Assembly (NCBI RefSeq): GCF_001443605.1
Contig: NZ_CP013118.1
Coordinates: 3,343,501-3,407,500 of the forward strand
Source of the DNA: Salinivirga cyanobacteriivorans
GTDB taxonomy: Bacteria > Bacteroidota > Bacteroidia > Bacteroidales > Salinivirgaceae
Reading direction: 5' to 3'
Length of the DNA: 64,000 nt
In this document: one piece after another, positions 1-64,000 of the stretch
Numbering within the stretch: the first letter of the stretch is position 1
How the letters are laid out: the number at the start of each line of letters is the position of its first letter
Program-made: the position numbers and the translations under genes
Notes under the pieces: generated by a model
What the model was told of the DNA's origin: nothing
Seen by the model: the letters and a program-made list of their open reading frames with translations, nothing else
Database searches by the model: none

Positions 1-1
1 T

Positions 2-1501
2 ACAGGTTTCGCTATGCAGAGTTTTTTCATCGGTACCGGAGCAGTAATTGCTTCGCTACTTCCTTATATGATGACCAACTGGTTTGGCTTTTCAAATACT
101 GCACCTGAAGGGGTAATTCCCGATTCAGTGAAGTTTTCTTTTTATGTTGGTGGTGCCGTGTTTTTCCTTGCCGTGCTATGGACCGTGATACGCTCCAAAG
201 AATATTCGCCGGAAGAACTTAAGGAATTTGAAGATCATAGCGAGGATGTGTGCGAGGATGATCATGCAGAAGCAGGCCCTGCAATTAAAGTTTCATTAAG
301 AACAGGAATTATTTCCTTCCTTTTCGGGGGCTTATTAAGTTTGCTGTTTGTTTATGTGCATGTCGAAAAAGAGGTATTTATCCTCTCTTTTGGTTTAATG
401 GCTTTTGGCTTGCTCGAAGCTTTGTCGGCGCTATTACAACATCGGAAAGTTAGAAATGGCTACACTTCTATTTTTAACGACCTGAATAATATGCCACTTA
501 CAATGAAGCAACTCGCAGTTGTTCAGTTTTTCTCCTGGTTTGCATTATTTGCCATGTGGATTTATACCACCAATGGCGTTACGGCCGATAAGTACGATAT
601 GGAAGTAGACCAGAATATGGTTAAATTTTTAAGTACACAATTGGACGAACTTGAAAACAAGGATAAAATAAATTCTGGCAGGGCCACAGAAATCAGAGAA
701 GAGCTGAAAAAATATCGGGCACACCTGAATAATGATGAAAAAGCTTCAGCAAAAGTCAACCTGGTTAAATTTTATCTTAGCGATCATATTTTAAAGGAAA
801 AAGAAGTAGTTGAAACACTGCAAAATCAGTTTGAAAGTGCCAGGAATAAATCAGGTGACGAGCGCATTGCAAGTGTATTGAAAGAACTTGAGCGGCAAGA
901 AAAAAGTAAGACACCTGATATACCCTACGAAGCACTTAAACAGGTAAATCAACTGGCTGGTGAAGGGCTTGTAACATTGCCCCAAAATATGGATGGTAAG
1001 TTCACATTTTTTACCCGGTTAAAAGAAATACGAAAAAATTATAATGATGGAGCTGATTGGGTTGGAGTAGGTTTTGGCGTTTATAATGGATTTGCAGCCG
1101 TGTTTGCATTTTTCTTAATGTTTTTGTCGCGCATCACCACACGTAAGATAACCCACATGATATCCTTACTTGTCGGCGGACTCAGCTATTTGGCTGTTTT
1201 CTGGATTCAGGATACATCATGGTTATTGCTGCTTCCTTTTGTTGGTATAGGTTTAGCGTGGGCAAGTATTTTGGCTATCCCTTATGCCATTTTAACCGGA
1301 TCACTTCCCCAGAATAAAATGGGTGTGTATATGGGAATTTTTAATTTTTTCCTGGTAATACCACAAATTTTGGCAGCAAGTCTTCTTGGTTTTATGGTTA
1401 AATTCTGGTTCGATGAAAAAGCAATTTATGCATTGGTACTGGGAGGTATAGCTCTGTTACTTGCAGCTGTATCTGTACTTTTTGTAAAAGATGAGGACTA
1501 G
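2..1501 (+). CDS. MFS sugar transporter, SLC45/GPH-like (5' truncated by window edge)
   Basis: Inner-membrane secondary transporter, probably a sugar:cation symporter of the SLC45-like group. The reading frame is open to the first base of the window: the codons before the first ATG (position 14) read TGFA and continue into MQSFFIGTGAVIASLLPY, which matches the TM4-TM5 region of these proteins, so the ATG at 14 is internal and roughly 130 N-terminal residues lie outside. Hydrophobic helices are visible near residues 45-60, 95-115, 120-140, 170-185 and in the C-terminal half (about 350-490). A long charged, coiled-coil-like insert (about residues 195-330) between two helices is unusual for the family. 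The gene ends just before a strong hairpin terminator. The substrate cannot be told from sequence; alpha-glucosides are typical of relatives. Confidence 0.8.
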   Translation, partial: TGFAMQSFFIGTGAVIASLLPYMMTNWFGFSNTAPEGVIPDSVKFSFYVGGAVFFLAVLWTVIRSKEYSPEELKEFEDHSEDVCEDDHAEAGPAIKVSLRTGIISFLFGGLLSLLFVYVHVEKEVFILSFGLMAFGLLEALSALLQHRKVRNGYTSIFNDLNNMPLTMKQLAVVQFFSWFALFAMWIYTTNGVTADKYDMEVDQNMVKFLSTQLDELENKDKINSGRATEIREELKKYRAHLNNDEKASAKVNLVKFYLSDHILKEKEVVETLQNQFESARNKSGDERIASVLKELERQEKSKTPDIPYEALKQVNQLAGEGLVTLPQNMDGKFTFFTRLKEIRKNYNDGADWVGVGFGVYNGFAAVFAFFLMFLSRITTRKITHMISLLVGGLSYLAVFWIQDTSWLLLLPFVGIGLAWASILAIPYAILTGSLPQNKMGVYMGIFNFFLVIPQILAASLLGFMVKFWFDEKAIYALVLGGIALLLAAVSVLFVKDED

Positions 1502-1541
1502 TTTGTTTTAAATCAGAAAGCTGAATAAGCAAAATATAGAG

Positions 1542-1582
1542 AAGATCCCGGTAGCAGGAAGGTTGCTACCGGGATCTTTTTA
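1542..1582. terminator. Bidirectional rho-independent terminator
   Basis: A perfect 15-bp inverted repeat (1542-1556 with 1564-1578, loop 1557-1563) is followed by T's on the plus strand and preceded by A's. It sits between the convergent transporter and TonB-receptor genes and overlaps the stop codon of the latter. Confidence 0.9.
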
Positions 1583-3649
1583 TTTGTAATTTATCCTAAA
1601 ATTTGCACCTATTATCAACCAGCGGCCGGGTTGTGGTATATTGGCAATATCATAATAGCTTTTATCCAAAAGGTTTGAAATACTACTGTAAAACTCCCAT
1701 TTATTGTATTTGTACGATATTTTCAGGTTTACAAGCCAGAAAGGTTTAAAAGGCACATCTGTGTTGTAATTACCGTTTTCGTATGCGTTGTAGGAGCCAT
1801 TTCTGTCCTGGTACCTAATTCCCCAGCTTGCCCTGAAGTTTTTGTATAGCTTATGTTTAAGCCTGATTGTGAATTTATGCTTTAGGTTGTCTGCTACATA
1901 TTTAGTTTCTACATTTTCACCCGAAGCATTAATATCAGTATAGGCATAGTTTAAATTGATTAATGATACAGGGCTTGCTTCCCAAAATTCGTTTAAATGC
2001 ACTTTCAGGGCAAAATCAACTCCTCTTGTTGCTGTATTTGTAAGGTTTTGCGTCTGCCAGGGTGCTTCCTCTGCAGCATCAACTGGCTTTACCCACTCAA
2101 TTGTATTGTTTCCTTTGCGGTAATAAATTGCACTCTGGAAGCTAAAAACAGTGTTTACATACCTGGCACCGGCTTCAAGTGTTTTTGATTCTTCTGGTCG
2201 TAGGTCAGGATTTCCAATATTGACAGGGCCGGAATAGTATAAGTCGGTAAATGTGGGTAGTCGAAGGGCTTCATTGTAAGAACTAAATACCCTGAAATGA
2301 CGAAATAGCTTGTAGCTCACTTCTAATCCGGGATAAGTTCTAATTCTGTTCAGAATGTTGTAATACGAGGTCATTAGTCCGGCCGCAAAATGCAGTTTTT
2401 CCAAATCAAGGGTATATGTAAAATGTCCTCCGGTATGAATTCTCTCATCCTGATGGTTAAATGTTGCACTTTCCCCCGGCACCGCTTTAGTTCCGGCCAT
2501 GGGTTTGCCCAAAACATTGCTGTAAATATGAGCATAACGTATGTTGAGGTTGGCCGCAATATTGCCATAGCGCGTTTGAAATAATACAGGCAACTGACCT
2601 CCTGCCACATCGGTCATGTGATAGTTGTGAGAATTGTACCAGTCTGGAGCAGTATCGCGAAAAAGCTCGAACCTGTCGTGGTGTTTGCGGTAATAAATAA
2701 CCGGTTTTAGCTGAATGTTTTTCTTTTTCAGGCTATACCGTACACTACTAAAAAAGGTTTTAGTAGCCTCAAACTGGTCGGGGTAAGCCGGAGTATAAAA
2801 GCTATTGGCTCCGAATGCTTTGGTGTTGTACCCTGTCTGTAAAGCCAACTCGTGGGCATTATGCTTCCATTTACCATGATAAAACAGGTTTGTGGTATTG
2901 AAATCGGTATTGTTTAATGCTTCGTTTGGCAGGTAACCATCACTTTTTTTATGACCAGCTGTAAAGAAATGTGTCGTTTTGCCGGCCTTGTAGTTGACAC
3001 TGGTGTTTTGTTCCAAAAAATTATACTGACCTGCTTTAGCTTCTGTTTTTATAGTATTGCCCGGCTTTGTATTGGTAATGATGTTGATAGCTCCGTTATA
3101 GGCATTTATCCCAAACATTCTGGATGCTGGTCCTTCAAGAATTTCAATTCTGTCAATACTATTTAGGCTAAGAGGGAGGTTGAGGTTGTGATGGCCGGTT
3201 TGGGGATCGGTGATATTTACTCCGTTGAGTAACACGAGTGTTTGATCTAAAGTGCCGCCGCGCATGGCTATATCGGCCTGAACTCCATGCTGGCCGCGTT
3301 GTTTGATGTCTAAACTCACTGCATATTCAAGCAGCTCATTCAGGTCGCTTACAGGCGCAGCCTCAATTTCTTTTTGATTAATAACTGTAACTATTCTGGC
3401 GATTTTTGAGAATGCTACAGGTTCCTGTTCGCCACTGACAATTACTTCATCAAGCTCGTAAATTTGCTCGTTTATTGCAGAATCGACCTGGGCTGTGGCT
3501 GTTTTTGTTTCAAAGGTAAGCGAAGTGGCCATTACCATGGTTGCAATGGCAATTTGTTTACCTTGTGATTGAAACACGCCATAACCCCTGTGACTCCATT
3601 TTCTGAAGTAAACTGTTTTAGGTGGCTTTGAAAAAAGTTTTTGCTTCAT
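1580..3649 (-). CDS. TonB-dependent outer-membrane receptor, BtuB-like
   Basis: Outer-membrane TonB-dependent channel for scarce ligands. The plug domain follows a short linker (ELDEVIVSGEQ) and includes the typical LNGVNITDP and IEILEGPASRMFGINAYNGAINIIT motifs (seen in part); a ~500-residue beta-barrel with alternating aromatic residues ends in an aromatic-rich strand. I chose the ATG at 3649 (MKQKLFSKPPKTVYF) over the upstream ATG at 3682, because KTVYFRKWSHRGYGVF followed by a hydrophobic signal segment is a common N-terminus of BtuB-like Bacteroidota receptors. Cobalamin or another chelate is the likely ligand, but only ~140 bp separate it from the divergent oxidoreductase gene and I see no cobalamin riboswitch there. 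Confidence 0.85.
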   Translation of the reverse strand: MKQKLFSKPPKTVYFRKWSHRGYGVFQSQGKQIAIATMVMATSLTFETKTATAQVDSAINEQIYELDEVIVSGEQEPVAFSKIARIVTVINQKEIEAAPVSDLNELLEYAVSLDIKQRGQHGVQADIAMRGGTLDQTLVLLNGVNITDPQTGHHNLNLPLSLNSIDRIEILEGPASRMFGINAYNGAINIITNTKPGNTIKTEAKAGQYNFLEQNTSVNYKAGKTTHFFTAGHKKSDGYLPNEALNNTDFNTTNLFYHGKWKHNAHELALQTGYNTKAFGANSFYTPAYPDQFEATKTFFSSVRYSLKKKNIQLKPVIYYRKHHDRFELFRDTAPDWYNSHNYHMTDVAGGQLPVLFQTRYGNIAANLNIRYAHIYSNVLGKPMAGTKAVPGESATFNHQDERIHTGGHFTYTLDLEKLHFAAGLMTSYYNILNRIRTYPGLEVSYKLFRHFRVFSSYNEALRLPTFTDLYYSGPVNIGNPDLRPEESKTLEAGARYVNTVFSFQSAIYYRKGNNTIEWVKPVDAAEEAPWQTQNLTNTATRGVDFALKVHLNEFWEASPVSLINLNYAYTDINASGENVETKYVADNLKHKFTIRLKHKLYKNFRASWGIRYQDRNGSYNAYENGNYNTDVPFKPFWLVNLKISYKYNKWEFYSSISNLLDKSYYDIANIPQPGRWLIIGANFRINYK

Positions 3650-3793
3650 GTTTTTAATTTTTAATTCCCGGCAAATGTACAATATTTGAAATGTCTTTTT
3701 TTGCCAGTAAATGTTTTAGGAATTTATTTAATCCAGGTTTTTTAACATATAAAGTTGTTATTGCTTAGTTTTGCACCAGTAAAATATGTAATT

Positions 3794-4768
3794 ATGGACA
3801 ACGCTATACCCGAAAAAGGAAGATTTGCTGTAATAAATGAATTTGGCGGACCCGAAGTTTTCTCTGTCATCGATGCCGCAATACCTGCAATAAAACCCGA
3901 CCAAATTTTAATAGAGGTTCATGCAGTTTCTATCAACCCTATCGATTGGAAGCAGCGCAAAGGGAATCACAGGTTTCTGTTAGGCGCACCTTTTCCTATT
4001 ACACTTGGATACGATGTGGCTGGAAAGGTAGTAGCTTGCGGTGAACAAACAGAAAAATTTACAGTTGGTGATGAGGTGCTGGGTGTGTTGGATAATAAAT
4101 ACGGAGGGGCTTATGGTGAATATGCCAGAGGTACAGAAAAGTGTTTTGTGAAGCGCCCCGACCAGATTAGTATAGCAAAAGCTGCCGCACTGCCTATGGT
4201 AACTTTAACCAGTTTACAGGCACTGCGCGATAAAGCTGAATTAAAATCCGGTGAGGTGTTACTGGTAAATGGCGCCAGTGGCGGTGTAGGTCATGTGGCC
4301 GTGCAAATCGGTAAAATCTTAGGCGCTCATGTAATTGGCGTCAGTAGCGGTAAAAATGAGGCCTTTGTGAGAGAACTGGGCGCAGATGAGTTTATCGATT
4401 ACAGAAAAAGTAACGTGATTAACTCAGAGAAAAAAGTTGATGTGTTTTTCGATGCCGCAGGAATTTATGGTTTCCCCGGGGTTATGAATATGCTCAATGC
4501 AGGCGGTAGGTATGTGAACACATTGCCGCGACCCAAAATATTATGGCATAAAGTGCTACAGCTTTTCACCGAAGGTAAAAAAGCTAAAACCCTACTTATG
4601 GACCATAATCCACAGGATCTTTTGGGAATTGTAAATTGGGTAGTTAATGGCCGGCTTGAAATTAAAATCGACAGTAGTTTTGAATTTTCTGAAATCCAGG
4701 AGGCGCATCTATATGCAGAACAGGGCCACTCTAATGGAAAAAATGTCATTGTATTAAAAAAATCATGA
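3794..4768 (+). CDS. NAD(P)-dependent alcohol dehydrogenase / quinone oxidoreductase (MDR, zinc-free type)
   Basis: Cytoplasmic medium-chain dehydrogenase/reductase. The N-terminal GroES-like domain contains VHAVSINPIDWKQRKG and the gate GYDVAGKVVACG; the Rossmann domain has the nucleotide-binding signature VNGASGGVGHVAVQIGK. The zinc-binding cysteines of true alcohol dehydrogenases are missing, as in the quinone-oxidoreductase/enoyl-reductase branch. The ATG at 3794 gives MDNAIPEKGRFAVINEFGGPE, a normal start; an ATG at 3755 would add 13 residues unlike the family. It overlaps the downstream small gene by ATGA (4765-4768), suggesting coupled translation. The substrate is unknown. Confidence 0.85.
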   Translation: MDNAIPEKGRFAVINEFGGPEVFSVIDAAIPAIKPDQILIEVHAVSINPIDWKQRKGNHRFLLGAPFPITLGYDVAGKVVACGEQTEKFTVGDEVLGVLDNKYGGAYGEYARGTEKCFVKRPDQISIAKAAALPMVTLTSLQALRDKAELKSGEVLLVNGASGGVGHVAVQIGKILGAHVIGVSSGKNEAFVRELGADEFIDYRKSNVINSEKKVDVFFDAAGIYGFPGVMNMLNAGGRYVNTLPRPKILWHKVLQLFTEGKKAKTLLMDHNPQDLLGIVNWVVNGRLEIKIDSSFEFSEIQEAHLYAEQGHSNGKNVIVLKKS

Positions 4769-4992
4769 AAAAGCATTTTCTCGAAGAGCTTGTAGCTACA
4801 AAAATGCCGTTTGGCAAGTATAAAGGCCGTTACCTATATCAATTACCTGAACCTTATCTTGTATGGTTTCATCAAAAAGGTTTTCCCGATAACAAACTTG
4901 GCATGATGCTGCAAACCATGTATGAGATTAAACTCAATGGTTTAGAGTATCTCTTAAAACCAATTATAAAAGGGCAGAGGTATGGCAGGTAG
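4765..4992 (+). CDS. DUF3820 family small protein
   Basis: A 75-residue protein with the DUF3820 pattern: MPFGKYKGRYLYQLPEPYL, then WFHQKGFPDNKLG. The family is small, cytoplasmic and of unclear function (some members are annotated as putative quorum-sensing-regulated factors or linked to nuclease domains). It overlaps the preceding oxidoreductase by 4 bases and is probably co-transcribed with it. It ends 4 bases from the convergent SRPBCC gene with no room for a separate terminator. Confidence 0.75.
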   Translation: MKKHFLEELVATKMPFGKYKGRYLYQLPEPYLVWFHQKGFPDNKLGMMLQTMYEIKLNGLEYLLKPIIKGQRYGR

Positions 4993-4996
4993 ACTT

Positions 4997-5476
4997 TCAG
5001 GAATTGAACATTTCGTTTAATACCTGTTCCCGGTACTGAAAAATTTTTGTGAGTTGTTTCTTAACGATCAGAGGATGAGCTACCTTTGCCAAAAAACCAA
5101 AAGGTAATTTGTAACTTATCCTGTCAGTCATTAATATGCCGTTTTCATGCGGTGCAATTCTGTGTTCATGATGCCACATTTTATAGGGACCAAATCTTTG
5201 TTCATCAACAAAATATTCTTTTTTACGCACATGCGTAATTTCGGTAATCCAATTTGATCTTAACCCAGCAAACGGGGTTACTTTATAGCTAATTATCTGA
5301 CCTGCATACATAGGTTCTATACCTTCAGAAGTTATTGTGAAGTTCATTTCAGATGGTGTGATTTTTTCAAGGTTTTTTGGATCTGAAAGTAGCTCCCAGG
5401 CTTTGTCAATATTGGTATTTAGCACCTGCGTAGTTTCCAAAGTGTATATGCCTGAATGGGATTTGAATTGAATCAT
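4997..5476 (-). CDS. SRPBCC (START-like) family ligand-binding protein
   Basis: A ~159-residue protein of the polyketide-cyclase/START-like superfamily, which forms a helix-grip fold around hydrophobic ligands. Seen: LNTNIDKAWELLSDPKNLEKITP near the start, ISYKVTPFAGLRSNWITEIT in the middle and the final helix with LTKIFQYREQVLNEMF. The ATG at 5476 (MIQFKSHSGIYTLE) begins directly before the first beta strand; the ATG at 5536 would add 20 residues that fit no domain. Relatives are often annotated as cell-division inhibitor or cyclase on weak grounds; no function can be assigned. Confidence 0.75.
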   Translation of the reverse strand: MIQFKSHSGIYTLETTQVLNTNIDKAWELLSDPKNLEKITPSEMNFTITSEGIEPMYAGQIISYKVTPFAGLRSNWITEITHVRKKEYFVDEQRFGPYKMWHHEHRIAPHENGILMTDRISYKLPFGFLAKVAHPLIVKKQLTKIFQYREQVLNEMFNS

Positions 5477-5913
5477 TTGTTTAATGTTTGTATTGATAAA
5501 ATTAAACAAACTTGACGGGTAAAGGTTTAAATTCATTAAATACTATAGCTTAGAAAATATGAATTTATTGCTATTTAATTTAAATACTGTGTTTGCATAT
5601 GATTATTTTAGCGTGTGTTCTGTTCTCAATAGAAAGTATCGATTTAGTTCCTGAAAACTCGCTTACCCCGATCTCAACTTAGGTGAAATATTTTATTTTT
5701 CTGTTTTTGTCTGCATGTAGTATTATATTCCTCTTAAATGACCATTTATTATATAGAAATATAAATAACAAAATAGATGGATTTTTTTATTGTCAGGTAA
5801 TTGCTATCTTCAGGCCCTCTGTAATCGTTTATTGTTCATTTGAAATACCTTAGGTGTGTGAAAATAGTTGTTTTAAAACATCTTAAGCAAAAAATTTAAT
5901 TGCTGGAATAATA
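5477..5913. other. AT-rich intergenic region, no gene seen
   Basis: About 440 bases between the SRPBCC start and the V-ATPase promoter. It is strongly AT-rich. I see no plausible ORF, tRNA or clear hairpin in it. Confidence 0.5.
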
Positions 5914-5942
5914 TTTGACAGATATAAGAATTACTATATTTG
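5914..5942 (+). promoter_or_regulatory. Bacteroidota-type promoter of the V-ATPase operon
   Basis: TTTG at 5914-5917 and TATATTTG at 5935-5942 are separated by 17 bases, matching the Bacteroidota -33/-7 consensus (TTTG and TAnnTTTG). The predicted start near 5948 leaves a ~55-nt leader before atpE at 6002. Confidence 0.7.
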
Positions 5943-6001
5943 CTCTAATTTTTAATATAATTGATACATAGGATATTGTTTGTAATGTAAACATGTAAAT
6001 T

Positions 6002-6610
6002 ATGACCACTAAACTTCAAGATCTCACCAATAAAGTTTATAACGAAGGTGTTCAAAAAGCTAACGAAGAAGCTGAATCTATCCTCAAGGAAGCCAAAGAA
6101 AAAGCAGCAGCCATTGAAAATAAAGCAAAAGAAGATGCTGAAAAGATGAAAGCTGATGCTCAAAAAGAGGCAGAGGAAATTAAAAAGCACATGGAATCAG
6201 AAATGAAAATGGCAATAGATCAGTCTGTTGCAGCTCTGAAACAGGATGTTGCAAATCTGGTTACCATGCAGGCCATTCAGCCAACCACCAAAGAGCTTTT
6301 TTCTGACAAAAAATTCCTCGGAAGCCTTATTCAAAAAGTTGTTGAAGGATGGGTAAATCGTGGCGAAGGCGATATAAGTGTTATTTTGCCAGAAGCTGAT
6401 AAAAAAGAGATGGAAAGCTACTTTAAGAATGAATTGGCCAGTCAGCTTAATGAAGATATTAAAATAGATTTTTCAAATGATGTAAAAGCTGGTTTTAAAA
6501 TTGGACCTGCCGATGGAAGTTATGTAATTAGTTTTACTGAGCAGGATTTCAACAATTTCTTCCAAACTTATTTGCGTCCTAAAACCAGGGAATTACTTTT
6601 TGAAGAATAA
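6002..6610 (+). CDS. atpE: V-type ATP synthase subunit E
   Basis: Peripheral-stalk subunit of the V/A-type ATPase. 202 residues; the first ~85 are an Ala/Lys/Glu-rich amphipathic helix (repeated EAKEKAAAIENKAKEDAE-like heptads) and the C-terminal half is the globular domain that caps the A3B3 head. The length is normal for subunit E. First gene of the operon E-DUF2764-A-B-D-I-K, 5 bases from the next gene, with a promoter 60 bases upstream. Confidence 0.88.
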   Translation: MTTKLQDLTNKVYNEGVQKANEEAESILKEAKEKAAAIENKAKEDAEKMKADAQKEAEEIKKHMESEMKMAIDQSVAALKQDVANLVTMQAIQPTTKELFSDKKFLGSLIQKVVEGWVNRGEGDISVILPEADKKEMESYFKNELASQLNEDIKIDFSNDVKAGFKIGPADGSYVISFTEQDFNNFFQTYLRPKTRELLFEE

Positions 6611-6615
6611 TCATT

Positions 6616-7479
6616 ATGGCTACAAATTACTATTATCTTATATCTGGACTACCTGAACTCACACCGGACGATAGGAAAATAAGTTTTACAAGCATATCAT
6701 TGAGGGCACAGCTCAAAGAGCACCTCACAGAACATGATTTTAAGCTTGTAGAACTTTTCTATTTACCATTCGACCATAACAATCTGTTAGACACATTTTT
6801 TGGCGAACAGCAGAAGTGGGATAACCGGGGAAATTTTACGAAAGAGCATATTAACGAAGTTACCGATAAAAAACACTTCGATACTGTAAACCTTGATCAA
6901 TATCCGGGTTATTGGAAGGATTTTCTGGACCTGATGCACAGCGATTGTGCACCCATCGATGAAGTGGCAGCATCCAGATTATTGTCAGCTAAATATTACG
7001 ATTACCTTGAGACTTTCGATAATGAATTCGTAAGTAAAGTTGCCAGGTACCAAAAGAATGTAGCAAACATAATTACGGCACTAAATGCCAGGAACTTTGG
7101 CCTCGATTTAGAAGGTAATTTAGTTGGTCATGACGAAGTGGTCGATGCCCTCAAAAAAAGTCAGGCATGTGATTTTGGGCTTTCATCTGCACTGGAATAT
7201 ATCGATGATATAACCCAGATTTATGAGATTGAAAATATAACCGAAAGAGAGCGCAAAATTGATTTGCACAAATGGAAATATCTCGAAGACCTTACTTTTT
7301 TCAACTATTTTACTGTGGAAAAAGTAATTGCCTTTTTGCTCAAACTATTTATTGTTGAACGCTGGTACCATCTCGATGAGGAAAAAGGTAAAGAAACTTT
7401 TGAAGAAATATTCAACGAAATAAAATCGGAATTTAAATTTCCCGAAGAATATACATTAACCTATGGAAAGAAAAGATAA
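6616..7479 (+). CDS. DUF2764 family protein, probable V-ATPase subunit (C-like)
   Basis: A 287-residue soluble protein starting ATNYYYLISGLPELTPDD, the hallmark of DUF2764, found between subunits E and A in V-ATPase operons of Bacteroidota and Chlamydiae. It is largely helical, with no signal peptide or membrane segment. In Thermus and archaea this place holds subunit C, the socket between the rotor ring and the central axle; because no other C gene is present here, DUF2764 probably fills that role (inference from position and size). It overlaps atpA by 17 bases, implying coupled translation. Confidence 0.8.
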   Translation: MATNYYYLISGLPELTPDDRKISFTSISLRAQLKEHLTEHDFKLVELFYLPFDHNNLLDTFFGEQQKWDNRGNFTKEHINEVTDKKHFDTVNLDQYPGYWKDFLDLMHSDCAPIDEVAASRLLSAKYYDYLETFDNEFVSKVARYQKNVANIITALNARNFGLDLEGNLVGHDEVVDALKKSQACDFGLSSALEYIDDITQIYEIENITERERKIDLHKWKYLEDLTFFNYFTVEKVIAFLLKLFIVERWYHLDEEKGKETFEEIFNEIKSEFKFPEEYTLTYGKKR

Positions 7480-9244
7480 AACAACCGGAACTGTAGCCGG
7501 CATAATAGCCAACCTGGTTATTGTAGAGGTCAATGGGCCGGTGGGACAAAATGAAATTTGTTTCATTAAGCATCGCGACGAAACCTTAATGGCTGAGGTT
7601 ATTAAAGTAAATGGCCTACAAGCATTCGTCCAGGTATTTGAAAGCACCAGAGGTATTAGACCCGGTAGCGAAGTAGAATTTGAAGGTCATATGCTCGAGG
7701 TTACATTGGGCCCGGGTATTCTTTCCCGCAATTACGATGGCCTGCAGAATGACCTTGATAAAATGGACGGTGTTTTCCTTAAAAGGGGCGATTATACCGA
7801 TCCGCTCGACCGTGATAAAAAATGGAGCTTTAAACCACTGGCAAAAGCCGGAGATAGCGTAAAAGCCGGAGACTGGCTGGGTGAAGTTGCTGAAAATGGT
7901 ATGCCCCACAGAATCATGGTCCCCTTTAAGTTTGAAGGAAATTACAAAGTTAAAAATGTAGCAGAGCAAGGCGAATACACAGTAGACGACCAGATTGCCA
8001 CACTTGAGAATAGCGATGGCGATGAGGTTCCGGTTACAATGGTTCAAAAATGGCCCGTAAAAATGCCTATCAAAGCATTTGCCGAAAAACCAAGGCCATT
8101 TAAACTGCTCGAAACAGGTGTACGCTGTATCGATACCCTGAACCCAATTACCGAGGGTGGAACAGGTTTTATTCCCGGACCTTTTGGTACTGGTAAAACT
8201 GTACTTCAGCATGCCATTTCAAAACAGGCAGAAGCCGATATCGTAGTAATTGCTGCATGTGGTGAGCGTGCCAACGAGGTAGTGGAAATCTTTAAAGAAT
8301 TCCCCGAACTTGATGACCCACGTACCGGACGCAAACTTATTGAACGTACCACAATTATTGCCAATACTTCAAATATGCCCGTGGCAGCAAGGGAGGCTTC
8401 TGTTTACACTGCCATGACAATTAGTGAATATTATCGTTCTATGGGCCTGAGGGTGCTTATGATGGCTGACTCGACTTCGCGTTGGGCACAGGCATTACGC
8501 GAAATGTCTAACAGGCTTGAAGAGCTTCCCGGACCGGATGCCTTCCCGATGGACCTTTCGGCAGTTATTTCTAACTTTTATGCCAGAGCCGGATATGTAT
8601 ATTTGAACAATAAAGAGCAGGGTTCAATTACTTTTATTGGAACAGTTTCTCCTGCAGGTGGTAACCTCAAAGAACCTGTAACCGAAAGTACACGAAAAGC
8701 AGCTCGCTGTTTCTATGGACTCGAACAGGCGCGTGCCGACAGTAAGCGTTATCCCGCCATTGACCCGATTGATAGTTATTCTAAATACCTCGATTATGAA
8801 GAGGTTCAAAAATCGTTGCAAAAGAATATGGGAGACCACTGGCATGCAAATGTATTGAGAACCAAAGATATTCTTTTGAGTGGTAAAGAGGCCATGGAGC
8901 AAATTAATATTTTGGGTGACGATGGTGTACCAATTGAATTTCATGAGCGTTTCTGGCGTTCAGAGCTAATCGATTTCGTGATTTTGCAGCAGGATGCATT
9001 TGACGATATCGACTGTTCTTCACCGCTTGATCGCCAAAAATATATGCTTGAAAAAGTACTTGAGGTGGTTGATACTGATTTTACTTTTTCAAATTTTGAG
9101 GAAGTAAGTGATTTTTTCAAACGCATGATTAACCAGTTTAAACAAATGAACTACTCTGACTTTAAGTCTGATAAGTTCCACAACCACGAAAAAGAGCTGG
9201 AAAATATCATTGCTGAAAGAAAAAAAGAGGCTGTTGAAAATTAA
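7463..9244 (+). CDS. atpA: V-type ATP synthase catalytic subunit A
   Basis: Catalytic nucleotide-binding subunit, 593 residues, normal for the A subunit and longer than F-ATPase beta because of the ~90-residue non-homologous insert. The P-loop is GPFGTGKTVLQH; further conserved blocks are AACGERANEVVEI, MADSTSRWAQALRE and FPAMDLS-like FPMDLSAVISNFYARAG. It begins inside the 3' end of the DUF2764 gene and is followed by atpB after 26 bases. Together with three B subunits it forms the cytoplasmic A3B3 head. Confidence 0.96.
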   Translation: MERKDKTTGTVAGIIANLVIVEVNGPVGQNEICFIKHRDETLMAEVIKVNGLQAFVQVFESTRGIRPGSEVEFEGHMLEVTLGPGILSRNYDGLQNDLDKMDGVFLKRGDYTDPLDRDKKWSFKPLAKAGDSVKAGDWLGEVAENGMPHRIMVPFKFEGNYKVKNVAEQGEYTVDDQIATLENSDGDEVPVTMVQKWPVKMPIKAFAEKPRPFKLLETGVRCIDTLNPITEGGTGFIPGPFGTGKTVLQHAISKQAEADIVVIAACGERANEVVEIFKEFPELDDPRTGRKLIERTTIIANTSNMPVAAREASVYTAMTISEYYRSMGLRVLMMADSTSRWAQALREMSNRLEELPGPDAFPMDLSAVISNFYARAGYVYLNNKEQGSITFIGTVSPAGGNLKEPVTESTRKAARCFYGLEQARADSKRYPAIDPIDSYSKYLDYEEVQKSLQKNMGDHWHANVLRTKDILLSGKEAMEQINILGDDGVPIEFHERFWRSELIDFVILQQDAFDDIDCSSPLDRQKYMLEKVLEVVDTDFTFSNFEEVSDFFKRMINQFKQMNYSDFKSDKFHNHEKELENIIAERKKEAVEN

Positions 9245-9270
9245 ACAAAACAGAATTAAAGATTAGTACC

Positions 9271-10593
9271 ATGGAAAGCCAAGCATTTCAGAAAATATAT
9301 ACCAAACTAACGAATATCACAAAGGCCACCGTTTCGCTCAACGCACAAGACGTTGGTTACGACGAAATGGCCATTGTAGATGGACGTATGGCCCAGGTAG
9401 TTAAAATTATTGGTGATGAAGTTGTGCTGCAAATTTTTTCGGGTACCGAAGGTATTCCAACCAATGCAGAAGTCATCTTTCTGGGTAGGTCACCCGAAAT
9501 TAAAGTAGGGGAGCAGCTTGCCGGCCGTTTTTTTAATGCCTATGGAGACCCAATTGATGGAGGCCCAAATGTTGAGGGAGAAACACGCGAAATCGGAGGT
9601 CCTTCTGTAAATCCTGTACGCAGGGAGCAGCCATCGGATCTTATCGCAACCGGTATAGCCGGTATCGATCTCAACAACAGTCTGGTATCGGGGCAGAAAA
9701 TTCCGTTTTTTGCCGATCCTGATCAGCCCTACAACCAGGTAATGGCCAGTGTGGCATTGCGTGCCAAAGCCGATAAAATTATTCTGGGGGGTATGGGATT
9801 AACCAACGATGATTACCTGTTCTTTAAAAACGTATTCGATAATGCAGGAGCACTCGATCGTATTGTAAGTTTTGTCAATACCACTGACAATCCTCCAGTA
9901 GAGCGTTTACTTGTGCCAGATATGGCACTTGCTGCAGCGGAATACTTTGCAGTTGATAAAAATGAGAGCGTGCTGGTATTGCTTACAGATATGACACTTT
10001 TTGCAGATGCTCTTAGTATCGTATCGAACCGTATGGACCAGATTCCTTCTAAAGATAGTATGCCCGGCTCGTTGTATTCCGATCTTGCCAGAATTTATGA
10101 AAAAGCTGTACAGTTCCCTTCAGGCGGGTCTATTACAATTGTGGCTGTAACTACTTTATCAGGCGGTGATATTACACACGCTATTCCTGACAATACCGGT
10201 TACATTACTGAAGGACAGCTGTTCTTGCGTCGCGATACTGACATCGGTAAGGTAATTGTCGATCCTTTCCGCTCGCTTTCAAGGCTTAAGCAACTTGTGA
10301 TTGGAAAACAAACACGCGAAGATCACCCACAGGTGATGAATACCGCGATTCGATTGTATGCCGATGCTGCAAATGCCAGAACAAAACTTGAAAACGGGTT
10401 TGACCTTACTGATTACGATGAGCGTACATTGGATTTTGCCAAAGAATATTCCGATAAATTATTGGCAATAGATGTAAATGTGGATACCGACAAGATGCTT
10501 GATATCGGCTGGGAATTATTTGGAAAATATTTCAAACGTGCCGAAGTTGGTATCAAGAAAGAGATGGCAGATAAGTATTGGAAGGGAGAATAA
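9271..10593 (+). CDS. atpB: V-type ATP synthase non-catalytic subunit B
   Basis: 440 residues, homologous to A but without a P-loop, as expected for the regulatory B subunit. Seen: LNAQDVGYDEMAIVDGR at the N-terminal barrel, GEQLAGRFFNAYGDPIDGGP, PFFADPDQPYNQV where A has its P-loop, and SMPGSLYSDLARIYEKA. Archaeal B proteins are ~460 residues, so the length is normal. Third catalytic-sector gene of the operon; a 55-base gap separates it from atpD. Confidence 0.95.
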   Translation: MESQAFQKIYTKLTNITKATVSLNAQDVGYDEMAIVDGRMAQVVKIIGDEVVLQIFSGTEGIPTNAEVIFLGRSPEIKVGEQLAGRFFNAYGDPIDGGPNVEGETREIGGPSVNPVRREQPSDLIATGIAGIDLNNSLVSGQKIPFFADPDQPYNQVMASVALRAKADKIILGGMGLTNDDYLFFKNVFDNAGALDRIVSFVNTTDNPPVERLLVPDMALAAAEYFAVDKNESVLVLLTDMTLFADALSIVSNRMDQIPSKDSMPGSLYSDLARIYEKAVQFPSGGSITIVAVTTLSGGDITHAIPDNTGYITEGQLFLRRDTDIGKVIVDPFRSLSRLKQLVIGKQTREDHPQVMNTAIRLYADAANARTKLENGFDLTDYDERTLDFAKEYSDKLLAIDVNVDTDKMLDIGWELFGKYFKRAEVGIKKEMADKYWKGE

Positions 10594-10648
10594 CCCGGCC
10601 TTTGTGATCTGCTATTTTCTCATTTGTTAATCCAAAAGATATGAACAC

Positions 10649-11251
10649 GTGGCTATAAAATTTCAATACAATAAAACATCACAACAGGCGCTGAAAAAGC
10701 AACTTGCTATTCGCGAAAGAGCCCTGCCTACACTTAAAAATAAGGAGTCGGCACTGCGGGTTGAGGTAAAAAAGGCCAAGAAAAAAGCAGAGGAGCTCGA
10801 TGAAAAAGTGAATGAAAAGCGCAAGGAGCTTGATGATATGATGCGTTTGTGGGGTGAATTCGACCACGATCTGGTTCGAATTAAAGATGTACAGCTCGCT
10901 TCGAAAAAAATTGCAGGCGTATTGACACCTGTGCTTGAAAATATTGAGTTTGAAGTGAGTGATTATAACATGTTTGAGGCTCCCGGATGGTTTCCGCAAG
11001 GTATCAGCATTCTGGAACAAATTGCCAATATAGCGATAGAACGCGAGGTCTTTATACGTAAAATGGAATTGCTTGATTTTGCCAGAAAAAAGACAACGCA
11101 GAAGGTAAACCTCTACGAAAAAGTGCAGATTCCGGGCTACCAGGATGCCATACGAAAAATTAAGCGTTTTCTCGAAGATGAGGAGAACCTCTCTAAAGCA
11201 GCCCAAAAAATTGTTAAAAACAGACAACAGAAAGCGGAGGTGCAATCATGA
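10649..11251 (+). CDS. atpD: V-type ATP synthase subunit D (GTG start)
   Basis: Central rotor axle, 200 residues, nearly all helical: a long N-terminal coiled coil (residues 5-75, rich in Lys/Glu/Leu), a short middle part, and a C-terminal helix (about 150-195). The only start that keeps the family N-terminus (AIKFQYNKTSQQ) is GTG at 10649; the ATG at 10641 is out of frame. No clear Shine-Dalgarno is present, which is usual in Bacteroidota. Its stop overlaps the atpI start (ATGA at 11248-11251). Confidence 0.92.
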   Translation: MAIKFQYNKTSQQALKKQLAIRERALPTLKNKESALRVEVKKAKKKAEELDEKVNEKRKELDDMMRLWGEFDHDLVRIKDVQLASKKIAGVLTPVLENIEFEVSDYNMFEAPGWFPQGISILEQIANIAIEREVFIRKMELLDFARKKTTQKVNLYEKVQIPGYQDAIRKIKRFLEDEENLSKAAQKIVKNRQQKAEVQS

Positions 11252-13074
11252 TCGTTCCAATGTATCATTATTCGTTTCTGGTTTTTCATGCCGACTATGA
11301 GCATTTTGTGAAAAACCTCAAAGAAATCGGGGTTGCCCACATGGTAGAGCATAAAGAAGATCCAACACCTGAAATTGAGGAGCAATACAGACTTATTACA
11401 GATTTAGGTCAGAAAATAAAACAGCTCGAACGTAAAGCTTCTGAAGTTGATATCACCGGCGATGATTACAAAGAAGAGGATGGAAAAGCGCTTTACCGAC
11501 TCATAACTACAATTGAACAAAAAAAGGATCAATTAAGCCAGGATAAGACGGCACTTGAAAAAGAGTACGCTCAGGTGGAACCATGGGGTTACTTTAAACT
11601 TGGTGATATTCGTAAACTTGAAAAAGCCGGTTTGCATGTGCGTTTTCTCGTTTGCCCTGGAAAAAAATATAAGCAAAGTTGGGAAAATGAGCATCCTCTA
11701 AGCGTAATCTCTGATTATAAGGGATTTCGGCATTTTGTGGCAATCGATGAAGATCCAAATAAGGATTATCCTTCGCTGTTGCCCAAGGTAGATGAGGTAG
11801 CCCGACCTACCGATGAGCTGGAAAACATTGAAAGAAAAATAGAGGAAAACAATGGCAAGATAAAGGAGATTGAGGAGAAGCATAATCTGATTGCCGTTAA
11901 TGGCCTTGAGGCATTAAAAAAGTACAAAGCAGAATTAGAAGATAAACTAAGCGAAGTTAAAGTGCGTTTTCAAACCAGCGATGAGGCTGAGGGAAAAGTG
12001 AAGTTTTTGGAGGCCTGGGTACCCGAAACAAATGCACCAGAACTCGACAAATGGCTTGAAAATGAAGAAGCCTATTACATTAAAAAAGAGGGTAAAGAGG
12101 AGGATAAACCACCAATTTTATTGAAAAATAATCGCTACAGCCGTTTATTTGAGCCGGTAGCCAAACTTTTTTCATTGCCAAAATATGGAGAACTCGACCT
12201 TACGCCTTTCTTTGCACCATTTTTCATGATGTTTTTCGGCTTCTGCCTGGGTGATGCCGGTTATGGTATCATTATGCTTGTGGCTACTGCCATTTATAAA
12301 AGAAAGGCCAACCCTGATTTTAAACCAATGTTGTCACTTGTACAATGGCTCGGTTTTGCAACCGTTTTATTTGGTGTGCTTACAGGTACAGTTTTCGGCG
12401 TTAACCTTAACGAGGCTCCAATTCCCTTCTTATCGGATGTGAGAGCAATGTTCCTTGATGAACAGCAAATGTTTAATCTGGCATTGATTTTTGGTCTCAT
12501 TCAAATTTTGTTTGGAATGATTCTCAAAGCGATAAACCAAATTAAGCAGAAAGGCTTTCTTTATTCGGTTTCGACCTGGGGCTGGTTTATTTTGATTGTT
12601 TCTTCAGGTATTTTTTATTTGCTTGACGAAAAAACACCCGACCAAACATTGATGTGGAGCCTGCCACACCTTATTATTTTAGGTGTTGCCGGTTTGGGGA
12701 TTTTCATTTTCAATGATCCCAAACGCAATATATTCATCAATTTTGGAGCCGGATTATGGGATGCCTACAACATGATTACAGGTGTGGTTGGCGACTTGCT
12801 CTCATACATCAGGTTATTTGCCCTTGGCCTGTCAAGTGCTATTTTAGGTCTCGTATTTAACCAATTGGCTTTTGATCTGAGCCCTGATGTTATTGTGGTA
12901 AAACAGATTGTAATCCTTATTATCCTGTTAATTGGCCACTCCATTAACATCTTTATGTCAGGTTTGGGCGCTTTTGTGCATCCCTTGCGACTGACTTTTG
13001 TAGAGTTTTATAAAAACGCCGGTTTCGCCGGTGGCGGTAAAGAGTATAAACCATTTAAGAAAGTACAATATTAA
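11248..13074 (+). CDS. atpI: V-type ATP synthase subunit I (a-type membrane subunit)
   Basis: 608 residues: a cytoplasmic N-terminal half with coiled coils (about 45-110 and 190-260) and a C-terminal membrane half with about seven to eight helices from residue 310 on. The essential arginine that faces the c-ring glutamate is in SYIRLFALGLS; the motif FCLGDAGYG is also typical. It provides the two ion half-channels. Overlaps atpD by 4 bases; atpK follows after 25 bases. Confidence 0.94.
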   Translation: MIVPMYHYSFLVFHADYEHFVKNLKEIGVAHMVEHKEDPTPEIEEQYRLITDLGQKIKQLERKASEVDITGDDYKEEDGKALYRLITTIEQKKDQLSQDKTALEKEYAQVEPWGYFKLGDIRKLEKAGLHVRFLVCPGKKYKQSWENEHPLSVISDYKGFRHFVAIDEDPNKDYPSLLPKVDEVARPTDELENIERKIEENNGKIKEIEEKHNLIAVNGLEALKKYKAELEDKLSEVKVRFQTSDEAEGKVKFLEAWVPETNAPELDKWLENEEAYYIKKEGKEEDKPPILLKNNRYSRLFEPVAKLFSLPKYGELDLTPFFAPFFMMFFGFCLGDAGYGIIMLVATAIYKRKANPDFKPMLSLVQWLGFATVLFGVLTGTVFGVNLNEAPIPFLSDVRAMFLDEQQMFNLALIFGLIQILFGMILKAINQIKQKGFLYSVSTWGWFILIVSSGIFYLLDEKTPDQTLMWSLPHLIILGVAGLGIFIFNDPKRNIFINFGAGLWDAYNMITGVVGDLLSYIRLFALGLSSAILGLVFNQLAFDLSPDVIVVKQIVILIILLIGHSINIFMSGLGAFVHPLRLTFVEFYKNAGFAGGGKEYKPFKKVQY

Positions 13075-13087
13075 TTTATAACCTTAA

Positions 13088-13552
<465 letters not shown>

Positions 13553-13574
13553 AAAAACAAATTTACATCAATAT

Positions 13575-13606
13575 AAAAGGGCTTCGCGTTGTGCGTAGTC
13601 CTTTTT
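13575..13606 (+). terminator. Rho-independent terminator of the V-ATPase operon
   Basis: An imperfect stem (AAAGGGCTTCGCG with TGCGTAGTCCTTT) followed by six T's lies 23 bases after the atpK stop. Confidence 0.7.
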
Positions 13607-13836
13607 TGTGTGAAAATGTCAACAAAAGTTATAACCGACTATTGTTGAGCCCTATTTTCGAAATTCCCAGAATAAAGTGGGTTTTCAGGTCAATTGTTAT
13701 TGCTTTTTATAACGGTTCAAAAAAAGTAAAACCAAAAAAAATATTTCTTTAAGCCCGATATTACAAAATTGCATAGCGATGCGTTACCAGGCCTTTTTCA
13801 CAGTTCAACTTTATTCCACAACTTATGTCGAATCAC

Positions 13837-16800
13837 TTATTGTGTTTTGGTTGAATCTGCTTTTTCTTGTGGTTTTTCGCCAAATAACCTCCGCCACAAC
13901 TCTCCAAAGGTGTTAAACTCTTCTTTGTAAAAAATACCCACACCCTGGGTGGATTCAGCTTCAGTGTATATGTCTTCATTTGATTTAGCATAGGCTTTTA
14001 CCCTGAATTTCCCGGTGCGGTTAAGTTTCACATCTACCTGGAAGTCGCCTGCAATGTTTGATGTGTTTTCTGTTTCGTCTGTAGAATTTACCTGCTGCCC
14101 GCCCACACCTACGTTTGATTGTATGGTTACCCTGTTATTAAGTAATTGTGTAGACAAAGCCACCTCATACTCTTGCGTTTCAACTTCATCACCGGGCGTG
14201 TAATTAAAGCCAATATCTACCGAGCCTGAGATTTGTGAGAGCCAGTTACTTACCTGGTTGGAGAGTAGTTCGCTGGCATTGCTTTCCATTCCGAAGTCGT
14301 CGGTTTTTGCAGCTGTTTGAGCTCCTGGCAACGGTAAAAAGCGATTCATGACCAAAAGCGAAAGCACTTGTTTGTTGAGGTCCTCCTGCGGGAGATTATT
14401 GAGCTGCTCTTGAGTCTCCTCAGCTGTTGAAGGCAGATCCAGATTAAAACCAATCTGGGGAGATTCGAGGCCACCTGTCATTAAAAGGTGGGTTTCTACA
14501 GGTACTACCAGGTCCTGGTGGTCGGGATTGAATGTGAGGTCGTAAACTGATGCACGACGTACCCTGTAAATTGCATCAATATCTACTACTGCATTTTCAG
14601 GATCGCCCGCCCATGAGAGGCTGCTCCCTTTTGCTATAGTAAGATGCTTTTGAAATACGTCCTGAAGGGTAAAAAGATAATCTCCCTCTTCAATGTTGTA
14701 ATCGCCATAAATACTGAGGTCTCCTGATTCATCCATCGTGATATTCATATCGGCAGAGCCACGACTTTTAATGATATCACCAATTTTACTGTCGAAAATG
14801 ATTTGCACTTCTGCGTCGGGCGTAATATTGAGGTTCATGTTGATGCTCATTGCATCTTCTGTGGTTTCCTCTTCAGTTTCTATAGAGGTAGTTTGGTTCA
14901 ATGTTGTGTCTTTGTATGCAAATTTTATAAAATCATATTCTGACACTTCTTCGCTACTTTCCAACGGAATGAAAAATTTTGTATTCTCTTCTGTTTTCAT
15001 CGAAATCTCTATGTCAAGGTCTTCCAGGGAGCCGCCCAGCCTGGTGTCGCCCGAGGCAAAAACAGTACCGAAGAACATGTCGTTATCTTCGCGGCGTGTA
15101 TTTAAAAACATCAGATTGCGTGAATTGAAATTCAGGTTGACTGCTATGTCTCTGAAGTTATTGTGGGTAATTTTTCCATCAAGGTGGCCGTAATGATCAT
15201 ATTTGTCTGTTACCCTGAGTTCATTGAAATATATGGCGTCAGGTGCTATATCGAACCAGTCCGTGATTTCATAGCGTGTTTGTGTGTAATCAAGTGTAAA
15301 AGCTGTACGGTCAAATATTACCACACCCTGTATTTCAGGTTCTTTAGTCGTTCCTTTAAGTATAATTTCTGCAGTTGTTAGGCCTTCCAAATCATGCAAT
15401 ACGCCCTCCAGGTATGGCTCCAATATGTTCAGGTTAAAGCGGTCAATAAAAAGCCTGAAGTTCATACGGGTGGTAGCCGGGTCAAAATCTCCAATGATGT
15501 TCAGTACCTCGGTTTCTTTTATTGTAGATAGCCATTCAAGGTGTATCATTTCAAGAAACGGATCCCATTCTGTAGATATTTCGGTATCGCCGATGAGCTG
15601 CTTGTTTATTGTGAGTTTTTTTAGGTCAATTTTAGAGCCAATAAAGGGGTTGGAGTATATTTGTGATACCTTCATATCTGCATTTAAAACACCCTCAAGC
15701 TGTAGGTTCATGTTTTTGGTAAACATGTTTAAAGGCGAAATATTTATATTATTGGCATTTACCTGTAGTGTGTCGGCTTGTTTCTCAGAAAGTGTACCCT
15801 GAAGTTTCAGGAACTGGAAACCATTCTCAATAGTAAAGTTGTCAAAACTGTATGATGTCGAATCTACATCAATCTGGCTTTTACTAATGCTCCATAGCGT
15901 ATCGGCAATTACAATGTAAGACGGATCCAGGTTTATTGTAAAATCTTCGAATGCAACACTATCTCCTGATTCATAGTAAATGCCTGTATTGATGTTTCCA
16001 CTGTAAATGGCTGAATCGGTTTGGGCGCTGTTGTCCCAGTTAACATTTAAGTCAATGGAATCGGGTTGTAGTATGGTATTCAATTTTAAATTGCTTAGTG
16101 CATAATCTCCCGTATAATTAAATTTTTCGCTGGCTATAGTTGCATGAATACGGTTTGGTGCATTGAAAGTCCTTACATTAAACTTGTTTAGTTTCATGCC
16201 GGCAACTTCAAGCCGGTCGCTCGCCCCTTCAATTAGTAGCAGGTTCTCGGCCTGGTTGTATTTTCCTGTGAGCCGTGTATTGTTGCTTATTGAGATGTTG
16301 GGCACAAATAATTGAATTAGTGGTTGTATGTTGATCATATCTACCACTAAATTAAAATTTGTCGATGTGTTGGCTACGTGAGTAGTATCCCAGGCAAAGC
16401 CCGGGGCATATTGGCTGACCAGTTGGCTAATGGCAGGAGATAGTTCTGTTAAATTGTAATGCCCGGTTAAATCAATGTTGAAAAAGTCTGATTTAATTTC
16501 AAGGCTTTTTTCATAAGATTGTTGGTCAGCTTTAATAGCCAGCTCATTGAATTGAATGCTGTTTTTGTCTCTTTCGAAATGTAAGCCCAACATATTCAAA
16601 CTACCGGTGATGGTATTGGGATCGTTTCCCTTGACATTGGCCATTACATCGCAGCTCAATCTTGATATGCTGTCCTGATCGAGATTGAGTGCAATAAAGT
16701 CCACATTATGAATATTGAGTAAAAAACGATGAGCAGGCATTTGCGTACCGTATTCAAAATGACCTGTGAAATTCATGTCCAGAGCATTGTCTTTTACAGT

Positions 16801-18207
16801 GATATCTCCATCAAAAGCCTTATCGGTAAGTTCTCCGTTTATGTTAATATCTTGTATGCGGTACTTGTTAAAATCAAAATAGTTGATTTTGCTATCTACT
16901 TCAGCATTAAAACCTCTTTCTGGATAAAAGGTACCATTGATTTGTGAGGTAAGAGACGTTTTACCTAACATTTGATAATCTCCTGTAAGGTGGTCTATAG
17001 CAACTCTTTTTGCAGAGAAATTCCCCTTGATTTCAATGGTTTTATCCTCGAGCTGTTTGTATGCCAGATTGGTATAAATGTTACCCACACTGGTCGATAT
17101 CGTTCCATCTGTGATAAGGTCTGTGGCAAAACCACTGATGTTACCCCGGAAGCCAAATTCTGCTATTTGTTCCGGTACGGGTACCTGTCCATCTTCGTCT
17201 GCCAGCATAGGAATGAGTTTGAGATCATTGCGGTAACCATGCAGGTTATGAATATTTACATAAAGAAATGTGTTTTCAATATCGGGAAGTCCGTTTATTG
17301 AGAAACTGGTTTGTAAAAAGGTGGAATCTGTAAGAGCTACCTCCAGGTTCTTTCCTTTAAGACGGCTAACCGGACCTGATATGTTTCCTTTGAGCCTAAG
17401 GTCAAGCCCGAGATCTTTGAATTCAGGTACAAACCAGCCTATATCGCGACTTCTGATTCGCGATGCCGTTATTTCACTCTTTATACTTACCAGGTTCAGA
17501 AAATCGCTCATTTGATCAAAGCCTTCAAACACCAGTTTTTGGTATTTCGCTTTAATGAATGTGCTGTCTATGCGAAGTAAATAGTTCTTTAAGCTTATAT
17601 TTGTAGTATCCATTTCGTATCGGCCAGCCAGGGTATCGACTTGCAGTCCGCTTTGCTCATTAAAAGCCAGGTGGTTGATGTCCATTGAAATATCTGCATT
17701 TATTAGCTTAAAGTTGTTGGCATTGAGGTTGATATCCTGAAAGTACATATCCTCATAATTCACCCCAAACCTTTGTCTTTTGGGTTGATACGATTTAAGC
17801 CTGAAACGGCTTTTGTTTAGATTGAGTTCGCTGATATTTAGTTGAAACGGACTACCAGATGTGTCTTTTTTTGTAGTATCGCCAACCAGACCTGATAGGA
17901 AGTGGTTTAAATTGAGCTCTCCGGTGCTGTCTTGTTTAAAGTATATTTTGGCCGAATCAATGTTTACCTCATCAAGCCAAATATTAAGTTTTTTGATATT
18001 AATCCAATTGATGCTGGTTTGCAGGCGATTTACAAAAAACAGGGTATCTTCATTCTGGTCGCTGACAAAAATTTTATGAAGTTCCAGATTGGTAAAGGGT
18101 TTGTAGTAAACTTTTGCCACCTCGACTTTGGAATTGGTCATTTCGGAGAGTTGACGGGCTGCTATTTTCGAGACATAGGTTTGCAGGTCGCTACTCAGAA
18201 GGGCCAT
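13837..18207 (-). CDS. tamB: TamB-like translocation/assembly module (DUF490)
   Basis: A 1456-residue (from the first ATG) periplasm-spanning AsmA/TamB-family protein made of repeated beta-strands, the lipid- and OMP-trafficking bridge type. The C-terminal ~400 residues hold the TamB_C (DUF490) domain, with the typical VDIDAIYRV block, SPQIGFNLDLPS and LNNRVTIQSNVGVGG. The first ATG (18207, MALLSSDLQTYV) falls inside the expected signal anchor: in the same frame upstream lie K-I-I-K-K-R-R and the hydrophobic YIGLWVLLFALTLPLWLY, then a stop at 18289-18291, with no ATG, GTG or TTG between. The true start is therefore probably ATT at 18276-18279, unless a base was lost. Divergent from tsaD. Confidence 0.88.
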   Translation of the reverse strand: MALLSSDLQTYVSKIAARQLSEMTNSKVEVAKVYYKPFTNLELHKIFVSDQNEDTLFFVNRLQTSINWINIKKLNIWLDEVNIDSAKIYFKQDSTGELNLNHFLSGLVGDTTKKDTSGSPFQLNISELNLNKSRFRLKSYQPKRQRFGVNYEDMYFQDINLNANNFKLINADISMDINHLAFNEQSGLQVDTLAGRYEMDTTNISLKNYLLRIDSTFIKAKYQKLVFEGFDQMSDFLNLVSIKSEITASRIRSRDIGWFVPEFKDLGLDLRLKGNISGPVSRLKGKNLEVALTDSTFLQTSFSINGLPDIENTFLYVNIHNLHGYRNDLKLIPMLADEDGQVPVPEQIAEFGFRGNISGFATDLITDGTISTSVGNIYTNLAYKQLEDKTIEIKGNFSAKRVAIDHLTGDYQMLGKTSLTSQINGTFYPERGFNAEVDSKINYFDFNKYRIQDININGELTDKAFDGDITVKDNALDMNFTGHFEYGTQMPAHRFLLNIHNVDFIALNLDQDSISRLSCDVMANVKGNDPNTITGSLNMLGLHFERDKNSIQFNELAIKADQQSYEKSLEIKSDFFNIDLTGHYNLTELSPAISQLVSQYAPGFAWDTTHVANTSTNFNLVVDMINIQPLIQLFVPNISISNNTRLTGKYNQAENLLLIEGASDRLEVAGMKLNKFNVRTFNAPNRIHATIASEKFNYTGDYALSNLKLNTILQPDSIDLNVNWDNSAQTDSAIYSGNINTGIYYESGDSVAFEDFTINLDPSYIVIADTLWSISKSQIDVDSTSYSFDNFTIENGFQFLKLQGTLSEKQADTLQVNANNINISPLNMFTKNMNLQLEGVLNADMKVSQIYSNPFIGSKIDLKKLTINKQLIGDTEISTEWDPFLEMIHLEWLSTIKETEVLNIIGDFDPATTRMNFRLFIDRFNLNILEPYLEGVLHDLEGLTTAEIILKGTTKEPEIQGVVIFDRTAFTLDYTQTRYEITDWFDIAPDAIYFNELRVTDKYDHYGHLDGKITHNNFRDIAVNLNFNSRNLMFLNTRREDNDMFFGTVFASGDTRLGGSLEDLDIEISMKTEENTKFFIPLESSEEVSEYDFIKFAYKDTTLNQTTSIETEEETTEDAMSINMNLNITPDAEVQIIFDSKIGDIIKSRGSADMNITMDESGDLSIYGDYNIEEGDYLFTLQDVFQKHLTIAKGSSLSWAGDPENAVVDIDAIYRVRRASVYDLTFNPDHQDLVVPVETHLLMTGGLESPQIGFNLDLPSTAEETQEQLNNLPQEDLNKQVLSLLVMNRFLPLPGAQTAAKTDDFGMESNASELLSNQVSNWLSQISGSVDIGFNYTPGDEVETQEYEVALSTQLLNNRVTIQSNVGVGGQQVNSTDETENTSNIAGDFQVDVKLNRTGKFRVKAYAKSNEDIYTEAESTQGVGIFYKEEFNTFGELWRRLFGEKPQEKADSTKTQ

Positions 18208-18403
18208 GTAAAGCCAAAAGGGGAGAGTGAGTGCGAATAATAAAACCCAAAGACCTATGTATCTTCTTTTTTTAATAATTTTGTCGGTTTAAACGGCAAA
18301 TTTATAAATGAAACGGTAATTACGGCTAATCGTTGTCAATATAAATAAAAAGAGTAGTGAAAAGGTGATTTTTGGTCAAAATTTTTTGTAAAACAAAGCG
18401 TAA

Positions 18404-19426
18404 ATGAGTAAGGTTAGAATTTTAGGAATTGAATCCTCGTGTGACGATACAAGTGCGGCTGTTATAGAAGATGGTGTAATTAAGTCAAATATTGTAGCCT
18501 CACAAGCTGTGCATGAGAAATATGGTGGCGTGGTTCCGGAGCTGGCAAGTCGTGCGCATCAGCAGCACATCGTTCCGGTTGTCGATACTGCAATCAAAGA
18601 AGCAGGAATGAAACCCGAAGATATTTCAGCTGTGGCATTTACACGGGGCCCCGGCCTTTTAGGTTCCTTACTCGTAGGAACATCATTTGCGAAAGGCTTT
18701 GCCTTATCAATGAATATTCCAATGGTGGAAGTAAATCATCTTCAGGCTCATGTGTTGGCGCATTTTATTAAGGCCGATGAGCACGACCACAATCAGCCCC
18801 GGTTTCCGTTTTTATGTTTGCTCGTGTCAGGTGGGCACAGTCAGTTGGTGCTTGTACACGATTATTTGAATATGGAGATTATTGGCACCACCATTGATGA
18901 TGCTGCTGGTGAGGCTTTTGATAAATGTGCTAAAATTATGGATTTGGGCTATCCCGGCGGACCGGTTATCGATAAGCTTGCTAAACAAGGTAATGCTGAT
19001 GCATTTAAATTTAATAAACCTAAAATTGACAACCTCGATTACAGTTTTAGCGGACTTAAAACCTCATTTCTTTATTTCTTACGGGATCGCATGAAAGAGA
19101 ATCCTGAGTTTATTAATCAAAATAAGCTCGATCTTTCTGCTTCAATTCAACGTACAATTATTGAAATATTGATGGATAAATTTCATAAAGCAGTTCAACA
19201 AACCGGAGTGAAAGAGGTTGCTGTGGCCGGTGGGGTGAGCGCCAATAGCGGATTGCGCATTGCGCTGGAGCAATATGCTAAAGAAGAACAACTCGGACTA
19301 TTTGTACCTAAGTTTAGCTACACCACAGATAATGCAGCAATGATTGCCATTACCGGGTATTACAAATATCATCAGAAACTCTTCGCTCCCCAGGATATTA
19401 CCCCTCAGGCCAGAATGGGTTTATAG
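18404..19426 (+). CDS. tsaD: tRNA N6-adenosine threonylcarbamoyltransferase
   Basis: 340 residues, the normal TsaD/Kae1 length. It transfers the threonylcarbamoyl group from TsaC/TsaB chemistry to A37 of tRNAs reading ANN codons. Seen: the ASKHA-fold start LGIESSCDDTSAAVIEDG, the metal-binding HxxxH in VNHLQAHVLAHF, the loop LVSGGHSQLV, and AVAGGVSANSGLR near the C-terminus with the final metal Asp in YTTDNAAMI. A monocistronic-looking gene divergent from tamB. Confidence 0.97.
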   Translation: MSKVRILGIESSCDDTSAAVIEDGVIKSNIVASQAVHEKYGGVVPELASRAHQQHIVPVVDTAIKEAGMKPEDISAVAFTRGPGLLGSLLVGTSFAKGFALSMNIPMVEVNHLQAHVLAHFIKADEHDHNQPRFPFLCLLVSGGHSQLVLVHDYLNMEIIGTTIDDAAGEAFDKCAKIMDLGYPGGPVIDKLAKQGNADAFKFNKPKIDNLDYSFSGLKTSFLYFLRDRMKENPEFINQNKLDLSASIQRTIIEILMDKFHKAVQQTGVKEVAVAGGVSANSGLRIALEQYAKEEQLGLFVPKFSYTTDNAAMIAITGYYKYHQKLFAPQDITPQARMGL

Positions 19427-19526
19427 CTATAATTTTTCATGAATCCTTCACACAATGTTATTTAAAAGTTAAAAAACGCTTGTTTTTGTCTGAACTTATT
19501 TGTTGAAAGTGAGGAATTACTATCTT

Positions 19527-19574
19527 GCCACCTGAAAAATAAAGGTACTAGTTCAAAAAATTATTTTAGGTGGC
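19527..19574. other. Inverted repeat in the tsaD-OMP intergenic region
   Basis: The 314-base gap between tsaD and the next gene contains a near-perfect inverted repeat: GCCACCTGAAAAATAA (19527-19542) with TTATTTTAGGTGGC (19561-19574). No T-run follows on the plus strand, so it is not a standard terminator; it could be an mRNA structure or a small element. Nothing else was seen in this gap. Confidence 0.5.
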
Positions 19575-19740
19575 TGAAAAACTTTTATGGTAATATTAAA
19601 TATTGAGCAATCAATCTTTAGAAATACTTAAGAGTTGACAGCCATTTTCTTTTTCAGGGAGGTATCAGAAAATCCGGAAACAGAGTATGAGGTGAAAGCC
19701 GAAAAACCCAAGAGTAGGCAGAAAAACAAACTAATTCATT

Positions 19741-20352
19741 ATGAAAAAATTATCAGTACTTTTTGCAATCGTGTTGGCCTTTACAATGGCTTCACAAGCA
19801 CAGGTATCTTTCGGAGTAAAAGGTGGTTTAAACCTTGCTAATATTTATGGTTCAGATGCTGAAGACAATGGAATGAAAATTGGCTACCAAATCGGTGGTG
19901 TAGCAAATCTTGAACTAACTGATGCATTCTCAGTTCAGCCATCTTTACTTCTTTCAAATAAAGGAGCTACGGACACTGAGACTGATATGGTAATGAGCTT
20001 AAATTATCTTGAGATACCAATTAATGCAGTTTACTCTTTTGGTGAAATACAGGTGTTTGCAGGACCATATGTTGGAGTAGGATTATTTGGTAAAGTAAAA
20101 CCGGACGAAGGAGATGATATTGATATTGAATTTACTCAGGATGTTACTGAGGCTACTGAAGATTATCCAGTAACAATGTTGGATATTGGATTAAACTTTG
20201 GTGCTGGTTATAAGGTTATGGATAACCTTCAGGTTCAGGCAGGGTATGGACTTGGTTTCACTAATCTTGTTCCTAAATTTGATGGAGAAGATCCAGAAGT
20301 AGAAATCAAAAATTCTGTTATACAGGTAACAGTTTCTTATTTCCTAAGATAA
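19741..20352 (+). CDS. Outer-membrane beta-barrel protein (porin family, PorT-like)
   Basis: 203 residues with a clear signal peptide (MKKLSVLFAIVLAFTMASQA, cleavage before QVSFGVKGG). The mature part shows about eight amphipathic beta-strands and starts VSFGVKGGLNLANIYG, typical of the small Bacteroidota barrel family (outer_membrane_beta-barrel_2). It ends in VTVSYFLR, with an aromatic near the C-terminus as in BAM substrates. The function is unknown. A terminator follows and also serves the convergent barrel gene. Confidence 0.82.
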   Translation: MKKLSVLFAIVLAFTMASQAQVSFGVKGGLNLANIYGSDAEDNGMKIGYQIGGVANLELTDAFSVQPSLLLSNKGATDTETDMVMSLNYLEIPINAVYSFGEIQVFAGPYVGVGLFGKVKPDEGDDIDIEFTQDVTEATEDYPVTMLDIGLNFGAGYKVMDNLQVQAGYGLGFTNLVPKFDGEDPEVEIKNSVIQVTVSYFLR

Positions 20353-20373
20353 GAGACGATTTTAAAAGATATT

Positions 20374-20409
20374 GGGGCTGTCCTTTTTCAGGGCAGCCCC
20401 ATTTTTTTT
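20374..20409. terminator. Bidirectional rho-independent terminator
   Basis: GGGGCTGTCC (20374-20383) pairs with GGGCAGCCCC (20391-20400), followed by eight T's. It lies between two convergent beta-barrel genes and overlaps the stop codon of the minus-strand one. Confidence 0.9.
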
Positions 20410-21022
20410 ACAGGCTGTATTTAATTCCGAAAGCTACGGTCGAGAGGTTAATGTTGAGCCCAAAATCGTTATATTTTTGTACGGTTTCAGGGTCGCCGTT
20501 GTCATTAATACTTGAAAACATGTAGCCCAGGTAACCGGCCCGTAGTTCAAGTTTTAATTTTTCAGAAATTGCATAGCGCAATCCGGGTGCTACGCCTAAA
20601 CTAAAATCGGTATAGGTGTTACCATCATTTGTAGTGCTACCCACAGTTATTTTTTCGGTTCCCCTGGCAAATCCAATTCCACCTTCTCCAAAAAGCTCAA
20701 TATTCTCACCTAAAGGGAAATACATACGTCCATAGGGTACTATTTCAAACATGAATAGCGATGATTCAAAATCATTGGCATCATCTTTTGTTTTATTAAA
20801 ACTGAAGCCTATCTGACCTCCAATAGAGAGATTTTCGGCCAACATATATTCTACTTCTGGTAACAAGGTTATAGATGTATTTGTAGGCCCATCAACGGAA
20901 GTTCCATCGGTTGTTGACTCTGAATTACTGACTGAAAATCCAACTGATCCACCTATGTTAATTTGAGCATTCACACCAATAAATGCCACCATTGTAATGA
21001 TTAATAAAATAGTTTTTTTCAT
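20408..21022 (-). CDS. Outer-membrane beta-barrel protein
   Basis: 204 residues with signal peptide MKKTILLIITMVAFIGVNA and a mature start QINIGGSVGFSVSNS. Alternating polar/hydrophobic strands (e.g. LSIGGQIGFSFNKT, RMYFPLGENIELFGEGGIGFA) indicate an eight-stranded small barrel related to the OmpA/OmpW-like families of Bacteroidota. It has no OmpA peptidoglycan domain. It is convergent with another small barrel but not obviously its duplicate. Role unknown. Confidence 0.8.
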   Translation of the reverse strand: MKKTILLIITMVAFIGVNAQINIGGSVGFSVSNSESTTDGTSVDGPTNTSITLLPEVEYMLAENLSIGGQIGFSFNKTKDDANDFESSLFMFEIVPYGRMYFPLGENIELFGEGGIGFARGTEKITVGSTTNDGNTYTDFSLGVAPGLRYAISEKLKLELRAGYLGYMFSSINDNGDPETVQKYNDFGLNINLSTVAFGIKYSL

Positions 21023-21286
21023 GTGTTTAAAATTTTTAGTTTTCTGAAAATGAAGAAACTAAAAATTTCTTCACATTCAGGAACTCACATGAATTTATTT
21101 TAATCATAATCGTGTGTGTATTTTTTGATTAAAAAAATTCATGTTCGTTTCATTGCTTTATTTTTTATATTAAACTTAAGTTGATTAGCAAAGTTATAAT
21201 ATAAGATGGGGTAGGACGGTGATAGAAGCAATAAATAACAATCCTTTTGATAAACTTATATTTTTTGTAATGTAAATCAGTATTAA

Positions 21287-21316
21287 TTTGAGTCTAATGA
21301 ATCTTATTTATTTTTG
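21287..21316 (+). promoter_or_regulatory. Bacteroidota-type promoter upstream of the GIN pseudogene
   Basis: TTTG (21287-21290), 18 bases, then TATTTTTG (21309-21316) match the consensus. It is ~80 bases before the ATG at 21396, in a 373-base intergenic region that otherwise shows nothing clear. The reading frame it served is now broken. Confidence 0.6.
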
Positions 21317-21395
21317 AATATATTCATTAGAAATCTGCAACGCTTCATTTTTTATTTCGTCATAGGGTTGAATATTAATCTTTAAAACCAATAAA

Positions 21396-22329
21396 AATGA
21401 AACGAATTGCTTTTATCCTGGCCTTTGCTGCCATAGCCCTTACAGCAGTAGCTGGAATCAAATCAAGTATTAAGGGAAACCAGAAAGTCACCACAGAAGA
21501 ACGTACTGTTGATAATTTTGATGCTGTGTCTGACAAAGCTCTACTGCCATTTTTTTAAATTCTTTGTCATACTTCTTTCTTCGTACACTCATAATGCAAA
21601 TCTAGTTCTTTAGGCTTAACTATATGTCCGGGCAAATGTAGCAACTCCAATCTTTATTTGACACAGGGTAATACCAATAGCTTAAAACTTGAGGCTGATG
21701 AGAATCTGATGAAGCACATCAGAACGGAAGTTAAAGACGGCACGCTTAAAATTTATTCGAAAGAGACCTTGCGCGATGCCAAATCACTCAAGGCGCATCT
21801 TACTTTTAAAACACTAAAGAAAATAGGCGGATCTGCCGGTTCTGATGTTTTTACCGAGAACACCTTAAAGGCTGATGAAATGCATGTAAACATGTCATCG
21901 GGTAGCGATTTGAAGATGACACTTGAATCGCCAGAAGCCAAATTTAACATGAGTTCAGGCTCAGATGCAATTGTATAGTATGAGGGAAAAGTACTGACTA
22001 TTAACGCATCGAGTGGTAGCGATTTTGAAATTGATGCTGACGAACTTGAGGAGCTTGACCTTGATATGTCTAGTGGTTCAGATGTGGAATTACACGGCTC
22101 TGCTGCATCCTTCAAAGTAAATGCCTCAAGCGGAAGTGACCTTGATGCTTTTGATTTTGTAGCGGTCAACGCCATGATTAATACCAGCAGTGCATCGGAC
22201 GTTAAAATTACCATGGCTGGCGGAAACCTGACAGTAAATGCCTCAAGTGCAAGCAGTGTGAGATATAAAGGAAAAGTGAAAAACAGCAGAGTGAATGCTT
22301 CCAGTTTGGCATCCGTAAAAAAACAATAA
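21396..22329 (+). pseudogene. GIN-domain (DUF2807) protein, broken by insertion and nonsense codon
   Basis: Reading begins with signal peptide MKRIAFILAFAAIALTAVAG and the family opening GNQKVTTEERTVDNFDAVS, then runs into foreign DNA and stops near 21556. The family sequence resumes in another frame at about 21649 (NLYLTQGNTNSLKLEADEN), meets an in-frame TAG at 21976-21978 and continues to 22329 with repeated SSGSD beta-solenoid turns. The joined product would resemble the intact paralogue at 22475, sharing GFDLYLT/LYLTQG, EADENL and the SGSD repeats. Two independent lesions make it a pseudogene rather than a sequencing slip. Confidence 0.88.
21528..21650 (-). mobile_element. IS3-family end fragment (orfA start) inside the GIN pseudogene
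   Basis: On the minus strand an ATG at 21592 opens MSVRRKKYDKEFKKMAVELC, the N-terminus typical of IS3-family OrfA (HTH_Tnp_1). It breaks off after ~21 codons where GIN-gene sequence resumes (about 21528). Upstream of the ATG, up to ~21650, is ~58 bp that would be the element's terminal region. Only this ~120-bp scrap of the element remains; no OrfB and no second end were found. Confidence 0.7.
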
Positions 22330-22337
22330 CTGATAGT

Positions 22338-22410
22338 TTAAGACGGCTGTCCAAAAAGGTGTGGAGACTCTCAATGACGAAGATTTCTGACTTTTTAGAC
22401 AGCCTCTTAA
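22338..22410. repeat. Short inverted-repeat element (MITE-like or terminator)
   Basis: TTAAGACGGCTGTCCAAAAAG (21 positions, 22338-22358) faces CTTTTTAGACAGCCTCTTAA (22391-22410); the arms match except for one bulge and one wobble pair, around a 32-base loop. It follows the GIN pseudogene stop by 9 bases. GGCTGTCTAAAAAG-type ends are common at insertion sequence termini in Bacteroidota, so a deleted element is possible; it could also terminate transcription. Confidence 0.6.
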
Positions 22411-22426
22411 TTATTTAAAAGTTCTC

Positions 22427-22453
22427 TTTGCTTACAAGAATTTCTTAAATTTG
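22427..22453 (+). promoter_or_regulatory. Possible promoter of the intact GIN gene
   Basis: TAAATTTG (22446-22453) fits the -7 consensus; TTTG at 22427-22430 is 15 bases upstream, slightly closer than usual. The leader would be only ~15-20 nt. Confidence 0.4.
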
Positions 22454-22474
22454 ATTGACTAAAACACAGAGATT

Positions 22475-23302
22475 ATGAGAAACTTATTCGTATTTATTCT
22501 GGCAGTTGCCCTGTTAGCGCAAGGATGTGAATTTATACCCAATGGTATTAAGGGTAACGGTAAAGTAACCGAAAAAGAGATTGAAGTTGGCGACTTTAAG
22601 GCCGTTGACGTCCGAAAGGGGTTCGATTTGTACCTTACAAAAGGCGAATCCACTGCGGTTAGAATAGAGGCTGACGAAAACCTAATACCCCACATACAAG
22701 TCCGGGTTGAAGGCAACACACTTATAATTACAAGTCGCAAAAATATATGGCGCTCCAGGTCACTGAAGGCTTATGTTACTTACACAGCACTTGAAGCTAT
22801 TAATGCCTCCGGCGGTTCAGATGTGTATAGTAAAAGCAAAATTAAAGCGGAGCGTTTTAATTTGAGTATTTCAGGCGGGAGCGACGCAGAAGCAGATATT
22901 GAAGCAAATACTTTAGATGCTGATTTAAGCGGAGGATCAGATCTGGAGCTTGAATATGCCGGAAGAGAACTTAACCTTTCCGCTTCAGGGGGATGTGATG
23001 CAGAACTTACGCTTAAAAAGCTGAAAAGGAGTATCATAAATACTTCAGGCGGCTCTGACGTCAGTGTTATTGGTGAGTGCGAGAATCTTACGCTGAATGC
23101 TTCCGGTGGTAGCGATTTTAACGCCCGTGGGTTTAAGGTGGCTGTCGCCGATATTAGCGCAAGTGGTGCCGCAGATGTAAGAATAAATGTAACTGAAGAA
23201 ATTAGTGTGTCGGCCAGCGGTGCTTCATCAGTACATTACGACGGAGGAGCAAAAATTGTGCGGCAGGATATTGGACAGGTATCTACCTTACGTGGTAATT
23301 AA
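22475..23302 (+). CDS. GIN-domain (DUF2807) putative auto-transporter-adhesin-head lipoprotein
   Basis: 275 residues with a lipoprotein signal (LALLAQGC-type lipobox in AVALLAQGCEF; Cys18). The rest is the DUF2807 head/GIN domain: GNGKVTEKEIEVGDFKAVDV, then regularly spaced turns with SGGSD (at least seven), the signature of a right-handed beta-helix. Proteins of this family are exported and cell-surface or periplasmic; their ligand is not known. It is an intact paralogue of the broken gene just upstream, so the pair arose by duplication. A terminator follows. Confidence 0.85.
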   Translation: MRNLFVFILAVALLAQGCEFIPNGIKGNGKVTEKEIEVGDFKAVDVRKGFDLYLTKGESTAVRIEADENLIPHIQVRVEGNTLIITSRKNIWRSRSLKAYVTYTALEAINASGGSDVYSKSKIKAERFNLSISGGSDAEADIEANTLDADLSGGSDLELEYAGRELNLSASGGCDAELTLKKLKRSIINTSGGSDVSVIGECENLTLNASGGSDFNARGFKVAVADISASGAADVRINVTEEISVSASGASSVHYDGGAKIVRQDIGQVSTLRGN

Positions 23303-23336
23303 AATATAAAGTTTTACGAATAAGTTAAAAAAGAAG

Positions 23337-23370
23337 AAGTCCGGGTAGGAGCCACCTATCCGGACTTTTA
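23337..23370. terminator. Bidirectional rho-independent terminator
   Basis: AAGTCCGGGTAGG (23337-23349) pairs with CCTATCCGGACTT (23355-23367) over a 5-base loop, with T's after it on the plus strand and A's before it. It lies between the convergent GIN and chemoreceptor genes. Confidence 0.88.
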
Positions 23371-23384
23371 TATGTGGTAAATTG

Positions 23385-25304
23385 TTATTCTGATTTCTTA
23401 TTCTCTGCATATTCATCAACTTTAAAGAACGATATTGCCTCTTTCATCACCTGGGCCTGACTGCTCAGTTCTTCTGCGCTTGTAGCAAGTTCTTCCGATG
23501 AGCTTGCATTCTGTTGGGTTACATCATTGAGTTGCTGCACTGCCCTGTTGATTTGTTCTGCTCCACCGCTCTGTTCAGTGCTAGCTGCGTTGATTTCAGA
23601 AACCAGGCTGGTTGTACGTTCCAGGTTGGGCAACATGGCTTTCATGCGTTCGCCGGTTGTAACAGCCAGCTCTCTCGAGTTTTGTGTTAAGTTTACTATT
23701 TCATCTGCTGCCACCTGGCTTCGCTCGGCCAGTTTGCGTACTTCGGCTGCTACCACGGCAAATCCTTTTCCGTGCTCACCAGCACGTGCAGCTTCCACAG
23801 CGGCATTAAGCGCCAGTATGTTGGTTTGTCTGGCTATTTCGTTAATGATATCTATCTTTTCTGATATCTCTTTTGAGGCAATGGCGGCTTCTTCAGACTT
23901 CTTGCTTACCTCTTCAATGCCAGATGAGGCTTCGTTGGAAATTTGCTCTGTTTGTTTTGCATTGTCATTGTTTTGCTGAATATTGGCTGACATTTGTTCC
24001 ATTGATGAGCTTACTTCTTCAACCGAGCTTGCTTGCTCGGAGGCTCCCTGAGCAATTTGTTGAGAATTGTTGCTCACTTCATTACTGGCACTTGCAATAT
24101 TATCTGCTTCCTGGATTATGGTCTGGGTTATTTTCCTGAGTTTGGCAATCATTTTATTTAATGCATCTGAAAGTTGCCCCACTTCATCTTTTTGATGGAT
24201 GTCGAGTTTTACATTCAAATCGCCTTCTGCTATTTTATTTGCAAATTCAACACCTTGTTGCATGGCTTTTGAAATTGTCCGGCTTAGCAGATAATTTATT
24301 AAACCAAATATCAGTACACCTAATACAATAGCTATTATTAAAGCATTGCGTGTTTTTTGAATAATAACCATCAATTCTTCTTCATAAATGCTTACAGATA
24401 CATAGGAGTTAATAGCATCCAGGTGCTTAAAATACTGAAATTTCTGTCGCCCTTCCCACATATATTTGGTTTTACCCTGATTGGAATTGCTGTTTTTTAG
24501 TTGTTTGAAAAACACAGCATTCGAATGATTTTCTCCTTCGCTTGTCGGGTGAATGATGAAGGTTCCCTGGTCATCTACCATAAATGGATAACCTGATTCA
24601 AAATATGTTTTACTGTGGAAGATTTGCTTTATCTGTTCCAGGTCTTTTTCCTTCACGCCTACATATAGTATCCCGCTTATTGAACCATCAATACGGATTG
24701 GTTCATATGCTGTAAGATACCAATCGTTTACAACAAATGCTCTTCCTCGAAAAGTTTGACCCTTTTCAATGGTTTGAATTACCGGTGAGCTGTTGGGAAT
24801 AAATGTGCCTGTAGCTCTTTTTCCGTTTTCTTTTCTAACGTTTGTTGCTATACGTAAATATCCGCCATTGATTTTTTGAAATATTGTAACTGTGTGCCCT
24901 GTGAGATCCTGAATTTTATCGACTATTTGTGTGTTGCCCTGTATCTTTTTGCCATTGATTTCCCATGTGGGTAAATTCACCTTCTTCGTGCGTTTATTAT
25001 TCTGATTTATGGCATTGTAAGTAGTAGTTTCTTCTTTTATATCAATTTCCCCGAGGCTGTAAAAATATTGATGAGCAACTTTTAGATCTGAGTTAACCTG
25101 TTCCTGGTTAAGTTCGAGTTGCACAGTAATGAATTTTGACAAATCTTCAACCTGCTCTGTCATCCTTATGTCTGTGTCGTTCAGTATCTTATCACGCATG
25201 GTTTGAGTCATGTAAATACCAAGAATGACCATTATTACAATGATGGTTGAACTTAAAATAATATTAAGTCTTGTGCCGATTTTTAGGTTGTTAAGTTTTA
25301 GCAT
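23385..25304 (-). CDS. Methyl-accepting chemotaxis protein with Cache sensor
   Basis: 639 residues: TM1 at about 12-32, a ~280-residue periplasmic Cache_3/Cache_2-type sensor, TM2 at about 322-342 ([20 protein letters not shown]), HAMP to ~395 and a long coiled-coil signalling domain. The hairpin tip contains the invariant [22 protein letters not shown] and [16 protein letters not shown]. It would signal through CheA/CheW to a motility output; no che genes are in the window, so it is an orphan receptor here. Cache sensors usually bind small organic ligands. There is no C-terminal CheR-binding pentapeptide. Confidence 0.93.
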
Positions 25305-25509
25305 AATTCCTTGTTTTAGTTGGTTTGTGAGTTGCTCGGCATATGGCCGGGGAGAATTTTTCTAATACCTAAAATTACATAATTATGAAATATAAATCAA
25401 TAAAAAAAGGGTGAATCAACCCGAATTAACCTTGTTGTTAAGGGAGTTAGCCTGTTTTGCAGCTATGACATCTTAAATTAAAAAAACGGTGCTGGGCTAA
25501 TTTTGTCTG

Positions 25510-26220
25510 TTATGGGTTTTTGAGGCCAGTCTTTAATTTATTGCTTACCTCTCTTATTACCTGTTTATGCAGATAAGCTGCATTGGTTTGAATAAAATTT
25601 TCTGCAGCTTTTTTATCTCTGCGAATTAATACACGTAAGGCCCATGATAAGGCTTTTATAATCATCGGGCGATGATCATTTACAACTTTCCGGCAAACCT
25701 CAATTGTGCGTTTCGAATCGCCTTTTCCGCCTCTTGAGGCCTGATTCAATGGAACTGTACTTACAACAGCGCATCTTTTTAGCCATAAATCGTCACTTTT
25801 AAGCAGGTTGTGGATATATTGATCATCGACAGTCCCAATTTTCCAAAGCACACCAAGAATAAATGTACTGTAAGTGTCTGTTAGTACCCAGTTGTCAAGG
25901 CAAGCTGCAAGCTTTTCTGCTTCATCTATGGTTAAAACGTTAATTACTTTTGGTTCCTGCTCCAAAAAGTAGTAGGCCAGATGATGGCATTCATGGTAAT
26001 GGGTTTGCGTGAGATTAATGGCAAGTGCTGTTTTTTGTTGCAAAGTCCAGCTATTTGTTGTTTTTCGAACCTTAATAACTACTTTTTTAATATTCGGAGA
26101 GCTCACTCCAATAATTTCAAGTTTACCCGGGAAATTACCCATTGCCGATGCTTTTCTTTTATCATCCTGCAACCATTTTAGCTCGTAAATAATTTGATTT
26201 ACCAACTTTTGAGTGTTCAT
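25510..26220 (-). CDS. DNA alkylation repair protein, AlkD-like
   Basis: 236 residues, wholly helical, of the HEAT-like-repeat AlkC/AlkD superfamily (COG4912). Seen: GVSSPNIKKVVIKVRK near the N-terminus, LTQTHYHECHHLAYYFL, LDNWVLTDTYSTFILG, WLKRCAVVSTVPLN and WALRVLIRRDKKAAENFI, matching successive HEAT repeats. AlkD removes bulky alkylated bases without flipping them. No signal peptide; probably a single gene, with 205 bases to the chemoreceptor start and divergent from the peptidase gene. Whether the glycosylase is active cannot be told. Confidence 0.8.
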   Translation of the reverse strand: MNTQKLVNQIIYELKWLQDDKRKASAMGNFPGKLEIIGVSSPNIKKVVIKVRKTTNSWTLQQKTALAINLTQTHYHECHHLAYYFLEQEPKVINVLTIDEAEKLAACLDNWVLTDTYSTFILGVLWKIGTVDDQYIHNLLKSDDLWLKRCAVVSTVPLNQASRGGKGDSKRTIEVCRKVVNDHRPMIIKALSWALRVLIRRDKKAAENFIQTNAAYLHKQVIREVSNKLKTGLKNP

Positions 26221-26301
26221 TTAATTGCTGTTTGTCCGGTTCCGTACGATTTTTGTGTGTTTTTTTGAACACAATTTTAACTTTTTAAATTTATCAAAAA
26301 A

Positions 26302-28080
26302 ATGATACGCGCAGCCCTTTTTTTACTATCCGTTACTCTATTGGCCGCCTGTAGCCCTCAATCTGAAAGCGATTTCGAATTTCAGCTGCCCTTTGAAACT
26401 TCAGAGGGCAGTAAGACGGCTACTTACGAACAAACCCTGGAATTTTGCGAATCGATTGAGAAAGCATCTCCGCAGGTATTTTACACCTCCTATGGAGAAA
26501 GTTCACAAGGGTATAAATTACCATTACTTATTGTAGATAAAGATGGGTTAAATGAAGTGGAAGCCATCAGAGATGCGGGGCGCACAATTTTATTTGTAGA
26601 GTCGAATATTCACCCCGGAGAACCAGATGGGAACGATGCCATGATGCTTCTGCTGCGTGATATTGTAACCGGGAAAAAGAAAGGATTGCTCGATAGTGTA
26701 TCCATCATGTTTGCCCCGGTGGTGAATCCAGATGGATTAAAGCGCTTTGGGGCCTACAATCGCATCAATCAAAATGGACCAGAAAAGATGGGTTGGCGTA
26801 CCAACGCCCAGAATTTGAATTTGAATCGCGATTTCGTAAAGGCTGATGCTCCTGCTATGCAGGCATGGTTGAGGTTGTTCGATCAATGGCAGCCCGATTT
26901 TTTTATCGATTGCCACACCACCGATGGGGCTGATTACCAGTATGTAATTACTTACATGCTTGAGATTTATGGCAATATGGATCCTGGCCTAACACAGTGG
27001 CAGGAAAATGAATATTTACCTTATGTAAGAGATCGTATGTTTGAAGCAGGGTATCCCATATTTCCATATGTATCATTCAGAAGTTGGCACGATCCACGTA
27101 GTGGGCTGATTACAAGGCCTGGGCGCCCTATGCTTTCGCAAGGCTACACTGCGCTCAGAAATCGTCCGGGACTACTTATTGAAACACACATGTTGAAACC
27201 ATATAAGGAGCGTGTGCTGGCTACACGGCAGATGATTGAACTTACTTTGGAGCGATTGAATAAAAAAGGCAGTAAGTTACAACAATTGATTGCCAGGGCC
27301 GATAAGGTTGTTCAGCAAAGCGACTTCAGGGAACGACCATTTGCGGTTGCTTATCGCAATACCGATCAGTACGATACCGTGAGTTTCCTGGGCGTTGAGT
27401 ATGACGTAGTTAAAAGTGATTTGACAGGTGGTGATTGGTTTCAATATCATAAAGGCGAAAATAAAACGTTTACTTTGCCATGGTATCGTTACCCTGAGCC
27501 GGCTGCAAAGGTAATGCTGCCTGAAGCTTATGTGATTCCAATGCAATGGAAAACTGTGATCGAAAGATTGGAATTGCATGGTATTAAGATGATAAGAATT
27601 GAGCACGACACGCTATTGCCTACACATACCTACTATTTTACAGATGTTAAATGGCGTAACCGTCCTTATGAAGGGCGGATGGGCATTTCAGATTTCGAAT
27701 TACAAAGCAGAAAAGATACCACACCTTTTCCTTCTGGTTCTGTGATTGTGCCAATGGATCAGCCCGGAGCAAGGCTCATAGCCTGGATGCTGGAGCCTGA
27801 AAGTCCAGATTCATTTCTGCAATGGGGATTTTTCAATGCCATTTTTGAGCAAAAAGAATACGCAGAAACCTATGTGATGGAAGTCAAAGCGCGCAGGATG
27901 CTCGAAAATGACCCTGAACTCCGTGAAGCTTTTGATGCTTTCCTTGCGGATAACCCCGGGGTAAAAAACAGTTCCTGGGCACAACTCAACTGGTTCTACA
28001 AGCGCACCAAATGGTGGGATGAAAAGAAGAACGTATATCCGGTGAGAAGGGTTCTAGCAGAAGTACCAGGCATCAATTAA
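26302..28080 (+). CDS. M14-family zinc carboxypeptidase-like lipoprotein
   Basis: 592 residues with a lipoprotein signal (LSVTLLAAC, Cys17), so probably anchored in the outer membrane or periplasm. The zinc-binding HxxE is His104-Glu107 in NIHPGEPDGND; the third ligand is His205 in FIDCHTTDG; substrate-binding Arg/Asn-Arg are in GWRTNAQNLNLNRDF; the catalytic Glu294 is in LLIETHMLK. All M14 key residues are present, so activity is expected. The ~230-residue C-terminal extension is beta-rich and typical of long Bacteroidota members. Substrate, protein or peptidoglycan peptide, is unknown. Confidence 0.87.
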   Translation: MIRAALFLLSVTLLAACSPQSESDFEFQLPFETSEGSKTATYEQTLEFCESIEKASPQVFYTSYGESSQGYKLPLLIVDKDGLNEVEAIRDAGRTILFVESNIHPGEPDGNDAMMLLLRDIVTGKKKGLLDSVSIMFAPVVNPDGLKRFGAYNRINQNGPEKMGWRTNAQNLNLNRDFVKADAPAMQAWLRLFDQWQPDFFIDCHTTDGADYQYVITYMLEIYGNMDPGLTQWQENEYLPYVRDRMFEAGYPIFPYVSFRSWHDPRSGLITRPGRPMLSQGYTALRNRPGLLIETHMLKPYKERVLATRQMIELTLERLNKKGSKLQQLIARADKVVQQSDFRERPFAVAYRNTDQYDTVSFLGVEYDVVKSDLTGGDWFQYHKGENKTFTLPWYRYPEPAAKVMLPEAYVIPMQWKTVIERLELHGIKMIRIEHDTLLPTHTYYFTDVKWRNRPYEGRMGISDFELQSRKDTTPFPSGSVIVPMDQPGARLIAWMLEPESPDSFLQWGFFNAIFEQKEYAETYVMEVKARRMLENDPELREAFDAFLADNPGVKNSSWAQLNWFYKRTKWWDEKKNVYPVRRVLAEVPGIN

Positions 28081-28377
28081 TAACTTTCCATGTAGTTAGG
28101 GCTTTAACTATTAGCAGTTGGCTAATGGAATATTTGCTTTTTTTCTTAAACACTAAATAGCAGCAAAACAAGTGGATTGTGCAACCTGTGAAATGTATTT
28201 TAGCTGTTTGTTAAATTAGAAATCACTGTCTATTAACTTCTGATAACCACATCATAACTTTCTCTTAAACTATTGCCTTAACTTAGGGTTTTCATAGCTT
28301 TATCATAACCTATGCTTTATTTTTAGTTTGCATTAGATGATGACCTTCACGGTGTAATAAACTAAACAAATCACCGT

Positions 28378-28602
28378 ATGTCCTCAATTGCAAAACCACT
28401 ATCTGTTTTTTATACGATAATTTGGCTGCCGGATGTCCTAAATAAGCTGAACCTGTTGTTTAAACGACTGCTATTATCATTGTTTGCATTGTTTATCACC
28501 CGGTTAGTATTTATTGCAGCCAATGATTCTGTTTTCGCTTCGACTCTGTTGAAGAGTATATTTGGGTGCTTATTGGAGGCACCCATTATGATTTTACTGT
28601 GA
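28378..28602 (+). pseudogene. 5' part of the frameshifted LTA-synthase-family gene
   Basis: The 74-codon frame has a first membrane helix (LLLSLFALFITRLVFIAA), which matches the start of LTA-synthase/sulfatase-family membrane proteins, and runs to KSIFG before ending in unrelated residues. The downstream frame continues at once with VLIGGTHYDFTVIM. A single extra G in the GGG run at 28564-28566 would fuse both into one ~663-residue protein. It is either a real inactivating frameshift or a sequencing error. The preceding gap (28081-28377) shows no gene. Confidence 0.7.
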
Positions 28603-30368
28603 TTATGAAGGTGCATATCCTGTTTATTTTCATCCACCTTTTTCCCGGGAGATTCAAGTTTTCCATCACAGCTGAACGATTTTCCCTGGCATTGTTTTTA
28701 TTGGTCAATGGAGTTTTAATTGTGCTTAACCTTATTGACACTGAATATTTCGATTTTACGCATAAGCGTTCCACCATAGATCTGTTTTCTCTTGCCATGG
28801 TAGGCAACGATATAAAACATTTGATACCTATGTTTTTAGGTGACTATTGGTACCTGGGTTGTGTTTGGTTGGGCCTTATGCTAATTATTACTGCTCTCTA
28901 CCCCAGTGAAAAACGAATTTTTGTGCCGGTATTTACACATAAAAACGATCGTGTGTTTGATTCTTTGCTTACTGTAACCATCTTATTGCTTGTTTTTGCA
29001 GGAGCGAGAGGTAAAATTGGCGAAAAACTGAAGGTGCAAGATGCTGTGCAATACGTTTCAAAGGTTGAAAATATTCCGGCTGTATTGAATACGCCATTTA
29101 GCATGATGGAAAGTATAAACAAACAAGCGCTGCCTCAAATTGAGTATGATAAACTTTTAGCATTCAATGAACCTCACAGCACTCCCTATCATTCAAACCA
29201 GCTATACCGGCAATCAATGAAAAATGTGGTTGTGATTATTTTGGAGAGTTTTTCTGCTGAATACAGTAAGTATTTATCAGGATTTAAAAAGGGCTATACG
29301 CCATTTTTGGATAGTCTGATGCAGGAAGGATTACATTTTACAAATGCATTTGCCAACGGAAAGAAATCCATCGAAGCTGTTCCCTCCGTCTTTTGTGGTG
29401 TGCCGGCATTAATGACCAACCCGGTAATTACTTCAGATTATGCTGGAAACCATTTCGCATCGCTTCCGGGAATTTTACGCAAATTTGGCTATACGACCGC
29501 TTTTTATCATGGTGCTGCGAATGGATCAATGGGCTTTGAGAATTTTTGTTTGCATATTGGTTTCGATAAATATAAAGGGATGAACGAATATCCAGATAAA
29601 AGTGATTTTGATGGCCATTGGGGTATTTCAGATGAGCCGTTCTTGCAGTTTTTTGCCCGGGATTTGGATACCCTGCAACAACCCTTTATGTCTGGTGTAT
29701 TTACCTTGTCGTCGCACCATCCTTATAAAATTCCGGAGAAATATATCGATACATTTCCTGAGGGGCCTATTCCCATGTTGCGCACCATAGCCTATGCTGA
29801 TTATGCATTGCGCCGGTTTTTCCAAAAAGCGCAAAAGTATGACTGGTACGATAATACTTTATTTGTTATAACGGCCGATCATACAGGCAAGCCCTATACA
29901 GAAGCGTTTAGCAATTCTCTCCAAAACTACAGGGTTCCATTGCTTTTTTATACGCCCGGAATAACTAATCTTAAAGGTTGCGATAATCGCATAACTCAGC
30001 AAATTGATATATTGCCCTCGGTGCTTGATTTTTTGGGTATTGAGGAACGTTTATATCCATTGGGCAATAGTGTGTTTGGTGGGGGAGAAAGCTTTGCTAT
30101 AAATTATTTAAACGGAATATATCAATTCGTGAACAAAGAGTATATCATTCAATATGATGGAGAAAAGCCTGTTGGTTTATATAATTGGACAGGTGATAAC
30201 TCGCTGAATAATAATTTAGTAGGAGATCTACCGGAGAAAGCCGGCCTGCTCACCGATAACACTGTCCATCATATTGCAGATTATATATACCGCATGTCTG
30301 CAGACGATTGGTTTATAAAAACTGATAATACTTCTACTGAATTTTACACTTTCAATGAAAATTACTAA
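28566..30368 (+). CDS. LTA synthase / alkaline-phosphatase-superfamily membrane sulfatase (main frame)
   Basis: 600 residues from the GTG at 28566 (the first ATG in frame is at 28605), but the true N-terminus probably lies in the frame starting at 28378. Four membrane helices are followed by an extracytoplasmic sulfatase-like domain: IILESFSAEY (nucleophile-type segment; usual ES(F/L)), GKKSIEAVPSVFCG with a catalytic Ser in place of the usual Thr context, SSHHPYKIP, and the metal site VITADHTG. Relatives transfer phosphoglycerol or phosphoethanolamine groups to surface glycans or lipids. Its substrate in a Gram-negative bacterium is unclear. If the frameshift is real the product loses the first helix. 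Confidence 0.8.
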   Translation: MLIGGTHYDFTVIMKVHILFIFIHLFPGRFKFSITAERFSLALFLLVNGVLIVLNLIDTEYFDFTHKRSTIDLFSLAMVGNDIKHLIPMFLGDYWYLGCVWLGLMLIITALYPSEKRIFVPVFTHKNDRVFDSLLTVTILLLVFAGARGKIGEKLKVQDAVQYVSKVENIPAVLNTPFSMMESINKQALPQIEYDKLLAFNEPHSTPYHSNQLYRQSMKNVVVIILESFSAEYSKYLSGFKKGYTPFLDSLMQEGLHFTNAFANGKKSIEAVPSVFCGVPALMTNPVITSDYAGNHFASLPGILRKFGYTTAFYHGAANGSMGFENFCLHIGFDKYKGMNEYPDKSDFDGHWGISDEPFLQFFARDLDTLQQPFMSGVFTLSSHHPYKIPEKYIDTFPEGPIPMLRTIAYADYALRRFFQKAQKYDWYDNTLFVITADHTGKPYTEAFSNSLQNYRVPLLFYTPGITNLKGCDNRITQQIDILPSVLDFLGIEERLYPLGNSVFGGGESFAINYLNGIYQFVNKEYIIQYDGEKPVGLYNWTGDNSLNNNLVGDLPEKAGLLTDNTVHHIADYIYRMSADDWFIKTDNTSTEFYTFNENY

Positions 30369-30373
30369 CTTTG
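30366..30373 (+). promoter_or_regulatory. Promoter -7 box of tRNA-Arg
   Basis: TAACTTTG matches TAnnTTTG and ends 11 bases before the mature tRNA start; the -33 region (TTTTA near 30342) is weak. It overlaps the stop codon of the LTA-synthase-family gene. Confidence 0.5.
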
Positions 30374-30384
30374 CAGCCCTGAAT

Positions 30385-30458
30385 GGCTCCGTAGTTCAGC
30401 TGAATAGAACGTCAGATTCCGGTTCTGAAGGTCGTGGGTTTGAATCCCGCCGGAGTCA
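30385..30458 (+). tRNA. tRNA-Arg (anticodon CCG)
   Basis: A 74-nt cloverleaf folds by eye. The acceptor GGCTCCG pairs with CGGAGTC (one G-U), the anticodon stem TCAGA/TCTGA encloses the loop TTCCGGT with anticodon CCG, and the T arm is GTGGG-TTTGAAT-CCCGC. The discriminator is A and CCA is not encoded. A terminator hairpin follows. The 3' part of this gene is repeated downstream. Confidence 0.95.
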
Positions 30459-30950
30459 CAAAACAGTAATGAGTTTAGAGAGTGGGTATTGAGTAAAGAT
30501 TCAATGCCCACTTTTTTGTTTTTAATGAGGCGGGATCACGAGCTGCTGGGCGATTGGGTTTTGAGGGAGTGAGCTAATCCCGCCGGAGTCACAAAAGCCT
30601 TTCTTTTTTTGTGCATATTAACGTGAAAGTCAGTTTATTAGGCGTGATCACGAGCAGGCAGAAGGGTTGGCGAAACGGAACCGGCCATTTCGATTCCCGC
30701 CGGCTATCCCACCAGCAACTCAATGGCCTTTGGTCCTTCATCATTCTTGTTTTGTGGTATTGCGGTAATTCTCTGAGTAGTTTTTCGGGGATGGATTGTG
30801 CGAAGAAGAGAACGGTTGCTACGATGCTCTCAACCGCCCGTTAACTCAGACCCATCCCGCCGGAGTCACAGGACAGTATAGAGTTAGAAGAGTGGGTGTT
30901 GAGTAAAATCAGTACTCGCTTTTTTTATTTTAGGAGGCGTGATCACGATC
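30443..30950 (+). repeat. Decayed repeats of the tRNA-Arg 3' end and its flank
   Basis: The tRNA 3' end ATCCCGCCGGAGTCACA recurs at 30577-30593 and 30854-30870. Each copy is followed at some distance by a related block: a terminator-like GTGGGTRTTGAG hairpin (30481 and 30891) and AGGCGKGATCACGA (about 30528, 30640 and 30934). A fourth, divergent tRNA-like tail with CCA-like end (GATTCCCGCCGG, 30692 on) lies between. The copies have no intact tRNA body. They could be att-site scars of tRNA-targeting integrases or decayed tandem tRNA genes. No ORF in this 790-base gap is convincing. Confidence 0.75.
30481..30517 (+). terminator. Rho-independent terminator after tRNA-Arg
   Basis: AGTGGGTATTGA (30481-30492) pairs with TCAATGCCCACT (30501-30512), followed by six T's. 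Confidence 0.85.
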
Positions 30951-31040
30951 GGCTCCCTTAATTCATAGCTTTATCCATCAAATATAATTGTCAAGGTTAC
31001 TAAAAACCAGCTTTTATTTCGCGAATTTTCGTTAAATGTG

Positions 31041-31048
31041 TAATTTTG
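31041..31048 (+). promoter_or_regulatory. Possible -7 promoter box of nadB
   Basis: TAATTTTG fits TAnnTTTG, ~115 bases before the nadB ATG; no good TTTG -33 was seen. Confidence 0.35.
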
Positions 31049-31162
31049 TTCGTTGAGCAAAAGCGCATAAACAGTTTAGTCAACTAACTGATAAATCGGA
31101 CCAGGGCAATGAAAATGTTTGCCCACTATTAGAGGTTGGCCAGCTGATAAATACAGATAATA

Positions 31163-32710
31163 ATGAGAGTAAAAACGGATTTTTTAGTTATTGGTAGTGG
31201 CCTGGCTGGTTTGACCATGGCAATAAAAGCCTCGAAATTTGGAGAGGTTATACTTTTATCAAAGGGCACGCTTGATGATAATAACACAGTTTATGCGCAG
31301 GGTGGTATTGCAGCTGTTACCTCACCTGACGATAGTTTTGAGCAACATGTCAAAGATACCATGATTGCCGGTGCCGGCATGTCTGATGAGGATGTTGTGC
31401 GGAAAGTTGTGACCGCAGCACCACCATACATCAATGAGCTGGTTGAAATGGGTACTCATTTCGATAAGCTCAAAACGGGCGATTATGAACTGGCAAAAGA
31501 GGGCGGACACTCCAAAAACCGTATTTTACATCATAAAGACAATACTGGATACGAAATTCATCGTGCATTGGTGGAAGAGGTTAAGCAAAACCCTGCCATT
31601 ACCCTTTATGAAGAGTATTTTGCTATCGACCTCATTACGCAACATCATATGGGGCAACTGGTAAAAAGACACCATGCAGATACGGAATGCTATGGAGCAT
31701 ACGTACTGGATATAAAACAGGGGAACGTGAAAACAATTTTGGCCAAAACTACTATGTTGGCCAGTGGTGGTGCAGGTAATTTATACATGAACACTACTAA
31801 TCCGCTTTCTGCAACGGGCGATGGCATTGCCATGACTTATCGCGCCAAAGGTATTGTCGATAATATGGAATTTGTTCAGTTTCACCCCACATCATTATAC
31901 AACCCCGGCGAAAGACCTGCTTTTTTGATCTCTGAAGCTGTGCGGGGCTTCGGCGGTATTTTACGTACGCTCGATGGCAAAGAGTTTATGCACAAATACG
32001 ATGAACGTGGTTGTTTGGCGCCACGAGATATTGTAGCGCGAGCCATCGACAATGAAATAAAAACCAGTGGTGATGATCATGTTTGGCTCGATTGCTCGCA
32101 TCTCGATTCGAAAAGTCTGGTGGAGCATTTTCCAAATATTCATAAAAAGTGCTTAAGCCTCAATATCGATATCACCAAAGATCCAATTCCGGTGACACCT
32201 GCAGCACATTATATTTGCGGTGGGGTGAAGGTTGATTTAAATGGAAGAACGTCGATAAAGAATCTTTATGCTGCGGGCGAAACATCTAATACCGGGCTGC
32301 ATGGCGCTAATCGACTGGCATCAAACAGCTTGCTTGAGGGTCTGGTGTATGCCCACTGGGCTGTTGATCATGCTGCCAAAAATATAGGTAATATAGAATT
32401 TAAGGAGGGAATTCCTGACTGGAACGATGAGGGAACTTCGCATCCTGAAGAAATGGTACTCATTACTCAAAGTTTAAAGGAGGTGCAGCAAATAATGAGT
32501 GTTTATGTGGGAATTGTGCGAAGTGAAGTAAGATTGCAGCGTGCCTATGATCGTTTGTGGACCATTTACAACGAAACTGAGTCGCTCTATAAACAAACCA
32601 CCATTTCGAAGCCTTTGTGCGAATTGCGGAATATTATTAATGTAGCATATTTGGTTATAAAGCATGCATATTCACGTAAGAAAAGCGTAGGTCTGCATTA
32701 TATCAACTAA
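31163..32710 (+). CDS. nadB: L-aspartate oxidase
   Basis: 515-residue cytoplasmic FAD enzyme that oxidises L-aspartate to iminoaspartate, the first step of de novo NAD synthesis. Seen: the FAD-binding FLVIGSGLAGLTMAIKA, the flavin loop NNTVYAQGGIAAV, EGGHSKNRILHHKD, FVQFHPTSLY, RGFGGILR, the active-site Arg region CLAPRDIVARAID, and PAAHYICGGVKVD with GLHGANRLASNSLLEGLV near the end. Length and motifs match NadB rather than the related succinate dehydrogenase flavoprotein. nadA and nadC are not adjacent. Confidence 0.95.
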   Translation: MRVKTDFLVIGSGLAGLTMAIKASKFGEVILLSKGTLDDNNTVYAQGGIAAVTSPDDSFEQHVKDTMIAGAGMSDEDVVRKVVTAAPPYINELVEMGTHFDKLKTGDYELAKEGGHSKNRILHHKDNTGYEIHRALVEEVKQNPAITLYEEYFAIDLITQHHMGQLVKRHHADTECYGAYVLDIKQGNVKTILAKTTMLASGGAGNLYMNTTNPLSATGDGIAMTYRAKGIVDNMEFVQFHPTSLYNPGERPAFLISEAVRGFGGILRTLDGKEFMHKYDERGCLAPRDIVARAIDNEIKTSGDDHVWLDCSHLDSKSLVEHFPNIHKKCLSLNIDITKDPIPVTPAAHYICGGVKVDLNGRTSIKNLYAAGETSNTGLHGANRLASNSLLEGLVYAHWAVDHAAKNIGNIEFKEGIPDWNDEGTSHPEEMVLITQSLKEVQQIMSVYVGIVRSEVRLQRAYDRLWTIYNETESLYKQTTISKPLCELRNIINVAYLVIKHAYSRKKSVGLHYIN

Positions 32711-32754
32711 TTTTCAAGGTTATTTGCTTTTGCGATTAGCCGGCAAATTGACTT

Positions 32755-33810
32755 CTAATCTTTATTCTTCTCATTTTCGGCCTTAATATGCGCTTCAATT
32801 TTTGTCTTTAAGCTTTCGATGCGTGCTAGGGCAGCCTTGATAACTTCTTTTTGTTTTTCGTCTTTTTCTGCCTTAAGACTAGCCTGCAACTCCTCTTTTC
32901 TTGCATCAAGTTTTTTGAGGTTGTTTTTCTTTTTTTCTATTTCGCCAGCCTCAATAGCTTCATCAAAAATAAGCTCCTCGGGTGTTTTTTCTTTAGTTTC
33001 AGGTGGTTTGTCAATGATGGTTTTGGGTATAAATATGTTATCGTCTGTCCGTCTTTGGTTCATGAAAGTTGGTGATACAATTTCAATTTTTTTCTGATGC
33101 AATACATCCATTACTTTTGCATTGAGTAGTGATGAGGTACTGAAGAATAAAGTGCTGTCGGTTAGGAATCCATGGATTTTATACACTACAGAAAAGTCGC
33201 CCAACTCTAAAATATAAACATACGGGTCTTTTAATTTTGCTTCAAGAGCAGCCTCTTTAAGTGCCGCTTCAATTTTTTGGCGAGGCACATCATAACCTAG
33301 TGATACTGTGGTGGAAATAACCGTGTTGGTTTTTCGCGTTAATTTTACCGGGTTCGATGCAATGTGTAAATTTGGAATGGTTACAAAGTTACTGTCCTCC
33401 AGTTGTATTTCGGTATGAAAGGCACTTCTTCTAACAACACGACCCTGCAAATCTCCTATTTTTATGAGGTCTCCATTGCTAAAGCGTTTCATCGAGTTGT
33501 TCATAATGCCTGCAATAAGATTTCCCAAAACAGTAGTAGAACTTAAGGCAATACCTGCACTAACAATAATACCAAGAAAACTGAGTATTTGTCCTTTTGC
33601 TTCCTGGGTGATTGGTAATGTGAGTATTATAGCAAGTATGCCTGCCAAAACAATGAATGCTGCAATGGAGTTCTTTATTACCTGGAAAGTATTTGTTGGT
33701 CTTTTTAAGCGGTTAAATAACCAGCTGTTTAAGATTAAAATAAGAATTAATATAAGCAGTATTATTCCTGGTAATGCCAGGGAAATTATTTGATCGATAA
33801 GTTTTTCCAT
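32755..33810 (-). CDS. Small-conductance mechanosensitive channel, MscS family
   Basis: 351 residues. Three N-terminal helices (about 12-30, 45-65 and 75-105) include the pore-lining helix with Gly/Ala pattern (FLGIIVSAGIALSSTTVLGNLIAGI), followed by the MscS beta domain with GDLIKIGDLQGRVV and VTIPNLHIASNPV. The last ~75 residues are a highly charged Lys/Glu coiled-coil tail not found in the minimal channel. It releases solutes on hypo-osmotic shock through the inner membrane. Standalone gene; 96 bases separate it from the CDF gene upstream. Confidence 0.9.
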   Translation of the reverse strand: MEKLIDQIISLALPGIILLILILILILNSWLFNRLKRPTNTFQVIKNSIAAFIVLAGILAIILTLPITQEAKGQILSFLGIIVSAGIALSSTTVLGNLIAGIMNNSMKRFSNGDLIKIGDLQGRVVRRSAFHTEIQLEDSNFVTIPNLHIASNPVKLTRKTNTVISTTVSLGYDVPRQKIEAALKEAALEAKLKDPYVYILELGDFSVVYKIHGFLTDSTLFFSTSSLLNAKVMDVLHQKKIEIVSPTFMNQRRTDDNIFIPKTIIDKPPETKEKTPEELIFDEAIEAGEIEKKKNNLKKLDARKEELQASLKAEKDEKQKEVIKAALARIESLKTKIEAHIKAENEKNKD

Positions 33811-33906
33811 ACTTTACTTTTTTACGAAAAGTTGCTACTACAAAATTTATTATTTAGCAATGGCGTCTATCTACATTTAAAGACTGATTGGGTTAATCAT
33901 TATAAT

Positions 33907-34917
33907 TTAAACCTTTTCCTCAGGTTTTTCATTTATAAACTTTTTCAGATCAAAATCAGCTTCTTCAATAAATTTTTCTTGCCTGGCCGGGCAGTTCTCT
34001 TGTTTGCAATTTTTACAATATAGTTTAAAACATTCATCTATATGCAGATTAAAAATAATTTCTTCTGAAAAGCTATCTACAACCAGTTTTTTTAATTTTT
34101 CTCCTTCTTCATGGGCCTGCGCAAGATTCAGAAAATAGGGTAGAACGAGGTCGCAATTTATATGATAAGCATTTCCGTATTTTACCAGTTTAAAATTATG
34201 AATATCAATCCAGGTATCGCTTTTATGCTCTTTTATTACATTCCTGAATTGTTTAATCAGTTCAAAGTCGGCTTCATCCATTAGGTGCGATGTGGTCTCT
34301 TTCAAGATTCTGATTCCGGTTATTATGATAATGGTACCAAAGATGAGGGCAATTAAACTGTCTAGCCACACTTCACCTGTGAAATATAAGATGAGCAGAC
34401 CTGCAACGAGTCCAATGGAAGAGTATGTATCGGATTGCAGGTGTTTACCTCCGGATATTAATGCAATTGATTTATGTTTTTTTCCTGTGCGTATGCTGTA
34501 CCAACCCAGTAAGTAATTAAATAATCCGGCTACAGCAACAATCACTATTCCAATGTCTAGTTGTAATATTTCGGCTGGCAGGAAAAGGCGTTTTACGGCT
34601 TCATAAATAATTATAATACCTGCAATGATTATCAGAAATCCTTCTACTGATGCCGATAAAAACTCAGCTTTTCCATGCCCGTACGGATGATTTTCATCCT
34701 GTGGTTTGGTTGCTACATAAATACTGTAAAGTGTAATAAATCCGGTTGCTACATTAACAGTGCTCTCCAGTGCATCAGTTAGTATTCCCACTGAGTTGGT
34801 CAGAAAATAGGCCACTAGCTTACCTGCAAAAATAATGAACAAAGATAGGGCAATGATCTTCTGAACTTTAAACTTTACCTGAGTCTTAGATTTGTGTGTT
34901 GGTGATTGTTTATTCAT
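33907..34917 (-). CDS. Cation diffusion facilitator (CDF) metal transporter
   Basis: 336 residues with six membrane helices and a cytoplasmic C-terminal domain. The metal-site acids are visible in TM2 (LTDALESTVN) and TM5 (HLQSDTYSS), and the Gly-rich hydrophilic segment HPYGHGKAEF between TM2 and TM3 is typical. The family exports divalent metals such as Zn2+, Fe2+ or Mn2+ in exchange for protons. The C-terminus carries a four-Cys cluster (CFKLYCKNCKQENCPAR) that may bind metal or a cluster. Its specificity is unresolved. Confidence 0.9.
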   Translation of the reverse strand: MNKQSPTHKSKTQVKFKVQKIIALSLFIIFAGKLVAYFLTNSVGILTDALESTVNVATGFITLYSIYVATKPQDENHPYGHGKAEFLSASVEGFLIIIAGIIIIYEAVKRLFLPAEILQLDIGIVIVAVAGLFNYLLGWYSIRTGKKHKSIALISGGKHLQSDTYSSIGLVAGLLILYFTGEVWLDSLIALIFGTIIIITGIRILKETTSHLMDEADFELIKQFRNVIKEHKSDTWIDIHNFKLVKYGNAYHINCDLVLPYFLNLAQAHEEGEKLKKLVVDSFSEEIIFNLHIDECFKLYCKNCKQENCPARQEKFIEEADFDLKKFINEKPEEKV

Positions 34918-34980
34918 GAATTATCCGGGTAAACAGACATGAAATTACAAAAAATATTAAAAACACCAATATAGTTCGTT

Positions 34981-35802
34981 TTAGTTGCCCTCAATAAAAT
35001 ACTCTCTCAATTGCGGACTTTGCGGGTTTTTGAATAATTGTTCCGGTGTTCCCCGTTCAATAATTTCTCCATAGTGCATAAAAACCACATTGTCGGCCAG
35101 TCGTTGGGCCTGTCGCAAAATGTGAGTTACCAAAATAATGGTGTAATGTTTTTTTAGTTCGCGGAACAGGTTTTCGATAATTTTGCTGGAAACCGGATCA
35201 AGTGCCGAGGTGGGCTCATCGGCCAAAATTATGCGTGGTTTTACGGCCAGGCCGCGCGCAAGGCAAAGACGCTGTTGCTGTCCGATTGAAAGGCTGTCGG
35301 CCGATTTATGTAAGCGGTCTTTTACTTCTTCCCAAAGTCCGACTTCCCGGAGTTTCTTCTCCACATTGTAGTCGATAAGTTCTTTGTTTCTAACTCCTTT
35401 GAGGTTGATACCATAAGCCACATTTTTATAAATGGAAACCGGCAATGGAAATGGTTTTTGAGAGAGGAGCCCCATTTTTTGCCTGATAAGCGGCACATTT
35501 TTTTGGGTGTTGAGAATATCGTCACCTTCTATAAAAATCTGTCCCGATACGTGCAGCTCTTTGTACAAATCAGTGAGTTTGTTTAGCGATTTTAGCAATG
35601 TGGTTTTGCCACAGCCAGACGGCCCCAGGAGCACGGTAACTTTGTTTTTGGGAATATTCAAATTTATGTTTTTCAGAATATGATGTTTTTCTGCATACAC
35701 GTTCAGGTTTTTAATTTCCAATATCGATGGTTGCTTTTTAACCTGAAGGGGCTGTAAATATTGAATTTGCGTATCCATTGGTTGTGTATTTTGTGTGTTC
35801 AT
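34981..35802 (-). CDS. pstB: Phosphate ABC transporter ATP-binding protein
   Basis: 273 residues. Walker A is GPSGCGKTTLLKSLNKL, the signature loop LSIGQQQRLCLARGLA, Walker B RIILADEPTSALDP and the H-loop LVTHILRQAQRLAD. The ~25-residue N-terminal extension before LEIKNLNVYAEKHH is common in PstB. It powers the PstCA permease. Last gene of porin-pstS-pstC-pstA-pstB, 7 bases after pstA. No phoU follows; a CDF gene lies downstream. Confidence 0.94.
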   Translation of the reverse strand: MNTQNTQPMDTQIQYLQPLQVKKQPSILEIKNLNVYAEKHHILKNINLNIPKNKVTVLLGPSGCGKTTLLKSLNKLTDLYKELHVSGQIFIEGDDILNTQKNVPLIRQKMGLLSQKPFPLPVSIYKNVAYGINLKGVRNKELIDYNVEKKLREVGLWEEVKDRLHKSADSLSIGQQQRLCLARGLAVKPRIILADEPTSALDPVSSKIIENLFRELKKHYTIILVTHILRQAQRLADNVVFMHYGEIIERGTPEQLFKNPQSPQLREYFIEGN

Positions 35803-35809
35803 GGTCTTT

Positions 35810-36664
35810 CTACTTGAGGTTCGATTTGGAATAATTTTTAGATAACATTCTTGCTGATAAGCTGATAATTAGAATGATGATTGTTAATATGGCTGCTGCT
35901 GCATAGGCCCGGTCGCGGACTTCCGGTATGGGCGATGTAAGCTGAAAAAAGATGGCCAACGGTAAGGTGGCTGCCGGCTCATCGAAATATTTCGGAATAA
36001 GGTCGGTGTATCCTGCAGTGAAGAGTACCGAGGCAGCATCGCCAATTCCACGTCCAAAAGCAAGCAAAACAGCTGTTATAAATCCCGAAAATCCTTGTCT
36101 GAACAGTATTTTAAATGCTGTTTCGGTTTTTGTAGAGCCCATAGCCAATGCCGCTTCGTGCAATCCTTTTGGGATGGTGCTTAACACCTCATCGAACGTA
36201 CGGATAATAATGGGTGTAATGAGCAGTGAAACCGTAATAATACCGGCCAGCAACGACGCATTCATGCCTAAATAAAGCATAAGCGCAAAACCAAAAGCCC
36301 CGTAAACAATTGATGGAATGCCCCACAGCGCATCGAGTAAGTAGCGTATGGTATTCTGTGTGCGTCTGTATCGAATCAAATGTACGTTGATAAACAGTGC
36401 GGCCGGCACGCCAATGACGATGGCAATAATGGTAGCGCCAAGTGCAATGTACAGCGATCCCACAATTGCGTTTAGCACGCCTCCTTCGCCACCGTAATAA
36501 TATCCGCCCGTAGGCGTTTTGGTAATCATATCGAACGAAAGCGAACTAAAGCCATTGATAAAAATAATGGCAATAATGTATCCGAGGATAGCAATTAGCG
36601 AGTAGGCTGCCAAACCTGTTAAAAGCCTGAAAATTCTTTCTTCTATTATTTTTCGTTTGTTCAT
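35810..36664 (-). CDS. pstA: Phosphate ABC transporter permease PstA
   Basis: 284 residues with six membrane helices and the ABC-permease EAA loop (HEAALAMGSTKTETAFKILFRQ). GGYYYGGEGGVLNAIVGSLY after the first helix is typical PstA. It overlaps pstC by 4 bases (36661-36664). With PstC it forms the inner-membrane phosphate channel. Confidence 0.93.
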   Translation of the reverse strand: MNKRKIIEERIFRLLTGLAAYSLIAILGYIIAIIFINGFSSLSFDMITKTPTGGYYYGGEGGVLNAIVGSLYIALGATIIAIVIGVPAALFINVHLIRYRRTQNTIRYLLDALWGIPSIVYGAFGFALMLYLGMNASLLAGIITVSLLITPIIIRTFDEVLSTIPKGLHEAALAMGSTKTETAFKILFRQGFSGFITAVLLAFGRGIGDAASVLFTAGYTDLIPKYFDEPAATLPLAIFFQLTSPIPEVRDRAYAAAAILTIIILIISLSARMLSKNYSKSNLK

Positions 36665-37548
36665 GCTTTTTGGGTTTTGTAAATAAAATATCTGAATATG
36701 AGGTTGATAGCCAAAATTACAACCAGTAAAATAAGTGCGGCAAACATCAATGCCGAGTCGTAGAGTGGTATCGACATCATTTCGCCGTAATTATTGGCAA
36801 TAAGCGCAGGAAGCGGATAGCCGGCTTTAAACGGGTTGCCGGTAATTTGCACCATGTTTCCTACTACCATCATTACGGCCAGTGTTTCGCCAAAAGCTTT
36901 GGCCAGACCCAGCCCGAACGATGAAATAATGCCCGCAAAGCTCTTACGTACAATTACATGTTTTACGGTTTCCCAGCGGGTGGCACCCAGCGAAAGCGCG
37001 GCTTCTTTCAATCCCGTAGGCACAGCATGAAACGATTCCAGCAGCATGTTCAGCATGTAGGGGATGCACATTACGGCCAGCACAATGCCTCCGGCAAGTA
37101 TAGAGTAGCCCGATGTTTTTACGCCAAACACAGGCGCAAGCACTTCGCCCACAAATGGTACAATAACCAAAATACCCCACATGCCATAAATAACCGATGG
37201 AATGCCGGCCAAAATATCAATTACCGGGTGCATAACCTGCACAAGCCGGCGTGTGGCAAATTGGGTAAGGTAAATGGCTGCAAACAAGCAAAGTGGTACT
37301 GCAAAGATAAAAGATAGTACCGTTACGTAAATTGAACTGAAAATAAACGGCCAAAACCCAAATTTCCCGTCGTTGGGCGACCAGTTCGAAGAACCGAGTA
37401 AAGTCGGCAGCGACTGTGCGTCGAAAATGGGAATCGACTTTGCATACAAGGCAACACCCATTACAAGAGGCAACAACAGGATGATGGCCAACGTGGCCAC
37501 CATCCAGCTATTGTTTACACGATCGGTTATGCGTCTTTTAAAATGCAT
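36661..37548 (-). CDS. pstC: Phosphate ABC transporter permease PstC
   Basis: 295 residues with six membrane helices and the EAA loop (KEAALSLGATRWETVKHVIVRK). IPSVIYGMWGILVIVPF and AFGETLAVMMVVGN are PstC hallmarks. Its ATG shares the last base of the pstS stop (37548), so translation is coupled. Fits a canonical SCAB order. Confidence 0.93.
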   Translation of the reverse strand: MHFKRRITDRVNNSWMVATLAIILLLPLVMGVALYAKSIPIFDAQSLPTLLGSSNWSPNDGKFGFWPFIFSSIYVTVLSFIFAVPLCLFAAIYLTQFATRRLVQVMHPVIDILAGIPSVIYGMWGILVIVPFVGEVLAPVFGVKTSGYSILAGGIVLAVMCIPYMLNMLLESFHAVPTGLKEAALSLGATRWETVKHVIVRKSFAGIISSFGLGLAKAFGETLAVMMVVGNMVQITGNPFKAGYPLPALIANNYGEMMSIPLYDSALMFAALILLVVILAINLIFRYFIYKTQKA

Positions 37549-38489
37549 TATTGTTGTAATTTTTTCAGGTAACTATCAATTCTATCTTGTGTGATGCGCA
37601 CGTAACCAGCCTCTTTTACAAACTTTTGGCCTTCGGTAAGTGTCCATTTGAGGTAATCGAGCGTAGCCTTTTTTATTGGTTTGCCTTTGGAAACAAAGTA
37701 AAGCTCCCGGGCCGGCGGCGAAGGATAGTTGCCATTGGCAATTGCAGCCAGCACATTGTCGAAAGTGCTGTAGAAGCTTTCTTCCGGATCAATTTTTCCA
37801 TTTTCATTTTGATCGAGCGGAATAATTTCCATACCCGGACGTTTTTCATTGCTTTTTACATCGTAAATGTAAATGGTGTTGTTGAATCCCAAACCAAATT
37901 TGTCGATGGAAACCGCTTGCGCCAATGCCGGATCACCATGTACTCCTACGCCTGCGAGGTCTTCTTGTGTACCACCAAGGTATTTTGCCCAGGTACCGGC
38001 AGCTCCACAGGCATCGGAACGTGTGTACACGGTAATAGGTTTGTCTCCTGTAGTAGGTAAAATTTCGCTCCAGCTTTTTATGCTGCCTTCAATGAAAATT
38101 TTGCGGAACTCATCTCGTGTGATGCCCCGTTTTTTCAATGCTTCCAAATAGGGATTGTCTTTACTGATGGTAGGGATCACGGCATCTTTGCATAAACCAA
38201 CCCACCACACGCCTTTGTCCATTTCGGCCTGAGCAATCTCGCGCGAAAACATGCCCAAATCAACCGTCCCGGCCAGCGCATCGGCCATGCCTTTACCGGC
38301 TCCGCCGCCGGAAATATTGAACCGCACATCTTCATGGGTCTTTTTGTATTCTTCTGCCCACTTAATGTTGAGCGGATACAGCGCAAAAGCACCGGAAAAG
38401 TTCAAGGTGTTTTCTTTCTGTTTTTTCGATACACAACCCGACAATGCAAGCAATGTTATTGATAATAAGATGATTGGAGTACGTTTCAT
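37548..38489 (-). CDS. pstS: Phosphate ABC transporter substrate-binding lipoprotein PstS
   Basis: 313 residues with a lipoprotein signal (SITLLALSGC, Cys19). The phosphate-binding loop is ISGGGAGKGMADALAGTVDLGMFSREI; TRSDACGAAGTWAKYLGG is a second ligand segment. Its overall form resembles the PstS/SphX phosphate-binding proteins of Bacteroidota. Lipid anchoring would hold it at a membrane in the periplasm. Downstream of the porin by 11 bases and coupled to pstC. Confidence 0.88.
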   Translation of the reverse strand: MKRTPIILLSITLLALSGCVSKKQKENTLNFSGAFALYPLNIKWAEEYKKTHEDVRFNISGGGAGKGMADALAGTVDLGMFSREIAQAEMDKGVWWVGLCKDAVIPTISKDNPYLEALKKRGITRDEFRKIFIEGSIKSWSEILPTTGDKPITVYTRSDACGAAGTWAKYLGGTQEDLAGVGVHGDPALAQAVSIDKFGLGFNNTIYIYDVKSNEKRPGMEIIPLDQNENGKIDPEESFYSTFDNVLAAIANGNYPSPPARELYFVSKGKPIKKATLDYLKWTLTEGQKFVKEAGYVRITQDRIDSYLKKLQQ

Positions 38490-38500
38490 GTTTAGTTAAT

Positions 38501-39769
38501 TTAAAGGTTATTGGAAAATAGTGTAGGTGTGATTGTCAATTCAATAAAAAGGAATTGCTGATAGTCATTCGCATTGGCAACTCCCTGCAATTGATGCATA
38601 TTATCGGTGGGTAAAAAGAACAGATAACCGGTTTTCAGGCTTCCCCACTTATTAAATTTGTACTGACAGGCCAACTCATTTTCGTAGCCGAGATCCTTGT
38701 TTTTTGGGGTGTTGGCATTGGTTTCGGCCAACCAGAAGTAATGTCCGGTGTTCGTTATTTTTACATTGTCATTCAACTTAAAGTTGATGTAGGCATATCC
38801 ATCGACCAAACCACCACTTTGCGTGTGGCTGGCGTAATTTCTGAAATAGTCCATGTGGCCACCAAATCGGTGACGAGCGCCGTACAACACATCGAACAAA
38901 TTATCCTGGTTGTTGCTAAGATCTCCATCGCCTGACAGATAGTTAAACCCAATTCCCGGACTTATCGTCCCGGCCTTGAACACCACATCCACATCGAATA
39001 GCCACGCACTAATGTTTTGATTTTGGTTGTTTTTACCATATTGGTAATAAAAGTTCGATTGGCCTTGTATCCAGTCATTTGCAAATACGCCATACAACCC
39101 GGTTGTTTGTTTGAAGTAAATACGATTGGTAGAGTCTGTTTTGGTTTTGCCGCTGGCTATGTGTGAAAAAGAAAGTTTGAATGATTCAGAAAACTGGTGT
39201 TGCAACCATGCAAAGTTCAATGACTTGATGCGGTCAGGCAAATAGTAATTGTCTGATGTGGGCTCTGTAGTGTTGTTCCACGATGCGCCCGCATGAACGT
39301 TCCAATTGTTCCATTCTTTTTTGTAAACTAAGGCGTCGTAGGCCAGTCCATTTTGATTCCAATTGCGGGCTGATAGTAAACGTTGATTATCGTAAACCAA
39401 TTGTTGCCGGCCAACTGAAAGCCAACCGACATTTCTCATTTTAATGGCTGCATAGCCTTCAAAAAGCGTTAGAGAAGCATCGTCGCCATACACACCGGTG
39501 GAGCTGCTAAGAGTTTCATCGCCCCACACCCGAACGTCTTGCGGCGAAAATACCAGTTTCAGGTTTTCTGTTTTGTAGGTTAATGACAATCGCGTACGTT
39601 GCGATATTACAGTTGAAGGTGTATTTTCCGGGCTGGCCAGTTTTTGGTAGCCATCGCGTAACTCGAAACGTGGCCTGTATTGTGCGTCAATCTGTAATTG
39701 CGCATGTGCAAGTTCAATTGAAAAGATGCTGATTCCTGCAACAAGTGCAAAGGTTTTTATAAAATTCAT
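38501..39769 (-). CDS. Porin-like outer-membrane protein (alginate-export family fold)
   Basis: 422 residues with signal peptide MNFIKTFALVAGISIFSIELAHA and mature start QLQIDAQYRPRFELRDGY, followed by ~16-18 amphipathic beta-strands of the alginate_exp/OprO-like class (e.g. GWLSVGRQQLVYDNQRLL, WNVHAGASWNNTTEP). As the first gene of the pst operon it most likely admits phosphate through the outer membrane (inference from context). Its start ATG overlaps, as ATGA, the stop of a possible 36-codon leader ORF, and a long palindrome lies just upstream. Confidence 0.83.
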   Translation of the reverse strand: MNFIKTFALVAGISIFSIELAHAQLQIDAQYRPRFELRDGYQKLASPENTPSTVISQRTRLSLTYKTENLKLVFSPQDVRVWGDETLSSSTGVYGDDASLTLFEGYAAIKMRNVGWLSVGRQQLVYDNQRLLSARNWNQNGLAYDALVYKKEWNNWNVHAGASWNNTTEPTSDNYYLPDRIKSLNFAWLQHQFSESFKLSFSHIASGKTKTDSTNRIYFKQTTGLYGVFANDWIQGQSNFYYQYGKNNQNQNISAWLFDVDVVFKAGTISPGIGFNYLSGDGDLSNNQDNLFDVLYGARHRFGGHMDYFRNYASHTQSGGLVDGYAYINFKLNDNVKITNTGHYFWLAETNANTPKNKDLGYENELACQYKFNKWGSLKTGYLFFLPTDNMHQLQGVANANDYQQFLFIELTITPTLFSNNL

Positions 39770-39876
39770 TGTACATCAGTTTTTAAACCCGGATAATTAC
39801 CTCCGGTGAGCTCCACTTCGTTCCGGTTCATGCCATTAGCTTTGTGCAGATGCAAGGCGTCTAAGCCAGCAGGCAT
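39766..39876 (-). CDS. Possible 36-codon leader ORF before the phosphate porin
   Basis: An ORF from the ATG at 39876 encodes MPAGLDALHLHKANG followed by MNRNEVELTGGNYPG and LKTDVQ. Its TGA stop overlaps the porin ATG (ATGA at 39766-39769). A second in-frame ATG at 39831 would give 21 codons. It lies within one arm and the loop of a 190-bp palindrome, so expression would interact with RNA folding. The codons could equally be accidental; I recognise no family. Confidence 0.3.
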   Translation of the reverse strand: MPAGLDALHLHKANGMNRNEVELTGGNYPGLKTDVQ

Positions 39877-39984
39877 AGTATTCTATTTCAATGGCTTAGC
39901 AACGAAGCAGATGTGCAAAGATAATGGTAAGCATAGCTCAACCGAAGAGCTGAAGGCGATGAGCTCACCGAAGGTAATTTTCGG
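39788..39984. other. ~190-bp multi-armed palindrome upstream of the porin-pst operon
   Basis: Outer arms 39795-39813 and 39961-39979 pair at 18 of 19 positions (core CGGTGAGCTC/GAGCTCACCG), and the pairing continues loosely outwards (CCGG/TTCGG). Inside, ccattagctttgtgca (39833 on) faces the sequence ending ataatgg near 39927, and CTAAGCCA (39861-39868) pairs perfectly with TGGCTTAG (39892-39899). It lies 26 bases upstream of the porin ATG. It could be a structured leader RNA or a small palindromic mobile element. A TAnnTTTG match on the minus strand (TATCTTTG, complement of 39916-39923) lies inside it. Confidence 0.65.
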
Positions 39985-40283
39985 CTATTGGAAAACAATA
40001 GTTCTTTCACGTAATTCAATGTATTTCAATTCATTATTTAATAATGTTTAAAATTGCGGTGAATTTCCGGGTTAAGGTTCTGATGCAAATGTAGGTCGAT
40101 GCAATTGGCTGTGGAACAGCTTTAAGGCGTAATTTAGAGATACGTATTAATACGAATTATTAGGTGTAAAAGCGTATTTTATTACTATGCAGTAAATGAC
40201 TGATTCAAAAACAAGAATAACGAAGTTATTATGGCTCTGAAGCGAGGGCTTCGCTTGGAGCGAAACCCTCGATTAGCCTAATC

Positions 40284-40311
40284 GAAAAAGCCGCTCAATT
40301 TTTGAACGGCT
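40284..40311 (-). terminator. Rho-independent terminator of the kinase/response-regulator unit
   Basis: On the minus strand AGCCGTTCAA pairs with TTGAGCGGCT (40302-40311 with 40289-40298), followed by five T's. Two further hairpins lie just beyond (40270-40284 and ~40243-40271). The rest of 39985-40630 apart from the repeats listed shows no gene. Confidence 0.85.
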
Positions 40312-40327
40312 ACTCAAATGCAAGAGG

Positions 40328-40366
40328 CTAAAGTCCCGAATTCCTAAAGTCCCGAATTCCTAAAGT
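40328..40366. repeat. Tandem 16-bp repeat
   Basis: CTAAAGTCCCGAATTC occurs twice in perfect tandem (40328-40343 and 40344-40359), followed by a partial third copy CTAAAGT. Confidence 0.9.
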
Positions 40367-40434
40367 TCACTTGCCCAGCCATGAATGATCGGACAATTAA
40401 GAGGAAACCCATTTGGCTTGTGACAATTTTGACT

Positions 40435-40530
40435 AAAAACTCCTTAGAAAAAGTGTCATTGTTCACCAAAAACTCCTTGAAAAAAGTGTAATTTTTCGAA
40501 AAATAACCTTTGAAAAAATGTTTTTTTTCG
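40435..40530. repeat. Degenerate tandem repeat, ~33-bp period
   Basis: Three successive units open with AAAAACTCCTT, AAAAACTCCTT and AAAATAACCTT (starts at about 40435, 40468 and 40501) and continue with GAAAAARTG. It lies 100-190 bases downstream of the response regulator stop and is not coding. Confidence 0.65.
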
Positions 40531-40630
40531 TAAAAGCTCAAAAAATTGCTATGCCACCGTGTAGCCTCCTACATTGTACACCAAAAGATTTGTCTGGCAA
40601 CCAATTGGGGTGGGGAAACTGGCTGATGAC

Positions 40631-41272
40631 CTACACCTCCACAATGCCATTTTTAACGGCATACATTACAATACCCGCCGTGTTTTTCGAATGGGTTTTG
40701 CTTAAGATATTTTCACGGTGCTTATCTACTGTGCGTTTACTGAGATACAATTTATCTGCTATTTCCTGGTTGGAGAGTCCCTTGCAAATTAGAAAAACAA
40801 TTTCTTCTTCGCGCGCCGATAATTCCGGGTTGGTCGTTTTTTGTTGTTTTCTGCCCAATCCCTGAATTAAACGTTGAAAAATTTCGTGAGAAAAATAGTT
40901 GTTGCTCGACATTACGTTTTGTATGGCATTTTCTACATCCTGAATGCCTGAATTTTTGAGTATAAACCCTTTGGCGCCGGCGTTAATCATCTGTGTATAA
41001 TAATTTTCGTTGCCGTACATCGACAATGCAACCACGTTCAAGTCAGGAAAAGCATCAATTGCTTTGCGTGTGGCCGTAATGCCATCCATTTCAGGCATTT
41101 CAATATCCATAAATACAACATCGGGAGTGCTGTCGTCAAGTAGTTGAAGAAATTCGCGGCCATTAGATGCTTCCTGCACCTGACCAATGTATGTAAAGTT
41201 CTCCATCAGGCTTTTTAATCCTTCGCGAAATAGTTTATGGTCATCAACCAATATAATGGATAAGTTTTCCAT
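40631..41272 (-). CDS. NarL/FixJ-family response regulator
   Basis: 213 residues: an N-terminal receiver (SIILVDDHKLFREGLKSLM, phospho-acceptor Asp in VVFMDIEMPEMDG, Lys in KGFILKNSG) and a C-terminal LuxR-type HTH (LSAREEEIVFLICKGLSNQEIADKLYLSKRTVDKHR, seen as a whole). Cytoplasmic transcription factor, activated by the histidine kinase whose stop lies 2 bases upstream. The target genes are unknown. A terminator follows ~320 bases downstream. Confidence 0.93.
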   Translation of the reverse strand: MENLSIILVDDHKLFREGLKSLMENFTYIGQVQEASNGREFLQLLDDSTPDVVFMDIEMPEMDGITATRKAIDAFPDLNVVALSMYGNENYYTQMINAGAKGFILKNSGIQDVENAIQNVMSSNNYFSHEIFQRLIQGLGRKQQKTTNPELSAREEEIVFLICKGLSNQEIADKLYLSKRTVDKHRENILSKTHSKNTAGIVMYAVKNGIVEV

Positions 41273-41274
41273 AC

Positions 41275-42222
41275 TTATTTTGTATTAATTACAATATTCA
41301 AATTAAATCCTTGATCCGGAGCGGAGTATATTTGTACGCTTCCATTGACTGATTTCACACGCGACTGGATATTGGTCAGTCCCATCCCACAGGTTTCGCG
41401 TGGTTCTTCTGTAGGTTCAAACCCTTTTCCATCATCCATATATTTAATGTTGAGGGCTGGTTCATCATAAAATATGTCCAGGTAAATATTTTGTGCCTCA
41501 GCGTGTTGCATCGTATTGTAAAATAGTTCGCAAATGACCCGATAGGCTACCGTTTCAATGTTATACGGGAATCGTTGGTTTTGTATATTGTGATTGAAAG
41601 AAATTTTTGGTTTATCCACGTATTTTAAGTTCCCGATAAATGATTTCACGGCCTTTTGAAGTCCGAGATTATTCAATACGTGTGGGCTCAGGTTATTGGA
41701 TATTTCTTTTACAGTACGTATCGATTCATCAACCTGGTGTTCTGCATTTTGGAGTATTTGCGTATTGAAATCCTCGCTATTATTTCGATTAAGAGCCGAA
41801 ATAGACATTTTTACCGAAGCCAGCAGTGGACCAAGGCCGTCGTGTAGCTCCTTGGAGAACTGCTGCTTCTGCGACTCTTCGGTTCGCACAATGGCCGAAA
41901 AAACTTTGGCTTCATTGGCTTTTTTAAGTTCGTCGAACCGTTTCTGGATATTGAAAATTCTACGTATAAAGCTTAAACTCAATAGCATAAATATCGAAAT
42001 ACCAACACCAATCCAACTATTGGTTAGGTCGTTAATAAAAAAGTTTTCTTTGTCGTAAACCTGGTAAAGCTCAAAAAGCCTCCGAAAAGCCATTAATAAA
42101 AATCCAAAAGAAATGAGCCACCAGGCAATATTCGTTCGGGTACGTTTTACCAGACTTAACGCTACAATAGCTGTAGCAAACTGTAAGATAACTGATAAGA
42201 TGAGCGCTAATTTAATCACCAT
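41275..42222 (-). CDS. Sensor histidine kinase (HisKA_3 / NarX-type)
   Basis: 315 residues: two to three N-terminal membrane helices (about 2-22, 34-50 and 68-88) with almost no periplasmic domain, a coiled-coil linker, HisKA_3 with the phospho-His in FSKELHDGLGPLLASVKMS, and an HATPase_c domain with ELFYNTMQHAEAQN (N box), YMDDGKGF (G1) and GMGLTNIQSRV (G2). The small sensor implies it reads a membrane or cytoplasmic cue or another protein. Two bases separate it from its response regulator; the propeller regulator lies 170 bases upstream. Confidence 0.9.
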   Translation of the reverse strand: MVIKLALILSVILQFATAIVALSLVKRTRTNIAWWLISFGFLLMAFRRLFELYQVYDKENFFINDLTNSWIGVGISIFMLLSLSFIRRIFNIQKRFDELKKANEAKVFSAIVRTEESQKQQFSKELHDGLGPLLASVKMSISALNRNNSEDFNTQILQNAEHQVDESIRTVKEISNNLSPHVLNNLGLQKAVKSFIGNLKYVDKPKISFNHNIQNQRFPYNIETVAYRVICELFYNTMQHAEAQNIYLDIFYDEPALNIKYMDDGKGFEPTEEPRETCGMGLTNIQSRVKSVNGSVQIYSAPDQGFNLNIVINTK

Positions 42223-42390
42223 AATGATACCAGTTTTTTTGGTAAAATTACGTATTAATCAACAAGGCTTTCATTTTTATGTCTAATAAATTGAATATGA
42301 GTGTAAAAAATACGTGTTTTGACGTAGGGAAAATTTCTTGACAATTGCGCAATATTTTTAAATGGTAAGTATAAATAAGCGAAACATAAA

Positions 42391-45282
42391 TTAAAAAGAT
42401 ATTATAAAATCAGTAAGATTAGTATCATGGGAGAGCTGCAGTTTTTTCCGAAGCCGGTAGCGACTAATCTCAACACCTCGTGTACTGATGTTCATCAGTG
42501 CGGCTATTTCTTTACTTGAGATATTGAGTCTTAAATAAGCGCAGAGTTTCATCTCTCTGGGTGTGAGGTCTGGGTATGCAGCTTTTAAGCGTTTGAGAAA
42601 CTCTTCGTGCACATTTTCAAAATGTTTTTCAAATACTTCCCATTGCTGTTCAGTATCCAGCTCTTTGTCGACTCTGCGAATTAAACGGTTGATATGGTTA
42701 TTGATAATGTCGTCGTTGAATTCGGTTGAAAGTTTATTAAGTTCTTTTTTTATTTTGGTAAGGAGTTTCCCTTTTTGGATCATCTCCATGGTGTTGTTGG
42801 CCAGTTCCTTGTCCTTTTGTTTCATTTCCGCCCTGAGTTTTTCGTTCCGGATTCTGATCACCTCTTTTTCTGCCCTTAGAGCATTGTTTTGCAGCCGTTT
42901 TTCACGCTCCTGGAAAAGCCTTTTTTGTTGTTCTTCCTCTTCTCGTTTTGTTTTTTCTGTACGGTATCTGACGTATCGAACCATTGAGAAAATGAACATT
43001 CCAACAATTGCCGCATACAAGGCATAGCCCCACCAACTCAGGAACCAGGGTGCATAAATCTCAAAATCTATGGAGCCTGTATTGCTTATATTGTCGAAAA
43101 TATTTTTTGCCCTTACTTTAAAAGTATATTCGCCGTGTGCAAGGTTTGTAAATTCACGTACCGGATTGCTACGCCAGGGCGACCACTCCTCATCAAAATC
43201 TTCCAGTTTGGTTGAAAAAACCAGTTTTTTGGGATTTTCAAAGTCATTGGCTGCCAGTTCAAATTTTATTTGGTTAAACCGGTAGGGTATGCCCACGAAG
43301 AAGTCTTTATTCTGAGTTTGGCCCATGTAAAGCACCGAATCCGTTTTGGTGAGGGTTGCTTTGCGAATGTAGGCATTAAATTCATATTGATAGTCCTTGG
43401 GATATTGAGGGGTGTAATATGCAAAGCCATCCTGCAAACCAAATATTACATGATTGTCGTTGATGGGGTAAACAAACTGAAACCATTTAATAAACCGTCT
43501 GTTTAACTCTTTAAATGGCAAAAATACATCAACGTAACTGCCATCCTCCTGTAAGCGGTAAACTCCGGCATCATCTATGGTAAAGTACCACACATTTCCG
43601 GCATCATCGGGATGCATCAGGCGGATATCCTGCCTGGGAAACCTTTTATTCAGCTTTAAATCCGGTTCGAACTTGTTGTTCACTGAGTCAAACCTGTAAA
43701 ATCCCTGACCTGTTGTAAATACAGGTTTGTCAAATAAATTGCATACATTCAGGTTTTTGTCTACAGGGAACCCATCATCACTGTTATATAATTCAAAGTT
43801 GATGATACTGTCATAATTACTGTCAACGTTAACCCTGTATATTCCTTTGTAGCCATGCGATATCCAGAAGGTGTTGTTTTTCCCCTGTACAAGGTATCTT
43901 GTGGATTCTTTAAAGCCACCGAGTTTTCCGTTTTCGACCCACTGTCCGTTAATTTTTTCAAATTTTGAGATTCCTGTGTATGTGCCACAAAGCACTATGT
44001 CATTTTTATTTTCGGGTTGAATGAATGTCCACCCACCCTGGATATCTGAAATAAGCTCTGCCCGGGTACCTTCAATGGTAAATACACCTGAATTATGCCC
44101 ACAAAACAGCGTGCCGTCAAAAACATCAAAGTTCCATACCTGACCCTGGGTGCCGGGAACCAGCTTAAATGTTTGACTTCCTCCGCCTTTCTGAAGCTCC
44201 TGCCAGTCGTGGTAAAATACACCTCTGTTGGTACCCAGGTAAAGCATATTGTTATGAAGTATGGCTGCATAGCCTGTACTCAGGGCATTGAACTCCGAAA
44301 AATAGGTGAGTGGTGAGTTTATTTCAATATAGTCGATGCCATTGTCGAGCCCCAACCAAAGGTTTTTGTATTGGTCGAGTTTTAAGCTCAGGACAGTATT
44401 GTTTTGTAGACCTCTGTCCATATTTAGATGCTGAAGAAGATTACCTGCTGTATCGCATATTACAATTCCATCCTGAATGGTGCCGAATGCATATGTTTCA
44501 TCATCAATTGATAAGCCGGTGTAAACCTGGTTTTTTTTAAGCAGACGTGCTGCCGGGTTTTTCCATTCTTTAAGTTTTAAGCCATCAAATACAAAAATAC
44601 CGTCGTCATCGGTTGCAATTAAAATATCATCGCCTTTGGGCAACATCGACCAGATGAGTTCTCCGGCCACCTGGCTTACTCCAGGTACTTTCACTATTTG
44701 GTCATTGGCCAAACGATACAATCCTTTTGTTTGGTCGTTGATATAAAGTTCTCCTTTTACAAGGAATGAAAAATGAAACATTTCCGGAGCATCAATAATT
44801 TTAAAATGTCCGTTATTGTATATCATCAATTGCTCATACGATTGAAAAACGATGCCCACCGGTAAATCATAAATACGCCACACCTCGCCAAAGTCTCTGG
44901 CGTCTTCCGGGAGTTTTTCAATTAATGAGTGGTAATTGAGTTGGCCTTTATCGTTGGGCAGCAAGTAGCCTATTTCATTAAACCCGCCTGCATATAGTTT
45001 GTTATTCTGAGCGGCTTTAATGCATCTCACCAGGATGCCTCCGGGCAGGGGGTGATTTCGCCAGTTTATACCATCAAATTCAAGCACACCGTTATTGTTT
45101 GCAAAATAGGCCAGTCCGTTAGATCCGATATCGATCATCCAGGTTTGTGCCCCGGCATGCATCTTGGAAGTGTTGTAGTTTTTTACTTGTGGTATTCCAA
45201 TGTGCTTGGGTTGGCTGTAGCTTAGTATAGTACTTTGTAAGAGTAAGCTTAGTAGTATGTACTTGAATATTTTCTCTGGCAT
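42391..45282 (-). CDS. Propeller/Y_Y_Y membrane regulator with LuxR-type HTH
   Basis: 963 residues from the ATG at 45282 (MPEKIFKYILLSLLLQSTILSYSQ signal peptide; an ATG at 45345 would place 21 extra residues before it). The exported half is a two-component-regulator propeller with repeats such as NLWLGLDNGIDYIEI, then a Y_Y_Y (triple-tyrosine) domain with GEYTFKVRAKN. A membrane helix (YALYAAIVGMFIFSMVRYV) leads to a coiled coil and a C-terminal HTH with LTPREMKLCAYLRLNISSKEIAALM. It lacks kinase and receiver domains, so it senses a signal outside and binds DNA directly from the membrane. Neighbour to the kinase pair and, past an IS, to the glucan locus; a role in either is unproved. Confidence 0.87.
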   Translation of the reverse strand: MPEKIFKYILLSLLLQSTILSYSQPKHIGIPQVKNYNTSKMHAGAQTWMIDIGSNGLAYFANNNGVLEFDGINWRNHPLPGGILVRCIKAAQNNKLYAGGFNEIGYLLPNDKGQLNYHSLIEKLPEDARDFGEVWRIYDLPVGIVFQSYEQLMIYNNGHFKIIDAPEMFHFSFLVKGELYINDQTKGLYRLANDQIVKVPGVSQVAGELIWSMLPKGDDILIATDDDGIFVFDGLKLKEWKNPAARLLKKNQVYTGLSIDDETYAFGTIQDGIVICDTAGNLLQHLNMDRGLQNNTVLSLKLDQYKNLWLGLDNGIDYIEINSPLTYFSEFNALSTGYAAILHNNMLYLGTNRGVFYHDWQELQKGGGSQTFKLVPGTQGQVWNFDVFDGTLFCGHNSGVFTIEGTRAELISDIQGGWTFIQPENKNDIVLCGTYTGISKFEKINGQWVENGKLGGFKESTRYLVQGKNNTFWISHGYKGIYRVNVDSNYDSIINFELYNSDDGFPVDKNLNVCNLFDKPVFTTGQGFYRFDSVNNKFEPDLKLNKRFPRQDIRLMHPDDAGNVWYFTIDDAGVYRLQEDGSYVDVFLPFKELNRRFIKWFQFVYPINDNHVIFGLQDGFAYYTPQYPKDYQYEFNAYIRKATLTKTDSVLYMGQTQNKDFFVGIPYRFNQIKFELAANDFENPKKLVFSTKLEDFDEEWSPWRSNPVREFTNLAHGEYTFKVRAKNIFDNISNTGSIDFEIYAPWFLSWWGYALYAAIVGMFIFSMVRYVRYRTEKTKREEEEQQKRLFQEREKRLQNNALRAEKEVIRIRNEKLRAEMKQKDKELANNTMEMIQKGKLLTKIKKELNKLSTEFNDDIINNHINRLIRRVDKELDTEQQWEVFEKHFENVHEEFLKRLKAAYPDLTPREMKLCAYLRLNISSKEIAALMNISTRGVEISRYRLRKKLQLSHDTNLTDFIISF

Positions 45283-46396
45283 GCTTAACCTGTATTTTGT
45301 CAATAGAGTAAAATTAAGTAATTCCATTGAAATGATTGTAATCAAATATAATCATTTCATGTATCACCTTTATGCCATTCAAAAAGATTATGCTTATGGA
45401 AGAGGAATAAAAAACCACTGGCCACCGAAGACATCGATCAATAACGTAAAACTATATTAGTGGCCAATGGTTCAACAAACACACTTAGAAATTTTGCCTG
45501 ACTTCCTGTTTTGTGCATTGGGACACCCACATTTAATTTCTATAAAAGCTATTTTTCTATTTGGTCATAAACCTACTTTTTTTGCTACAGGTCAAAAAAA
45601 GTAGGCAAAAAAAACCCGCCGCTTACAGAAAAATGCTAAAAACCTGCTCATTATGACTAAAGTTTACGAACTCACACCGATTTTTTCTGAAAAATCGGTG
45701 CTCAAACAGCGCAAACTTTGACGCCATAATGAACAGGTTTTCTTAACGCATTTTTCTTCATGCGGCTATAAAAGCAACTGTTATCCACTTCATCAACGAC
45801 AAGGCCCAAAGCGGGCTGGCCTGATCAAATTATTCGTAAACTTCCCGTTTTTCACGGGACAGGCTGTGAGGGCTAAAGCCGTTGGCGGGCCAGCGCCAGG
45901 GTGAATGTTCTACTCGAATTAATCCAAAAAATGATTGTAATCAAATATAATCATTTCATGTATCACCTTTATGCCATTCAAAAAGATCATGCTGATGGGA
46001 GAGGGTAAAAAAAAACCACTGGCCACCGAAGACATCGATCAATAACGTAAAACTATATTAGTGGCCAATGGTTCAACAAACACACTTAGAAATTTTGCCT
46101 GACTTCCTGTTTTGTGCATTGGGACACCCACATTTAATTTCTATAAAAGCTATTTTTCTATTTGGTCATAAACCTACTTTTTTTGCTACAGGTCAAAAAA
46201 AGTAGGCAAAAAAAACCCGCCGCTTACAGAAAAATGCTAAAAACCTGCTCATTATGACTAAAGTTTACGAACTCACACCGATTTTTTCTGAAAAATCGGT
46301 GCTCAAACAGCGCAAACTTTGACGCCATAATGAACAGGTTTTCTTAACGCATTTTTCTTCATGCGGCTATAAAAGCAACTGTTATCCACTTCATCA

Positions 46397-47894
46397 GGTA
46401 GTGTCCAGATTAGTGTGTCTGGGTTGACCTATTATTAGTAATGCATTCTTTCAATACAAACTTATATTTTTTTCGTTGATTTATTTGTTCTAAATGCTTT
46501 TAAAATTTGACGAAGGATGTTGTCAATAGTGGCTTAGGTGTTGTGTAGTGGCATGTGGGGCCACTTGTCTTGCTCTTGACAACTTTCCTAGTCAAATTAA
46601 TTTTGCATTTGAGATAATAAATCAAATCCAGGTTAATATTTGTTTGCTAATAGTTTTTCTTCATATCTAAAATTATAAATAGGATATGAGTAATGACCCT
46701 CTGTTTGTTCTTTTGCCACACTTGTTATCAGTGATAGAACTGCCTCTTCAGATGGTAATGCACCTCTTATTTTCAATGTTCTTCTGGCGCTTTTATTAAA
46801 TCGCTCTATCCAGTTGGTCGTATAAAGCATACGACGTATTCTGACATCGTAATCTAAAAAGGTTAAATATGGGTAAATATCCAGGTTATCAAGATATTGC
46901 CCAAAAGACCTGTATTTCTTTCGCCATTTTTCTTTAAATTCTTTAAATTTTGACACAGCTATAGCTTTGTTATGGTGCGGATCAGCAGCACTGAGAACTT
47001 CTCTAAAGTCATTAGCAACCTCTTTTTTATCACTCATGCGGACATAACTTAATAGGTTACGTTGCAAGTGTAAAATGCATTTCTGATGCGGGCAACTAAA
47101 TTTTTTTGCTATGCTCTTATCAATACCGCTTAGAGCGTCTGATATTATAATACCAACAGTCTCTATTCCTCTTGCTTTGATTTGATCAAATATTATTTCC
47201 CATGAATTAGCTGATTCTACGGGAAAATTAACGATAGATATGACTTCTCGCTTAAAATCTTCACGCAAGCCAAGAATGATATAAAAACATTCTGTTTCAT
47301 ATTTATTTCCTCTTTTTAATTTTACATGAAGGCCGTCAATATAAAGTGCAAGATAATGGGAGTCCAGTTCTCTGTTTCTCCATGCTTGCATTTGATCATA
47401 AAAACTGGTACTAATATCACTAATCTTACTTTTACAATAATGTCCGCCATAAATGGTATCCATGACTGAGGATATATCACGCGTGGTTAAACCTTTTGAA
47501 TATAGCTTAAAGGAGACTTCTTTTAAGTAAGATTCTTGTTCTCGAAATATAGCTAATATTTTTGGAGTAAATTGACTTAAGCGATCTCTAGGGACTTGCA
47601 GCTCAAGTTGGTGTCCATGACCTAAGGCACTTAGGGGTCTGTAACCATTTCCCTTGTTGCTTTTTGCTCCTGACAGAAAGGCTTCCCGTTCTGAATACAT
47701 CATTGCATTTAAGACCATCTCCATTACATCATGAAGACCATTTTCTCGTGAAATAAACTTGCTTAATACTTCTTCTGTTTGTTTCTTTGTAAACATCATG
47801 GTTTCTGACTTTTATTGTTTTACTTTTTAATTCATTGCAAAACTAATAATAGTTGGGAACCATGTGTTTTAGACACACTTTTTTGGACGGTATG
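46397..47894 (-). mobile_element. Complete IS256-family insertion sequence
   Basis: 1498 bp with imperfect terminal inverted repeats sharing GTCC and AGTGTGTCT at matching distances from each end, and a perfect 8-bp target duplication CTTCATCA (46389-46396 and 47895-47902); 8 bp is the usual IS256 value. The target is repeat unit 2, whose empty-site sequence is preserved in unit 1 (ccacttcatcaacgac). One transposase gene fills most of it. Between the transposase stop and the left end, 46503-46598 forms nested inverted repeats. Confidence 0.93.
46633..47799 (-). CDS. IS256-family transposase
   Basis: 388 residues, full length for the family. DDE catalytic residues are visible: Asp in LALYIDGLHVKLKRG, Asp in VGIIISDALSGID, and Glu in TTNWIERFNKSARR; the CPHQKCILHLQRN segment near the second Asp is the conserved C/H motif of MULE-type transposases. 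The N-terminal part (SALGHGHQLELQVPRDR) is the usual DNA-binding region. The frame is intact, so the element is probably active or recently so. Confidence 0.95.
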   Translation of the reverse strand: MMFTKKQTEEVLSKFISRENGLHDVMEMVLNAMMYSEREAFLSGAKSNKGNGYRPLSALGHGHQLELQVPRDRLSQFTPKILAIFREQESYLKEVSFKLYSKGLTTRDISSVMDTIYGGHYCKSKISDISTSFYDQMQAWRNRELDSHYLALYIDGLHVKLKRGNKYETECFYIILGLREDFKREVISIVNFPVESANSWEIIFDQIKARGIETVGIIISDALSGIDKSIAKKFSCPHQKCILHLQRNLLSYVRMSDKKEVANDFREVLSAADPHHNKAIAVSKFKEFKEKWRKKYRSFGQYLDNLDIYPYLTFLDYDVRIRRMLYTTNWIERFNKSARRTLKIRGALPSEEAVLSLITSVAKEQTEGHYSYPIYNFRYEEKLLANKY

Positions 47895-48110
47895 CTTCAT
47901 CAACGACAAGGCCCAAAGTGGGCTGGCCTGATCAAATTATTCGTAAACTTCCCGTTTTTCACGGGACAGGCTGTGAGGGCTAAAGCCGTTGGCGGGCCAG
48001 CGCCAGGGTGAATGTTCTACTCGAATTAATCCAAAAAATGATTGTAATCAAATATAATCATTTCATGTATCACCTTTATGCCATTCAAAAAGATCATGCT
48101 GATGGGAGAG

Positions 48111-48178
48111 GGTAAAAAAAACCACTGGCCACCGAAGACATCGATCAATAACGTAAAACTATATTAGTGGCCAATGGT
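48111..48178 (-). terminator. Terminator of the glucan operon, present three times in the array
   Basis: On the minus strand ACCATTGGCCAC pairs with GTGGCCAGTGGT across a ~34-base loop, followed by eight T's; it begins 14 bases after the phosphorylase stop. The same structure sits in unit 1 (about 45404-45473) and unit 2 (about 46003-46077). Confidence 0.75.
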
Positions 48179-48191
48179 TCAACAAACACAC

Positions 48192-51100
48192 TTAGAAATT
48201 TTGCCTGACTTCTATTTTAGAAATTTGATTTGTTCGTTTAAAGAGTATTTCAGAGATTTTAGCATTTAAGGTCTTCCCTTCAATGGTCTCTTTTTTATTA
48301 TTGCTGTAAAATATCGTAATATTTTCATTCTTTGATTTGCTGTATATTATTGGAACCTGGCAAAAGGTAAAACAGAGTTCATCCCGGTCTACGGATGTTT
48401 TTTGCTGTGCTCCTTCCGCATCGAAATATTCAAAAGTTCCCGGTTCCTGCATAAATTCAGCGGGGTTTAAGAATTCGGGTTCAAACGTCAAAGCAGCATC
48501 TTCCACTTTTATTCCCAGTTCGGACCAGCGATTTAGAATATCTTCTTTTACCTGGCCGGTCATGCCTGGTTGTTGTGCGCCTTTATGGCCCGGGGTATGT
48601 GAATATGGGTCGGTTGGAAATGCTCCATAAAGTTCCGGCGATTTATTAATACCAATACCTGCCCTTATTTCGTAATAATGGTCGATCATTTTACCGACAA
48701 TGGCATGGTCGGTTTGCGTTTCTCTGGCCCAAATAATATTTTCCTGTACTGCAAGCAAGAGTTTAGAGACCATATGCCAGTAGATGCTTCCCAGCCCTTC
48801 GTAACCGAAGAATGTGCCGGAGCGGCCTGTAAAGGCTTTATGATTGAATATTTGTTCGAAAATAGCGAGATAATCTTCGTATTCCTTTTCAACCATCTCT
48901 TTACAAGAGGTTTTACTCAGTTTATGCAGTGCTTCTTTAAGATCTTCGGCATTATGGAAGTTACCGTTAAAATGGAAGTTTCCATTGATGTCTTTTTTTA
49001 TGATAGACTGGTTACCTGCTTTTATCATGGTTTTGGCCAGCTTCGATTTGTCGATAAACTTAGCCGGGATCAGGTTTTTAGATAAGAATCGTGGCAGGTC
49101 TCTGTCCGGATACAGAATATAACTATACTGATCGGGCCGGTACATTTTGCTGTTTTTCAGGGCATCTAAAACAGAGAGGGCTTCTTCTGGCTTGAGCAGC
49201 CCTGATGATAATACAGCAACCTGGCCTTCGAGCATCTCATAAAGGGGCTTAATACTTATTGATTGTGTACCAAACTCTACCAGGTTGTATGCATGGTAAA
49301 GTCCATCTTTTCGCTTGTTGGCATTAATCGAGTGATTGATATATTTTAACGCCAACTCTAAAAATGACTGTATTTGTGAGGCACTTAGTGATTTTGTGCC
49401 AGCATAAAAACCTGCATAGGCTTCCTCGCGGTATTTTTCTCCCAGGTACCCCAATTCATCAGTAATGTTTCGCCGGTTTTTATTGTTGATATTTTTATTG
49501 AGCTTAGGCTCATGTTTTTCAAGCACTGACACGATGCCTTCCATAAAAGCAATAACCGGTTTGTTGATAGCAAAGCTTGTTTTGCCATCATTGCTTAGCA
49601 GATTCAAAAAGAAGGTTGCATAGCGACGCATGTAATAAAGCGTTACCATTGATACGCCATTTCCAACCAGGGCATTGTTGGCATCGTTCCATTCGGGACG
49701 TTGCGTATTGAGCCAAATACCGGCTTCGGGAATGAAGTTCGACATTTTGGTTAGCAATGGTACAAGTATTTTTTCTGTAAGATTGGCTTTAGTTAAATGG
49801 CCATGCTGGTCAAATACCAGTTTCCCATCAGCTCCAATCTGTTTTTCTCTTCTGAGTATTTGATTTTCTTTCTCATTTTCAAACTCAATTGTGCTTTGTG
49901 GGTTTTCTACGATCTGCTCATATTTTTTGATGCGATAAGGTACATTGGCATATACAAAATATGGGGCCGCAAGGAATTTTTTGAATTCCTTTTTTTGAAA
50001 TTTTTGGGCCAGCTCCATTAGTTTCAGAAGGTAAATTATCTGATGGTCGCCCCAGTAACCAATAAATGACCATGGATCTTCAGGGTCGATAACTTCCCAG
50101 TCGATTCCATTGCGTGTAATGTGGTATGGGTTGTAACCATCTATGGTGGAGGCGTTAACGAATTTTGTAATCATTGAGAGTATAAAACCCGGGAAGGAAT
50201 AACCCAGTGCTTCCCAATTTTGAAAAATATCGCGCCAGTTGCCTTCGTAGCTTTTGATGTAAGAGCCGTCCGGGTTTTTACCGGGAATGGAAAATTTGTT
50301 CCACGGCCTGCTCGGATCGCCATGTCGGCGGCTAAACGTTAATGGGAGATATTCGTATGCTATGCGTATAAGATCGCTATTGCCACTTTTTTCTGCTTTT
50401 TCCAGCAGTACAAAGTAATTCAGCGAATCATCGAATTGATTGAAAAAATCCTGGTATTTGTCTGCTATGCTTTGGTTAAAGGTATGAACAAAATCTATAA
50501 GGTCGGCTTTTTCTATTCTGTACTGGTCCTCAAATACTCCTCCACGCATGATATTGAACAATACATTTGAGAAATGGCGGCCAACACTTAGCTCATCGGC
50601 TGTTTTTTGCAAGCCATCGGCTGTAGCCACCAGTTTTTTGAGCATTGTGGTGCCTTTATCAATATCGGCGATCAGCATTGACTCAATCTTTGCGGGGTCA
50701 AGTTTGAGCTGTTCTATTAGTTCATATATTTTGACGTGATCCTGCTCTACATCTGCAACTATATGCCATTGTTTATATTCCTGGCTGTTAAGCGTAATCC
50801 GGCTGTTGATGAAATATGCACCGGGCTCAGCTCTCATATCTGTCTCTTTTTTGAGTTTGTTGTCTTTCCTGAAATCATCAAGTTGCAGCGAAGAGAGTAA
50901 TATGTTATTTGGTTTAAGGCCAGTGCTCCATACTGTTGTGGCTTTTAAGGCTTCACTTGGTTCTGCTTTGTCAATAATCATGGCGCTAAGTGAATATATA
51001 CCAAGCTTAACCATATTAACAAGTTCATTCCTTTTGTAGGCATTGGCCAGGTTGCTTGTGCCGTTCTGTAAGTCAGCACCCACTCCAAAAGGTAAAATGT

Positions 51101-51644
51101 TTTGTATACCGTCAAGTATCTCTACAGTTACTTGTTTGTGATTGAGATTTTGTATTTCAGAGGTTTTAATAAATCCGTATTTATCAGAAACCTGCCAGGT
51201 ATACAGGAATGTAAGAGATAAAGCTTCATTGGTTTCTTCAAATATGATTTTATTACCTGCAAAGTTTTTGTATAGATTTCTGGTAATGGGGTAAATACCT
51301 TCGTACCTGCATGAGAATGGCTCCCAAAGGTGGACCTCATTATCCGTGTGGATTTTTAGAATTGTCTTACTACCAGTGTTTTCCGAATTGTTTGTTATTT
51401 TATCGTCCGTATAATAAGGGAAAAGCGCAAGATCTGCGCTTTTCCTTCCGGCAGATAATCCACCGTTTGATGAAATGAAAAACCAATGATCAGTATGGCT
51501 GACCATACTGATGAAAAATGGTCGGATTTGATCGTAATTACTTATTTTATAAAATTTTTCATTATTCGATTCTATGTATTCTCCTTCTGAACGAGAAACT
51601 CTATTATTTAAGGGCGTATGATTTAAATATGTGTGGTTCTTCAT
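48192..51644 (-). CDS. Beta-1,3-oligoglucan phosphorylase, GH94-clan (GH149-like)
   Basis: 1150 residues without signal peptide, so cytoplasmic. It has the GH94-clan plan: an N-terminal beta-sandwich (about 20-310), a helical linker and an (alpha/alpha)6 barrel (about 350-1000). The catalytic general acid is most likely Asp654 in RPEWNDANNALVG, the equivalent of the WND motif of cellobiose phosphorylases. Other conserved blocks are RRHGDPSRPWNKFSI and PWSFIGYWGDHQIIY. The size exceeds GH94 disaccharide phosphorylases and fits GH149 (or GH161) beta-1,3-oligoglucan phosphorylases, which release glucose-1-phosphate; GH16/GH3 neighbours support this. The last codons (VRQNF) and stop lie in repeat unit 3. 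Starts 156 bases after the GH3 gene, likely same operon. Confidence 0.8.
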   Translation of the reverse strand: MKNHTYLNHTPLNNRVSRSEGEYIESNNEKFYKISNYDQIRPFFISMVSHTDHWFFISSNGGLSAGRKSADLALFPYYTDDKITNNSENTGSKTILKIHTDNEVHLWEPFSCRYEGIYPITRNLYKNFAGNKIIFEETNEALSLTFLYTWQVSDKYGFIKTSEIQNLNHKQVTVEILDGIQNILPFGVGADLQNGTSNLANAYKRNELVNMVKLGIYSLSAMIIDKAEPSEALKATTVWSTGLKPNNILLSSLQLDDFRKDNKLKKETDMRAEPGAYFINSRITLNSQEYKQWHIVADVEQDHVKIYELIEQLKLDPAKIESMLIADIDKGTTMLKKLVATADGLQKTADELSVGRHFSNVLFNIMRGGVFEDQYRIEKADLIDFVHTFNQSIADKYQDFFNQFDDSLNYFVLLEKAEKSGNSDLIRIAYEYLPLTFSRRHGDPSRPWNKFSIPGKNPDGSYIKSYEGNWRDIFQNWEALGYSFPGFILSMITKFVNASTIDGYNPYHITRNGIDWEVIDPEDPWSFIGYWGDHQIIYLLKLMELAQKFQKKEFKKFLAAPYFVYANVPYRIKKYEQIVENPQSTIEFENEKENQILRREKQIGADGKLVFDQHGHLTKANLTEKILVPLLTKMSNFIPEAGIWLNTQRPEWNDANNALVGNGVSMVTLYYMRRYATFFLNLLSNDGKTSFAINKPVIAFMEGIVSVLEKHEPKLNKNINNKNRRNITDELGYLGEKYREEAYAGFYAGTKSLSASQIQSFLELALKYINHSINANKRKDGLYHAYNLVEFGTQSISIKPLYEMLEGQVAVLSSGLLKPEEALSVLDALKNSKMYRPDQYSYILYPDRDLPRFLSKNLIPAKFIDKSKLAKTMIKAGNQSIIKKDINGNFHFNGNFHNAEDLKEALHKLSKTSCKEMVEKEYEDYLAIFEQIFNHKAFTGRSGTFFGYEGLGSIYWHMVSKLLLAVQENIIWARETQTDHAIVGKMIDHYYEIRAGIGINKSPELYGAFPTDPYSHTPGHKGAQQPGMTGQVKEDILNRWSELGIKVEDAALTFEPEFLNPAEFMQEPGTFEYFDAEGAQQKTSVDRDELCFTFCQVPIIYSKSKNENITIFYSNNKKETIEGKTLNAKISEILFKRTNQISKIEVRQNF

Positions 51645-51800
51645 CTGGTTATAGTTTTGATATTTTTGATCAGATGCAATTCATAATGAATTTTAATCAT
51701 TTCGTGTACCATGATATTCTGGTAATGGTTACACGTGTTTGCGATTCTAACTTAACAGTTTCTGACTTTTAAGTCTATTTTACTTTATTCCTCAGAATTA

Positions 51801-53645
51801 TTAATTATCGTTTTTTTTAAAATCCTGGTATGATAATCCATAACCTATTTCATATAATGGGTTTACTTCCTCATTCCAGAAATTTGGTCCGTATTTACCA
51901 TTGAAATCTTCCACAGATACAGGCCAGGAGTGGGGCAGTTTGCCCGTAAAGTTATATGCTCCAAAAAGTACCTGAGCTACACCATCTCCTTCGGATCCGG
52001 GTAACCATGCTGCAACAAAGGCATCAGATTCGGCAATTTCTTCGGTTACAACCAACGGTCGTCCTGAAATTAAGACGATGACTGTTTTTATATCTTTTTT
52101 ATTGTATGCTTCAATGTATGCTTTATGTTTTTCTGTTAGCGTAAATGAACAAGTTCCACGTTCGTCGCCAATATCTCCAAAAAACTCGGCATAAGGTTTT
52201 TCTCCAACTACAATTATTGCCCAATCGGCATCTGCATGCACACCTGTTCCTGTGGTGTCGTAAGCAACTTTACCTTCGGCCATTTCTTTTATTCCTGTAA
52301 GTATGGAGGTTGCACCCTCGTAGTTTCTGCTTACACCCTGCCAGCGAATGGTCCAGCCGCCAGATTGTAATCCTGTATTATCGGCATGTTCTCCCACAAC
52401 TACAATTTTTTCGGCATCCGTGGGTATTGGTAGTGTTTTGTCGTTATTTTTTAACAATACCATTGATTCACGTACAGCCTGACGGGCTTTAGCTCTATGT
52501 TTTTCAGTGCCAATTTTTTTAGTGAGGGTGGTGTCCGGAAACGGGTGGTCGAAAAGGCCAAGGCGAAATTTCTGTCTCAATATTCTTCTCACAGCGTCGT
52601 CAATACGGGTCATTGGTACGGATCCGTTTTCAACACCTGCTTTTAAACCTTTTTGAAATCCGTCCATATCCCCATCTACAGCCATAACCATATCTACACC
52701 GGCATTAATTACATCATTTTTGCCAAAGCGTGAATATCCTTTCCAATCAGTTACCACTATACCATCGAAATTCATCCCTTTTTTCAGGGTGTCGGTAATT
52801 AGTGGTTTATGTGCATGCATCGAGATTCCTGACAGATAGTTAAAGCCCACCATTATTGCTCCAATACCTGCATTTACAGCATCGCGGTATGGAGGTAAAA
52901 GACGTTTACTTACTTCCTGTATGCTTAAGGTAGTGTTTCCGCCCTCTTTACCATATTCGGTGGATCCGTCTCCAACATAATGTTTGGCTGTAGCCATTAC
53001 CGTTGTTTTGTCTGACAGGTTACCCTGATGTCCTTTTACTGAGGCTTTTGTAAATTCGCGAGTAAGTTCAGTACTTTCGGCAAATGCTTCGTACACACGT
53101 CCCCATTTTTCATTATAGGGAATCGATATGCATGGTGAGAAGGTCCAGTTAAAACCCGTACCCTGCATTTCGAGTGCTGTAATTCCAGCGGCTTCTTCTA
53201 CCAGCTCTGCATTTTGTGTGGCTCCCAATCCTATGTTGTGCGGAAAAATGGTGGCGCCTTCAAAGGTGTTTTGTCCATGTATTGCATCTACCCCAAAAAG
53301 CAATGGTATACCTAATCTGGAATCCAGTGCTTGTTTTTGCAATTCAATGAAGCGCGCCTGCCATTCTTCTGCAGTATTCCCCGGTGTGGGGCCATCAGTA
53401 TGTATTATGGATCCTACAGATCCTGATTTAATATCCTCTGGTGAAAATTCGTCAAAATGCCTGATCTGGGTCATTTGCCCTATTTTTTCATCAAGGGTCA
53501 TTTTAGCCAGTAATGTTGCTACTTTTTGTTCTATAATGGCTTCTTCTGACTCTTTGGTACATGAAATTGATATACCAAGGCTCAGTATCACGAGTAAAAG
53601 CAGCCCAGTGCTGAGCTTATTAACTATTTGTTTATTTTCTTTCAT
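51801..53645 (-). CDS. GH3 beta-glucosidase lipoprotein
   Basis: About 614 residues from the ATG at 53645 (MKENKQIVNKLSTGLLLL; an in-frame ATG at 53657 adds four). Lipoprotein signal ends in LGISISC. The two-domain GH3 core is present: KHYVGDGSTEYGKEGGNT, the nucleophile Asp in DGIVVTDWKGYSRF, and the second domain with VVVGEHADNTGLQSGGWTIRW and LPGSEGDGVAQVLFG. No fibronectin domain. It removes glucose from the non-reducing end of beta-glucan oligosaccharides; laminari-oligosaccharides are likely in this locus. The reading frame overlaps the upstream GH16 by 14 bases, implying translational coupling. Confidence 0.93.
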   Translation of the reverse strand: MKENKQIVNKLSTGLLLLVILSLGISISCTKESEEAIIEQKVATLLAKMTLDEKIGQMTQIRHFDEFSPEDIKSGSVGSIIHTDGPTPGNTAEEWQARFIELQKQALDSRLGIPLLFGVDAIHGQNTFEGATIFPHNIGLGATQNAELVEEAAGITALEMQGTGFNWTFSPCISIPYNEKWGRVYEAFAESTELTREFTKASVKGHQGNLSDKTTVMATAKHYVGDGSTEYGKEGGNTTLSIQEVSKRLLPPYRDAVNAGIGAIMVGFNYLSGISMHAHKPLITDTLKKGMNFDGIVVTDWKGYSRFGKNDVINAGVDMVMAVDGDMDGFQKGLKAGVENGSVPMTRIDDAVRRILRQKFRLGLFDHPFPDTTLTKKIGTEKHRAKARQAVRESMVLLKNNDKTLPIPTDAEKIVVVGEHADNTGLQSGGWTIRWQGVSRNYEGATSILTGIKEMAEGKVAYDTTGTGVHADADWAIIVVGEKPYAEFFGDIGDERGTCSFTLTEKHKAYIEAYNKKDIKTVIVLISGRPLVVTEEIAESDAFVAAWLPGSEGDGVAQVLFGAYNFTGKLPHSWPVSVEDFNGKYGPNFWNEEVNPLYEIGYGLSYQDFKKNDN

Positions 53646-54918
53646 AAACCCTGACATAATCGATGATCATTTTTTGTGAAGTAACGGTTTCGTCTATACC
53701 CTGGGCGCCTCCCCAGCCTCCGCCCATGGCCAGGTTGAGTATGATGTTGTGTGGCTTGTCAAATGGCCATGAAAGTTCTGTACTGTTGTCATCATAAGTA
53801 AAGTAATGATTACCATCTACAAAAGCCTTAATGTACTCAGGGGTCCATTCAACCGCGTAGGTATGGTACTTATTGTTCATGTTTTCTACTGGTGTAGTTG
53901 CTGTAGGCTGGTTACCAAGCTTAAAGTAATAAGCTCCGCTGTGAGCCGATGCATGGGCTATACCATCACCTGTTTCGTTATCCATTTCGTAACCAACACT
54001 TTCTAAAATGTCTATTTCACCGCAGTAGGGCCATGAAAGTTCATCTATATAATCATCGCCAAGTGTCCAACCTGCTGCCCAATTTCCTCTGTGGGCCGGT
54101 ACCTTGGCGCGAAATTCAATTTTTCCATATTGAAAGCTCACTTTTTCCCGGGTTGTGAGCCGTGCTGAAGTCCATTCTTGCCCCATGTCGTTTTTATGGG
54201 CTTCAATAATGAGGTTCCCGTCTTCAATGCGTGCATTTTTTTCCCGGTGGTTGGTATAATATTGGGGTTCATAGTTACCCCAACCCCAATTGCCTTCGTC
54301 AAAAGTCCATTTTGTAGTATCAATTTTGCTTCCTTCAAACTCATCGGCCCATACCACGCTCCACTCATCGCCATTGGTGTTTTGAACCATTTTGCGTGGT
54401 GTCTCGCGATATTTTTTCACCATGGTAAACTTTACCCAATCAACTTTTAGTGCGTTGTTTGTATGGAGCTTAATTTTATGCAGCCCTTTGTTCATGGGAG
54501 CACCAACTCTATTTACCGTTACCAGTGAATCTTGTTTTGCAGCAATTTTAATGTTTCCGGAGATATTGTATGTCCGGTCATCTTTGTTGTCGTAATAGTC
54601 TTCTATCCAAATAATGGGCTCTTCGTCTGATGCTTTGGCGGTTCTGATCTCTATTTTGTATCGACCGGCCTGCGCTATATTCGCATCCAAAGCTATCCAT
54701 CCTTCTTCTTTAATGTGGATAATTTTACTGTTATCTTGACGTGTCGCTTCAATTGCTCCTTGTGCATCGTGGTTGCTTTCAGCTTCAATAAAAACCGTTG
54801 TTTTATTGGCTTCATTTTTTTCTTGTCGGGGTTCCTCTTTGGAGGATTTTCCATTACAAGCGTTAAGGCTTATTAATGCAGCAAGGAGTGCTAGAGTAAA
54901 TAGATTGGTACGTGCCAT
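53632..54918 (-). CDS. GH16 beta-glucanase lipoprotein with N-terminal CBM6-like domain
   Basis: 428 residues with lipobox LISLNAC (Cys21). Residues ~42-165 form a beta-sandwich resembling CBM6 (FIEAESNHDAQGAIEAT start). The GH16 domain begins at DEWSVVWADEFEG; the catalytic EIDxxE is Glu301-Asp303-Glu306 in WPYCGEIDILESVGYE. The WPxCGEIDI-ExxG form is typical of laminarinases. Anchored in the outer membrane facing periplasm or surface. Ends inside the GH3 start; upstream is the MFS gene (28 bases). Confidence 0.93.
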   Translation of the reverse strand: MARTNLFTLALLAALISLNACNGKSSKEEPRQEKNEANKTTVFIEAESNHDAQGAIEATRQDNSKIIHIKEEGWIALDANIAQAGRYKIEIRTAKASDEEPIIWIEDYYDNKDDRTYNISGNIKIAAKQDSLVTVNRVGAPMNKGLHKIKLHTNNALKVDWVKFTMVKKYRETPRKMVQNTNGDEWSVVWADEFEGSKIDTTKWTFDEGNWGWGNYEPQYYTNHREKNARIEDGNLIIEAHKNDMGQEWTSARLTTREKVSFQYGKIEFRAKVPAHRGNWAAGWTLGDDYIDELSWPYCGEIDILESVGYEMDNETGDGIAHASAHSGAYYFKLGNQPTATTPVENMNNKYHTYAVEWTPEYIKAFVDGNHYFTYDDNSTELSWPFDKPHNIILNLAMGGGWGGAQGIDETVTSQKMIIDYVRVYERK

Positions 54919-54946
54919 TGCTATTATATTTTTATGTTTTACTTTT

Positions 54947-56527
54947 TTAGTTTAATTTTTGCTTGTCTGTAGGTACAAGTATGGCTTCGAGTTCTTCCAG
55001 TGATTTATTTTTTGTTTCGGGCAACACTATGAGCACGAAAATTAATCCCAGGGCTGCAAAAAGGCCATAAATGAAGAATGTCCATGCATTGCCAATTGTA
55101 GCAAGCTCCCATGGAAATACCAGTTGCACCAGGAAACTTACCGATGAGTTAATAAAGCCTGTAAACGATACTGCAATTCCCCTGATGGTATTGGGGAACA
55201 ACTCTGAGAAAAGCACCCACATAACAGGTCCAATCGAAATGGCAAATGAAGCGACAAACCCAATTATGCTGAGTAAAATGAGCCAGGCATTCATATTAAT
55301 ACTTGCCGTAATCAGATCGGCTTCTACCTTTTTTGATATAATGTTGCCAAAGTTTTCTTCCACTGCATCTTTAAATTCTATATCGCTGTGATAGGTGACA
55401 TTTAGCATTCCGGCTGTTTTGGCTTTGTCGACGTGCCCCGGGAGCGTTTCTACTGCTTGCGGGGTAAGTTTATAGGTGGCGCTGCTAAAACCATAAGAAA
55501 GCAGGAACATGCTAATGGCAATGCCTGAAAAACCAAATATTAATAGTGCTTTTCGCCCAAAACGGTCAATAAACATAATGGCCAGAATTGTGAATACCAG
55601 GTTGGTTAACCCTACCAAAATGGCTTGAGAGAAGGCAGCATCAGTACCTATACCGGTTTGTTCAAATATCATTGGGGCATAAAAGAACACTGAATTGATT
55701 CCCGTAATTTGTTGTAAGATGGCGACTACAATACCAATGAGGAGTACCAGGCGTAAAGCTGGCTTGAAAAGCTCTGATAGTTTGGCCCGTTTTTTTACCG
55801 TTCTGGTTTTTATTGATTCTTTTACTGCAGCCAGGTCTTTAAGCGCTTGTGCTTCGCTTGATACTTTTTTAAGTATTTGAAGTGCCAGAGTGGACCGTGA
55901 TTTCATTATGAGCCAACGGGGGCTTTCGGGTACGCCAAACAAGAGGCCGAAATATATAACGGCTGGAATACCTTCCAATCCTAGCATCCATCTCCATTGG
56001 TGTACGTCGATACCCAGCGTTTGTATCCATGCGCTGTCTGATTGACTCAACTGTAGAATTAAGTAATTTGTGAAAAAAGCAACTGAAATACCGGTTACGA
56101 TATTTAGCTGGTTAAATGACACCATGCGGCCTCTCATTCCCGGAGGGCATATTTCGGCAATGTACATGGGGGCAATAATGAGTGATGCTCCAACACCAAA
56201 TCCACCTATCATACGTGCTATTACGAGTGTAATGAAATCGGGGGCAAGTGCAGAACCCAGTGCTGATACGGCATAGAGGCTGGCTGCAATTTTTAGTACC
56301 GGTTTGCGGCCAAATTTTGTACTAAGCGGACCAGCCACCATCATAGCGAGCGTGGAAGTCAGTGTGAGAGAACTTACAGCCCAGCCCAGTTCAAGTTTTG
56401 AAAGTGCAAATTCCGGTTCAATAAATTTTATAACTCCTGAAATTACAGATGCATCAAATCCCATTAGAAAACCGCCGAGGGCTACAATGAGGGATATTTT
56501 TATGGTGTATTTTTGTTCTTGTGTCAT
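54947..56527 (-). CDS. MFS sugar porter (XylE/GLUT-like) transporter
   Basis: 526 residues with 12 helices. Sugar-porter signatures: GGFLMGFDASVISGV in TM1, STKFGRKPVLK between TM2 and TM3, PESPRWL at 200-206 after TM6, QQITGINSVFFYAP in TM7 and PETKNKSLEELE at the end. A ~65-residue insert between TM9 and TM10 (about residues 360-430) is larger than usual. It probably brings glucose or short beta-glucan oligosaccharides into the cytoplasm by H+ symport. Sits between two GH16 genes in the same direction, so is part of the glucan operon. Confidence 0.92.
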   Translation of the reverse strand: MTQEQKYTIKISLIVALGGFLMGFDASVISGVIKFIEPEFALSKLELGWAVSSLTLTSTLAMMVAGPLSTKFGRKPVLKIAASLYAVSALGSALAPDFITLVIARMIGGFGVGASLIIAPMYIAEICPPGMRGRMVSFNQLNIVTGISVAFFTNYLILQLSQSDSAWIQTLGIDVHQWRWMLGLEGIPAVIYFGLLFGVPESPRWLIMKSRSTLALQILKKVSSEAQALKDLAAVKESIKTRTVKKRAKLSELFKPALRLVLLIGIVVAILQQITGINSVFFYAPMIFEQTGIGTDAAFSQAILVGLTNLVFTILAIMFIDRFGRKALLIFGFSGIAISMFLLSYGFSSATYKLTPQAVETLPGHVDKAKTAGMLNVTYHSDIEFKDAVEENFGNIISKKVEADLITASINMNAWLILLSIIGFVASFAISIGPVMWVLFSELFPNTIRGIAVSFTGFINSSVSFLVQLVFPWELATIGNAWTFFIYGLFAALGLIFVLIVLPETKNKSLEELEAILVPTDKQKLN

Positions 56528-56542
56528 ATTTTCTGTGATTCT

Positions 56543-57643
56543 TTAAAATATTGCTGCCTGAAATACTTTTACATGATCGATTTCCATGGTTTGTGGAAAT
56601 ATGGAATTGTCAACCCCCTGTAATCCGCCCCAGGTGCCTCCCGCAGCTACATTGAGTATAAGGAACGCCGGTTGATTCAGCGGCCAGTTTTCAATGTTTT
56701 TGGGACTGGGAGCATAGGTGTGCACAACATTTTCCAGGGAGTCCACATAGAATATGAGCTTCGAGGGAGTCCATAGCATTCCGTAGGTGTGAAAATCTTC
56801 TTCGCAACTTTCCAGTTCAATTTTGCTTCCATCGCCGTTTCCTGCATATCCGGCAGGTACATGCACTGTGGAATGAACTGTATTGGGCTCAAATCCTACG
56901 TATTCCATAATGTCCATTTCTCCACAGGCGGGCCATCCAACCGAATCAATGTTGCTACCCAACATCCAGATTGCTGCCCATATGCCTTTGCCGGCAGGCA
57001 ATTTGGCATTTATCTCGTAGCGGCCATATTGAAATTCTTTTTTGTCTTTGGTATGAATGCGCGATGAGGTGTAAGATCCGGGCTCTTTTTTATTGTCGAT
57101 TTTTCGTATATGGATGTTTAGTTTTCCATCTTTAATAGTGGTGTTTTCGCCATTTGTATAATTCTGTAACTCCTGGTTTCCCCAACCATGATCTCCTGTG
57201 GCATAGGTATAGGAATGCTTGTCTAAATGCTCACCGTTAAAATCATCTTGCCAAACAAGTTCAAGGCGGTCAATGTAGTTGGGGTCATTTTTTGTTATTT
57301 CTATTTGTTTGAAGATTGTATCCTGGTTTGTTTTGCCATATACAATGAGCCCTATCTCTTGTTGACCCTTAAAAGGAAAATAGGCTTCAAGTTTTTCTGG
57401 TTTGTTTATGGTTTGGTTTCTTATTAACCAATTGGCACTGTCATATGCTCCTGATGACTTATTTGTGAGTTCTACAAAATTAGGCTTTTGGGGGTCTGTT
57501 TTGGCTTCAAAATCTACTATTAGAGAATTGTCACAGCTATGGATTATCAATGTGAGTATAAATACAATAAATACCGATTTAAAACCTGATTTTAAGGCAT
57601 TATGCCCCCGGGAAATCCTGTTTGTTTTCGAATTTTGAGTCAT
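56543..57643 (-). CDS. GH16 beta-glucanase lipoprotein with N-terminal Ig/PKD-like region
   Basis: 366 residues with a long positively charged start and lipobox LTLIIHSC (Cys37). Residues 43-115 look like a PKD/Ig-type module (VDFEAKTDPQKPNFVELTNKSSG). The GH16 domain starts at LELVWQDDFNGEHLD; catalytic residues Glu242-Asp244-Glu247 lie in WPACGEMDIMEYVG. Likely a second, cell-bound laminarinase-type enzyme. It ends 15 bases before the MFS gene; its own start is 59 bases from the T9SS GH16. Confidence 0.93.
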   Translation of the reverse strand: MTQNSKTNRISRGHNALKSGFKSVFIVFILTLIIHSCDNSLIVDFEAKTDPQKPNFVELTNKSSGAYDSANWLIRNQTINKPEKLEAYFPFKGQQEIGLIVYGKTNQDTIFKQIEITKNDPNYIDRLELVWQDDFNGEHLDKHSYTYATGDHGWGNQELQNYTNGENTTIKDGKLNIHIRKIDNKKEPGSYTSSRIHTKDKKEFQYGRYEINAKLPAGKGIWAAIWMLGSNIDSVGWPACGEMDIMEYVGFEPNTVHSTVHVPAGYAGNGDGSKIELESCEEDFHTYGMLWTPSKLIFYVDSLENVVHTYAPSPKNIENWPLNQPAFLILNVAAGGTWGGLQGVDNSIFPQTMEIDHVKVFQAAIF

Positions 57644-57702
57644 GATGTCTGGTTATAGCGCTTTGCAGGCTGATTTATATTAGATTTTACGTGAATTCTG
57701 TT

Positions 57703-59709
57703 TTAATGCTTAATAAACCTCAGCGTCTTATTTTTTTCTCCTGTTAAGAGTCTGATGAAATATGTACCCTTATTCAGCGTATTTATATTGATTGCATTTC
57801 CGGGTAAAATTTTGCCTTCCTGCACCAGTTTACCAAGCGTGTTGTATATGTTATAGTTCATTACTTCGTTCAGGTTATGAAAGTAAATGGCATTTCCGGC
57901 GGGATTTGGATACAGTGTTACCTGTGTGATATTCTCCTGTGGCTGATTGATTCCATTAGTTGCCACTCCATAAATGAGACGGCTTATGTTAAAATCACCA
58001 ACATTGAATTGTAGTTTCATGATAGAATCTGTTTCGTAAAGCTGCACATCATTTAAATAGATTGATGTGAAGAATGTCCATCCACCGGTTGCCGGTATAT
58101 CGATTGGGCCGGTTCTGTCTTCTCCGTTAAAATGTATTTCCATTTGTCCGCCACCGGGTTGCGATGAAACTCTTAGCTCCACATCATATAATCCGCTGCT
58201 GTCAACATTTACAGAATATTCTACCCATTCGTCGGGATGTATCCATCCAATATTTGCTCCGCCATCGTTAAATTCTGTATCTACAGCTTCGTCTTGTCTG
58301 GGACCCGGTCCTTCGTTTACGCCATCTGTATCGTGGTAAGCGACACCTTCACCGCCAAAGTCATAATCTGTGGCCTCTATTGTTCCGGGGATTGTATGTT
58401 TTGTAATGGAGTCGGGGTAGGGTAGTTGGTTAACTATATCGACCAAAATGGAATCTTGTTCTGTACCGCATGTGTTTTGCGCAGTTACTTTTACAAAACC
58501 TCCCAGGTCGGTCCAGTTAAGACTGACCGCATTGGTGTCGGCAACTCCTGTAAAGGTAACTCCTTCAGGCACTTCCCATGTGTAGGTAGTCGATTTCAAT
58601 GGGTTTATTGCGTAAGTGGTATTTGTAGCAAAAGCCTCTAGTGTAGCAGGGCCGTTTAGCTCAATATCTTTTGTTTCTACACCCAACTTGAGTGTATAGC
58701 TGTCGCAGTAACCAGTAACTTCGCAGGTTACTGTATCGGCACTGCAGCCCCAATCTACTGAAATCTGATGTGTTCCCTGTCCATCTGTAATTGTTGCATC
58801 ATCGGGAACGATCCAGTTGTAAGTGAAATCTTCTGATTCAGCAGTCTGAAATTTGATGTTTTTTTGTGATTTATTTACTAAAGTGTCACCAGAGATTTCT
58901 GGTTCAGTTGCCATTTTGTAAACGCGTACATAATCTACTTGCATTTGCTGCGGGAAAACGGTTGATGAATTTGGACTGCCAGGCCAATCTCCACCCACAG
59001 CAATATTAAGCAACAAGAAAAAGTCATCATGTAATTCGGTTAAGTAGCTGGGTGTTATACTTGCTTCATGATATTGAATACCGTCGACAAACCATTTTAT
59101 GTACGTATCTGTCCATTCAATAGCGAAGGTGTGAAATGAATCGGCAAAAATACCTTCGCTTAATTGATAATCTCCGCCATAATAGGCATGGCCATTATCG
59201 TCGTAATGCATTGTGCCGTGTACCACATCATCTTTTCCTTCTCCGCCGCCAACCATTTCCATGATATCAATTTCACCACATCCGGGCCATGGTGTACCCT
59301 CGAAAATGTCATCTCCAAGCATCCAGAAAGCAGGCCATATACCCTGGCCATAAGGTAGTTTTATTCTTGCTTCAATTTTACCATATTGCCATGAGTGATT
59401 AGACGGGTAAGTAATTAATCTGGCTGATGTGTAGTTGCGTCCGCCATAATTTTCTTCTCTTGCTTCAATGGTAAGATAGCCATTTTCTACACGTGCGTTT
59501 TCAAGCCGATTTGAGGTATAATATTGTAATTCGTTGTTTCCCCATCCGGTACCGCCTTCTTCAAATGTCCAAATAGAAGAGTCTGGTAGCCCGTTGTAAT
59601 TAAACTCATCGTTCCATACTAATTCGTAACAGCTTTGTGCTTTTACCTGGAAAAATGCTGCAAGGCTGAATAACGCTATAAAAAGCAATATGATTTTATT
59701 GTTGTGCAT
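57703..59709 (-). CDS. Secreted GH16 beta-glucanase with CBM6 and T9SS sorting domain
   Basis: 668 residues. Signal peptide to about residue 24 (cleaved before QSCYELVW), GH16 at ~27-268 with Glu146-Asp148-Glu151 in WPGCGEIDIMEMVGG, two Ig/PKD-like modules at ~275-430, a CBM6 at ~440-580 (GTIEATDYDFGGEGVAYHDTD; PGGGQMEIHFNG), and a type A T9SS C-terminal domain at ~595-668 (VTLYPNPAGNAIYFHNL...KGTYFIRL...RFIKH). It is therefore exported by type IX secretion and attached to the surface or released: the first depolymerase to meet laminarin-type glucan. A hairpin separates it from the CBM9 gene upstream. Confidence 0.94.
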   Translation of the reverse strand: MHNNKIILLFIALFSLAAFFQVKAQSCYELVWNDEFNYNGLPDSSIWTFEEGGTGWGNNELQYYTSNRLENARVENGYLTIEAREENYGGRNYTSARLITYPSNHSWQYGKIEARIKLPYGQGIWPAFWMLGDDIFEGTPWPGCGEIDIMEMVGGGEGKDDVVHGTMHYDDNGHAYYGGDYQLSEGIFADSFHTFAIEWTDTYIKWFVDGIQYHEASITPSYLTELHDDFFLLLNIAVGGDWPGSPNSSTVFPQQMQVDYVRVYKMATEPEISGDTLVNKSQKNIKFQTAESEDFTYNWIVPDDATITDGQGTHQISVDWGCSADTVTCEVTGYCDSYTLKLGVETKDIELNGPATLEAFATNTTYAINPLKSTTYTWEVPEGVTFTGVADTNAVSLNWTDLGGFVKVTAQNTCGTEQDSILVDIVNQLPYPDSITKHTIPGTIEATDYDFGGEGVAYHDTDGVNEGPGPRQDEAVDTEFNDGGANIGWIHPDEWVEYSVNVDSSGLYDVELRVSSQPGGGQMEIHFNGEDRTGPIDIPATGGWTFFTSIYLNDVQLYETDSIMKLQFNVGDFNISRLIYGVATNGINQPQENITQVTLYPNPAGNAIYFHNLNEVMNYNIYNTLGKLVQEGKILPGNAININTLNKGTYFIRLLTGEKNKTLRFIKH

Positions 59710-59744
59710 TGTCTTGAATTTATGCTTGAAATCAATGAAAGAAA

Positions 59745-59773
59745 TTAAGAGGCTGCCGGTAGCAGCCTCTTAA
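59745..59773 (-). terminator. Intra-operon hairpin / partial terminator
   Basis: A perfect 12-bp stem TTAAGAGGCTGC/GCAGCCTCTTAA (59745-59756 with 59762-59773, loop 59757-59761) lies between the CBM9 stop and the next gene. The minus-strand T-run is weak (AATTTCTTTC), so it may attenuate or protect mRNA rather than stop transcription fully. Confidence 0.6.
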
Positions 59774-59783
59774 AAAGAGTGAA

Positions 59784-61505
59784 TTACTTAACTGTGATTT
59801 TTTTGGAACTTACGTTTCCTTGGTTATCCACAATTTTCACTATGTAAATAGCATTGTTGCCCAGGTTTCCAACGTTAAGTGTAACTGAATTGCTGTTCAG
59901 GTTTTTAATGTTATTTGTCTGACGACCAACAACATCATAAACAACAACTTCTTTTATTGGGTTACCGGCCTGAATGTAAAGTTGATCAGCAACCGGGTTT
60001 GGATACAGTGACAAACCAGGAACAGGTGCTACATCAGAAATGGCTGTTTCATCAGTCATGTCTGAAAGCGTTATTGTTCCATAATAAGCTGTGTTGAAGT
60101 AGTTTTCATCTACTGTAGTATTCCATGAAACCATGTAGTCGCGACCACCAACACCGTCTTTATCATCAGCAGCAATAACATCGAAATTAAATTCTGAGCT
60201 TGCTAAAGGTACAAAACCGCCTCCAAGTGAAGTCCAGGGAATTGCCCATTCGATGATATAGCCTTCGTTATTGGCCATCTCTACTTGCGCTCTTTCAACG
60301 TCTTGTGCCCATGTGTCATCTACATTTGCAGAACCGGTCCATGTATCTAATCCACGTACACAGCGAATTTGCCAGTCGTTACCGTCAAAAGGATCTGATG
60401 CTGACTGGTCCATGTCAAAGAATAGCTCAACATTGTCGTTATCCCATGGGTTAGCACCTTCATTTTGTGGGGTAGCATCTTCTACGTAGTTCAGGATGTA
60501 TACATTCGAGATGTCCCACATAACCTTGTAGTAAGAATAAAGTGGTGTAGGAGATCCCCACCAGCTGCGCTGCTGCAGTGCATGCATTTTGGCATTGTCC
60601 CAAACATCATCAATAACACCGTCAATAACAGGAGCTGTACCGTCTACGTCAATTGCAAAGGCAGTTCCGTCTTCCTCTTCTTCAACGATAATGATTTTAT
60701 TTATTTCCTGAGTACCTGTTGAGTTACCAACAATCAATTGAGTTGTATCTCTAACAGTTTCTCCAAAAGCATCATGTGAATATACGACTTCATACATACC
60801 CTGGTCCTGACCAACTGTTATGTTGTATGAGGCAAGACTTTCAGTAGCACTGTATACATTGTCAGTTTGTGTAAGTGTAGTTTCTGTGCCATCAATAAAC
60901 AGCTGCACGTTACCGGCATTATTGAATTTATCGGTAATATTAAATGTAACATCTGTGTCTCCATAAGGATTATAACCAGGAGCTACAATGTTGTCATAAT
61001 AATACACATCGCCGTCTGAAGAGTATTCCCAACCAAAGAAAATTACCATTTGGTTGTATGATCCTGAGATAGAATCAGGAATTGGGAACTCAAGGGTTTT
61101 CCATGAACCAACAGTTGGATCGTTTGCATCGCTGTAATATGCATCTACTTCAACAGTTTCATAACCACCATTGCGGTTAAATAATTGAAACTTAAACAAA
61201 ATAGAGTCATTTACACCCGGATCTTCTGTGTAAAAGTCAATTGTGAAAACATCACCATCGGCAGAAAGATCAATATCTCCACCAAAATAGATGTTTATAC
61301 CGCCCCAAAAGGCATCGCCACTTTTAACAGCTTCGCCTACAAACCCGTCTCCATTTGGGTTTTCTACACCATTGGTATAGGCAGTAAGGTTGAATGGCTC
61401 AACGAATGGGTCACTTACTGTCTCAAAATCAACTAATGTTGTTTGTCCTATGGCACCTGAAACAAGTGCAAAAATGAATAAAAAGGAAAGAATAAAGTTC
61501 TTCAT
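59784..61505 (-). CDS. CBM9/DOMON-like T9SS-exported glycan-binding protein
   Basis: 573 residues with signal peptide MKNFILSFLFIFALVSGAIG. Residues ~22-175 form a beta-sandwich reminiscent of carbohydrate-binding modules (TLVDFETVSDPF; YYYDNIVAPGYNPYG). Residues ~280-480 match the CBM9_1-like fold (APVIDGVIDDVWDNA; NPWDNDNVELFFDMD; YIIEWAIPWTSLG). A type A T9SS domain ends the protein (LSLYPNPVADQLYIQAG). No catalytic motif was seen. Located directly after susD, where SusE/F-type surface binding proteins normally sit, so it likely holds glucan at the cell surface or in the medium. Confidence 0.8.
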   Translation of the reverse strand: MKNFILSFLFIFALVSGAIGQTTLVDFETVSDPFVEPFNLTAYTNGVENPNGDGFVGEAVKSGDAFWGGINIYFGGDIDLSADGDVFTIDFYTEDPGVNDSILFKFQLFNRNGGYETVEVDAYYSDANDPTVGSWKTLEFPIPDSISGSYNQMVIFFGWEYSSDGDVYYYDNIVAPGYNPYGDTDVTFNITDKFNNAGNVQLFIDGTETTLTQTDNVYSATESLASYNITVGQDQGMYEVVYSHDAFGETVRDTTQLIVGNSTGTQEINKIIIVEEEEDGTAFAIDVDGTAPVIDGVIDDVWDNAKMHALQQRSWWGSPTPLYSYYKVMWDISNVYILNYVEDATPQNEGANPWDNDNVELFFDMDQSASDPFDGNDWQIRCVRGLDTWTGSANVDDTWAQDVERAQVEMANNEGYIIEWAIPWTSLGGGFVPLASSEFNFDVIAADDKDGVGGRDYMVSWNTTVDENYFNTAYYGTITLSDMTDETAISDVAPVPGLSLYPNPVADQLYIQAGNPIKEVVVYDVVGRQTNNIKNLNSNSVTLNVGNLGNNAIYIVKIVDNQGNVSSKKITVK

Positions 61506-61553
61506 AATAAAATAGTTTTGGTTAATACTTAAGTGAACTTTTTAATTTTTATT

Positions 61554-63071
61554 TTAATAATTTGGATTTTGTGTCAATGCATAGTTAGAGTTGACTATTT
61601 CTTCCTGAGGTATTGGGAACACTTCGTGTTTGCCCTGAACAAATCCTCTATCGCCTAATACAGTTGCTGCGTCGCCCCATCGTACTAGGTCAAAGAAACG
61701 GTGTCCTTCCATGGCCAATTCAAGGCGGCGCTCTTTTTTAATATCGTCCATTGTCACTCCACTTATTGGATCAAGTTCTACACGGTCTCTTACAAGGTTC
61801 AAGTAATAGTCCGCACTTTGTGGTGCAGTTGCTCCTCCAACGATGGCCTCAGCCATCATGAGTAATACATCGGCATATCGTATGATGCGTTCGTTGGTTT
61901 CGTAGTTCCATTGTGCATCAACATCTCCGACAATATGAGCCCATGGGGCGCGTTTTTTACTAAACCATCCGGTATATCCTTCGTTTTCATCCCAATCTTC
62001 TGCGCCAATTAAAGTAAGAAATGCTTCACCATAGGCTGTGCCTTCTTTTCTTATGTTGTCACCTTCTGCGTTATATTCTCCAATGAGATCCTGGGTTACC
62101 ATGTCGAAACCCCAGCCTGCATTAAGTGTATCTGTTGCTATACCTCTTGGTCCACACAGTTGCACATCAATATTACCTCCATTTACACGTCCATTGCCCC
62201 AATCACCACCACGATTGATGTCGCTATATTCAATCTCAAAGATGGATTCAATTCCATGCTCATGACTTAGCTTCCAAATGTTATCGTAGTTAGGTTCCAG
62301 GTCGTATTGTGCAGAAATAATTACCTCGTTAAACTGATCTGCAGCCAGCTGGTAGTATTCTGCTTGCGAAAGCTCAAAGTTGTAATTATTGTAATAGTAA
62401 GGAGAAGCCATATACAGGTATGTTTTTCCTAATAATGCCTGAGCAGCCCCTTTAGTAACTCGATAATCTTCAACCGGGTTTTCAGCTAAATTAGGAATGG
62501 CATCCTGAAGGTCTTTAACTATTTGTGCGTAAACTTGTGCCGGACTTTTTCTTTCCTGGTTATATTCGTCAGGAGTTAAGGTGCTTGTAATAAGCGGTAC
62601 GGCGCCAAAAAATTTCACGAGCTCAGAATAATAATAGGCTCTTAGAAATTTTGCCTCAGCAATGTATTCTCTTGAGGCCTGGGACGCATTTGGATTAGCA
62701 TTGGCAATAACTACATTAGTTCTGTATACACCATAGTAATCTCTGCGCCACATTTCTAAAATGGCTGAATTTGTCGGCAGCATTGTGAATTCTGCAACTG
62801 CATGGTATTCTGGTCTGTCACCAGGGCCACCGCCAACAACCTCGGAATCGTCAGATGGGAAATTGGCAAGAAAATAATATGATCCATAATTTTCCCAATA
62901 TTTTGGTTGCAGCATTGAATATGCAGCGATTAATCCCTTATAGATATCTTCTTCGGTTTGATAAAAATTTGATTCGAGTTTTTGTCCAACCGGTTCCAGT
63001 TCGAGCCAATCATCGGCACAGCCAGATGAGAGCAATACCAGTGTGATGAAAATATATTTTATTGATTTCAT
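61554..63071 (-). CDS. susD: SusD/RagB-family glycan-binding lipoprotein
   Basis: 505 residues with lipobox LVLLSSGC (Cys18) and the SusD opening DDWLELEPVGQKLESNFYQTEEDI. TPR-like helices follow (AEAKFLRAYYYSELVKFFG is the family hallmark) and the C-terminus has KKERRLELAMEGHRFFDLVRWG. It caps the SusC barrel at the cell surface and binds the incoming polysaccharide. Lies 19 bases after susC; the CBM9 gene follows after 48. Confidence 0.96.
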   Translation of the reverse strand: MKSIKYIFITLVLLSSGCADDWLELEPVGQKLESNFYQTEEDIYKGLIAAYSMLQPKYWENYGSYYFLANFPSDDSEVVGGGPGDRPEYHAVAEFTMLPTNSAILEMWRRDYYGVYRTNVVIANANPNASQASREYIAEAKFLRAYYYSELVKFFGAVPLITSTLTPDEYNQERKSPAQVYAQIVKDLQDAIPNLAENPVEDYRVTKGAAQALLGKTYLYMASPYYYNNYNFELSQAEYYQLAADQFNEVIISAQYDLEPNYDNIWKLSHEHGIESIFEIEYSDINRGGDWGNGRVNGGNIDVQLCGPRGIATDTLNAGWGFDMVTQDLIGEYNAEGDNIRKEGTAYGEAFLTLIGAEDWDENEGYTGWFSKKRAPWAHIVGDVDAQWNYETNERIIRYADVLLMMAEAIVGGATAPQSADYYLNLVRDRVELDPISGVTMDDIKKERRLELAMEGHRFFDLVRWGDAATVLGDRGFVQGKHEVFPIPQEEIVNSNYALTQNPNY

Positions 63072-63090
63072 AATTATAGGTTTTTGAGGT

Positions 63091-64000
63091 TTAAATTGAG
63101 AGATTTATACCAAACGAGATAACTCTTGGTCTGGGATATAGACCACGATCTACCCCAATACTTAGTTTATTGCTGCCACTACCTGAGTTTCCAACTTCCG
63201 GATCAGATCCGGGATATTTTGTGAGTACAAAAAGGTTTTGACCAGAAACATATAACCTAAGTTTACTAATATGTATTTTTTCGAGTATGGTTGGCTGAAA
63301 TGAGTAGCCCAGTTCCAGATTTTGTAACCGTACGAAACTTCCATCAAAAACAAATAAGCTATTGTGCGAAAAGTTATTATTGTTGTCGTTGACTGTATAT
63401 CTGGGGAAATCATCGGTATGGTTTTCCGGTGTCCATGCATTATCGTATAAGAATTTTGGCTTATTATTATCTGTTAAGTCTGTCCTGTATGCACCATAAT
63501 ATATGTCATGACCAATGGAACTCTGTAAAAATATTTTTAAATCAAATCCACGATATTCCAGGTTTGCATTGAATCCCAGTGTCCAGTCTGGGTGAGGATT
63601 CCCAATCATTGTTTTATCATCATCGGTGATTTCTCCATCTCCATTTATATCCTTAAATATCACATCCCCAGGTATTGCCTTGGGTTGAATAAGTTCACCT
63701 TCGTTGTTTACATAGGCATTAATTTCATCAAATGAGTCGAAAATACCATCTGCCTCATAGCCATAGAAATACCAGACCGGATAACCTTCTGTAGAATATG
63801 TAATGGCACCTGTGGTTCCCAGGTTAGCTCCGGGGACATCACCTTCAAGTGAAGTAACCTCATTATGATTATAGGCTGCCATGGCTGTGATGTCGTAGTT
63901 TATTCCCCACAGATTGCCTTTATAGCTTAATTCTAATTCTATACCTTTATTAAGGATATCTCCTTCATTTGCATTTGGTTTATTATTTCCAATATAATAT
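63091..64000 (-). CDS. susC: SusC/RagA-family TonB-linked outer-membrane protein, C-terminal part
   Basis: The reading frame is open to the window's end; the ATG at 63882 is internal (upstream codons read ...GDILNKGIELELSYKGN). About 302 C-terminal residues are present: barrel strands such as WTLGFNANLEYRGFDLKIFLQ, the conserved EFxxD-like LYDNAWTPENHTDDFPRY, FVRLQNLELGYSF and the final PRVISFGINLSI. Full SusC proteins are ~1000 residues, so about 700 lie outside. It is the TonB-driven import channel paired with SusD, upstream gene of the glucan operon. Confidence 0.95.
   Translation of the reverse strand, partial: YYIGNNKPNANEGDILNKGIELELSYKGNLWGINYDITAMAAYNHNEVTSLEGDVPGANLGTTGAITYSTEGYPVWYFYGYEADGIFDSFDEINAYVNNEGELIQPKAIPGDVIFKDINGDGEITDDDKTMIGNPHPDWTLGFNANLEYRGFDLKIFLQSSIGHDIYYGAYRTDLTDNNKPKFLYDNAWTPENHTDDFPRYTVNDNNNNFSHNSLFVFDGSFVRLQNLELGYSFQPTILEKIHISKLRLYVSGQNLFVLTKYPGSDPEVGNSGSGSNKLSIGVDRGLYPRPRVISFGINLSI

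Follow-up and report, generated by a model that had tools for sequence, protein, structure and literature searches.

Laminarin ranks among the largest marine sugar stores. For the polysaccharide utilization loci (PULs) that act on it, the events outside the cell have been well studied. A locus in Salinivirga cyanobacteriivorans, whose genome is a single contig of 4.81 Mb, raises the question of the next step: by which route would the products of surface hydrolysis pass the inner membrane to reach a phosphorylase predicted to be cytoplasmic? An earlier note on the window, i.e., the whole stretch of 64,000 nucleotides analyzed here (bases 3343501 to 3407500 of the genome), had proposed that an MFS protein takes up oligosaccharides from a laminarin-type glucan, which are then cleaved with phosphate. 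Our analysis makes it fairly probable that this is a laminarin-type beta-1,3-glucan utilization locus, combining surface cutting, oligosaccharide import by an MFS protein of the sugar porter (SP) family and cytoplasmic phosphorolysis by a GH149 enzyme.

Open reading frames and searches against Pfam and NCBIfam placed nine genes, all on the minus strand and spaced by -26 to 156 bp, between positions 48192 and 64000 of the window (Table 1). Read along that strand, they encode SusC, SusD, a CBM9-like T9SS protein, a GH16-PKD-CBM6-T9SS protein, a second GH16, the SP-type MFS protein, a third GH16, GH3, and the phosphorylase; the susC/susD pair with co-directional CAZymes is that of a Bacteroidetes PUL. 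The scores lie far beyond chance, and all nine components listed in the earlier note, co-directional as it had described them, were confirmed. The different anchoring that it had ascribed to the three GH16 enzymes also holds: one carries a T9SS tail recognized by Pfam (Por_Secre_tail, 39.6 bits, alongside PKD_6 at 77.8 bits and CBM_6 at 48.5 bits), and the other two, like GH3, have lipobox-like N termini as judged by eye. The part of SusC that lies within the window has no Pfam match by itself; with the adjoining genome DNA, the full frame comprises 1056 aa when counted from its first Met, and a search with the N-terminal 920 aa gave Plug at 62.3 bits and CarbopepD_reg_2 at 62.5 bits. A propeller protein with a LuxR-type domain, found 2.8 kb from the GH149 gene with IS256 in between, is a possible regulator of the glucan locus. 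An Rfam scan of the window returned one tRNA and nothing for the glucan locus, and a promoter scan of positions 45300 to 64000 was left unused because it found 52 promoters against 54.2 expected.

Table 1. Features of the glucan locus and its neighborhood, in window coordinates
Feature	Position	Strand	Evidence
Propeller + Y_Y_Y + LuxR-type HTH protein	42391..45345	-	PF07495 39.8, PF00196 31.6, PF07494 22.7 bits
GH149 beta-1,3-glucan phosphorylase, 1150 aa	48192..51644	-	NCBIfam NF058639 1698.1 bits
GH3 beta-glucan exohydrolase/beta-glucosidase, lipoprotein-like N terminus	51801..53657	-	PF00933 225 bits, PF01915 147 bits
GH16 laminarinase-type, lipoprotein-like N terminus	53632..54918	-	PF00722 73.5 bits
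MFS sugar porter (SP family), 526 aa, putative importer	54947..56527	-	TIGR00879 345.9, PF00083 348.5 bits
GH16 laminarinase-type, lipoprotein-like N terminus	56543..57643	-	PF00722 91.7 bits
GH16 laminarinase + PKD + CBM6 + T9SS C-terminal tail	57703..59709	-	PF00722 82 bits
CBM9-like T9SS protein, possible surface glycan-binding protein	59784..61505	-	PF06452 98.8, Por_Secre_tail 39.4 bits
SusD-like lipoprotein	61554..63071	-	PF07980 120.8 bits, PF14322 80 bits
SusC-like TonB-dependent transporter, 3' part	63091..64000	-	ORF, frame reaching ~66261 outside the window

By its sequence, the large enzyme belongs to GH149 and not to GH161, the two families between which the earlier note had left the choice. 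Its score against the GH149 equivalog model NF058639 (1698.1 bits) exceeds the cutoff of 1150, and it aligns with the GH149 enzyme Pro_7066 (6hq6) over residues 22 to 1146 at 1264.7 bits, compared with 55.9 bits, in three pieces, for GH161A, so that GH161 was ruled out. The expression "GH94-clan phosphorylase" was right in spirit, but GH94 as the family was likewise ruled out: the enzyme matches no Pfam family, Pfam GH94 has no match in the whole genome, and an entry named cellobiose phosphorylase reaches about 56 bits, in pieces. The active-site residues given for Pro_7066 in the accessible text of its description (R470-D471, W651-N652-D653, E951, and H959; PMC6771811) correspond to R471-D472, W652-N653-D654, E949, and H957 in our hand-read 6hq6 alignment, the positions of which were rechecked and in which the chain numbering runs 19 ahead of that in the paper. 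With Pro_7066 (6HQ6/6HQ8), the enzyme thus has in common its family, length, and active-site residues as well as the absence of a signal peptide, going by the accessible text of two reports (PMC6771811, PMC5827456). That absence, which the earlier note had claimed and which our reading of the N terminus by eye bore out, supports a predicted cytoplasmic location. At an E value of 0.001, the genome holds no second GH149.

Phosphorolysis in such a PUL is an already known design. The accessible part of a 2018 report assigned most Bacteroidetes GH149 genes to a PUL or CAZyme cluster in which their partners are GH3 and/or GH30_1 together with GH17 and/or GH16. It also described type II clusters, which come mainly from Gammaproteobacteria and combine a TonB receptor with GH16, GH17, and an MFS protein of pfam13347 (PMC5827456). 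Likewise, the available passages on the laminarin PULs of Formosa and Muricauda list GH149, GH17, GH30, and an MFS protein or MFS-GH17 fusion; they suggest the MFS protein for product uptake and include no transport assay (PMC6246565, PMC13188888). GH149 laminarin PULs were also, in the portion of the study available, expressed by North Sea MAGs (PMC10108472). Because such PULs were reported in 2018 and GH149 occurs in 70 of the 395 phylum genomes that we sampled, counting this one, phosphorolysis here is not new, and the earlier view of "a less common PUL design" had to be given up. In its own family, two of six genomes hold GH149, again counting this one, and in a second genome of the genus (G398) the gene lies at positions 941 to 4378 of contig C298. 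The operon has SusC/D, GH16, and GH3 in common with Bacteroidetes GH149 PULs, and SusC/D, GH16, GH149, and an inner-membrane MFS protein in common with the Formosa and Muricauda loci as far as the accessible text describes them, but GH17 and GH30 are absent from it in the Pfam scan and its carrier is of the SP type. GH158 is absent as well in the Pfam and NCBIfam scans. In the accessible passages of the open GH149, laminarin, and laminaribiose literature, an SP-family carrier is not named, which is weak evidence that none has been described.

To class the carriers beside GH149, we fetched 70 neighborhoods, 69 around matches in the phylum sample and one on the same-genus contig, and compared 70 sampled loci, i.e., the window's own and 69 others, with flanks of about 8 kb, shorter where a contig ended, and with crude ORF calling on GC-rich DNA. 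A GPH carrier alone was present in 47 loci, SP alone in 17 (own locus included), both in 3, and neither in 3, where one locus counted as GPH only (L053) also contains an SP piece and one of the three with both (L049) has merely an SP piece at its edge. Among the 52 loci whose flanks each measured at least 7 kb, the corresponding numbers were 37, 11, 3, and 1. The two types are distinct in Pfam, with one representative of each giving MFS_2 at 219 bits (GPH) and Sugar_tr at 357 bits (SP). In one locus (L027), SP lies on the opposite strand. GH17 was found in none of the 17 SP-only loci compared with 38 of the 50 GPH-bearing ones, GH30 was present in 27 of these 50, and the MFS protein beside GH17 or GH30 is mostly of the GPH type (MFS_2) or a GPH-GH17 fusion; the window locus differs from these in having SP instead of the GPH-type protein, together with three GH16s and GH3. 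The genome itself has one further SP besides that of the locus and no strong GPH carrier, the four PF13347 matches being weak (one at 29.6 bits against a cutoff of 27). The less common feature is SP with no GPH carrier nearby, as seen at 17 of the 70 loci. SP and GPH are not mere substitutes for each other, since all five Marinifilum loci hold both.

The SP protein exceeds the TIGR00879 cutoff of 237.8 bits and remains below the NCBIfam equivalogs for XylE (344.1 versus 608 bits) and GlcP (269.9 versus 750 bits). Its nearest solved relatives, XylE (272.9 bits) and GlcP (224.8 bits), carry monosaccharides. With these and the GLUTs it has in common the SP family and, if the sugar contacts of XylE other than Q175 and L297 are as we assume them to be, most of the contact positions; in place of what would be Q415 and W416, the window protein has N460 and S461. 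It also differs from XylE in a loop of ~65 extra residues, presumably periplasmic, between the helices that we take to be TM9 and TM10. This loop measures 63 to 74 residues in all 24 SP rows beside GH149, compared with 3 to 8 at the same position in the ten SP paralogs that we fetched from the same genomes, in which more SP paralogs are known; a further row labeled as a paralog (L104) is in fact an SP located 7.7 kb from GH149 in G112, with a loop of 66 residues. The signature I147, F281, N460, and S461 is kept in 23 of the 24 rows, the exception (L028) having F in place of I147 and Y in place of F281. Nineteen more SP relatives, from places other than the sampled GH149 loci, have loops of 63 to 69 residues and a variable signature, although for two of them (G278 and G258) short or broken contigs limit what can be said of GH149 linkage. 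Together with the SPs beside GH149, they form one clade without paralogs (support of 99 in a quick tree, for which 20 outside places were fetched, G107:C47, G312, and G088:C11 were left out, and L080 and L141 were omitted for their over-long frames), and the idea that the long-loop clade is confined to GH149 loci was rejected. An AlphaFold model of SP built from six sequences (mean pLDDT of 53.1, pTM of 0.41, with blocks of 66 to 81 only around the extra loop) was too weak for use.

Close relatives of the window SP, taken as those above 600 bits, a line set after the score list had been seen, occur in 31 of the 395 genomes, and 27 of these 31 hold GH149 compared with 70 of 395 overall (hypergeometric, 7e-19, ignoring shared descent); at a wider cutoff of E 1e-110, the proportion is 31 of 42. 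SP and GH149 lie within about 10 kb of each other in 18 of the 27; in the other 9, they are widely separated or lie on different contigs. Between them, in 18 of 25 loci compared, the window's own not among them, is a match to GH158, a family of endo-beta-1,3-glucanases (320.6 bits to the GH158 structure 9oro for a representative).

Four close-SP genomes are without GH149 (G183, G135, G107, and G088). In G183, SP is directly preceded by a GH94 enzyme whose match to the laminaribiose phosphorylase 6ggy scores 841.7 bits, compared with less than 77 bits for other entries of the GH94 type. Such an enzyme occurs in 2 of the 395 phylum genomes, G183 and G135, and in 3 of 244 genomes of that class, i.e., these two and G490. 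In all three, two of which belong to one family, SP follows directly on the same strand, with the matched stretches 45 to 50 bp apart, GH158 comes next, and the SP is 63 to 65% identical to that of the window. The clusters of GH94 laminaribiose phosphorylase (PsLBP, 6GGY) have phosphorolysis of beta-1,3-glucosides in common with the window locus, whereas the enzyme family is different; in the accessible text, the Paenibacillus locus adjoins ABC transporter genes (PMC5827456), and the enzyme is described as disaccharide specific (PMC6771811). In the three genomes of this class, it is the same SP type that stands alongside. The remaining two genomes, G107 and G088, have neither GH149 nor GH94 laminaribiose phosphorylase. 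The SP of G107 is surrounded by GH2, a GH42-like enzyme, a sulfatase, MR_MLE, and alcohol and aldehyde dehydrogenases, and perhaps serves another substrate, such as a sulfated galactan; the order of gene sizes near the SP of G088 resembles this, and in both proteins L replaces F281 and S461.

As the carrier is kept while the phosphorylase is swapped between GH149 and GH94, the simplest reading is that its cargo is laminaribiose or short laminari-oligosaccharides. From this gene association we consider such a cargo rather likely, and the uptake of oligosaccharides by the MFS protein that the earlier note had proposed gains from the association of the clade with both enzymes, despite the monosaccharide cargo of the nearest solved relatives. 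The main rival is glucose import. In this scenario, glucose would be released by the lipoprotein GH3, either in the periplasm or on the cell surface. SP would act solely as a glucose:proton symporter, a ROK-type kinase would phosphorylate the sugar, and GH149 would be fed with oligosaccharides through an unlinked carrier. Besides the relationship to XylE, GlcP, and the GLUTs, this scenario draws on the pair I147/F281, which is equivalent to the XylE change Q175I/L297F, the two substitutions that together permit glucose transport according to the accessible part of the study (PMC13095657). A ROK kinase scoring 222.5 bits, plausible for this role although the family is not specific, is encoded in the genome. 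Glucose import also fits the four genomes in which GH3 comes after SP and GH149 is on another contig (G104, G305, G223, and G123), of which G104, G305, and G123 have short or broken contigs that limit statements on GH149 linkage. The close SPs of G107 and G088, which have no phosphorylase of either kind, also count against the favored reading. However, SP is the sole one of the two carrier types in 17 of the 70 sampled loci, all three SPs next to GH94 laminaribiose phosphorylase adjoin an enzyme whose disaccharide substrate must first enter the cell, and the long loop and N460/S461 set the clade apart from the ten other SPs. We regard a carrier for glucose only as rather unlikely.

Of slightly lower standing is the idea that the substrate is not algal laminarin but another beta-glucan, be it mixed linkage, callose-like, or fungal beta-1,3/1,6-glucan. 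The operon does lack the GH30 and GH17 seen in many GPH-bearing loci, and from what is known of their families, GH16 and ExoI-like GH3 enzymes can act on mixed linkages; GH3 here is nearest to the beta-glucosidase 5m6g (474.5 bits) among solved structures, with barley ExoI at 437 bits. However, the best solved matches of all three GH16s are laminarinases or beta-1,3-glucanases, namely, LamCAT (6jh5, 230.7 bits) for the enzyme with the T9SS tail, ULam111 (5wut, 221.7 bits) for the one upstream of SP, and laminarinase 3iln (206 bits) for the one next to GH3. These matches speak against a different glucan. The earlier proposals that a laminarin-type glucan is the likely substrate and that extracellular hydrolysis precedes phosphorolysis are supported. 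One further GH16 match in the genome, at 4.07 Mb, scores 28.6 bits. That GH149 runs in the direction of synthesis, building beta-1,3-oligosaccharides from glucose-1-phosphate, is highly improbable for an enzyme that shares its operon with SusC/D and extracellular laminarinases.

Considering these data, we return to oligosaccharide import and propose a model that builds on the family assignments and gene order shown here, with the families also suggesting the substrate, the locations, and which way the flow runs. First, the T9SS-dependent and lipoprotein GH16s would cleave the glucan on the cell surface, and the pieces may be bound by SusC/D and the CBM9-like protein and passed on to the periplasm. 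Part of them would be trimmed to glucose by GH3. Laminaribiose would then cross the inner membrane by way of the SP-type MFS protein, perhaps along with longer beta-1,3-oligosaccharides and possibly with glucose. Cytoplasmic GH149 would use phosphate to cleave the oligosaccharides, releasing glucose-1-phosphate, shortening the chain, and sparing one ATP for each bond.

On balance, the evidence leans toward a more general role for the long-loop SP clade, as a dedicated inner-membrane importer of laminaribiose and laminari-oligosaccharides that partners cytoplasmic beta-1,3-glucan phosphorylases. In such a role, the phosphorylase would be swappable while SP and GH158 stay, and at many GH149 loci SP would take the place usually filled by a GPH carrier. 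The swap of GH149 and laminaribiose phosphorylase beside one carrier would provide a natural control for its cargo. This little-noticed group of carriers, recurring beside phosphate-using enzymes, offers a small, testable set of candidate inner-membrane importers.

In the window, the region 45330-48212, which contains a tandem array, lies between the gene for the GH149 phosphorylase and that of the possible regulator, a propeller, Y_Y_Y and LuxR-type HTH protein. Its repeat is represented by 102-nt stretches at 45404, 46005 and 48111 (98-100%), the first two spaced 601 bp apart, and every copy contains the final 21 bases of the GH149 gene. An IS256-family element has inserted within one array copy, with an 8-bp target duplication; it, too, separates the beta-1,3-glucan locus from its possible regulator.

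In three genomes, all of one class, an SP sugar porter stands between a GH94 laminaribiose phosphorylase and a GH158 enzyme. In the window, a frame at the start matches MFS_2 weakly, and a TonB-dependent receptor is distant from the beta-1,3-glucan locus (48192-64000).

Coordinates of the features
Feature	Position	Match
IS256-family element	window 46397-47894	
Transposase of the element	window 46633-47799	298.5 bits
GH94 laminaribiose phosphorylase - SP - GH158	L162:10239-15982	
GH94 laminaribiose phosphorylase - SP - GH158	L161:2620-8342	
GH94 laminaribiose phosphorylase - SP - GH158	L163:6420-12135	
Frame at window start	window 2-1501	MFS_2, weak, 29.6 bits together with neighbouring frames
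TonB-dependent receptor	window 1580-3682	PF00593, 101.4 bits

Near the intact SP gene of another genome (G313), a second SP gene start represents a truncated copy (L063:17287-17751). In the SP relatives of loci L149 and L150, the signature residues are altered, with L at both 281 and 461. Since the scanned genes adjoining SP in L149 suggest sulfated galactan, a shift of cargo is possible in these relatives.
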